Of a stretch of 36,968 nt of DNA, positions 1-36,968 are shown in pieces. The DNA comes from Anaerolineales bacterium (GTDB lineage Bacteria > Chloroflexota > Anaerolineae > Anaerolineales > UBA4823): contig JAFGBV010000235.1 in NCBI GenBank assembly GCA_016932955.1, forward strand, positions 1 through 36,968, in the 5' to 3' direction. A program made the position numbers and the translations under genes. The notes under the pieces are model-generated. The model was not told where the DNA came from. It saw nothing but the letters and a program-made list of their open reading frames with translations, and did no database searches. How positions within the stretch are numbered: position 1 is the stretch's first letter; every line of letters starts with the position of its first letter.

Positions 1-83
1 CTTTGATGGTTGACCATCAGCGCAACTGCCAGCACCATGATGCAGACGAGGTTGACCAGAACAAGAAAATGATTGGCTTTCAT
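1..83 (-). CDS. N-terminus of a membrane or exported protein (partial, cut by window edge)
   Basis: Only the first 27 codons are inside the window; the rest lies beyond the left edge. The peptide starts MKANHFLVLVNLV and continues as one hydrophobic stretch of about 20 residues (to LMVNH). It is therefore either a signal peptide or an N-terminal membrane anchor. The start is well supported by AAGGAGA, with AGGAG about 7 bases upstream of the ATG, and by an extended -10 sequence further upstream. The frame is read from the raw sequence because it is too short to stand out as a long ORF. Function cannot be assigned. It lies downstream of, and in the same direction as, the BTAD regulator, with a 138-base gap containing its own likely promoter. 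Confidence 0.65.
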   Translation of the reverse strand, partial: MKANHFLVLVNLVCIMVLAVALMVNHQ

Positions 84-142
84 GAAAAGTCTCCTTTGGA
101 TATTTGGAAATTGAGATCTCGGTTGTTAATTGATCCGCCATC

Positions 143-151
143 AGTATAACA
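143..151 (-). promoter_or_regulatory. Extended -10 promoter for the left-edge gene
   Basis: On the minus strand the sequence reads TGTTATACT, that is TGn followed by TATACT (one mismatch to TATAAT), about 60 bases upstream of the partial gene's start. No good -35 hexamer is visible at 16-18 bases, as is common for extended -10 promoters. It is a pattern match only. Confidence 0.35.
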
Positions 152-221
152 AACAGGTGTCTATAAATTGTCTCGAAATCACCCCCCTACGTTAACTATG
201 GGCTCATTTTTAAATCAATTC

Positions 222-3200
222 TCATAGCGCCCCACTTCCCCTCGTTTTCACCGGGTGACCCGCCTCTCGCAGCGCAGCCAGGTCGCGCTTGACCGTTGCC
301 CGGCTTGTTCCCAATGCGTCCGCCAGGTCATCGATCGTTGGCGCTGCGCCTTGAGCATCGGCTTCCTGCAGCAGGCGCAGCAGTCGATGCTGGCGGCGCA
401 GAGCCTTGCCCTTGATCGCATCATCCTCCGGCGCATCAATAGTCCAGGTTACATCTATCCATTCTTCATCTCGCAGAGTCCTCCTGCCGGGTGCGCCAAC
501 GCGAGCCAGACGCACCTTTACCTGGCGTGCTGCCCTACCCTCGAAATAGTTCTGGTAATCATCCCAAATGTGTTTCCCTGGACTGATATCATGAATGTAA
601 GCGCGGCGGCGTTCCGCGTCCGAGATACTCGCGGCGAATTCCATCAGGATCGTGTAGGCGCGCTTGAGACCCTCCAGGCCGCGCTCTGTCTGCCCGGCTG
701 CCAGCATGGCGCGATAAGCGCCTAAGTATGCCAGCAATGGATCACCAACCCCAGCAATGCCGTCCGTATCCAGGCGAGTTAACACCTGGTCAGCATACGT
801 CACTGCCGTATCGTGATCTCCCTGGGCACTGGCTAATCGCGCCAGGCCAGCCAGGGGATCCAACTCCATCGCATATAACCCCACTTCCCGGCGCAAGGCC
901 AGACCCGTGGAGTAAGCCTGCCAGGCATCCTGGTATTGCCCCAAATGCTCCAACACCAAACCCAGGTAGACATAGCCATACCCTTCCACCGTCTTGTCAC
1001 CTGTAATGTTCGACACCTCACAAACCCGCTCCAGCATATCCCGCGCAGCCTGGTAATCGCCGTAATCACTAAGGATAATGCTCCTGTTGTACAGACTACT
1101 CGCCTCTCGGGAGCGATCCCCCATCATTTGCCAAACTTCCAGCGCTTTTTGGTTGTATCCCAGCGCAGCGGAGAAATCTGCCAAATAATGAAAGATTGTA
1201 CCGATTAAGGAGGTTAACCGCCCTCGTATGGCAGGGTCAGCATCCGGAGGGCACAGCTCCAAGCCGCGTTTGCAGCATTCCAGGGCTTTATCGTAATTAC
1301 CCTGATCAAAATACAACCTGGCAATCAACTGCAGGCTGGCAGCTTGCGCCGCGCAATCCCCAATAGCCTGAGCCAATTCATAAGCGCGTTCCTGGCATGC
1401 CCAGGCAGGCTCCCACTCGCCGCGCTGAGTCAACAAACGGCCCCACTTTTGTAAAGCAAGCACAGTTGTAGGGAGATCGCCCACTGCTTCAGCAACCTTG
1501 CTGAGTTTCTCAGCCTCCGCGATGCCCATTGCGTAGTTGCCAACACTATCATAGTAATCGACACGGCACAAGCCTAACACAGCCCGGCGATCGGGCGTTG
1601 CCAATTCGGGTGTTTGTAGCAACGATTCCAGTGCTGTCAAATCCAGTGCCTGCGCTTCTCGTTCACCCAAGCGACCTAAGACAGATTGGCGAGCCAGGCG
1701 CAGGTCAAATTCCAGCCGGGCATTGGCAGAGAGATGCGCACTGGCTTGCAAGGCGCGCGTCATGTGTTCTACCGCTTCTCGATTGGCATAGACGATTGCA
1801 GCCTGTTCACCTGCCTGCTGGCTATATTGCACTGCTTTTTCCCAATCTTGGGCAGAGAAAAAATGATATGCCAGCCCAGCCGTCCGATCCGGATATTGCA
1901 CTTCAAGCGCTTCGCCCGCCTGGCGATGAAGGTGAAAGCGCTGGTCTAGATTAATCGCCTCGTATACTACCTGACGGATCTTGTCGTGGCTAAAACGGTA
2001 ATCTGCAGGGTTTTCCACCAAGAAGCGGCGGAGTACAAGGGTTTTCAAGATAGGCAAAAGCAATATCGCATCGAGCTGGCTGGCGTGGCACAAGAGGCGG
2101 AAATCTGTGCTCGCACCCAGCACCGCAGCCATTTCTAGCATTGCGCGTTCAGTAGGGGCAAGATGTTGCAGGCGGTGGGCAATCACACGCTCCACCCCCG
2201 GCGGGAGCGGTAATTCAGCATAATCTACCGTGGTGTCATCCCATGGGGTACGCCATTGATTGTCAGCACCTCGCTGCAATAAACCTTCATCGTGAAGCGA
2301 CTGGAGGGTTTCCAGGATGAACAATGGGTTGCCATCCGTTTCCTGGTAGATTCGGTTTTCGAAAGCCGGCGCCGGCTGTTTCAAACCCAGGCTGCGCCGG
2401 ATGAGCTCGGCAGCAGCATCCAGGTTTAACCGAGGAAGCAATAATCGTTGGCGCAGACCATGACTGTCCAACGCCTTGATCTGCTCCCATACGAGCGGTT
2501 GAGAACGTGCATCCTCACCGCGATAACTTCCCAGGATGAGCACACAAACCTGCCGCGAACGGTGTGTCAGTTTCACCAGAACATCCAGGCTATCCGGATC
2601 AGCCCAGTGCAAATCTTCCAGGATAATCATCAACGGGGCAATCTCCCCCCAAGCAGAGAGCAACTCATACAAAGCGTTCACCAGCCGTTCCCGTTCATGG
2701 GCAGGTTCCAGGGCAGGTGGTGCTGACAGGTTTGGGAAATATTGCGCTACCTCGGGTACCAATGGAGAAAGCACACCCAGCCAGACCGGCTCGACCAGGT
2801 GTTCCAACTGGCTGAGGCGTAATGGGGAAAGCCCTGCGCTCAGCGCTTCCACCCAGGGAGCAAAGGGAGGCAATCCTACCATTTCCTGGCAATGACCCCA
2901 TAATACCTGGACGCCGCGCCATTCAGCATCACGGGCGACTTCACGTAACAAACGGGTTTTACCCACCCCTGGCTCGCCCTCCACCAGCGCCACCCCGCCC
3001 TTATGGGATAGGGCAGCCTCAACGAGCGCCACTAGTTCAGCGCGCTCTTGTTCGCAACCCACCAATGGCGCCTGCTGTATCGCTTCAATCTTTACTACCG
3101 ATGGAAGGTAAGGAATATCTGGTTCGCCGGACCTGCGCCGGATCTCCTGCGCTAATGCTAGCGTCTCAGCCTCTGGTTCTAACCCTAATTCTTCTTGCAG

Positions 3201-3869
3201 AACCTGGCGACAGTGCTCATATTGGCGCAGTGCAGCAGTGGAGCGGTCGAGGGATACCTGCAGACGCATGATCTCACGATGAGCGGATTCGCGCAGTGGA
3301 TCCACATTTACCAGTGTCATTGCACACCGTAAAGCTTCTATATATTGCCCGCCTGATTTATGGAGCGATACCAGCCTATCCAGCGCCCCCAGGTAGATCT
3401 CGCGCAACCGCTCCCTTTCAGCTAGAGCCCAATCCTCATAGACCCCCTCCAGTAAGTCCCCTTGGTAAAGCTGAACCGCCCGTTGTAGATCCGTAATAGC
3501 GTCTGTAAAATTATTGGATATACCATTTGCCAGATACGGCCGGACAGTATCGCGAAATTCATCGATATCAACCCAGAGCCACGCTTCTGGTGAGATATTG
3601 ACTCGATCACCATCTGCCTCCACCAGGCCAGGAGCAGTCCTGCGAATCTGCCATAGCGCTTGGGTCAAGCCACGCCGGGCCTGGTTTTCGGTCTCTTCTG
3701 GCCAAAACATTCCCGCAAGCATTGCGCGGGCATGATGCCTGGCGCGTCCCAATAACAGGTAAGCCAATAGGGTGCGTGGAATAGCCCCTCCCGGTAACGG
3801 GAGGGCAACCTCATCGCGGGTCAATACCAATGACCCAAACAGATAAGCACGAATCAAACCCTCTTCCAT
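222..3869 (-). CDS. BTAD/AAA-ATPase/TPR transcriptional regulator with C-terminal HTH
   Basis: A 1215-residue soluble regulator of the SARP/LuxR-like large ATPase class. Residues about 5-105 form the winged-helix DNA-binding domain seen before BTAD domains (…RTLLAYLLLGR…, ARRGLTQALWQIRR). Residues about 105-245 are the bacterial transcriptional activation domain, ending in the typical YEHCRQVLQEELGLEPEAET. An AAA/STAND ATPase follows, with Walker A GEPGVGKT at 298-305 and Walker B MIILEDLHWAD. TPR-like helical repeats fill about 690-1090. The last 70 residues hold a second, DeoR/HTH_11-like helix-turn-helix (TIDDLADALGTSRATVKRDL). It is divergent from the operon beginning at 4062, separated by 192 bases, so regulation of that operon is possible but not shown. 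No strong Shine-Dalgarno precedes the ATG; the start is kept because the winged helix begins at once. Confidence 0.85.
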   Translation of the reverse strand: MEEGLIRAYLFGSLVLTRDEVALPLPGGAIPRTLLAYLLLGRARHHARAMLAGMFWPEETENQARRGLTQALWQIRRTAPGLVEADGDRVNISPEAWLWVDIDEFRDTVRPYLANGISNNFTDAITDLQRAVQLYQGDLLEGVYEDWALAERERLREIYLGALDRLVSLHKSGGQYIEALRCAMTLVNVDPLRESAHREIMRLQVSLDRSTAALRQYEHCRQVLQEELGLEPEAETLALAQEIRRRSGEPDIPYLPSVVKIEAIQQAPLVGCEQERAELVALVEAALSHKGGVALVEGEPGVGKTRLLREVARDAEWRGVQVLWGHCQEMVGLPPFAPWVEALSAGLSPLRLSQLEHLVEPVWLGVLSPLVPEVAQYFPNLSAPPALEPAHERERLVNALYELLSAWGEIAPLMIILEDLHWADPDSLDVLVKLTHRSRQVCVLILGSYRGEDARSQPLVWEQIKALDSHGLRQRLLLPRLNLDAAAELIRRSLGLKQPAPAFENRIYQETDGNPLFILETLQSLHDEGLLQRGADNQWRTPWDDTTVDYAELPLPPGVERVIAHRLQHLAPTERAMLEMAAVLGASTDFRLLCHASQLDAILLLPILKTLVLRRFLVENPADYRFSHDKIRQVVYEAINLDQRFHLHRQAGEALEVQYPDRTAGLAYHFFSAQDWEKAVQYSQQAGEQAAIVYANREAVEHMTRALQASAHLSANARLEFDLRLARQSVLGRLGEREAQALDLTALESLLQTPELATPDRRAVLGLCRVDYYDSVGNYAMGIAEAEKLSKVAEAVGDLPTTVLALQKWGRLLTQRGEWEPAWACQERAYELAQAIGDCAAQAASLQLIARLYFDQGNYDKALECCKRGLELCPPDADPAIRGRLTSLIGTIFHYLADFSAALGYNQKALEVWQMMGDRSREASSLYNRSIILSDYGDYQAARDMLERVCEVSNITGDKTVEGYGYVYLGLVLEHLGQYQDAWQAYSTGLALRREVGLYAMELDPLAGLARLASAQGDHDTAVTYADQVLTRLDTDGIAGVGDPLLAYLGAYRAMLAAGQTERGLEGLKRAYTILMEFAASISDAERRRAYIHDISPGKHIWDDYQNYFEGRAARQVKVRLARVGAPGRRTLRDEEWIDVTWTIDAPEDDAIKGKALRRQHRLLRLLQEADAQGAAPTIDDLADALGTSRATVKRDLAALREAGHPVKTRGSGAL

Positions 3870-3977
3870 GTATATTGCTCATAATTTTACATGAATTTTG
3901 TCTTAAATGCTTTCCCCAATCCCCCCATTTTCTGCGCGACCTGACAATCCACACCTTGAGAGGGTGACAATACCCAT

Positions 3978-4006
3978 TCGACATACTATCAATGATAGGC
4001 AATAAT
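3978..4006 (+). promoter_or_regulatory. Sigma-70-type promoter of the signalling operon
   Basis: TCGACA (3978-3983, 5 of 6 to the -35 consensus) is separated by exactly 17 bases from AATAAT (4001-4006, 5 of 6 to the -10 consensus). It lies about 55 bases upstream of the first gene of the operon. No other good promoter was seen on this strand between 3870 and 4061. Confidence 0.55.
3986..3998. promoter_or_regulatory. Palindromic operator candidate inside the promoter spacer
   Basis: CTATCA-A-TGATAG is a perfect 6-1-6 inverted repeat lying wholly between the -35 and -10 boxes. A protein bound there would be placed to control RNA polymerase. Candidates are the MerR-like HTH protein encoded just downstream and the divergent BTAD regulator. 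No binding partner can be shown from sequence. Confidence 0.45.
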
Positions 4007-4061
4007 ATCCAATAACGATAATCAATGCTCCCCAGGGGTACAACCCAGCAGGAGGCAGTTT

Positions 4062-4286
4062 ATGGAAAACCAGGTTTCCGAGATCATGACCATCGAGGAT
4101 GTAGCAGACTACCTGCGCATCCCTGTTTCGTCTGCTTACAAGCTCGCACAGCAGGGTAAGCTGCCCGGGCAAAAGATCGGGCGCCACTGGCGCTTTTACC
4201 GCCCATCGCTGATCGACTGGGTGGCAAGCGCCGCAGCCGAATCATCCCACACTCCATCATCCCAGTCTCGTACACCATCATCGTAA
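4062..4286 (+). CDS. Small MerR/excisionase-type helix-turn-helix protein
   Basis: A 74-residue protein almost entirely made of one HTH_17/excisionase-like (MerR-type winged helix) domain. It reads EIMTIEDVADYLRIPVSSAY, then KLAQQGKLPGQKIGRHWRFYR, then a short Ser/Thr/Pro-rich tail. Such domains bind DNA and, in stand-alone proteins, usually serve as local regulators or recombination directionality factors. No integrase is nearby, so a regulator is more likely. The ATG has an AGGAGG site about 7 bases upstream. It is the first gene of the plus-strand operon and the only obvious DNA-binding protein in it; the next gene starts 28 bases downstream. It may control the palindromic promoter just upstream. 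Confidence 0.85.
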   Translation: MENQVSEIMTIEDVADYLRIPVSSAYKLAQQGKLPGQKIGRHWRFYRPSLIDWVASAAAESSHTPSSQSRTPSS

Positions 4287-4314
4287 TACTCGCCTACACA
4301 CACAGGAGGTAAGC

Positions 4315-5415
4315 ATGCTTTATTCGTTCCGCAAAAATGTCCGTGCTTTATTCTTACCCTGGATACGCTCCCATGTTGAGGAAACCGGCCGGCAAGTTGC
4401 TCCTCCAGAACCCAAGTTTACTGAGGATCAGCTCATCACACCGCCTAAGCCATTTCATATCCGATGGACTACGGCTGACTTTCTCTACGTTTATCCCAAC
4501 ACGGCAGCCGTGCTTACTACCCATACTGGCGAGCAACTGTTTCCGGATGCGGGTGGCTTCCTGGAGAATATGGAAGTCGGGAAATATTCCTTACAATATG
4601 TCGATCTACGCGAAAGACGCAAGATTCTTAATAATATTCAAGACACCTCTGCTGAAGGCTCGCAAGTATCGATCTCTATTGCCGTCACTTATTTCGTGAC
4701 CCATCCCAAGCGTCTCCTGGCAATGGACAAACCCCTGCAAATCCTCTTCACCACTTGCACTGCTGCTCTGAAAAGCTTTATCCGTTCGCACGCCCATGAT
4801 GACCTGGTCTGTGTGCAATATAACACCCTCATCGAAGACTCAACAATAGCCAGGCACATCATTCAGCAGGTCAATCAAAACCAGGCATGCCGCGCATTCA
4901 CACTCCTGGATGTAAGCATCCTGGAGCGACAGGGAGACCCCAGGATCCTCGAGATCCAACGCGCTCGCCGGGTACAAGAGCAACAGAGTCTTAGCCGCCA
5001 GGAGGAGCTGCGCCAGCAGGAGAAGCTTGCTGACCAGGAAGAAAGCCTCGTGATTCGCGAGGGAGAAGTGAACATCCAGCGCATGATCCAGGAGCAGCGC
5101 ATGGAGGAAGCGCGGGCGATGATCGAGGCAACCCGCGCCGATATCGCCCAACGCATCCAATTCCAGTTGAACAAAGTTGAAGAGATGCGCCAGCTACCCG
5201 AACGCCAACATGAAATGTCACTCAAAGCATTAGATATCCGTTCAGAAGCGCTCCATGCACTGATGCAAATGTACACCACCCCTGGTTTCCCGCGCACCGT
5301 GGAAGACGCGCGCAGGCTTGAAGAGATGCTCCAAAAAATCTCAGATATCCCTTCATTGAATCATAGTGGGACGCTGACCGCTCTGAGCTCGACCCTCGAC
5401 GGATTATTGCCTTAA
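4315..5415 (+). CDS. SPFH/band-7-like coiled-coil protein
   Basis: A 366-residue protein. Residues about 40-200 resemble an SPFH (stomatin/prohibitin/flotillin) domain: a beta-rich part (VYPNTAAVLTTHTGEQLF, SVSIAVTYFVTHPKRLLA in outline) followed by the helical part with a shift to 'LLDVSILERQGDPRILEIQRA'. Residues about 205-300 are a long charged coiled coil rich in Glu, Gln and Arg (QEELRQQEKLADQEE). There is no N-terminal membrane helix, unlike classic flotillins, so any membrane link would be peripheral. SPFH proteins form oligomeric scaffolds. The ATG follows a strong AGGAGGT. In this operon it may organise the soluble kinases downstream. The SPFH assignment rests on pattern and layout, not a search. 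Confidence 0.65.
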   Translation: MLYSFRKNVRALFLPWIRSHVEETGRQVAPPEPKFTEDQLITPPKPFHIRWTTADFLYVYPNTAAVLTTHTGEQLFPDAGGFLENMEVGKYSLQYVDLRERRKILNNIQDTSAEGSQVSISIAVTYFVTHPKRLLAMDKPLQILFTTCTAALKSFIRSHAHDDLVCVQYNTLIEDSTIARHIIQQVNQNQACRAFTLLDVSILERQGDPRILEIQRARRVQEQQSLSRQEELRQQEKLADQEESLVIREGEVNIQRMIQEQRMEEARAMIEATRADIAQRIQFQLNKVEEMRQLPERQHEMSLKALDIRSEALHALMQMYTTPGFPRTVEDARRLEEMLQKISDIPSLNHSGTLTALSSTLDGLLP

Positions 5416-5448
5416 ATTTCAACACGTACCGATGGAGCGCGCTGACCA

Positions 5449-6606
5449 ATGAGAAAAGTTGCTGATATTTGGATCGATGTTGGGAAATACGGAAGCTCCC
5501 CAGATCTGGAGCAAGTTGCCCCCATGGATCTGACGCCTGGGTACGAATGGCAGGCCTTGTTTGCTTGCCAGATCGTAGTGCGGCCCTTTGCAGATCTGAT
5601 GCTGCTCAAGTGGGGTTTCAATGCTGCTGTCCTACTGCAAGAAGCCATGGACCGGCAGCGGTTATTCATCGAAGCCCAGCACCCCGGTGATGGCGCAATC
5701 CTGCTCGATTGGCAACGGAAACGCTCACTGGCCTTGCGCTGCCAGCATCACCCCGCCTGGAATGGACTCTTGCTCAGCCTGATCGGTAAAGTCAGCGCTG
5801 AAACCAAAGAGGCTGCACAGAGCGCTGCTTACCTCCATTGGAGTGAGACAAGATCTATATTCCCCTATGATTATGAGTTGTTACCCGCCGCCGATCCCCA
5901 GGATTACCGCCGGCTAACTGGCTGGGATATTCTTCACCAAGCAGGGAGCGTGGCCAGCCTGGTACAGGTGCGACGTTACGAGCAGTCTGTCCATTCGGGT
6001 AATGAACTCCTGCCTGTGAACGGCTTTTGGCAAAGTGCAGAGCGCTCAGATGAGCAGGTTTGGCGTACACTTGCCGGTTGTCCGGTCCCAGTTCTTCTTA
6101 ATATCACCGTTCGCCCAGAAATCATCCTGGATGCCGAACGGAAAGCCCTTTTAGCAGTCGAACAATCCGCCCATAAGATAGCCCAGGATAGCACGATGCC
6201 TCAGTTAGCACCTTATGCCTACTGGGCTGCCAAATTGGCTCAGCGCCGGGGCAGCATCTGGTCGCGTTCATTCGCTGCTCAGGTTAGCCTAGCATCCAGC
6301 AATCTATTACCAGAGTACATTCCTCGCACCATTGGAACAGCCATAACACGGTCAGCCAATTCGGAAACACTACCCGGTTATCAAGCAGTCTGGCCCTGCA
6401 ACAATAACGAAGCGCTTCTGTGGGCTTCCCACCTGTATTGGCTAGAATTGCTGCCTGCCAGCCAGGTATTCCCCTCAGGATGGGCACGGCTGCAAGATAT
6501 GATTGATCATGCAGAGGCACAAGCGCTTTTCCGTTTCCCTTACCCACCAGAGCCAGGACTACCCGGCGTGAAGTTTCTCTCCTCTCTGGGTGAGATAACC
6601 TCATGA
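5449..6606 (+). CDS. Unrecognised 385-residue protein of the signalling operon
   Basis: I do not recognise this protein as a named family. It is a soluble, mixed alpha/beta protein without signal peptide or membrane helices. The N-terminus reads MRKVADIWIDVGKYGSSPDL. Near the C-terminus (about 355-375) the segment AEAQALFRFPYPPEPGLPGV resembles the 'FRLP…GLPGI' element I associate with N-terminal domains of HerA/VirB4-like DNA-pumping ATPases, but there is no P-loop here and no such ATPase in the window. That link is a weak inference. A weak GGAG lies about 12 bases before the ATG. Its last four bases (ATGA) overlap the start of the S1-kinase gene, which implies translational coupling and a shared role. 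Confidence 0.8.
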   Translation: MRKVADIWIDVGKYGSSPDLEQVAPMDLTPGYEWQALFACQIVVRPFADLMLLKWGFNAAVLLQEAMDRQRLFIEAQHPGDGAILLDWQRKRSLALRCQHHPAWNGLLLSLIGKVSAETKEAAQSAAYLHWSETRSIFPYDYELLPAADPQDYRRLTGWDILHQAGSVASLVQVRRYEQSVHSGNELLPVNGFWQSAERSDEQVWRTLAGCPVPVLLNITVRPEIILDAERKALLAVEQSAHKIAQDSTMPQLAPYAYWAAKLAQRRGSIWSRSFAAQVSLASSNLLPEYIPRTIGTAITRSANSETLPGYQAVWPCNNNEALLWASHLYWLELLPASQVFPSGWARLQDMIDHAEAQALFRFPYPPEPGLPGVKFLSSLGEITS

Positions 6607-8843
6607 AAACCACAGACAACGTCGCAAAACTTATTCGCTTTCAGGTAACGCGCCACATTCCCTCAGGATTGCTAGTGGAGCTGGAGGATGGTAGCAATGG
6701 AATGATTCGCATCCGCGAGCTCTCCTGGGATCCTGAGGAGAGGCTTAATTGGCAAAGCTTGTTTCCCGTGGGCTGGCAAGCGCAAGCCGTCTTGACGGGA
6801 GAAGGAAGCGAAGATCGAAAGGAACTCAGCCTGCGCCTGGCTGAAAACGACCCGTGGGATACGATACCGGGGCGCTTCCGCAAGGGGCAAGTCGTGGAAG
6901 GGATTGTCACAGGAGTCGTGGCGTATGGCGCCTTTGTCGAATTCGCTTCAGGTATCACTGGGCTGCTCCACCATTCCGAGTTTCCCTCCTGGGTTAAGAA
7001 AGGCCCATTGGATGCTTTTTGGCCTGGCGATCATGTGCGGGTTTCCATCCAACAAATCGACCTTGTCAAGCGGCGTGTCAGCCTGGGTCTGGCAATGACC
7101 ACCTCCGCCCCTTCGCTCAGCGGATTTCCATCTGACGGCGGAATAAAATCTACTGTCATTACGCAACCTGACACCTACCATAGCGCGCTAAGTGATACCC
7201 TAGACCAGTTCCAGAGCAAGAACTACCCCAAGCGCCATTTTCTGATCGTTGAAGACGAGCCCGATCAATCCCATGCCATCGCCAATTGGCTCAAGCGCCT
7301 GGAACAGCGCGTAGATACCGCGGCCAGCGCCGAAGCTGCCCTGGAGCTGTTGGAGAAAACAAAACCCGACCTGGCCCTGATCGATGTCGGCTTGCCAGGA
7401 ATGAACGGTATCGAGCTTGGCAGGATAATGCTCGAGTTATCACCTCAGGTGCGCCTGATCATCACCACAGATTGGGCTCGCGCCGATGAGCACTGGAAAG
7501 AGATGGAAGAATTGCAAGGTCAGGGAGTTGAGCTGCTGGTGAAACCACTCCTGCCCGAAGACTTGCTCGATATTCTGCAGCGTAGTCGTAAGCGCCTGGC
7601 GCGTACTGAGGAACAGGTTTCTCTGCGCTCAAGCTTTGACTATGCACCCCTCACCACATTGAGTCATGAGCGCCCCACCCAAAACCTGCTCTCAGAATGC
7701 CGTGAGGCGACTGGCTTTGAGATCGCGATTCTTTTCAACCTCGATCCCATGCACCGCCAGGTGCAGATTTTACAGAGTGCCGGGGGCTTTGAGCCATCCC
7801 GCAATGCTGCACTTGGGTCATTGATCTACAGTCCTGTGCGGGATATTGCAGAAGATGGTGACATAGTGCAACTTGAGCAGTACACACTCGAACACCACGG
7901 GCGCTTCCGCTACTTGCTCGAGTTCTTCCCAGAGATGGCCGCCTGCCTGGGCGTCCCAGTATCGAGCGGGCGCCAGAGCCAATATGCACTTGTTCTGCTG
8001 GATCGTCGCGCCCGTCATATAACACCAGAAGTAGTACTGTTCACCAAAGCCACTGCCCTGGCTATCAGCGCTCTCCTGGAGCAAAAAGCATTTCGCGAGC
8101 AAGCCCTGGTAATCCAGCGCACTGCACTGATGGGTCATATCACCAGCGCTATGGTGCATGAGGTTAACAACATGCTCAGCCGGCTCAATGATAGGCTTAG
8201 AGGCCTGAGCAATCATCTGAGCAACGCCGATGAACCCGACACAACGCCAACCAAGTATAAAGGCCACCTCAAAGTTATCCGAGCAGAAATTGGCGAAGCC
8301 TATCGCGACCTGCGTGCGATTGCCAAATCAATGACCATGTTCGGGCGCATCATCATCAAAGACCAGACCGAGGTCCTGCGGGTTGATGAGATCATCAGTC
8401 AGGTGGTTGAGATCATGCGCGAGACGGGCAAGCGTTACCGTGTATCAATATCCGTGGATATGCCAGAGACATTGATGTTGATCCGCGGCCAGGCAGCCGC
8501 CCTCGAACACATCTTGATGAACCTGATCCTCAATGCCATCCAGCAGATCACCGAGACAGGTCGCGCCGAAGGTGGATGGGTTCAGATTCGTATCGAGTCG
8601 CAACGCGAAGCCAGCACTCCCAAACGCCTAACGATTCTGGTAGAAGATAATGGCCCTGGAATCCATACCAGCCTCTGGGAGCGTATATTCGAAGCGGGCT
8701 TTACAACACGCGCAGACGGTAGTGGCCTGGGACTTTACATTTGCCGCAGCCTTGTGGATGCTATGGGTGGGCAAATTCGTGTAAAAAAAAGCCTCGTCTT
8801 AGGAGGCAGTATCTTTGCCGTTGACCTGCCCTCTCGGTTCTAG
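6603..8843 (+). CDS. S1-S1-receiver-GAF-like-histidine kinase hybrid
   Basis: A 746-residue cytosolic hybrid sensor kinase with an unusual front end. Residues about 7-82 and 90-165 are two S1/OB-fold RNA-binding domains; the second is clear (VVEGIVTGVVAYGAFVEF, ITGLLHHSEFPSW, DHVRVSIQQIDLVKRRVSLG). Residues about 211-330 are a receiver with acidic pair E217/D218, phospho-acceptor D261 (LALIDVGLPG), T288 and K314. A GAF-like sensor region spans about 350-500. The histidine kinase core has H519 (SAMVHEVNNML), N644 in the N box, EDNGPGI at 681-687 and GSGLGL at 706-711, so it should be catalytically competent. No membrane segment is present. The start overlaps the previous stop as ATGA. The S1 domains suggest RNA or nucleic-acid sensing, which is inferred. 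Confidence 0.88.
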   Translation: MKTTDNVAKLIRFQVTRHIPSGLLVELEDGSNGMIRIRELSWDPEERLNWQSLFPVGWQAQAVLTGEGSEDRKELSLRLAENDPWDTIPGRFRKGQVVEGIVTGVVAYGAFVEFASGITGLLHHSEFPSWVKKGPLDAFWPGDHVRVSIQQIDLVKRRVSLGLAMTTSAPSLSGFPSDGGIKSTVITQPDTYHSALSDTLDQFQSKNYPKRHFLIVEDEPDQSHAIANWLKRLEQRVDTAASAEAALELLEKTKPDLALIDVGLPGMNGIELGRIMLELSPQVRLIITTDWARADEHWKEMEELQGQGVELLVKPLLPEDLLDILQRSRKRLARTEEQVSLRSSFDYAPLTTLSHERPTQNLLSECREATGFEIAILFNLDPMHRQVQILQSAGGFEPSRNAALGSLIYSPVRDIAEDGDIVQLEQYTLEHHGRFRYLLEFFPEMAACLGVPVSSGRQSQYALVLLDRRARHITPEVVLFTKATALAISALLEQKAFREQALVIQRTALMGHITSAMVHEVNNMLSRLNDRLRGLSNHLSNADEPDTTPTKYKGHLKVIRAEIGEAYRDLRAIAKSMTMFGRIIIKDQTEVLRVDEIISQVVEIMRETGKRYRVSISVDMPETLMLIRGQAAALEHILMNLILNAIQQITETGRAEGGWVQIRIESQREASTPKRLTILVEDNGPGIHTSLWERIFEAGFTTRADGSGLGLYICRSLVDAMGGQIRVKKSLVLGGSIFAVDLPSRF

Positions 8844-8859
8844 AATTAGGATGGATTGC

Positions 8860-11800
8860 ATGTGCCGTGTATTGATCCTCGATGACGAACTATACTTTGC
8901 CCGCAGCATAGCAGAAACTCTCAAGCGAGCTGGCGGGCCAGAACGCTACCGTACTTCCGTATTCACCCAGGTACCTGAAGCACTGCAAACCGCCAAGAAT
9001 GCTGCTGCATCTGGAAAGCCATTTGAGATATTGCTGATCGACCAGCGCCTAGAATCTGAGCTGGATGGCATCGAGGTGATGCAGGAGCTGCGCCGCATTA
9101 GCCCCGAATCAGATGCGATCATCTTTACCGGTTTTGATAGCGTGGAAGATGGGTTAAAAGCCTACGAAGCTGGGGCTTTTCGCTATCTACCCAAGATGTT
9201 TGATCGGAAAGAACTGCTCTTCATCATGCGTTTGCTCCGCCAGCAGCGAAAAGAGCAGCGCGAATATGGCTGGCAGGTGATTTTTGGGCAAATGGTTGAA
9301 GAAGCCCTACAAAAGAACACCTTTCACGAAGCTGCCCATGTGGTTGTGCTCTATTCGCTCCGACTGGGCTTTGAACGCGCGCACCTCCTCTGGCTGCCCA
9401 ACCGAGAGCATGCTCATCAAAAGGATTGCCTGGTGGGGATATGCGGTGCGGAGAGAAATTCCGAAGAGCCAACGCGCCATAACACGAGCAGAGACATCAT
9501 CGAAAATTTTACAAACCAGCTATACCCCTTACGCAATACGCCCTACTTCCAGCAAGCGGAAGACGCGCTTTCCCAGCATGATGCAGTATTTTTCCGTGGC
9601 GATAGCTTGCATCTTACCCGGGGGAGTATGCAATTGCACGGCTTCCACCTACCGCATAGTGAATGGGCTGTGTTGCCAATTTGGACCGGCTCAGATTTTC
9701 GCGGCATTCTGTTGTTAGATTTCGGCCAAAGTGATCGCAGCCTCGCCGAGCACGAGCGCACCCAGCTCAACCTATTTGCCCGCCAAGTATCAGTCGTCTT
9801 GGAAAGGGCGCGTCTCTTCGAACAAGAAGCTCGCTCGCGCCAGGAAGAGAATATCATCCGCACCATTGGACAAGAAATTACCACCCGTGCGGCTCTGGAT
9901 GATCTGCTCCCACTGCTCGAAGAAGTGCGCCGTCAGGTAGGCAAGCTGATGGATGTAAATAACTTCATCATCGTCCTAAAGGAAGAAGAAACCCGCCAGG
10001 TAGATTTTCGCCTGCAATATGAACGCGGCCAGCGCTCAGAACGCCACAAACGGCCTGCTAACCAGGGCTTATCCGGCTATCTATTGGAACAAAATGAAGT
10101 GCTGTTTATTCCTGATCATGTGAAAGAATTTCGCGAACAACGCGGCATCCCCCTCTATGGAACACAAGCCCAATCTTGGCTTGGCGTACCTCTACGGGTC
10201 AGTAATAATGTGATTGGCGGAATCATCGTTCAGAATTATGATCAACCACATACTTACACCGAGAGAGATAAGCGCTTGCTGATGGCAGTAGCAGAGCAGG
10301 TTGCCGGCGCGATCCAGATCAGCCGCCTGGCCGAGATGGAGCGAGAGGATACAGAGCGTATGCGAGTCCTGCAGCGCGCCAGCCTCGAAATGCTACGCAT
10401 CGCCAGTCAAAAGGAAGATCTCCGCCAGCAAGAAGAGATGCTCTGGTTCATTGTCCTCACCATTGCCACTTCAAACTTCGGGACACGTTTCAACCGCGCT
10501 TTGCTCTTCCTGGCTGAGAACGGCTACGAGCATATGGTCGGGAAAATGGGCATCGGCACCGAAGACCATCAAGCAGCCCAGGATGATTGGGAGAGAGATG
10601 AAAAACGCCATTATAGCTTTGAAATATTCCTCCAGGAGTTAGCTGCCGGCGTTATTAGGCACACGCCTTTTGAGTCCCTTGTAAAGGAGTGTTTGGTGAA
10701 GCTGGAAGGCAATGATGCTTTCCGCCAAGTCATGCAGAGCAACCAGCGTATCGCGGTGAGCAGCGATCAGATACTCACCCGCTTGCCAACCGACTTCAAC
10801 CAACGCTTTGCTTTTTCAGAATGTGTTGTTCTGCCTCTGCGGGCTGGCGACACAGCCATTGGCGTCGTCGTCGTCGATAACAAGCATGATGGGAAAGCCC
10901 CACAAGAGAAAATGCTCAACCGCTTGGAGACGCTGCTCAACAATGCTGGCTTAGTCTGGGAAACATTGCGCCAGCGCTACCAGCGTGACATTCTGCTCGA
11001 AACGACCTATGCGATCATGGTTGAAGCCGGACGCATCCCGTTGGCTGATACCTTGCAGCGTATCTGCGAGGCTGCCCGCGCCAATTCCGGAGCTGACTGG
11101 GCGATCATCTATCCCCTCAAACCCGGTGGGAGCCTGTATGAATATGATGTTGCCAATATCTGCTATGCAGGGCAATTACGCCAGCCAATCAAGGAAGTTG
11201 TCAAAGAAAAAACTCGCCAGAAGGGTGCTTCTGTGCGCATCCTGCAAACAGGGCTGGTAGTAGTACCCGATATCGATCTTGAGAAAGCTGCTTCCAGTCA
11301 AGACCGTTTGGCAAACCACAAATTCATCCAACGCGAAGGCGTTAAGGCTCTGCTGGGGGTGGCAATCCGCGATGAACGCACAGCGCAGCCATTGGGTGTA
11401 CTATATCTGGATTACCGCGTCAAGCATTTGTTTTCAGATGCAGACATCCGCCTGGCGCAATCCTTTGCCACGCTAGCTGCCATTGCTATCACAAACGCCC
11501 GGCAGATCATCGATATACGCAGTGACGCAGAAAGCCTCCGTCAGCGCGAGCGAGAGATATCCTATCGCATGCTGGAGTCTGCTCTGGCTGGCGAAACAGA
11601 AGGCAACGTAATCCAAGCCTTGGTGTCGAATACCGCTGAAGCGCTTGCTTTGAGTGGCACTGATATCCATACCTCGCTGATCATGCAGCGCTGGCAGTCA
11701 GCCTCCCTGGATCACGAGCCGCGAGGCAAGTTAGAAAACTATTCGATTTCGCTAGCCGGACAGTTGGTAAAAGAACCCCTCAGGTTTCCAACCCGCAGGT

Positions 11801-13734
11801 CAGTGCGTAAAGCAATTCTGGAAAAAACATCTATATTGTCCTCAGATCAATTCCACGCTTATGTGCCGGTCAGCCTGGGCATGAGTGTCTTTGGAGTTTT
11901 CCACGCTTGCAGCACAGAGCAGCCCCTTCGCCAGGAGCAAATAGAACTGCTTGAGCGCTTCGCCCAGGTATCATCCCTTGTCCTTGACAACATCCAGCGA
12001 CACGATCATCTGGTCAGCGTACTGGATGCCGCTAAGGTAGTTACCGAACCCACGGACCTGATACAAACCTTCACCGCTGTGATGCGCACATTGCGAAAGG
12101 TATCCCCCGAACTCTCCGCTTTCACCTTGTGGTACGTGGATGCAGAAAGTGAAAACGGTTCACTGAAAATGGGAGCATCGTTTGGGGTTCATCAGATCAA
12201 AGGGCAACGCCCCTGGAACGAGGGAGAGCGCACCCAGGAAGTGATCCAGCATGTAATGAACCGGGCTGAGCCAATCTGGGCAGATGATATCCATACCCAC
12301 GAGGAGCTAAATGGGCGCTTTGTTCAGAGCCAGAAGATCATTTCGGTAGCAGCATTCCCGTTACGAGCAGATAAAGAAAAAACGGGAGCAATGTTCTTCA
12401 ACTACCGCCGGCCACACCATTTCACCATTGAAGAACGCACGATCTTCCCTTTGCTGGCTGAGATTGTTGCCGCCAGCATCCGCGATGCCACCCGCCTGGA
12501 GACAGAACGCGCGCAGCGCGAACACCTGAATATTGTTCTTGAAACCACTGAAACGATTGCCACCATACTTGATTTAAAAACAATCCTGCAGCGCGTATTA
12601 TCCAGGCTGGGTGAATTATTTGAAGGCGCTACGCTTTGCCTGATGAATTATGATGAGGACGCAAATTGCTTGGAGTTTGCCCCAGAGTCATTGGCCTTTT
12701 ACCCCATTGACGAGCCCGATCATGTCAACCTGCTTCGTCTGCCGCTGTATGGGCCTTCAATTGCCTGCCGGGTTGCGCGCGAGACGCTTGAAAAGCGCAC
12801 GATGGTGGTTGAAAATATCAACGATGTAACCAAGGATAAGGATTACCTGCGCATGCGTCAAAGCACGCGCTCAGAGCTTTGCGTGAGTCTGGTAAGCAGC
12901 GAAGAAAAACTCCTTGGCATCCTGGCGCTGGAACGTGCCCAATCACCTGGTTTCAACCAGGGTGATATCGACTTGGTGAAGATGATCGCACGCCAATTTA
13001 GTCTGGCAATCGAGCGTGCCCACCAAAGCGATGAGCTGAGTTTCAAATCTACCGTCGCTGCAGCATACGTCTGGGCAGCAGAGATCGCCCACGATATAAA
13101 AAGTGAAGTCGGCAAGATCAAGTCTTGCGCCTATCTGGCAAGTGAGATGGCCAACGAGCCTCACAAAGTGCGTGAATATACTGGACAGATCGTCCAAAGT
13201 GCAGATGTTCTTACGAATGTTGGTCCCTGGAAAAATCCCGAACCACAAATCCTTGCCTTGGACGAATCGATCCGCAAGCATGTGAGTGCCTTCGCCAACC
13301 AGCGCAATATTACACCCGTATTTGATCTTCACTGTCCCAAGATCTTAATCCAGGTCAACCCGCTTGAGTTCCAACGTGTCCTGCGCCAGTTGGTGCGCAA
13401 CGCAGCCCATGCCATGCAAGAAACCGATGAGAAAATCTTGACCATTCGTTCTTGGCAAAGTGATCTCAAGCAAGTCGAAATCCAATTTGAAGATCGCGGC
13501 CCCGGCGTGGATAATGAAGTGCGCCCATCTATCTTCTTGCGCCCGGTAACCACCAAAGGAAAGTTTGGTGGTTATGGCTTGCTGATCACCCGTCAGATGG
13601 TGGAAGATATGGGTGGAAAGATTCGGCTACTGACCCACCACCCAGATAGTGGAGCTGTCTTTTCAATCAAGCTGCCGATTGCTTCCCAAACCCACCGGGA
13701 TAGGCGCAGAAATGGGCATCCCGATCAAGGATGA
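8860..13734 (+). CDS. Receiver/multi-GAF giant hybrid histidine kinase
   Basis: A soluble kinase of about 1624 residues. It opens directly with a receiver (MCRVLILDDELYFARS; acidic D8/D9, acceptor D61 in LLIDQRL, T90, K112). About seven GAF-type sensor domains follow in series, roughly 150-330, 335-515, 520-720, 720-885, 900-1050, 1050-1225 and 1230-1390. Each ends in a typical 'LLxxxAxQxxxAIxxAR'-style helix. The C-terminal kinase has an H box (AEIAHDIKSEVGKI), an N box (VRNAAHAM), a G1 box (FEDRGPGV) and a glycine-rich G2 region (KFGGYGLLITRQMVEDMGG). The start was set at the ATG at 8860 because AGGATGG lies 5 bases before it. Upstream in-frame ATGs at 8851 and 8815 lack a spaced site, and the latter lies inside the previous gene. 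No membrane helix; ligands unknown. Confidence 0.88.
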   Translation: MCRVLILDDELYFARSIAETLKRAGGPERYRTSVFTQVPEALQTAKNAAASGKPFEILLIDQRLESELDGIEVMQELRRISPESDAIIFTGFDSVEDGLKAYEAGAFRYLPKMFDRKELLFIMRLLRQQRKEQREYGWQVIFGQMVEEALQKNTFHEAAHVVVLYSLRLGFERAHLLWLPNREHAHQKDCLVGICGAERNSEEPTRHNTSRDIIENFTNQLYPLRNTPYFQQAEDALSQHDAVFFRGDSLHLTRGSMQLHGFHLPHSEWAVLPIWTGSDFRGILLLDFGQSDRSLAEHERTQLNLFARQVSVVLERARLFEQEARSRQEENIIRTIGQEITTRAALDDLLPLLEEVRRQVGKLMDVNNFIIVLKEEETRQVDFRLQYERGQRSERHKRPANQGLSGYLLEQNEVLFIPDHVKEFREQRGIPLYGTQAQSWLGVPLRVSNNVIGGIIVQNYDQPHTYTERDKRLLMAVAEQVAGAIQISRLAEMEREDTERMRVLQRASLEMLRIASQKEDLRQQEEMLWFIVLTIATSNFGTRFNRALLFLAENGYEHMVGKMGIGTEDHQAAQDDWERDEKRHYSFEIFLQELAAGVIRHTPFESLVKECLVKLEGNDAFRQVMQSNQRIAVSSDQILTRLPTDFNQRFAFSECVVLPLRAGDTAIGVVVVDNKHDGKAPQEKMLNRLETLLNNAGLVWETLRQRYQRDILLETTYAIMVEAGRIPLADTLQRICEAARANSGADWAIIYPLKPGGSLYEYDVANICYAGQLRQPIKEVVKEKTRQKGASVRILQTGLVVVPDIDLEKAASSQDRLANHKFIQREGVKALLGVAIRDERTAQPLGVLYLDYRVKHLFSDADIRLAQSFATLAAIAITNARQIIDIRSDAESLRQREREISYRMLESALAGETEGNVIQALVSNTAEALALSGTDIHTSLIMQRWQSASLDHEPRGKLENYSISLAGQLVKEPLRFPTRRSVRKAILEKTSILSSDQFHAYVPVSLGMSVFGVFHACSTEQPLRQEQIELLERFAQVSSLVLDNIQRHDHLVSVLDAAKVVTEPTDLIQTFTAVMRTLRKVSPELSAFTLWYVDAESENGSLKMGASFGVHQIKGQRPWNEGERTQEVIQHVMNRAEPIWADDIHTHEELNGRFVQSQKIISVAAFPLRADKEKTGAMFFNYRRPHHFTIEERTIFPLLAEIVAASIRDATRLETERAQREHLNIVLETTETIATILDLKTILQRVLSRLGELFEGATLCLMNYDEDANCLEFAPESLAFYPIDEPDHVNLLRLPLYGPSIACRVARETLEKRTMVVENINDVTKDKDYLRMRQSTRSELCVSLVSSEEKLLGILALERAQSPGFNQGDIDLVKMIARQFSLAIERAHQSDELSFKSTVAAAYVWAAEIAHDIKSEVGKIKSCAYLASEMANEPHKVREYTGQIVQSADVLTNVGPWKNPEPQILALDESIRKHVSAFANQRNITPVFDLHCPKILIQVNPLEFQRVLRQLVRNAAHAMQETDEKILTIRSWQSDLKQVEIQFEDRGPGVDNEVRPSIFLRPVTTKGKFGGYGLLITRQMVEDMGGKIRLLTHHPDSGAVFSIKLPIASQTHRDRRRNGHPDQG

Positions 13735-13750
13735 ACAACGAAAGAGGAAG

Positions 13751-15439
13751 ATGAGCGCTGATCAGATCTGCCTTGCAGGAATACCGCGTGTCCTCTTCAT
13801 TGACAACGATCCTGGAACGCGCCAGATCAACCAAGATCTCCTTGCCTACTGGTCATGCCAGCCCATCTTGGCCACCGGGGAAGGAAAAGCCCTACTCGAG
13901 GATGCCATCCAAAAAGCGCGCCAATATCGCTGCCAATTAGCACTGGTGGATATGCGACTGCGCGATCATACCGATGATGATGATTACAGCGGGTTGGAGC
14001 TAATCCCCCAATTGGTTCCCACACAGGTAATTGTTTTTAGTGCTTTTGCCAATAAGGCGACTGCTTTTCGTATGGCAATGGAAAAAGGAGCTCTTAGCCT
14101 GGTGGATAAGGCAGATGGTCCACTTGATTTGAAAATCGAATTGGAAAAAGCGCTCCAGAAGTTATGCGCACAACGTAGCAGCATCTTGATCGAGTCCAGG
14201 CAAGTAATTGAGCAGATAGCCGCCATCTTAGCTACCAATCACGCAACCTTCCTGAAAGATCAGGTGCTGGATACTCTCGTGCGTCTCTTTCCAAAAGCCT
14301 CTCACCTGCAATTGGAATTCCTTGACCAAGGGTTATCTCCCCCATCCCTGACCTCAGTTCCTCGTCCTCGTTCTGCTATCTTAAAAGTGGTTGAAGACGA
14401 TCGCCAGCCTGTCATCGTAAAACTTGGGCGCGCTCACAAACTCCAAAAAGAAGTCAGCAATTACGAAGATCACATCCGAGGCTACCTAGTCGGTTTCTTT
14501 CATCCGCAATTACAGACCTCGGCAGTTCTTTGGGATGTTGGCGGGGCGATTTACTCCCACCTTGGCTCATCTGCCAATGTGCAGACTTTCTCCCAGTTTT
14601 ATGCTTCGGCGAGCATTCCCGAGATCCAGCACTGCCTGGAGCAGTTCTTTAGCACAACCTGGTCCGCCCTCTATCGGAATACCTGTGAATGGCAGAAGAC
14701 AACCGCCTTCAGGGCATATAGCGATGTATGGGGTAACAACTGGTATGATGAGCGCATCTGCTCATTTTCTGCACCGGAAATAAGAAACGCAATGGGAGTT
14801 GAGCAAGGGAAAATACTTGGCGCCAGAGACCCTATTGCCTGGCTCAAGGAACATGTGCTTGCCGAGACGGAAAACCCACAGGCTACCCTAGAAGATGTGA
14901 AATTTGCTGTTACCCACGGCGACCTGCACGGGGACAATTTGCTGATTGACGATAAACACAATGCCTGGGTAATCGATTACGAGCGCAGCGGGAAAGGCCC
15001 CATCCTGCAAGATTTTGTGGAGCTGGAGGCCGACATCCTGACCCGTCTCACTCATGGGGCAGATTTCCAGACCTTCTATCAGCTATGCATCCATGTCGCC
15101 CGCCCGCAGAGGTTAGATGCCTGCCTGGATGGCGATCAAATACATTCCCACCAACCGCCAAGCGGTAATTTCAACAAGGAATTGAAGATCATCGCGGTCC
15201 TGCGTGGGCTGGCGCGAGAAATGACTGGCATTGAGGATACCCGCCAGTATCTCCTGGGTTTGCTCTATAACACCCTCTTCCGTGCTACAATCATCGATAG
15301 CCAGCTAGATCTTGCCCAATATCATCGCGTGATGATGCTCGCCAGTATCATTTGCCATCGCCTTGATCACTGGGACAAACCCTGGCCTCCATCTAATTGG
15401 CCTCTGATAAAAACATCGCCATACCCCCCTGAGAGGTGA
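13751..15439 (+). CDS. Receiver domain fused to an APH-fold kinase
   Basis: A 562-residue response regulator whose output domain looks like a phosphotransferase. The receiver (about 12-140) has D18/D20, acceptor D67 (LALVDMRL), S97 and K120. Residues about 195-450 match the aminoglycoside/choline-kinase (APH) fold: Lys in VIVKLG (K224), a possible partner E234, the catalytic loop HGDLHGDN (389-396, catalytic D391), and the metal-binding D409 in VIDYE. The motifs are intact, so kinase activity is likely; the substrate is unknown. The 'ternary complex associated' kinase-like domains of bacterial conflict systems are a family to compare against, a guess from memory. The start at 13751 follows AAAGAGG. 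In-frame starts at 13649 and 13712 lie inside the previous gene and lack a good site. Confidence 0.83.
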   Translation: MSADQICLAGIPRVLFIDNDPGTRQINQDLLAYWSCQPILATGEGKALLEDAIQKARQYRCQLALVDMRLRDHTDDDDYSGLELIPQLVPTQVIVFSAFANKATAFRMAMEKGALSLVDKADGPLDLKIELEKALQKLCAQRSSILIESRQVIEQIAAILATNHATFLKDQVLDTLVRLFPKASHLQLEFLDQGLSPPSLTSVPRPRSAILKVVEDDRQPVIVKLGRAHKLQKEVSNYEDHIRGYLVGFFHPQLQTSAVLWDVGGAIYSHLGSSANVQTFSQFYASASIPEIQHCLEQFFSTTWSALYRNTCEWQKTTAFRAYSDVWGNNWYDERICSFSAPEIRNAMGVEQGKILGARDPIAWLKEHVLAETENPQATLEDVKFAVTHGDLHGDNLLIDDKHNAWVIDYERSGKGPILQDFVELEADILTRLTHGADFQTFYQLCIHVARPQRLDACLDGDQIHSHQPPSGNFNKELKIIAVLRGLAREMTGIEDTRQYLLGLLYNTLFRATIIDSQLDLAQYHRVMMLASIICHRLDHWDKPWPPSNWPLIKTSPYPPER

Positions 15440-15444
15440 TAAAT

Positions 15445-16476
15445 ATGCATGAAATCGGTCCACAACATTCTCTCGCGTACCGAAAGGAAGTGCTGACTCC
15501 CCTGTTCAAGCTAATCCAAAGCATGGAATCTTTTTCACTGATTGGCTCAGCAAGCATGGGTAAAACACGCCTGCTGGATTTTATGATGCGCCTCGATGTT
15601 CAAAAGCATTACTTTGGCGATGTGACTGAGCCTCCCTGGATCGTGCGCGTGGATTGCAATCGCGTTCACGAGGTCAGCGCTTGGGCTTTTTACGAGCTTC
15701 TTCTCATCAGCCTCTCGCAAGCTTGTGGTAAAAATCCCAAAGCCAGCCCCCTGCGTGGCAAGTTCATCGATCTGGAAACGCAGTTGATCGCCAATCCACA
15801 ACCCCTTCTCGCTCAACGTTTCTTCGAGTTGGTAATGAACATGCTTTGCACAGAACAAGAATTGCAGGTCTGTCTCTTGCTGGATGATTTCGATCTTCTT
15901 TATAGCAAGCTGCCCGCATCTGTTCTGGCAAATCTACGCGGTGTTCGTGATGCCAATAAATATTGTATGTGCTACGCCCTGGTCTTGCGCAATCTACCAG
16001 AACAGCTGCGCCCTCCAGATGATTGCGAAGCCTTCTATGAGTTATTCTCACGCTCTCGGATAGGCCTGGCTCCTTACACCCCAGAAGATGCTGCTGTAAT
16101 GCTTCAGCAGCTTGAGGCACGACGCAATCATCATATAACCCCTCCTGCGCGCGATTCCGTGATCGCCCTCAGTGGTGGGCATCCAGGATTGACCCAGGCA
16201 ATCTATCAACTGATGGTCGAAAAAAACGCAAAAGACGAACTACCCGGTGATCTGCGGTGGATATCCAGCCAGAAGAATGTTCTCGAAGAATGCCGCAAGC
16301 TTTGGGAAGGTCTCACCGACATGGAACGCGCCGGGCTATTAAATCTCATATCAGGGAAACCCCTCTCCGAGTACACCCGCGACCTGCTCGAACTGAAACA
16401 ATTAATTCGCCCCGACGGTAGTCAGGGGCATCTCTTTAGTCCTGTATTTGAACAGTACCTGCAAAAGCTTCGGTGA
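15445..16476 (+). CDS. AAA/STAND-like P-loop ATPase
   Basis: A 343-residue ATPase with Walker A GSASMGKT (34-41) and Walker B CLLLDDFDLL near 143-150. A helical lid follows (APYTPEDAAVMLQQLEARR … ALSGGHPGLTQAIYQLM, typical of STAND/ORC-like sensor-2 regions). The C-terminal 70 residues look like a winged helix (LTDMERAGLLNLISGKPLSE). It resembles the NTPase modules of signalling or conflict systems, used as a switch. The ATG at 15445 is preferred because AGGTGA lies 5 bases upstream; a GTG at 15436 overlapping the previous TGA is the alternative. It overlaps the next gene by 4 bases, so it belongs to the operon and probably works with the kinases upstream. Confidence 0.82.
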   Translation: MHEIGPQHSLAYRKEVLTPLFKLIQSMESFSLIGSASMGKTRLLDFMMRLDVQKHYFGDVTEPPWIVRVDCNRVHEVSAWAFYELLLISLSQACGKNPKASPLRGKFIDLETQLIANPQPLLAQRFFELVMNMLCTEQELQVCLLLDDFDLLYSKLPASVLANLRGVRDANKYCMCYALVLRNLPEQLRPPDDCEAFYELFSRSRIGLAPYTPEDAAVMLQQLEARRNHHITPPARDSVIALSGGHPGLTQAIYQLMVEKNAKDELPGDLRWISSQKNVLEECRKLWEGLTDMERAGLLNLISGKPLSEYTRDLLELKQLIRPDGSQGHLFSPVFEQYLQKLR

Positions 16477-18962
16477 AAGCGAAAAAATCCTTAAGATGCT
16501 GGGCTGTAATATTTCTGGTAGGTTTGATTGTTGGAAGCGTAGGATTCTACATTTGGCTCTTCCACGATCTGCCATCTCTGGATAGCCTGCCCGAAAGCCT
16601 GAACATTCCCAGCATTCGCATCACTGACCGCTACGGGCGCACTCTTTACGAGATTTTACCCGAAGAAGGCGGACGGCACGCTCCCCTCCCGCTGGAACGA
16701 ATACCCCTTGCCTTGCGCCAGGCTACAATCGCCACGGAAGATGCCAATTTTTACCACAACCCGGGGGTGGATTTCGCCGGTATTTTACGCGCTTTTTGGA
16801 TTAACTTGCGCGGTGGCGAAACCCTAGCCGGAGGCAGCACGATCACCCAACAGGTGGCGCGCAACCTCCTCTTTAGCACGGAAGAACGGATGGAGCGCAG
16901 CCTGCGGCGTAAATTACGCGAGGCCTTCTTAGCCTGGCAACTTGCCCGGTCATTCTCCAAAGACGAGATCCTGGCGTTGTATCTCAATCAGATTAACTAT
17001 GGAGGTATGGCTTATGGCGCAGAAGCCGCAGCGCAAACCTATTTCGGCAAACCGGCTACAGAGCTGGACCTGGCGGAATGCGCCTTGTTGGCAGGATTGC
17101 CCCAAGCCCCAGCATTATACAACCCCTTTACTGATCTCCAGGCCGCTAAAGAACGGCAATATACCGTGCTGCGTTTAATGGAAGAGCAGGGCTATATCAC
17201 AGCAGAGCAGAGCGCCCTGGCCGAAAACGAGCCCTTGATCCTGGCTGCTACGCCTTATCCAATTGAAGCGCCTCACTTCTCCCTCATGGTCAGTGCTGAG
17301 TTAGACAGCCTGTTTGCCTCTGAAGAAATTCGCCAATCAGATGGACTGATTGTGCGCACCACCCTCGACCTGGACTGGCAAACTATTGCCGAGCGCGCTG
17401 TTAACCGCCAGATCGAAGCTCTTCAAGATAGTCCCGATGGTCTGGGTCACAATGTAAATAGCGCTGCCTTGATCGCTCTTGATCCCACCCAGGGTGACAT
17501 CCTGGCGATGGTAGGTAGTCCAGATTACTTTACCCAGGAAAACGCTGGTGCAATCAATATGACAATGATCCCGCGCCAACCCGGCTCATCGATCAAACCG
17601 ATCGTGTATGCTGCCGCGCTAGATGCCGACCAGCCCAATCCTTGGACTGCTGGCACAATGATCCTGGATGTGAGAACCTCTTTCCTTACTAACGATGGCA
17701 AAGCATATACTCCAGAGAATTACGATCGATTGGAACATGGTCCAGTGTTGGTACGCCAGGCACTAGCCTCATCTCTGAATATTCCAGCTGTCGCAACCTT
17801 AGATCATATTGGACTCGATGCCATGGTTAATATGGCTGGAAAACTGGGTATCAGTACGTTGCGTGCTCCGCAGGAGTACGATTTATCCCTCGCCCTGGGT
17901 GGCGGTGAAGTGCGCCTGGCAGAGTTGACTGCTGCTTATGCTGTTTTTGCCAATGGCGGTCACCGCATAACCCCACGGTCAATCCTTGAAATCACGGATC
18001 TGCAAGGCAAAGTAGTTTACACACCCCCTGAATCGCCCGCTGTTCAGGTGATCGATGCGCGGCTAGCATGGTTGATCACCGATATCTTAAGTGATGACGA
18101 CGCACGCACGCTGGGTTTTGGCAGCAACAGCCTGCTCAATATCGGACGCCCAGCCGCAGTCAAAACCGGTACAACCACTAATTTCCACGATAACTGGACA
18201 ATTGGTTACACATCCGATTTGGTTGTGGGAGTATGGGCTGGCAATACAGATTATGCTGCCATGCGGGATGTCACTGGCCTCACTGGTGCTGCTCCCATCT
18301 GGCACGAGTTCATGCGTGCCGTGCTCACAGGTAAACCTGCCCTGGATTTCTCCCAACCGCCCGGGTTAGTACAGATAGAAATCTGCACCCTATCCGGCCT
18401 ATTACCCACACCCGATTGTCCCTATACCCGGCTAGAGTGGTTCATTGAGGGAACGCAACCTTCCAATATCGACAACCTTTATCAAACCGTTGAGATTGAC
18501 CGAGCTACCGGAAGGGTGGTTAGCGCATCCACACCACCTGAGCATATCACCACAGTTTTAGCCCTTGATCTACCTCCCCAGGCGCATTCCTGGGCGCGTA
18601 GCCAGGGGCTGCTTCTCCTTTCGGATTTATCCGCCTTTGACCTCGAGAGCACACCAAGCTTACCATCTACTGCATCTTTCAGCCTTTCAGTCAGTGTACC
18701 ACCCGCGTATAGCATCTTTCAGATCACATCAGCACTGCCATCTGATTCCCAACGCATCCCAATTGAAGCAATCGGTCCCGCCGATCTGCAAGAAGTCTCG
18801 TTATGGATAGATGATCTCCTGCTGGCAAGCTTCACCCAGCCGCCCTATCGCACCTGGTGGGCTTTGCAAGCAGGAGATCACCAAGTTTGGGCTTCCGCAA
18901 TTACCACATCCGGAGAAACCCTGACCAGTACCGCGATCACATTTTCAGTGATCGTCCCCTAG
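16473..18962 (+). CDS. pbpC: Class A penicillin-binding protein, PBP1C type
   Basis: An 829-residue bifunctional peptidoglycan synthase. It has one N-terminal membrane anchor (about 9-30). The GT51 glycosyltransferase domain (about 45-220) carries catalytic E89 in ATEDANFY and the GGSTITQQVARNL block. The transpeptidase domain (about 290-620) has SxxK at 372-375 (SSIK), SLN at 434-436 and KTG at 564-566. A C-terminal beta-sandwich follows the 'EICTLSGLLPTPDCP' element typical of PBP1C. All catalytic residues are present. The GTG start overlaps the TGA of the ATPase gene as GTGA, with no separate Shine-Dalgarno, so it is translationally coupled. It ends 27 bases from a convergent alpha-2-macroglobulin gene, a known partner of PBP1C. 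It is the last gene of the operon; no terminator is visible. Confidence 0.88.
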   Translation: MKAKKSLRCWAVIFLVGLIVGSVGFYIWLFHDLPSLDSLPESLNIPSIRITDRYGRTLYEILPEEGGRHAPLPLERIPLALRQATIATEDANFYHNPGVDFAGILRAFWINLRGGETLAGGSTITQQVARNLLFSTEERMERSLRRKLREAFLAWQLARSFSKDEILALYLNQINYGGMAYGAEAAAQTYFGKPATELDLAECALLAGLPQAPALYNPFTDLQAAKERQYTVLRLMEEQGYITAEQSALAENEPLILAATPYPIEAPHFSLMVSAELDSLFASEEIRQSDGLIVRTTLDLDWQTIAERAVNRQIEALQDSPDGLGHNVNSAALIALDPTQGDILAMVGSPDYFTQENAGAINMTMIPRQPGSSIKPIVYAAALDADQPNPWTAGTMILDVRTSFLTNDGKAYTPENYDRLEHGPVLVRQALASSLNIPAVATLDHIGLDAMVNMAGKLGISTLRAPQEYDLSLALGGGEVRLAELTAAYAVFANGGHRITPRSILEITDLQGKVVYTPPESPAVQVIDARLAWLITDILSDDDARTLGFGSNSLLNIGRPAAVKTGTTTNFHDNWTIGYTSDLVVGVWAGNTDYAAMRDVTGLTGAAPIWHEFMRAVLTGKPALDFSQPPGLVQIEICTLSGLLPTPDCPYTRLEWFIEGTQPSNIDNLYQTVEIDRATGRVVSASTPPEHITTVLALDLPPQAHSWARSQGLLLLSDLSAFDLESTPSLPSTASFSLSVSVPPAYSIFQITSALPSDSQRIPIEAIGPADLQEVSLWIDDLLLASFTQPPYRTWWALQAGDHQVWASAITTSGETLTSTAITFSVIVP

Positions 18963-18989
18963 CACGAAACCTCTCCCGTGTATGGTAGC

Positions 18990-21900
18990 CTAAGGCTTCA
19001 CCTCAAAGATCATCCCATCCCCGCGTCCATACACTTCGGGGAAATAAAACTCCTCAGCAGTGGGTGGAATCACCTGGAAAGCGCCCAGAGTGCTTGCGCG
19101 CACCAGATAAGTATAAACATAGGCTCCCGCTGGCAGGTAGTTAGCTGAAAGCGTAAGTTTCTCATCCTGCATCTCCACATGGTCAAAGTACCACCATCCC
19201 CAACCCTGGTAGCCCAGTGCATCCCACTGCAACGCCGTTGGGTCCACGCTCTGCGGGCTGGTCAGCAACGATTGATCCACCGCTTCTAATCCTGCCGGTA
19301 GCGGATCATCGATCACCACATAGTGCAGATCATGTGGCGCAATCACGGTTAGCCGCGCCATAAGCAAGTCGCCCTGATTAGCCAGGGATACAGGTGTGTT
19401 CAAATCGTCTAGCGTGTAGTATGCGCGTGAGATGATAATACCCTGGTCTAGCGCCTGCACATCTTTCACTGGCAAATATACCTTGAGGTGCGCCGTATAA
19501 TATAGGTTGCCTGTACCGTCACTGCGGGCAATTGCCAGGCGATTCGCCTCATCTGCCAATAAATCCGCGATGTCTATACGCAATTCCGTGGTTTCGCGCA
19601 GCGTTTCCGCATTTGCCTCGCCGCCACCCAGTTGTTCACCGTTCAGCGCCACTCCATACTCATAATCCGCTTGCAACTCGCCGCTGGCTACCATCCAGTT
19701 GGTCAGTGCCATCAGTGACCAGGCTGTCTCCTGCGTCGTCCACCAATGCCCATCCGTGCGGTTAACCATCAGCCAGCGCACTGCATTCGCATTAAGTGGA
19801 TTCTCGGCGTCCAACTCGCTGACCACCGAGAGAACAATTGCCGTAGTGCGTGTATTCGTGTTCCAGTTCCAATAATCTCTCTCCTTCTCTTCCCAGTGGG
19901 TGCCAGTCGCCGAAGTGATCGCCGCCGTGTTCAGGTCAGAGAGAAGCGTCTCCACGCGAGGATCATCGGGATTGATTGCGTGCAGCGTCCACGCCAGGTA
20001 TGCACGGGCATAGTAGTCTAATGATTGGCGGTATTCATACAATTGCACCGTGCGGCTGACGTTTGGCTCTTCCGCCTGCGCCAGCACATAAAGCAGGAAA
20101 GCCTGCCGGTTGCGCAGGTATGGTGCAGTGCTCTGCCCTACCGATTCCAGTTTACTGCGCAAGAAGGTGATTGCGCTATCCAAAACATCCTCACTGACTG
20201 TATACTCCGCCTGGCTCGCTTTCACTAGCCCCAGGATCACATAAGCCGTGGTTTGAGGATCGCTTTTTTGGTTGGTCCACCATCCCCAACCGCCATCAGG
20301 ATTTTGCCAGTTATACAGGCGTTGTAGTGCAATATTCACCTGCTCCGTGAGCTTAGCTTCCAATTCATCATCACCCAGTCCTGCCGCCTGCAAAGCTTGC
20401 GTTGTGATCACATTCGGCAAGAAGCGCGAAATCGTCTGCTCTACGCACTCGTACGGATAGTGCTCCAAGTATTTCAGCCCGTCTGTCATCCCCGCAGCGA
20501 GGGAGGGCGAAACACGCACCACTAGCTCGCCAGTGCCTACCGTGTATGCCTCAGGAAGGTAGATGGCTTCGATGATCGTGTCGCCGTCCAGGATCTGCCC
20601 GCCAGTGCCCACCGTTTCTGGCACTTCATAGTGATATACCGGGATACCCTGATTTTCCAGCGAACCCAGTGTCGGACGCGAGGCATCGCTGTACTCGCCG
20701 CTCTGCGCGCTAAAGACCAGATCCACCCGCTCCGCATCCATCAGCACAGAAACCGACCACGTGATATAAGCCTGCTGTCCGGCAGGGATCTTCACTGTTT
20801 GCTCAGCTGCGCCGTCCAGCAGCACTCCTTCGCCATTAAGTGTCACATTCACGGTCAGATCAGTCTCAGTGTTGTTGTGCACTGCACTGCCAAGTATCAC
20901 CTCATCACCAGCCACAAAAAAGCGGGGTGTCTGCGGGCGCACTAGCAGCGGCTTGGTGCTCACGATATCCACCGTCGTTTGACCCAGGCGGGTATCCAGG
21001 GTAAAAGCACGCCCCTCCATGCGCCAAGTTGTCAGGTTGTCCGGTAATGTAACGGTGACACTTGCTTCACCATCCTCATCGGTAACCAGCCTGGCCTCCC
21101 AGAAAGCAGTGTCTGGGAAGTCCTGGCGGATTTCGATTACACCATAGACGCTGTCGTCGCCTTTGCCACCTCCACTCCCAGGGGCCTCTCGCGCGAGCTC
21201 TTCGGCAACATCGGCATTAAAATACTCCGCGCTGTTGACGAGCGGCATGGAAGTCCACACGCTCAACGAGCGGTCGCCATAGAAGTAATCGAGGATAGGC
21301 CGCGAATTCGGGGCGCTCAATGAAAGCGTTGCCAGGTCGCTGAGTGATAGAGAAACCTCCGCGCTCACCGGCATTCCCTCCAGGTCAGTCGTGCGAATGG
21401 TGTATTCCACATCGTCGCCTGGTCCTGCCGTAAGCCGGTCAGGAATTATCTCAACGCGGAGTGCCTGGGCGCTGGTCTCCACCTTAAGCTGTGCTACACC
21501 TATGCGGAAATCAGGCTGCGGGCTGGTCTCATCTACTCCCTTAATGATCGTGACAAAGATATAGATATTCGGGGCCATATCCGCCGTGATCGGCAGGCGG
21601 TAAATCGTGCTGTTGCTGGTCAGCAGCACCACCTCGTGGCTGCGAATATGCCCGCGTTCTGTGGTCACCAGGGCATACGTATCGCCCTGGAAAGGTGATG
21701 CAATCAGGATCTCAGCCGTCTCGCCAGGGGTGTATGTTGTCTTATCCAAAACTAATTCGAACCCATGATCGTTACCTTGCCGCCACGGGATATAGAGATC
21801 GCTTGCCACCCATAAATAGGTTGAAGCGTATGCGCTGTTACCAGCCTCATCCAGAACAGTCACCCGTGCACGATAGACACCACCATTGGGCGGAATGAAG

Positions 21901-24900
21901 CTAACCGTTGCCTTTCCTCGTTCATCTGTTTTAACATCTTCGAATTCCGCAACCGGAATCTCCTCCACCGAAGAAGTCCAGATAATCCGCCCTTGGGGGT
22001 CTTGTTCTTGGACAGAATACCAGCGCCGTTCAACGATCACCACCAAGACTGTTTGCCCCTCGATAGGTTCACCATCCCAATCCAGCGCGACCACCTCAAT
22101 CGTCTGTTCTTCTCCCGTCTCTCCCACATAACTCGTTGAACGAATCCCCGGGTAAACCGCGCTACGATGCACAATAATCTCAGAGCGACCTGTAACGCCC
22201 GCACCCGCCAGGTCAGTGATCGATGCCTCCAGAGTCAGACGGCGGCTCCCACCCGATTCACCAAGCTCTGCCGGCAGCGTGACCACCAACTGCCCATCTG
22301 CGTCCGTCTTCCCCGAACCCTGCGCGATCACTTCCGGTCCAGTCGGACCATAATATTGATAGTAAAAGTAACCGTAATCGCGCTCATTATCACTGAATGA
22401 GTATCCCGCAAACACATCCGGCGGCGTGAAGTAATAAGGCTCCGCCATGAGGCTCCAATTCGTGTCTGCTCCTGACACTGCCCCGCCCGAGTAATATTGC
22501 GCCTCAATTGTTCCCTCAAATTCAGTGCCTGGTAAAGTATCTGTCGGGTCTATAGCCACACTTATCTGAAATTCCGGACGCCGATACTCTGCAACACTGA
22601 ATCCCACCGATCCGATGATCGAAGTATCGTCCAGGAAGCGAACAGAGATGGTGTACCATCCTAGCGCCGCCTCACCATCGAGCAAAAACTCTCCATTAAA
22701 GCTGCCGTAATCAGAGAGGGTTAACTTCTGTAAATAGACAATCTCCTCGAAAGATTCTATTGTCACCTCAACAGTCCTCTCACTCGGCAGGCTGTAAGAG
22801 AGGTCATCATCGATCCGCACGATGCCCTTAAAATACACCGGCTGCCCCGGTCGATAGATCGGTCGCTCCGTATAGACATAAGCGGTAGGTCGGTTAGGCT
22901 GAGTGTAGAAATCCGACCAAATCCCATAATCATACAAAGAAATATCGCTATCCCAATACGAAGAGGCAAAGCCCAGCTCACCACTGGCCAGGTCAGTCAC
23001 TGCATAATAACTGCCACCATAGGTCGAGGATGCGATTAAATCATCCACATAAAGCACGCCATCCTGATCGGTAACACCGGATCCAACTACATCTCCCAAA
23101 TTGTTGTATATATTGACCGTAATGCCTGGCAGAGGCTCCCCGGTTTCCAGGTCTGTAAGCCAAACCAATACCTCGTTGCGAGTTGTCTTGAGCGTAATAT
23201 TAGCCGAAGCTACAAACAACAAGCGATAGTTATCATAAGGGTTGCCATAGTTCGCAACTTCCGGCGCATCCATGCCTAGGAAGTAGAATCCCAGCGCGAG
23301 CGGATCTCCAGCTTTGCCGGCAAGAGGCAGAGATTTAACGATCAACTCATTTGTGGTGCCTGTTTCTGTCTCTGCCATCTCCCATACCAGGTATTCGGCG
23401 GGTGGTCGGTACGAGTAAGGGCTAACCTGACTTGATTCCAGAGAGAGGAAAGTTTCTAACGGTAGACGATATAGACTCAAATCCACCTGACTGATATTCA
23501 TATAACTGGCATAGAATTCTTGCGGACCATCTTCACGGTACAACGATACCCCATATGGCATTTGCAGATAAGCAAATGGCTCTCTGGGACCATTGGTAAA
23601 CCGCACCAGTGTTTCACTGGTGATTTCAGTCCCATAAATATCCTTCATCCCCGGTAAAATGCGCACCGAGTATGCCACAGAGGGTTCCAAGCCATAGAAA
23701 TACAGGCTCCAATTCCATTCGTCATAATACCAATAAGGCTCACCTTCCCCAATTGCCGGTTCAAAGATCACTTTGTCTTTCATGCTGTTTAGATCCATCG
23801 GGGAGCGGAAATCGATCATAAATTGGTCAGTAAAATAGCCCACCGTCTCTCGATCCGCGGGCATGGTCCGATCAATCCCCGGCGTACGGATAGTATAGAA
23901 ATTCCAGGTTAAACCGCGCTTGAGGCCCCCACCTGTGGCAGCTTGTGCTTCCGGGTTTAATTTTAATTGGTAAGCAGTATCGTAGGCCAATTGCTGCGTA
24001 GGAGTAATGGTGACCATCAAGAAATGTTCGCTCCAACTGAAATCAAGTAAAACCGGCTCACCGGTGCTGCTAACCATGGTGAGATTTTCCTCCACACTGC
24101 CAGCATCCATCGCTTGATAGAAACTAATCGCAAAAGCATCATCGAGCAACACATCCATCGTATAATCTGCGGGATTGTAATTCCAATATTGACCCTCAAT
24201 CCAATAGGAATTGATATCAGGTGATATTGTCGTAAAGGACCATTCATAGGTCTCCTGGAGCGATGATTGCTCAGCTGCATCCTTCAAACCAGCAGCAATC
24301 GAGACGGTATAGGTCGTATCTCCCACCAATCCAGTATCTGGGCGAAAAGTGTACACCGATGTATTCACCCACTCTCCCTTGCCTGTTACTGGCGGCGAGA
24401 AACGCAAGGGGTCGGGCAAATTTCCTTGCTCTTCTGCAATCACCAGGGGGGCAACTGGACGATTGAAGATCACAGTGATCACCGCCCCGCCCTCCACCTC
24501 AACTGCTCCATCAGCCGGGAAAACCTGTGTAATCTGTAACGCTCCTGCAGCAAAAAACTGCCATGAAACCGGCTCCGCCAAACCTACACCTTCGGCGCTC
24601 GCAGCTTCAGTAGAAATGGTCACCAGGTATGCTTGCCCTTCCCCCAGCGCTACAGATGGCGTGAATTGGAGTGTGCGCTCACTAGACCAATGTAATTCTC
24701 CCGAAACCTGATCACCCGCTGTATCCACCACCTGTAAGGCGGCTTTGGTTGCATCCTGGTCCATCGGCTGGTCAAAGGTGATCTCCAGCACGCCATCTAC
24801 CCCTATTTCCTGGTTAGCAGACGGGCTTTGAGATATCACCTGTGGCGGCAAGGGCGCTCCACTATCAATGGCAGGCAACCCCGGCAGTGCGGTAGCAGTT

Positions 24901-25052
24901 GGCGGGATGCGGGTTGGCTCAGGAGAGGTAGTAGCTGCCTCGGCAGCTATCTGACCACAACTGGCGCCAAACAGAGCAAATGCCAGAAGCAAGATCAATT
25001 TGAACGCCGCCTGACGGTAATTCGCGCGTGATTCCAATGATTTTGGTTGCAT
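18990..25052 (-). CDS. Alpha-2-macroglobulin family lipoprotein
   Basis: A 2020-residue exported protein of the bacterial alpha-2-macroglobulin family, thought to trap proteases outside the inner membrane. The N-terminus has a hydrophobic signal ending at Cys32 (LFGASC), a somewhat imperfect lipobox, followed by a Ser/Thr/Pro-rich linker. Ig-like (Big_5-type) repeats and macroglobulin domains fill the first 1250 residues. The A2M domain lies near 'TTWRMEGRAFT', and the thioester motif CVEQ is at 1536-1539 (DNA 20436-20447) within the alpha-helical TED domain, so the bait-and-trap chemistry looks intact. The start at 25052 has GGAGG 7 bases upstream; the ORF could extend ten codons further but without support. 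It is convergent with the PBP1C-type gene, echoing the yfhM-pbpC pairing of Proteobacteria. Confidence 0.9.
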   Translation of the reverse strand: MQPKSLESRANYRQAAFKLILLLAFALFGASCGQIAAEAATTSPEPTRIPPTATALPGLPAIDSGAPLPPQVISQSPSANQEIGVDGVLEITFDQPMDQDATKAALQVVDTAGDQVSGELHWSSERTLQFTPSVALGEGQAYLVTISTEAASAEGVGLAEPVSWQFFAAGALQITQVFPADGAVEVEGGAVITVIFNRPVAPLVIAEEQGNLPDPLRFSPPVTGKGEWVNTSVYTFRPDTGLVGDTTYTVSIAAGLKDAAEQSSLQETYEWSFTTISPDINSYWIEGQYWNYNPADYTMDVLLDDAFAISFYQAMDAGSVEENLTMVSSTGEPVLLDFSWSEHFLMVTITPTQQLAYDTAYQLKLNPEAQAATGGGLKRGLTWNFYTIRTPGIDRTMPADRETVGYFTDQFMIDFRSPMDLNSMKDKVIFEPAIGEGEPYWYYDEWNWSLYFYGLEPSVAYSVRILPGMKDIYGTEITSETLVRFTNGPREPFAYLQMPYGVSLYREDGPQEFYASYMNISQVDLSLYRLPLETFLSLESSQVSPYSYRPPAEYLVWEMAETETGTTNELIVKSLPLAGKAGDPLALGFYFLGMDAPEVANYGNPYDNYRLLFVASANITLKTTRNEVLVWLTDLETGEPLPGITVNIYNNLGDVVGSGVTDQDGVLYVDDLIASSTYGGSYYAVTDLASGELGFASSYWDSDISLYDYGIWSDFYTQPNRPTAYVYTERPIYRPGQPVYFKGIVRIDDDLSYSLPSERTVEVTIESFEEIVYLQKLTLSDYGSFNGEFLLDGEAALGWYTISVRFLDDTSIIGSVGFSVAEYRRPEFQISVAIDPTDTLPGTEFEGTIEAQYYSGGAVSGADTNWSLMAEPYYFTPPDVFAGYSFSDNERDYGYFYYQYYGPTGPEVIAQGSGKTDADGQLVVTLPAELGESGGSRRLTLEASITDLAGAGVTGRSEIIVHRSAVYPGIRSTSYVGETGEEQTIEVVALDWDGEPIEGQTVLVVIVERRWYSVQEQDPQGRIIWTSSVEEIPVAEFEDVKTDERGKATVSFIPPNGGVYRARVTVLDEAGNSAYASTYLWVASDLYIPWRQGNDHGFELVLDKTTYTPGETAEILIASPFQGDTYALVTTERGHIRSHEVVLLTSNSTIYRLPITADMAPNIYIFVTIIKGVDETSPQPDFRIGVAQLKVETSAQALRVEIIPDRLTAGPGDDVEYTIRTTDLEGMPVSAEVSLSLSDLATLSLSAPNSRPILDYFYGDRSLSVWTSMPLVNSAEYFNADVAEELAREAPGSGGGKGDDSVYGVIEIRQDFPDTAFWEARLVTDEDGEASVTVTLPDNLTTWRMEGRAFTLDTRLGQTTVDIVSTKPLLVRPQTPRFFVAGDEVILGSAVHNNTETDLTVNVTLNGEGVLLDGAAEQTVKIPAGQQAYITWSVSVLMDAERVDLVFSAQSGEYSDASRPTLGSLENQGIPVYHYEVPETVGTGGQILDGDTIIEAIYLPEAYTVGTGELVVRVSPSLAAGMTDGLKYLEHYPYECVEQTISRFLPNVITTQALQAAGLGDDELEAKLTEQVNIALQRLYNWQNPDGGWGWWTNQKSDPQTTAYVILGLVKASQAEYTVSEDVLDSAITFLRSKLESVGQSTAPYLRNRQAFLLYVLAQAEEPNVSRTVQLYEYRQSLDYYARAYLAWTLHAINPDDPRVETLLSDLNTAAITSATGTHWEEKERDYWNWNTNTRTTAIVLSVVSELDAENPLNANAVRWLMVNRTDGHWWTTQETAWSLMALTNWMVASGELQADYEYGVALNGEQLGGGEANAETLRETTELRIDIADLLADEANRLAIARSDGTGNLYYTAHLKVYLPVKDVQALDQGIIISRAYYTLDDLNTPVSLANQGDLLMARLTVIAPHDLHYVVIDDPLPAGLEAVDQSLLTSPQSVDPTALQWDALGYQGWGWWYFDHVEMQDEKLTLSANYLPAGAYVYTYLVRASTLGAFQVIPPTAEEFYFPEVYGRGDGMIFEVKP

Positions 25053-25132
25053 ATGGGACCTCCAGATCTGGTAGAGAAGCAAAACGCAGATATGGTTAAA
25101 ACGCCGGCAATCAGCAGAGAGTTCCAGGCTGC

Positions 25133-25576
25133 TCAGGACAATAATACAACCTCAAATGTACATTTATCCGCCCCAGCCAGGATAGATGTTTTCAAACGCA
25201 CCTGGACCGCTCTTTCGAGTGCTAACTCAAAATTCTTTTGTAGATTATACGCCGAACAGCGGCATAGCATGGGTGAGGCTACCCATCCCAACTTCACCAA
25301 GTCACATCCACATACAGTGTAGCATACTTCTATCATTTTCTCATCAATGTATTTGTATTCTGCTTCATGAAATTGATGTGCCAGTTCTACAAGAAAGCTC
25401 TTTAGGTCACTGCTACGTTGCCAGGCATCTCGGAATACCTGCGCAGTATAGGATTGCGCGCATGCCAGGCCGCAAGCCCTCAGCATCCTATCGCGAGAAT
25501 GCTCATCCATTTGTTCAAGCCCTGTGACAAAGCCCGAAAACCAATAGCGCAGAAAATCTTCTTCTTCGCCATCCAT
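25133..25576 (-). CDS. Small Cys-rich protein, V4R/ATC-hydrolase-like in pattern
   Basis: A 147-residue soluble protein I cannot name with certainty. It has Cys clusters: CGLAC near residues 35-39, then CYTVCGCDLVKLGWVASPML and CRCS near 84-108. It ends in 'SILAGADKCTFEV'. This closing pattern (ILxGxxxCxFxI) is shared, as I recall it, by the L-2-amino-thiazoline-4-carboxylate hydrolase-like and 4-vinyl-reductase-like (V4R) small-molecule or metal-binding families. A GGAGG lies 12 bases before the ATG. It begins 7 bases after the broken APH gene and 80 bases before the A2M gene on the same strand, so it is likely co-transcribed. Role unknown; it may bind metal or a small thiol compound. Confidence 0.7.
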   Translation of the reverse strand: MDGEEEDFLRYWFSGFVTGLEQMDEHSRDRMLRACGLACAQSYTAQVFRDAWQRSSDLKSFLVELAHQFHEAEYKYIDEKMIEVCYTVCGCDLVKLGWVASPMLCRCSAYNLQKNFELALERAVQVRLKTSILAGADKCTFEVVLLS

Positions 25577-25583
25577 GCTGGTC

Positions 25584-26502
25584 TTATTCCTCCGATCGAT
25601 AAGCCATTGCGATCGTGCTGTTGGGCATGAAGTTCGACATCACATATTCAAGGGATTGCTCGCGATCCTTGCCGCCATCACTGTTGAGTAGCAATTGTTC
25701 GCAATAAGCGGCGATATCCTGGATAATCCGTTCGAAGCGATAATAAGCCAATCCTCGCCGGTCGATCAGGGTTTGTCCATAACCTCTGTAAAATAATGCT
25801 TCTTCTTCCTCTGCCGCGCATCCGACAAATCCCTGCCCGCCGCCAACGAACATCAAGTCGCGCTCTTTCGGCGCCAGGATAGGCTCATCCCAATCAACAA
25901 TATACAGCCTACCACTGGAGGCAATCAGAATATTGCCGGCATGCACATCAGAATGACACAACACGAATTCTGAAGGTTGAGCCCGCAATGCTTGCGCGCG
26001 ATCTTCAGCCCGTGCAATGAGATCGTATATCTCCTCACGCTTGTCCCTTAAGAAAAGAGTATATTTCTTGTCGAACACACCTGCGGATTCCACCCGGCAA
26101 ATCTGTTTGATGCAAATGTTTAAGTGCAATCCCCAAATCGAACCACTGGCTCTCGGATAAGGTAACATCAAAGCCGCTACGACCATCGATATAAGGATAC
26201 AGGATAAGTTTATAAATGCCCAACTCTGCCCAGAGTTGCCCATCTCGAGTGATCTGCGGGGCAATGATCTGGCTCATGCCTTGATCGCTGAGAAATTTGG
26301 GCAAGATTACCACTACCTCGCTGATTGGGCTTTGCCTTAACTTAACAAAATACTTCTCTCCATGACTCGCCTGGGCGCAGAAAACAGCTGTATGAATGTC
26401 TGCGCCTAAGGGGAGAAATATAATGTCACTTGCTTGCAGGCTGTAATCGTGTTGCAAACAGGCGAGAATGAGTTCTGTTTCGAGGTCGGGTGGTTCAAGC
26501 AT
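25584..26502 (-). pseudogene. APH family phosphotransferase (spectinomycin-kinase-like), frameshifted
   Basis: Two overlapping frames together make one normal APH-type kinase of about 305 residues. The first frame begins MLEPPDLETEL and contains LPLGADIHTAVF, typical of the APH(9)/spectinomycin phosphotransferase group. It runs to '…RQEIYSFLKGQA' and stops. The second frame continues with 'FLRDKREEIYDLIARAEDRA', the catalytic loop LCHSDVHAGN and the metal-binding IVDWDE. Dropping one base in the A4 run at 26053-26056 (T4 on the coding strand) joins them perfectly as …EIYS-FLRDKREE…. This is a real one-base insertion or a sequencing/assembly error. The start at 26502 fits the family's usual beginning; a GTG at 26520 is possible. 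If intact, it would phosphorylate a small molecule; antibiotic resistance is not implied. Confidence 0.8.
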
Positions 26503-26526
26503 AACTGGGCTTCCGTTCACAGCGGA

Positions 26527-26901
26527 CTAAAACGGAGCCAGCACCCACCGGCCGTAAGCAATAAAAGCAGCAAATGCAGCGAGAATGATGCTTACGAACA
26601 CATTTGGTTTTTCTCGACTTTTGATATGAAAAACCATTGAGAACAACAGCACGACTGCGAGGATAGTCGCAGTCACGGGTGTTATCCAGGTCAACGTACC
26701 GAAAACACCAGGCAAGATTAATCCAAGACTACCAATAAAAATGATAGCAGCGACCAAATAGAGCAAAGGACGTGAAAAGCTCCCTAGCCTCCCAATCGCC
26801 TCATGCATTGTGGGTTTCGATTGGTTAATACCATGGACAAATGCGGCCGTGATCAACTTGATCGCCAAAATGATTTGTATGATCCACAATATGGTGCTCA
26901 T
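26527..26901 (-). CDS. DoxX-like four-helix membrane protein
   Basis: A 124-residue integral membrane protein with four predicted hydrophobic segments (about 4-22, 46-66, 70-92 and 100-120). The loop after the first, 'HGINQSKPTMHEAIGRLGSF', fits DoxX/DoxX_2-like small membrane proteins. Members are often linked to oxidoreductase or quinone functions, but the family is poorly defined. An AGGAGG lies 16 bases before the ATG, a long spacing, and no better start was seen. It ends 24 bases before the APH pseudogene on the same strand. Confidence 0.7.
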   Translation of the reverse strand: MSTILWIIQIILAIKLITAAFVHGINQSKPTMHEAIGRLGSFSRPLLYLVAAIIFIGSLGLILPGVFGTLTWITPVTATILAVVLLFSMVFHIKSREKPNVFVSIILAAFAAFIAYGRWVLAPF

Positions 26902-26986
26902 AAAAGAGTTTCTTCGACCTCCTGGGATTAGCCAATGCTAACGGCCGAGTTGCTCCAGTCAAGGCATATGCCGTGATCCCGCCTGC

Positions 26987-29900
26987 TTACTTAAAACTTT
27001 GAACAATCCATGGCATAAAAATCTCATAACCATTGCGCACCCATAGATCATAACTGACACCACTGCCAATCACTGTAGAATCCATGTGGGTCACACGCAA
27101 ATAGATCACTCCCGTGCGATCGGCTACCCATGCCAAGTCGTTAGGCTCGCCGAATGTCGTAGCCACTGACTCAGCTAACAAAGTAGCCGTTTCTCCGTTA
27201 TATGCGTAAATACCCAATGTGGGGGCTGTAACCGGACTCAATGGTTTCGTGCGGATCAGATAAAATTCGCCCTTGACCACATAGAAGGAAATCCAGTCTA
27301 CATCTGCTGAGAAATCAGCTGCTAGCGGATTACAGAAGTTATGCCTCTGCGCCAGTTCCTTAACCACATAGACACTAGCAGTAGCGGGAGTATTATCATT
27401 CCCATTTGTGTCATATACATCCAGTGAACTACATAATACACCAGCACCTGGGACTGCTGCAGTTACTTCTGCTTCTGTTGGATATGATTCTATGTTCAGG
27501 GAATGATCGACCCCTTGCATACGGAAGCTGACTTTCTGCTCAGGTGAAGCCACAAACCAACCATCAAACACATAGCCAGGGATTGACTCGTCAAAATCCA
27601 CCCAGGTGGCACCATTATTCAGGGAATATTGAACATTCACATACTTCAGCCCTGATAAATTATCATACCCACTCCAGGTGAGCTGTAGGGCATTGCTTGG
27701 CAATGGATTGGGAAACGGCTCAAGAATAGTGACCGGAGCGGTTTTATCCAGGACGAGGTTCCAGGCGCTTATACCCGCGATTCTGCCCGCTTTATCCATA
27801 ACTTGTATATAGACCGCGTTGCCAAAACCTTCAGGCTCACCGGCAAGATCAAATGAATAACTCCAACCATCTTCGCCATCATAATCCGTGCCGCGCAGTT
27901 CCCAGGTAGGATCTTGCCAATTGGAATCATGCCAGTAAAATGCCACCTGGGCAATCCCATCCGGGTCATCTTGCACATTGAGGGTCACATCGAATGATGA
28001 ATCGGGCAAGTAAGCTGCCGTAAGCGGATATACCAGCGCAGCTTGCGGCTTTCCCGTATCTTTGTATAGACGGATCGTATAATCCTGATCATCATCGCCA
28101 ACCTGCGGGTGCTTCCATGCGCGTACCTGAATATAGTAGGTCCCGTTTTGGGGCAAAGTCAGCGAGAGCAACGGATCGCGCAATTGAGCAAAGATCTGAT
28201 CATCGTTTTCAACCAGGATCGTCTTCCCATCGCCGGCTAACAGTATTGCATAAGCATCGAGCACAGAACCATTACTCTGAGCATCGATGTCAATTACCAC
28301 ACGGTCGCCCGCGCTACCGGTAAATTTGTAGTAATCATAATCACCGCCCGGGCAGATCTCCGCTGCTACAGTCGCACTCGTATTGTAGTTGAGAGCATAA
28401 GCCTGTTGGGGGGTTTCATCCTGGCGCAGGTCACTGCAGGTTGTAGCAGGCGTGTTGTTTATCACCACATTATCAATACCCCAGCCATCAAAAACATTCA
28501 TCGAGGGGTCCAATGTAGCAAAGGCAAAACGTATTCGCACCGCGCTGCCAGCGTAAGCAGAAAGGTCTACAACTGGGGATTGCATCCAATCATTCTTATT
28601 CGCATCCGCCATTTCAGTATGATAAGGGTCATCCCCAAATTGCAGTAAGTTAATAAACGGATCCCCATTGACTGAAATTTGCAGCCAGCGCTGATCCCAA
28701 TGCTTATCATGCGTCTCACTTTCATACTGATACCAGAAGCGCAGATAACGATTGCTCGCAGTAATATTGATTGGCACAGAGGTCAGAAAACCCCAATTCG
28801 CCTTTCCATCATCATAATCAGCGTCAGTACCCTGATACCACCAGGCATGGCTGCCATTGTACGAAGCGCCCGAGTCATTTTTCCACCGCCAGAGGCCCGA
28901 TTCGCTCCAGTTCGTATCCGTCTCCATCGTATCCTGGAAAGGTGTGTTGACTGCTGCGGGAAGTGCCCCCATGGCCGTCATGCTAAAAGTCGCCGTGGTG
29001 CTGCATACAGTCCCGGCGCCATTCCGAGCACAAACCTTCCACGCATAGGAGCCTTGAAGAAGGTTCGAGAGCCACACACTCGGCGATTTTTGCCATTCCA
29101 GCTTCACCTCCGCCCCGCCATCTTTGCTATATTGCACCTGGTATTCCAATGCACCGCCTCCATCCACCCAGGCAAGCGGAACCAAATCACCCGCCGTGAA
29201 TTGGGTAGACGCGGAGGTGATGAGATCAGGAACGAGTGGCGCAGCGTTGCTTCTAGCAACTCGCATTGAGGAAAGCACATCCACACCAACGATGTCGCCA
29301 TGCAGATCACTATCGCTAGCTGAGAAGGTTTGGCTGTGACCTGTGTGATCTGTCTCTGAGTACAGCGTGACCAGCACATTGGCCCCCACCAGCAACGAGG
29401 CAGCGTCATTATCGCCAATCGCTCCGGCGTTGGCATAATCACCGATGTCATATAGAACACAATTACCGCTATAGTTGGCATCCTCAAACAACGAAACCTG
29501 GTCAGCAGATGGGATGCAGGAAACCGGTGGTGCCGGGCATGCATAATCCTTGATGAAGTGGGTCAGTCCTGCCAGGTTATTTACATTTTGATCCTGGTCA
29601 AACAAGCGCAACGCTACACTGACCGGGCCATCCGGGATCGGAAGAGCCGGATTACAAAGATCCCAGGTCATAACAAAGCTTTCTGCAAATGGCTCACCCA
29701 CTGTATGCCACGAGCCATCGTAACTTGCAATTACCTCGCCATAATCCAACCCGCTGTTGTCATCCCACCCTCGACCACTCAATGTGATGCTCCCCGTCGT
29801 TACCGTGGCGCCCATTGTCACACCCGCTAGCTCCCCTTCCGGTGGGATGATATCCCCAGGCGGCCAGTTTTGCGAAACATAATTCCGTCGCCCTGTGATG

Positions 29901-30910
29901 CAAACATCTGACTCCCAGCAGTAAGGGAAGTCATCGAGTTGGGCATCATGCACGCGTGGGCGCCCACCATTGATATCCACATCACCAAAAACAATATCCA
30001 CCGAACGTCCCCAGTAATAACCGGCATAGGTGTGCACGTGGAAGTGCAGATGGTGTCCTGTACTCTGTCCGGTATCATCCACAATCCCAATGAATTGCCC
30101 GCGCACTACCGGCACCCCTACCTCCTTCAGATCCTCTGGGATGCTATCTTGCGCCAGGTGGAGGTATAGCTGATAAGATGTTGGGGTTGTTGTCGTATCC
30201 TGGAGCACAATGTAATTGCCAACTCCAGAATCATCCCCATTCGGCACATTATCCTTCCACATCCACACCGTGCCAGACTTCGCTGCTTGGATGTTCCACA
30301 TCTTGCCTGAGATATAGAAATCAAAAGCGTAGTGAGCGTTCCCAGAAGGAGTGTACTTATCATGCAGTACAGATTGCGAGAGATAGACCGTTTGTCCGGC
30401 GCGCCAGGGCAACAGGTAACCCGTTAAGGGGGCTGCCGTAGTGGTTTGTTGTTCATAAGTTTCGTACAAACCCATCCACGTCTCCCTGAGTTCATCATCC
30501 ACCAGATCTGCAGGTGCATCTTGTAACAACTCGGGCCACTCACGATAAGAAGGCAGAGAGGCTTGCCATGCTTTTCCATCATAATGAGAGATAGCCAATC
30601 CTGGCTCGATGGGCAGCACAGCGCCAGTTTCGGCGTCATATAAAACGATCCAGGAGATAGCCCACTGCCCGTCCTCAGAAATAGTAGTGCCCTCAACTTC
30701 GGAATTGTTCACCAGAAACCCCAGGTTGAATTCACGCTCGCGGTTGACTTCCAGCATAACCGCCATTTCTGCCGCATTGATCATCTCCTCCTGGGCAACC
30801 ATATCTGGAGGGGGCTCTGCTGCCAAAGCCATCTCGCGTGCATGTGCGAAAAGCACCACGATTATCACGCACAAAAGCAGAACAGCAATTAAAATCCAGA
30901 GTCGTTTCAT
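26987..30910 (-). CDS. Exported M23 peptidase mosaic protein
   Basis: A 1307-residue secreted protein with an N-terminal signal or anchor (MKRLWILIAVLLLCVIIVVL). An M23/LytM-type metallopeptidase domain lies at about 165-320, with zinc ligands H193 and D197 (HYAFDF) and the HLH motif at H287/H289. Further along come a beta/gamma-crystallin-like segment (SLFEDANYSGNCVLYDIGDY), a fibronectin-III-like part, and a MAM/jellyroll-type domain of the kind found in immune inhibitor A peptidases. A PPC domain (DYDYYKFTGSAGDRVVIDID), Ig-like repeats and a final PPC-like domain close the protein. It probably cleaves peptidoglycan cross-links or extracellular peptides. The start at 30910 has AGGAGGAGG just upstream; sixteen further in-frame residues have no such support. 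Confidence 0.86.
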   Translation of the reverse strand: MKRLWILIAVLLLCVIIVVLFAHAREMALAAEPPPDMVAQEEMINAAEMAVMLEVNREREFNLGFLVNNSEVEGTTISEDGQWAISWIVLYDAETGAVLPIEPGLAISHYDGKAWQASLPSYREWPELLQDAPADLVDDELRETWMGLYETYEQQTTTAAPLTGYLLPWRAGQTVYLSQSVLHDKYTPSGNAHYAFDFYISGKMWNIQAAKSGTVWMWKDNVPNGDDSGVGNYIVLQDTTTTPTSYQLYLHLAQDSIPEDLKEVGVPVVRGQFIGIVDDTGQSTGHHLHFHVHTYAGYYWGRSVDIVFGDVDINGGRPRVHDAQLDDFPYCWESDVCITGRRNYVSQNWPPGDIIPPEGELAGVTMGATVTTGSITLSGRGWDDNSGLDYGEVIASYDGSWHTVGEPFAESFVMTWDLCNPALPIPDGPVSVALRLFDQDQNVNNLAGLTHFIKDYACPAPPVSCIPSADQVSLFEDANYSGNCVLYDIGDYANAGAIGDNDAASLLVGANVLVTLYSETDHTGHSQTFSASDSDLHGDIVGVDVLSSMRVARSNAAPLVPDLITSASTQFTAGDLVPLAWVDGGGALEYQVQYSKDGGAEVKLEWQKSPSVWLSNLLQGSYAWKVCARNGAGTVCSTTATFSMTAMGALPAAVNTPFQDTMETDTNWSESGLWRWKNDSGASYNGSHAWWYQGTDADYDDGKANWGFLTSVPINITASNRYLRFWYQYESETHDKHWDQRWLQISVNGDPFINLLQFGDDPYHTEMADANKNDWMQSPVVDLSAYAGSAVRIRFAFATLDPSMNVFDGWGIDNVVINNTPATTCSDLRQDETPQQAYALNYNTSATVAAEICPGGDYDYYKFTGSAGDRVVIDIDAQSNGSVLDAYAILLAGDGKTILVENDDQIFAQLRDPLLSLTLPQNGTYYIQVRAWKHPQVGDDDQDYTIRLYKDTGKPQAALVYPLTAAYLPDSSFDVTLNVQDDPDGIAQVAFYWHDSNWQDPTWELRGTDYDGEDGWSYSFDLAGEPEGFGNAVYIQVMDKAGRIAGISAWNLVLDKTAPVTILEPFPNPLPSNALQLTWSGYDNLSGLKYVNVQYSLNNGATWVDFDESIPGYVFDGWFVASPEQKVSFRMQGVDHSLNIESYPTEAEVTAAVPGAGVLCSSLDVYDTNGNDNTPATASVYVVKELAQRHNFCNPLAADFSADVDWISFYVVKGEFYLIRTKPLSPVTAPTLGIYAYNGETATLLAESVATTFGEPNDLAWVADRTGVIYLRVTHMDSTVIGSGVSYDLWVRNGYEIFMPWIVQSFK

Positions 30911-30999
30911 GGGCCTCCTCCTTGAACAAATCAGGACAGATATCAAAGAGAGTTGCATTAATCATACCCGAATTTGTCCATTTAGGGGAGAAAATCCTA

Positions 31000-32619
31000 T
31001 CAACAAACCCGTATACGGGATTCCTCCACCTTCCACTGAGCCCCGGCAAACCTCTCGATGAAGTAACGGTCATGCACCACCACCAGGGTTGCCCCCTCAA
31101 ACCGATCCAGCGCCTGCTCAAACCGAGCCCTCGAGGGAATATCCAGATGGTTGATTGGCTCATCAAGCAGCAAGAAATTGCTCCCCTGGGCTACTAACAA
31201 AGCAAGGGAAAGCCGCGCCCGTTCCCCATATGATAATAAGTGCACTGGAAGCAAAGCATCATCTCCGCTGAATAAAAAGAAGTGTAAAAATGCTCGCGTA
31301 TCTGTCTCATTCAAAGGGGCAGCGTTTTGGATCGTTTCCAAAGCGCTGATCGCAGGATTAAGGATCTCTTGTTCCTGAGACATGTACCCCAGGCGCACAT
31401 TATCGCTCAGTCGTAAACTGCCCGCAAGTGGGGGGATATGCCCCGCTATTGTGCGCAATAGGGTAGTTTTTCCACAGCCATTAGGACCAGTGAGGACAAC
31501 CCGTTGCCCAGCACGCATTTGAAGGGTGAGCCCAGTCAACAACGCTGGTTGACCAGGATAACCAACAGCCAGATCATCCATAGACAGCACTTCGCGGCCA
31601 ATATGCTCAGGCTCAGCAAATGCAAGTTTCATCTGCCAGGATTGGCGAGGTTTGTCCACTCGCTCATCCGAATCTACGTAGCGTTCGAGTTTTTTCTCAC
31701 GTGCCAGTGCTTTTTTCGCCACCTTCTTAGCAATCCGGCGCATACCCGGTTGGCGCGAGGTTGTTGTCTGTTCCACCCGGAATGCCTGTTGCTTCGTGCG
31801 TGCAATATCTTGCCTCATCCGGCGGATCTCGTACACCTGGTCACGATATACTGTCATCTGCCGCTCATTCGCCGCCAGGAATTGCTCCAGGTAAGCCGTG
31901 TAATTTCCCTCATACGTGCGCATCGTCAGTGAATCGGGGTCCAAGTCCAGGATTCGATCCACTGTGTGGTCCAGGAATGTACGGTCATGTGAGACGATCA
32001 GTGCTGCTCCTTGATAATGATCTAGCCATTCTTCAAGCCATTCCAGCATACCAATATCAAGGTGATTGGTCGGCTCATCCAGCAATAGCAGGTTGGGGTT
32101 TCCTAATAATGTCAGCGCCAGAGCCAAGCGCGTCTTCTGCCCGCCCGAGAGTGTATGTACTAATTGATCGGAGGGCAATTGAGCCAAACCTAAGGCCGCA
32201 AGGACCTGCTCCGCGCGTTGACTAGAAGTATCTCCGCTAAGGCGCTGCAAGGCAGCATCGTATGCCTGATGGAGATGTAAATCATGGGGGTTTTCTGCAA
32301 GCGCAGAAGCAAGAACAGCCACCTCCGCCTGGATTTCATCCAGGTTACCCTGGATTTTCGCCAGAAGCTCGGCAGTGGTCTGTTCAGGGTCCGGTACATA
32401 GCCTTGGGGCAGGTAACCAATCCGCAACCCGGGGCGAGTGGGCAGAACTCGCCCCTCATCGGGTTTCTCCACACCCGCCAAAACTCGCAGAAGCGTTGTC
32501 TTCCCGCAGCCGTTTGGTCCAATCAAGCCAATCCGATCACTTGAGTGGATTGTAAACGAAACACCCTTAAATAGGATATTGAGATTATAGGATTTGGCAA
32601 TATGATGAATAGTCAACAT
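31000..32619 (-). CDS. ABC-F ribosome-associated ATPase
   Basis: A 539-residue soluble tandem ABC protein without membrane domain. Both nucleotide-binding domains are complete: Walker A GPNGCGKT at 34-41 and again in the second half, signatures LSGGQKTRLALA and LSYGERARLSLA, and Walker B with catalytic Glu in LLLLDEPTNHLD and FLLLDEPINHLD (Thr changed to Ile in the second). The linker between them is about 80 residues, Lys/Arg-rich (VEQTTTSRQPG, KKVAKKALAREKKLERY). This is the interdomain element that reaches the ribosomal P/E sites. ABC-F proteins either rescue stalled ribosomes or protect them from antibiotics. An AAGGTG lies 7 bases before the ATG. The leader with upstream ORF and terminator argues for inducible expression and thus for a resistance or stress-type role. 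Confidence 0.9.
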   Translation of the reverse strand: MLTIHHIAKSYNLNILFKGVSFTIHSSDRIGLIGPNGCGKTTLLRVLAGVEKPDEGRVLPTRPGLRIGYLPQGYVPDPEQTTAELLAKIQGNLDEIQAEVAVLASALAENPHDLHLHQAYDAALQRLSGDTSSQRAEQVLAALGLAQLPSDQLVHTLSGGQKTRLALALTLLGNPNLLLLDEPTNHLDIGMLEWLEEWLDHYQGAALIVSHDRTFLDHTVDRILDLDPDSLTMRTYEGNYTAYLEQFLAANERQMTVYRDQVYEIRRMRQDIARTKQQAFRVEQTTTSRQPGMRRIAKKVAKKALAREKKLERYVDSDERVDKPRQSWQMKLAFAEPEHIGREVLSMDDLAVGYPGQPALLTGLTLQMRAGQRVVLTGPNGCGKTTLLRTIAGHIPPLAGSLRLSDNVRLGYMSQEQEILNPAISALETIQNAAPLNETDTRAFLHFFLFSGDDALLPVHLLSYGERARLSLALLVAQGSNFLLLDEPINHLDIPSRARFEQALDRFEGATLVVVHDRYFIERFAGAQWKVEESRIRVC

Positions 32620-32641
32620 AAACTACACCTTCGAAATATAT

Positions 32642-32666
32642 AAAAACCGGGGGCAAACGCCCCCGG
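32642..32666 (-). terminator. Intrinsic terminator (attenuator) in the ABC-F leader
   Basis: On the minus strand a perfect 8-bp stem, CCGGGGGC/GCCCCCGG with a four-base loop (32647-32666), is followed directly by TTTTT (32646-32642). It lies only about 22 bases before the ABC-F start codon and downstream of that gene's promoter. It should therefore stop transcription prematurely unless it is disrupted, which makes it an attenuator rather than an end-of-gene terminator. Confidence 0.85.
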
Positions 32667-32686
32667 CTGAGGTTATTATCAGCAGG
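32663..32686 (-). promoter_or_regulatory. Candidate antiterminator stem competing with the attenuator
   Basis: The arms 32679-32686 and 32663-32670 can form seven base pairs with one mismatch around an eight-base loop. The second arm uses bases 32663-32666, which the terminator stem also needs, so the two structures exclude each other. A weaker 4-bp pairing of 32683-32686 with 32694-32697 could sequester the first arm; a ribosome stalled on the upstream ORF would cover that site. Confidence 0.5.
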
Positions 32687-32712
32687 CCGTTACCCTGTAA
32701 AAGCGCTACGAA

Positions 32713-32730
32713 TTACAAGTTGTTGATCAT
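32713..32730 (-). CDS. Five-codon leader peptide MINNL upstream of the ABC-F gene
   Basis: ATG ATC AAC AAC TTG TAA is preceded by GGAGG at 32738-32742, exactly 7 bases from the ATG, which is an ideal ribosome site for a very short frame. An in-frame ATG at 32751, right at the expected transcription start, would extend it to MKSGGIGMINNL but lacks a Shine-Dalgarno. Its place between promoter and attenuator suggests that ribosome behaviour on this peptide controls termination, as in known ABC-F and erm leaders. Confidence 0.6.
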   Translation of the reverse strand: MINNL

Positions 32731-32757
32731 CCCAATTCCTCCAGATTTCATCCACTG

Positions 32758-32766
32758 ATTATAGCA
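32758..32766 (-). promoter_or_regulatory. Extended -10 promoter of the ABC-F gene
   Basis: On the minus strand the sequence is TGCTATAAT, a perfect -10 hexamer with the TGn extension. No convincing -35 is present, as is usual for extended -10 promoters. Transcription would start near 32751 and give a leader of about 130 bases. Confidence 0.65.
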
Positions 32767-32783
32767 TAAAGCTTAGTCCGCTA

Positions 32784-32812
32784 TTGACAGGCCCGGTCGA
32801 GAGCATTAGACT
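32784..32812 (+). promoter_or_regulatory. Promoter of the GNAT gene
   Basis: TTGACA (32784-32789, perfect -35) is followed after 17 bases by TAGACT (32807-32812, 4 of 6). The start site would fall at about 32819-32820, on the GTG that fits as the first codon of the acetyltransferase. It lies back to back with the ABC-F promoter. Confidence 0.5.
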
Positions 32813-32819
32813 CCCTGAC

Positions 32820-33359
32820 GTGCACACCGAAAACAAAACCGCTATCCTCATCCGCCTTGCGACCATGCAAGACAATGTATTGCTAGCAGAGTTAGGGGCG
32901 CGTACATTTGTAGATTCTTTTGGTGCGCAAAACACGCCCGAAAATATGGCCGCCTATTTGACAGAATCTTTCAGCCCGCAACAACAAGCCGCAGAACTGG
33001 CAAACCCAGCTACCGTTTTCTTGATCGCCCAGGTTGCCAATACGGTCGTGGGCTATGCAAAATTACACAAAGGGCCAGCGCCCGATTGCATCAGCGGAGA
33101 AAATCCGATTGAGATCGCGCGCTTCTACGCTTGTCAGGATTGGATCGGACATGGGGTAGGTGCTGCGTTGATGCAGTCATGCTTGGCGCACGCCCAGCAG
33201 CAGAGTTGTGATGTGGCTTGGCTGGATGTATGGGAACAAAATCCACGCGCCATCGCCTTCTATCGTAAATGGAGATTTCGGGAGGTCGGAACGCAAGTAT
33301 TCAAGCTTGGTAATGATTTGCAAAACGATCTGTTAATGCAAAGACCAGTAGCCCTTTAG
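32820..33359 (+). CDS. GNAT family N-acetyltransferase, PaiA-like
   Basis: A protein of about 179 residues with a complete GNAT fold. The first strand reads AILIRLATMQDN. The segment TFVDSFGAQNTPENMAAYL is strikingly like Bacillus PaiA (spermidine/spermine acetyltransferase), as I recall that sequence. The acetyl-CoA-binding region is ARFYACQDWIGHGVGAALM (Q/RxxGxG/A-like), and the closing strand is WEQNPRAIAFYRKWRF. It probably acetylates a polyamine, amine or peptide N-terminus. The frame opens with a TTG at 32784, but that lies on the -35 box. The GTG at 32820 coincides with the predicted transcription start, suggesting a leaderless mRNA. The ATG at 32865 would remove the first strand. It is divergent from ABC-F and 3 bases from the convergent pyruvate kinase. 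Confidence 0.85.
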   Translation: MHTENKTAILIRLATMQDNVLLAELGARTFVDSFGAQNTPENMAAYLTESFSPQQQAAELANPATVFLIAQVANTVVGYAKLHKGPAPDCISGENPIEIARFYACQDWIGHGVGAALMQSCLAHAQQQSCDVAWLDVWEQNPRAIAFYRKWRFREVGTQVFKLGNDLQNDLLMQRPVAL

Positions 33360-33362
33360 CAC

Positions 33363-34799
33363 CTAAGAATTTCCTATCGTATGTAACAGTGCCAGGTTAG
33401 TGGGACGTACCTGGTCAACTGGAAAACCGCAGATGAGTACCACCTGCTGGCCTGGCTGAAACATTCCTTTTGCCATCATCCTTGCCTCAACTTCCCCCAC
33501 CATGGCTTCGATCGTTGCCACATGTGGTAATTGGTAAGGTTGCACCCCCCAATACATCGCCAGACGGTGATAACCTGCCTCCTCGGGGGTAAATGCCAGG
33601 ATTGGCACGCTGGGGCGTGTCTTAGACATCAACAGTGCAGTGCGCCCGCTTTTTGTGAACACTGCAATAGCTGCCACATTGCGATCATGTGCCAATTCCC
33701 GCGCAGCCAGCGTCATATAATACGTGTCGTCAAATTTCTCATCTGCCGAAACCGGTCCGTGCCAGTGCCCCCATTCTGCCAGGTGTGCTTCTGCCTGGCA
33801 GATGATTGCCCCCATCATCTCGACTGACTGAACCGGATAAGCCCCCACCGCTGTCTCACCCGAAAGCATCACCGCATCAGTGCCATCAAGGATTGCGTTT
33901 GCCACATCTGATGCCTCTGCGCGGGTTGGGCGCGGATTATGGATCATTGAATCAAGCATCTGAGTAGCAGTGATGACCAGCTTGCCATGCCGGTTGGCAC
34001 ATTCAATAATCCGCTTTTGTGCAATCGGAACCTCCTGAGGCGACATCTCCACCCCCAAATCCCCACGCGCCACCATAACCCCACTTGCATCACGCACAAT
34101 CTCCTCCAGATTGTCCAGCGCTTCGGGCCGCTCCAATTTGGCAATGACTGGCGTATCTGCAAGTTCTGGCGCTAAGCGCGCAATCCGCTGTCGTATATAG
34201 TAGATATCGCGCGCCGAGCGCACAAAAGACAGCGCAACCGCATCAATCCCTTCCCGAAGCCCAAAAGCCAGATCCTTTTCGTCCTTCTCTGTCATCGAGG
34301 GGATGTCCAATCGAGCACCAGGCAGGTTGATTCCTTTGTGTGCTTTCAAAATCCCCCCCGTCACCACCGTTGTGCGCACGCGCAAACGGTCAGAGGAAAT
34401 CACCCGTAACTCCAAGTTGCCATCATCCAGCAATATCCGCCCGCCTGGCACAACTGCCCGAGCCAAATCGGGAAAATCAACTGGAATCTCATCCGAGCCT
34501 GGCTCCACCGGCAAAGTTGTCAATGAGACGGTCTCTCCAGGTATCAATTCAACCCCCTCAGTGGGCAGGTTAGCGGTGCGAATCTTAGGACCCTGTAAAT
34601 CCTGCAATACACAGACAGGGCGCCCAGCCTGCTGCGCTACCCTTCGGAGGCGGCTGACAACTGCAGCATGTTCCTCGTGCTTCCCATGCGAGAAATTAAG
34701 CCTGGCAACATCCATGCCCGCCTCAGTCAAATGGTGAATGGTCGCTTCATCCTGGCTGGCCGGTCCAATCGTAGCAACGATTTTTGTTCTGCGCTCCAT
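33363..34799 (-). CDS. pyk: Pyruvate kinase
   Basis: A 478-residue pyruvate kinase, converting phosphoenolpyruvate and ADP to pyruvate and ATP in glycolysis. The N-terminus is TKIVATIGPAS. The active site includes RLNFSHG, the catalytic lysine in VIAKLERPEAL, the metal-binding MVARGDLGVEM, and the block LDGTDAVMLSGETAVGAYP. The length is that of the standard enzyme without the extra C-terminal PEP-utiliser domain of Bacillus. The start at 34799 has GGAGG 7 bases upstream; the frame runs 42 codons further up but into transposon remnants, so it was cut. The 3' end lies 3 bases from the GNAT stop. Confidence 0.96.
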   Translation of the reverse strand: MERRTKIVATIGPASQDEATIHHLTEAGMDVARLNFSHGKHEEHAAVVSRLRRVAQQAGRPVCVLQDLQGPKIRTANLPTEGVELIPGETVSLTTLPVEPGSDEIPVDFPDLARAVVPGGRILLDDGNLELRVISSDRLRVRTTVVTGGILKAHKGINLPGARLDIPSMTEKDEKDLAFGLREGIDAVALSFVRSARDIYYIRQRIARLAPELADTPVIAKLERPEALDNLEEIVRDASGVMVARGDLGVEMSPQEVPIAQKRIIECANRHGKLVITATQMLDSMIHNPRPTRAEASDVANAILDGTDAVMLSGETAVGAYPVQSVEMMGAIICQAEAHLAEWGHWHGPVSADEKFDDTYYMTLAARELAHDRNVAAIAVFTKSGRTALLMSKTRPSVPILAFTPEEAGYHRLAMYWGVQPYQLPHVATIEAMVGEVEARMMAKGMFQPGQQVVLICGFPVDQVRPTNLALLHTIGNS

Positions 34800-34818
34800 C
34801 GCATTTCCTCCAAGAAGA

Positions 34819-34824
34819 ATTATA
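34819..34824 (-). promoter_or_regulatory. pyk: -10 box of the pyruvate kinase promoter
   Basis: A perfect TATAAT on the minus strand, placed so that the transcript would start about 13 bases before the ATG and contain just the GGAGG site. The -35 is poor (TTCAAC at 16 bases). The promoter abuts the transposase remnant. Confidence 0.4.
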
Positions 34825-34840
34825 CGTGAAAACCCCAAAA

Positions 34841-34984
34841 GTTGAACGCAGATTTTGCCGAGCAGCGAACGTCCGCCGACTTGCGCGGGATTATGAATGT
34901 CTGCCGGAGACTTTAAGTGCCCCACGGGGATGCCGTAAGCTAACGTATCTTAGGCGCGAAAGGGTTAGTTTGCAGGAAGAATAG
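34841..34984 (+). pseudogene. C-terminal remnant of an IS5-type transposase
   Basis: The plus-strand frame at 34841-34918 encodes KVERRF … RRLARDYECLPETLS. This matches the conserved tail of IS5 (IS427-like) transposases, usually 'VERTFAWLGRCRRLAKDYERLPET'. No start or catalytic part is present; after LPETLS the frame runs into the 50-base repeat and stops at 34984. This is a decayed fragment left by a mobile element just upstream of pyk. Confidence 0.6.
34916..34965. repeat. 50-base repeat, copy 1
   Basis: Begins AGTGCCCCACGGGG and ends TTAGGCGCGAAAGGGT. It matches copy 2 at 36763-36813 in 44 of 51 aligned positions, counting one gap. It starts at the end of the IS5-type remnant. CCCC-AC-GGGG inside it is a small palindrome. 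Confidence 0.75.
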
Positions 34985-35032
34985 AACAGGGAGGGTCTTG
35001 AATGGAGTACAATAAATTGGCGATCTGGATAA

Positions 35033-35161
35033 TCATCTGTGACGGTGCAGATAGCGGGTTTGATGCATGGAGGTCGTTCAATCAATCGCAGAGCCTTTGG
35101 TTATCGCGACTTTGATCATTTAATGAAGAAGAGGAACAATCAATTTTGCGGGCAATTGTGA
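35033..35161 (+). pseudogene. C-terminal remnant of an ISL3-like transposase
   Basis: A short plus-strand frame encodes [19 protein letters not shown] near 35069-35125. It resembles the 'IKRQAFGYRNFDNFRLR' tail of ISL3-family transposases. It has no start and ends 16 bases into the FAD oxidoreductase gene in another frame. The neighbouring bases 34986-35032 hold nothing I recognise. Together with the IS5-type remnant it marks this 350-base gap as a site of past insertions. Confidence 0.5.
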
Positions 35162-36621
35162 TCGGAGCAGGTATCGGTGGATTGACCACGGCCGCAGTGC
35201 TAGCACGCGCCGGTCTAGATGTGACCGTGCTGGAGGCGCAGGTTTACCCGGGAGGCTGCGCCAGCACGTTCTTTCACCAGGGCTACCACTTTGACGCGGG
35301 CGCTACACTGTCGGCCGGATTTTACCCTGGCGGCCCGATGGAGCGCGTAGCACAAGCTGCCGGGATTGACGCTTGGCCCACCCAACCCGCCAAGACTGCC
35401 ATGCTCGTTCACTTGCCCAATCAGATGTGCATCCCCAGGCGCGCTGAAGATATCCGTTGGAACGATATTGACCGCGCGTTCGGTCAGGCTGGGTTGAATT
35501 TCTTTCGCTGGCAAGAGAGCACCGCGGACGCCCTATGGGCGTTGGCGCTGCGCCTGCCACCCTGGCCGCCACAGTCTCTGGCTGACTTGAGTGAGGCCGC
35601 CTCGATAAGCGCTCCCTGGATGCGCCAGCGCCTAAGCCCGGGGCTGATGATTGACGCCTTCCAACCCGTCGCAGCCCATTTGCGGCGGGCACCCGAGCAA
35701 CTTCGGTTGTTTATTGACGCGCAACTGCTCATCTCGGCACAGGTTACCAGCGACCATGCGAACGCGCTTTACGGCGCGGCCGCACTCGATCTGCCGCGGC
35801 GCGGGGTGGCCCACCTCAGCGGCGGGATGGGCGCTATCGCCGAAACATTGGTTGGCGCGGTTCGCCGTCATGGCGGGCAAGTGCTCTATCGTCATGAAGT
35901 TTCCCGCATTAAAACATCAGGAAGCCTTTCTTACCTTGTGGAAACAAAACGGGGCGGCTCTTTTCCTGCCGACCTGGTGATAGCTAACCTAACCCCGTGG
36001 AACACTGCCGGTTTATTTGATATAGACGTTCCTAAAACAATACACCTCATAGCATCTCGCCCGGTGAACGGCTGGGGGGCGTTTATGGTTTATATTGGAT
36101 TAGACGATGCGGTCATCTCTCAGGACACTCCCTTGCATCACCAGATCATCCTTCGCCGACCATTAGGCGAGGGCAACAGCATTTTTGCCTCGCTCAGCCC
36201 GGCCTGGGATACCAGCCGCGCCCCCTCCGGCCAGCGCGCCCTGACCTTAAGCACCCACACCAACCTGAACAAATGGTGGCAGCTTTACCAGGCAGATATC
36301 GCCGCATATGAATCGCGCAAGGCTGAAATGGGCGAAAAAATGCTGGCTGCCACCGAAACAGCCATCCCGGGATTACGCGCAGCTGCGCGGCTGGTGATGA
36401 CTGCCACACCAGTCACCTTCCAACGCTTTACTCGCCGCAAATGGGGCTGGGTGGGTGGATTTCCCCAAACCGGCCTGCTACGCACACTTGGTCCTCGCAT
36501 GGGTCGCAACCTGTGGTTGGTAGGCGATTCAATTTTCCCAGGGCAATCAACCGCTGCGGTAGCCCTGGGCGGTCTGCGCGTAGCGCAGACGGTGCTACGC
36601 GAGAAAGGTATCCTGATTTAA
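35146..36621 (+). CDS. CrtI/CrtISO-like FAD-dependent oxidoreductase
   Basis: A 491-residue flavoprotein of the phytoene desaturase/carotenoid isomerase/retinol saturase superfamily. The N-terminal dinucleotide fold has GAGIGG at 7-12, then a Glu ending strand 2 (VTVLEA, E30), followed by YPGGCAST. The C-terminal FAD motif is [22 protein letters not shown]. It is likely to desaturate, saturate or isomerise a polyene such as a carotenoid, but no other carotenoid gene is in the window. The TTG start at 35146 is used because the Rossmann fold begins at residue 3; AGAGGAA lies about 10 bases upstream and no ATG or GTG is available earlier without stops. It is flanked by the two 50-base repeats. 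The first part is more GC-rich than the neighbours, which fits lateral transfer. Confidence 0.85.
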
Positions 36622-36722
36622 GACATATGATTTACGAGGCCGCAAACATTTACCCTTACTCATTGCGTTAATTTATCATTGATGACAATGTTTTGGCATG
36701 GAACAGGTATCGGGGAAATAAC

Positions 36723-36757
36723 AACTCCTGCCTTATTTCACAAATAAGACAGGAGTT
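36723..36757. terminator. Long hairpin downstream of the FAD oxidoreductase
   Basis: Arms AACTCCTG-C-CTTATTT (36723-36738) and AAATAAG-A-CAGGAGTT (36742-36757) pair over 15 positions with a single C/A mismatch and a three-base loop. It lies 100 bases after the gene. There is no T-run on either side, so it could be a U-less terminator, an mRNA-stabilising hairpin or part of a repeat element with copy 2, which starts 5 bases later. Confidence 0.45.
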
Positions 36758-36762
36758 CGACC

Positions 36763-36813
36763 AGTGCCCCCACGGGGGTACCGTACGTTAACGTGTCTTA
36801 GGCGCAAAAGGGT
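36763..36813. repeat. 50-base repeat, copy 2
   Basis: Direct repeat of 34916-34965 with six substitutions and one extra base. It contains CCCCC-AC-GGGGG and the palindrome ACGTTAACGT, both more perfect than in copy 1, so it may be closer to the original. Copies 1 and 2 flank the oxidoreductase gene. Confidence 0.75.
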
Positions 36814-36848
36814 GGCATCCAACTGAATCAGCTTTTGTGCTGCCGGCA

Positions 36849-36968
36849 TCACACAGCCCCATGATCCCACGGTTCCAGGGTGCATTTTGCCAGTAGTTCA
36901 GGTACATTGATTAGAAAGGTATTGGCCATCAGGTTACAACCAACACCAGCCCGCTTCGTATAAAATAA
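36849..36968 (-). CDS. Possible C-terminal end of a protein entering from the right edge
   Basis: An open frame of 39 codons plus TGA, without start in the window, encodes a peptide containing MANTFLINVPELLAKCTL and ending EPWDHGAV. I do not recognise it. A second minus-strand frame here is also open for a similar length and ends inside repeat copy 2, so chance cannot be excluded. Nothing else was seen between 36814 and the edge. Confidence 0.25.
   Translation of the reverse strand, partial: LFYTKRAGVGCNLMANTFLINVPELLAKCTLEPWDHGAV

Follow-up and report, generated by a model that had tools for sequence, protein, structure and literature searches.

A six-gene unit of histidine kinases, a receiver-linked APH-fold kinase and a STAND-like ATPase in Anaerolineae as a possible stress or counter-invader device

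Six plus-strand genes at positions 4315-16476 of the window, the whole stretch of 36,968 nucleotides of Anaerolineales DNA that was analysed, constitute a conserved unit. They encode an SPFH protein, a 385-residue protein (U385), two histidine kinases (S1-REC-HK and REC-GAFn-HK), a REC-TCAD9/APH kinase and a STAND-like ATPase. We give an even chance to the proposition that these genes make up one cytosolic signalling system, which would most likely serve in stress or against invaders, through dormancy or cell death, by way of an output that can be exchanged; this reading is preferred because the outputs differ by branch, being SPFH/U385, TIR, CHAT, caspase or DNA-binding.

The open reading frames bear out the description in an earlier note of eight closely packed plus-strand genes, three pairs of which overlap by 4 bases, while two gaps measure 28 and 33 bases and, when ATG starts are used, two more spacings measure 7 and 16 bases. 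The outermost two, neighbours outside the conserved part, encode a 74-aa HTH_17 protein (4062..4286; Pfam HTH_17 2e-14) and a PBP1C-type peptidoglycan synthase (16473..18962; Transgly 3e-60, Transpeptidase 2e-21). Between them lie the genes for the SPFH/Band-7-like protein of 366 aa (4315..5415), U385 (5449..6606), the S1 kinase (6603..8843), the REC-GAF array-histidine kinase (8815..13734, from TTG 8815 or ATG 8851), REC-TCAD9 (13649..15439, from GTG 13649 or ATG 13751) and the AAA_16/STAND-like ATPase (15436..16476). For REC-TCAD9, ATG 13751 is the likely start because the database copy has 562 aa. Hydropathy finds no membrane-helix-like segment in genes 1-7, the kinases and receivers included, as had been noted before, and one such segment in PBP1C.

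The six-gene order is seen again in Anaerolineae. It is complete (SPFH-U385-HK-HK-REC-TCAD9-ATPase) in five of 11 loci of a genome scan and in L066, while in L061-L063 the unit is interrupted by contig ends, the genes missing from it being placed at the end of a contig from that genome. SPFH precedes U385 in all 11 genome-scan loci and also in L066, L067 and L068; in L002 and L005, SPFH, U385 and the ATPase are present with no kinases adjacent to them. Since the order is repeated in other genomes, chance is excluded for six of the eight genes, but not for the first and the last. REC-TCAD9 was found in 30 of 396 genomes of the class Anaerolineae, to which genome G011 belongs, at 33 places, of which 31 were read and two G015 fragments were left out; the same gene run holds a histidine kinase in 27 and a STAND ATPase in 19 of these 31. 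Relatives of the S1 kinase occur in 23 of the 396 genomes (21 of the 23 rows align across the S1 part), and 14 genomes are common to both families (Fisher 4e-12, kinship not corrected), one locus holding both genes in 11 of the 14. The other nine genomes have an S1-kinase relative and, at the threshold applied, no match for REC-TCAD9. Of a phylum-level sample of 24 genomes, 19 were covered, 17 of them newly added and two already in the set. Viral or plasmid spread of the unit was considered and rejected, as U385 relatives were found neither in viral_contigs nor, by tblastn, in plasmids.

The SPFH assignment is borderline in the window, where Band_7 scores 23.4 of the 23.6 bits demanded by Pfam (6.7e-5); the L068 homologue reaches 47.8 bits. 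Over its full length, the modelled U385 chain corresponds in fold to residues 27-422 of TrwK (PDB 7o43, 8rtb), at 8-10% identity to VirB4/TrwK and a Foldseek TM-score to the query of only 0.43, so that its sub-domains are arranged otherwise. U385 thus shares, on its model, the N-terminal-domain fold of the VirB4/TrwK ATPase of type IV secretion; unlike that enzyme, it ends ahead of the ATPase part, with no P-loop motif and no ATPase Pfam match, and no secretion genes were noticed in the unit. A U385 match is present in 19 class genomes and stands alone beside SPFH in four of them (G011, G190, G222 and G070; the G070 match runs across a stop). In the remaining 15 the frames are of 759-1016 aa in 14 and of 302 aa in one, ten of the 15 were retrieved, and DUF87 was found in all four of these ten that were scanned with Pfam. 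The idea that SPFH corresponds to the gene upstream of such long VirB4-like ATPases was dropped, the hhalign probability being 0.1% (six of ten loci). Four of those six upstream proteins have, by eye, zinc-ribbon-like cysteine motifs.

The ATPase of the window scores 26.3 of 32.6 bits with AAA_16 (1.2e-5), below the cut-off, and nSTAND1 is matched only by its relatives; the P-loop is present in 13 of 13 copies. A C-terminal wHTH is missing from all 13 SPFH/U385-linked ATPases, that of the window included, and is found at 18 of the 22 loci that lack SPFH/U385 (Fisher 1.6e-6). This count covers genes within four of the centre plus the window, takes near-copies (L121-123, L130-131, L140/142) singly, includes among the four lacking wHTH a truncated gene (L152), and leaves out the STAND genes of L135, L141, L146 and L150, which lie in longer runs and none of which was called wHTH. 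The 13 ATPases are mostly of one clade, and the absence may be a single event.

Three receivers and two histidine kinases had been claimed, and the analysis agrees: Pfam finds HATPase_c in two proteins, the receivers of both kinases are above the cut-off, and the third receiver, that of REC-TCAD9, with 23.7 of 30.2 bits, is below it and backed by Foldseek matches to receiver structures. The domain counts proposed for the kinases were less accurate. In the cytosolic S1 kinase (Pfam S1 4.6e-17, Response_reg 2e-18, HATPase_c 4e-21) Pfam finds one S1 domain in the window, where two had been proposed, and two in the divergent L067 copy, and the supposed GAF has no Pfam match at E 0.1 in the window, the L067 copy having one. 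The array of the likewise cytosolic REC-GAF-HK (Response_reg 4e-14, HATPase_c 4e-15), supposed to hold seven GAF domains, comprises five GAF stretches by Pfam or six pieces by a local profile; both scans were begun at base 8824, an in-frame non-start codon, so that residue numbers are shifted by a few. The kinase boxes (His, Asn and Gly in the S1 kinase) and the receiver Asp/Lys are intact in nine of nine copies of either kinase. In REC-TCAD9 (Pfam TCAD9 PF19974 1e-30 and APH 2e-9, both above the cut-off), D101, K154, K258, H423, D425, N430 and D443 are invariant in 39 aligned rows, and an HGD-x4-N motif, a Mg-binding Asp and the APH Pfam match mark an APH-fold kinase.

What varies among relatives is the output. 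The most frequent recognised one is the DNA-binding domain on the ATPase described above. Death-type domains occur at three of the 31 class places (TIR in L125, CHAT in L127 and a REC-CHAT as the next gene in L144), four REC-TCAD9 proteins and one neighbour having been scanned with Pfam; caspase is found in L117 and caspase-EAD7 in P0149. Death-type effectors that differ behind a shared core are thus seen in relatives, in a minority of loci. In the REC-TCAD9 tree, the SPFH/U385-linked clade (100/100) is grouped with CHAT, caspase, EAD7 and DUF4062 fusions (98/97), and TIR, CHAT and caspase fusions appear on several branches; the fused P rows of this tree were picked for being fused, unfused homologues being left out, and L067, which has SPFH and U385, stands outside the SPFH label. 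The L067 REC-TCAD9 is distant in the tree, carries a wHTH and has no recognisable kinase motif.

The first proposal, a system of eight genes with a cell-wall synthase as its last member, is not upheld, while the part of that proposal which saw a multi-protein set stands, as the six genes stay together in relatives. The suggested comparison across relatives with or without the PBP gene was run and found the unit held together with PBP1C not beside it: tblastn at E 1 over 17 relative loci gave no convincing match for PBP1C (best L066, E 0.006 across 102 aa that fall within the kinase region) or HTH_17 (L004 E 0.055, L001 E 0.94) and no match for alpha-2-macroglobulin. As a control, SPFH was sought in the same way at the 14 loci having it and was recovered at 12 (L004 and L067 were missed), and the ATPase was likewise recovered at 12; an HTH of 74 aa could escape such a search, and L001 and L007 are short upstream of SPFH. 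Both flanking genes were accordingly rejected as parts of the unit. The four-base overlap of the ATPase and PBP1C genes, together with the fact that membranes are a common site of action of SPFH proteins, would fit an envelope-stress system in which the relay acts through SPFH at the membrane and through PBP1C in wall repair. We consider this very unlikely, as PBP1C was not detected next to the unit in relatives and, in 10 of the 12 loci with sequence past the ATPase, the following gene lies on the opposite strand. PBP1C, moreover, abuts convergently a minus-strand gene (18990..25082) for a bacterial alpha-2-macroglobulin with Big_5 domains (A2M, A2M_BRD, TED and bMG domains), which is likely its partner: in the available text of PMC4498604 the two are a known pair in E. 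coli (pbpC-yfhM). The genes adjoin likewise in the window (16473-25082), but convergently and not in one operon, and the pair is a neighbour of the relay, not a member; PBP1C is probably a mere neighbour of the unit. Even less credible is an antibiotic-modifying kinase under two-component control, conferring aminoglycoside resistance. APH(3')-Ia is among the nearest solved folds of the REC-TCAD9 model (pLDDT 84.4; Foldseek E 3e-6), yet APH-type rows show only ~10-16% identity, the kinase is joined to a receiver here and to TIR, CHAT or caspase in relatives, and L127, L135 and L067 yielded no HGD motif.

The chief rival is a plain cytosolic response to stress or nutrients, in which a phosphorelay kernel acts usually on transcription via STAND-wHTH, the branch of the window has swapped in a membrane-organising SPFH output and the death fusions are rare side-uses. 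The wHTH-bearing STAND genes at 18 of the 22 loci having a nearby STAND gene without SPFH/U385, the TCAD9-wHTH proteins of L067 and L151 and the retention of the kernel in genomes where no death domain is seen speak for it, and we regard it as possible, if doubtful. Against it, all 13 SPFH/U385 ATPases lack wHTH, so that no member of the unit in the branch of the window is a known DNA-binding output, and the death-type fusions are spread over several branches. The TIR, CHAT and caspase domains of some relatives favour the "stress or defence" role suggested earlier, and the unit may be a self-protection or cell-suicide system, with infection as a conceivable cause. In the stress or counter-invader device that we prefer, the two histidine kinases would be activated by ligands bound to the GAF array or, through the S1 part, by the state of an RNA or of the ribosome, and phosphoryl groups would move via receivers to that of REC-TCAD9, thereby licensing the APH-fold kinase to act on a putative substrate. 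The STAND-like ATPase would serve as a threshold switch that, with this kinase, fires the output: in the branch of the window SPFH and its VirB4-N-terminal-domain-like partner U385, probably as a ring or patch on a membrane or target. Other branches would use TIR, CHAT or caspase domains joined to REC-TCAD9, or else a DNA-binding domain borne by the ATPase. The residues needed for a phosphorelay, the APH-fold kinase and the ATPase, all of which the earlier note had joined in one pathway, are present, and we infer the regulation itself. A narrower version can be offered only tentatively: a device that brings about death or dormancy and is gated by histidine kinases. In it, an S1 kinase sensing RNA and a GAF kinase responding to several ligands would together phosphorylate the receiver of REC-TCAD9, an enzyme resembling antibiotic kinases, which with the STAND switch would trigger the assembly of an SPFH ring bearing a stand-alone VirB4 N-terminal domain. 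Such a ring would be an effector type that was not found described in the open-licence literature; related systems use caspase, TIR or CHAT.

The unit and its relatives place a full set of two-component parts ahead of effector kinds known from conflict systems, and two-component signalling could thus gate regulated cell death. The TIR, CHAT, caspase, DNA-binding and SPFH/U385 variants provide a natural test set, and the stand-alone VirB4-type domain next to an SPFH protein is a new effector candidate.

It had been stated that no described system has this composition. The six-gene set was indeed not found described in the open-licence literature, and PADLOC models gave no match to the SPFH, U385, REC-TCAD9 or ATPase proteins of the window, but TCAD9, STAND, Band-7, APH, caspase and TIR are known from published predicted conflict systems. 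The available portions of Kaur et al. 2020 (PMC7159879) and 2021 (PMC8195603) describe predicted conflict systems of multicellular prokaryotes with apoptosis-like effectors, whose switches are chaperones, GTPases or proteases and whose effectors include APH kinases and Band-7 domains. The likeness lies in a signalling or switch core with exchangeable outputs and in the use of STAND NTPases, caspase, TIR and EADs; domains associated with ternary complexes or effectors are present here as well (TCAD9 of REC-TCAD9 and EAD7 on the relative P0149). TCAD9 is linked to vWA-MoxR-VMAP in the accessible part of PMC10910872, a tie that its Pfam name also makes; the term TCAD is absent from the available main text of the two Kaur papers. 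Membership in a MoxR-vWA ternary system was rejected, as no MoxR or vWA Pfam match was obtained among the window proteins scanned. The unit differs from the Kaur systems in being without MoxR, vWA and VMAP and in having two histidine kinases with receivers, while the portions available report histidine kinases as absent among vWA-associated effectors (PMC7159879) and describe receivers as independent of histidine kinases (PMC8195603). With hybrid two-component phosphorelays the unit shares chains of receivers and histidine kinases with intact residues; it departs from them in that an S1 domain would serve as an input, the outputs are in separate proteins and the last receiver would drive an APH-fold kinase (TCAD9) in place of a DNA-binding domain.

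The genes for an SPFH protein, a 385-residue protein with a predicted VirB4/TrwK N-terminal-domain fold (U385), a soluble S1-REC-HK kinase (S1 kinase), a REC-GAF-HK kinase (GAF kinase), a receiver fused to an APH-fold kinase (REC-TCAD9) and a STAND-like ATPase constitute a real, conserved and uncommon unit of six genes at 4315-16476. The earlier note had proposed an eight-gene operon running from an HTH gene to PBP1C (3978..18962), and ORF reading indeed recovered all eight closely spaced plus-strand genes, the first seven of which encode no membrane-helix-like segment. The window appears to span an entire contig, since the database copy of its own protein is on a contig of 36,968 bases. Pfam recognized HTH_17 in the HTH protein, Band_7 (marginally) in SPFH, S1, receiver and histidine-kinase ATPase domains in the S1 kinase, a receiver, a GAF array and a kinase ATPase in the GAF kinase, TCAD9 and APH with a receiver under the cut-off in REC-TCAD9, AAA_16 under the cut-off in the ATPase, and transglycosylase and transpeptidase in PBP1C; U385 had no Pfam match. 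The unit is limited to six genes because HTH, PBP1C and alpha-2-macroglobulin gave at most weak, chance-like matches beside it in 17 relative loci, because the ATPase is followed by an opposite-strand gene in 10 of the 12 loci with sequence there, and because PBP1C faces an alpha-2-macroglobulin gene (18990-25082); according to PMC4498604, yfhM commonly shares an operon with pbp1C. The proposed ending in a cell-wall synthase is thus probably wrong. A SARP/LAL-like BTAD-AAA_16-TPR-HTH regulator (222-3869, minus strand) is divergent from the unit, and the gene at 26987-30958 (minus strand) encodes 1,323 aa that include Peptidase_M23 and PPC domains.

An alignment of 30 U385 sequences, used as a query against one genome per species, retrieved 11 loci, one from a record labelled Nitrospirae and the other ten from records labelled Anaerolineae, Anaerolineales or Chloroflexi; in all of them SPFH comes before U385. 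The complete order SPFH, U385, S1 kinase, GAF kinase, REC-TCAD9, ATPase is present in five (L001, L003, L004, L010, L011); in L006-L008 the contig stops at or within the S1 kinase and the missing genes lie at another contig end of the same genomes (L061-L063), in L009 a single short REC-HK gene replaces both kinases, and L002 and L005 contain SPFH, U385 and ATPase only. A class-wide search (Anaerolineae) contributed three further loci: L066, where the order is complete, the divergent L067, and L068, which has just SPFH and U385. The gene set does stay together in relatives, a check the earlier note had suggested. In the tree, the full unit of the Nitrospirae-labelled record (L004) falls within the Anaerolineae copies, reflecting either lateral transfer or a mis-binned contig. 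Class genomes also contain frames of ~750-1000 aa (L069-L078) in which a U385-like part is followed by a DUF87/HerA-type ATPase, several with a zinc-ribbon-like protein immediately upstream.

The kernel around REC-TCAD9 is more widespread than the unit of the window. At E up to 1e-20, 30 of 396 class genomes have a REC-TCAD9 match, 33 places in all, and among the 31 places read the same gene run includes a histidine kinase in 27 and a STAND ATPase in 19, with an S1 kinase nearby in 11 and SPFH with U385 in two. S1-kinase relatives occur in 23 of the 396 genomes; 14 of these also have REC-TCAD9 (Fisher 4e-12, relatedness not corrected), and nine have no REC-TCAD9 match at the threshold used; coordinates place both genes in one locus in 11 of the 14. 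Other arrangements include a second kind of front pair, which precedes GAF-HK, REC-TCAD9 and STAND-wHTH (wHTH, winged DNA-binding domain) in L142 (12332-15263) and L140 and in L142 consists of a Peptidase_M29-match protein and an nSTAND-type ATPase, genes of similar size being present in L146 and L150. There are also giant TCAD9 proteins that include STAND-like and TPR parts, with further STAND genes alongside (L113, which has an S1-REC-HK gene nearby, and L112), and a protein that joins a TCAD9 kinase to Clp N-terminal domains (L110:9011-10933).

The outputs change from locus to locus. In L117 the S1 and GAF kinases are followed by REC-TCAD9-caspase (PF00656, E 9e-20) and STAND-wHTH; in L125 the same two kinases precede a REC-TCAD9 with a terminal TIR (E 2e-23); REC-TCAD9 ends in CHAT in L127 (E 9e-11) and is followed by a REC-CHAT gene in L144 (E 5e-34); the database protein P0149 is REC-TCAD9-caspase-EAD7; and L065 combines STAND-wHTH, two CHAT proteins and one TCAD9 protein. 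The last part of the L127 protein (L127:9089-11935, residues 853-910) also matches a PADLOC ThsB-type model (E 1e-19). Death-type domains occur in at least 3 of 31 class places, a lower bound since only five proteins of this set were Pfam-scanned. More often the output is an OmpR-type wHTH, which terminates the STAND protein in 18 of 22 loci without SPFH/U385 versus 0 of 13 with them; in L126, on another branch, a STAND protein without wHTH precedes a gene that matches Band_7 marginally.

In a midpoint-rooted tree of 53 REC-TCAD9 rows, the eleven SPFH/U385-labelled proteins make up a single clade (100/100), in which the window branches off first and which lies within a 16-row clade (98/97) holding CHAT, caspase, EAD7 and DUF4062 fusions. 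The tree shows kinship to the fusions, but as the four database rows were chosen for being fused and unfused homologues were left out, a nearer unfused protein may exist. L117 and L125 are placed elsewhere, and therefore death-domain fusions arose more than once. The REC-TCAD9 of L067 is distant from the SPFH/U385 clade, and the SPFH/U385 module is thus linked to two distant kernels.

The phosphorelay reading of the earlier note seems right in outline. For each of the two kinases, 9/9 copies conserve the kinase boxes and the receiver Asp and Lys, and all 13 of 13 ATPases keep the P-loop (Walker B is DD in the window versus DE in the others). Across 39 REC-TCAD9 rows the catalytic residues of receiver and APH part do not vary, and the predicted REC-TCAD9 model contains a receiver and an APH-like kinase. 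The two soluble kinases would hand phosphoryl groups on to REC-TCAD9, the STAND-like ATPase would act as a threshold switch, and SPFH/U385 would be the output. The kinase part may be a mere scaffold in some relatives, since the usual motif was not found in L127, L135 and L067; the L067 protein (L067:3220-5172) is REC-TCAD9-like, ends in a wHTH and adjoins SPFH and U385. The unit probably serves in cell death or against invaders, with plain stress regulation as the main rival reading, and its link to death-domain systems makes it more interesting.

The predicted conflict systems described by Kaur et al. (2020, 2021) include STAND, caspase, TIR, EADs, APH kinases and Band-7. According to the 2020 paper, vWA-associated effectors include no histidine kinases, and the 2021 paper portrays receivers as acting independently of them. 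Neither main text uses the name TCAD, whose tie to conflict systems comes from its name in Pfam and from the legend of a figure in PMC10910872. No PADLOC model matched the window's SPFH, U385, REC-TCAD9 or ATPase, its S1 kinase matched two through the receiver only, and no description of the six-gene set was found in the literature searched. With two histidine kinases and neither MoxR nor vWA, the unit does not belong to the ternary systems, but it seems to function as a core whose outputs can be exchanged.
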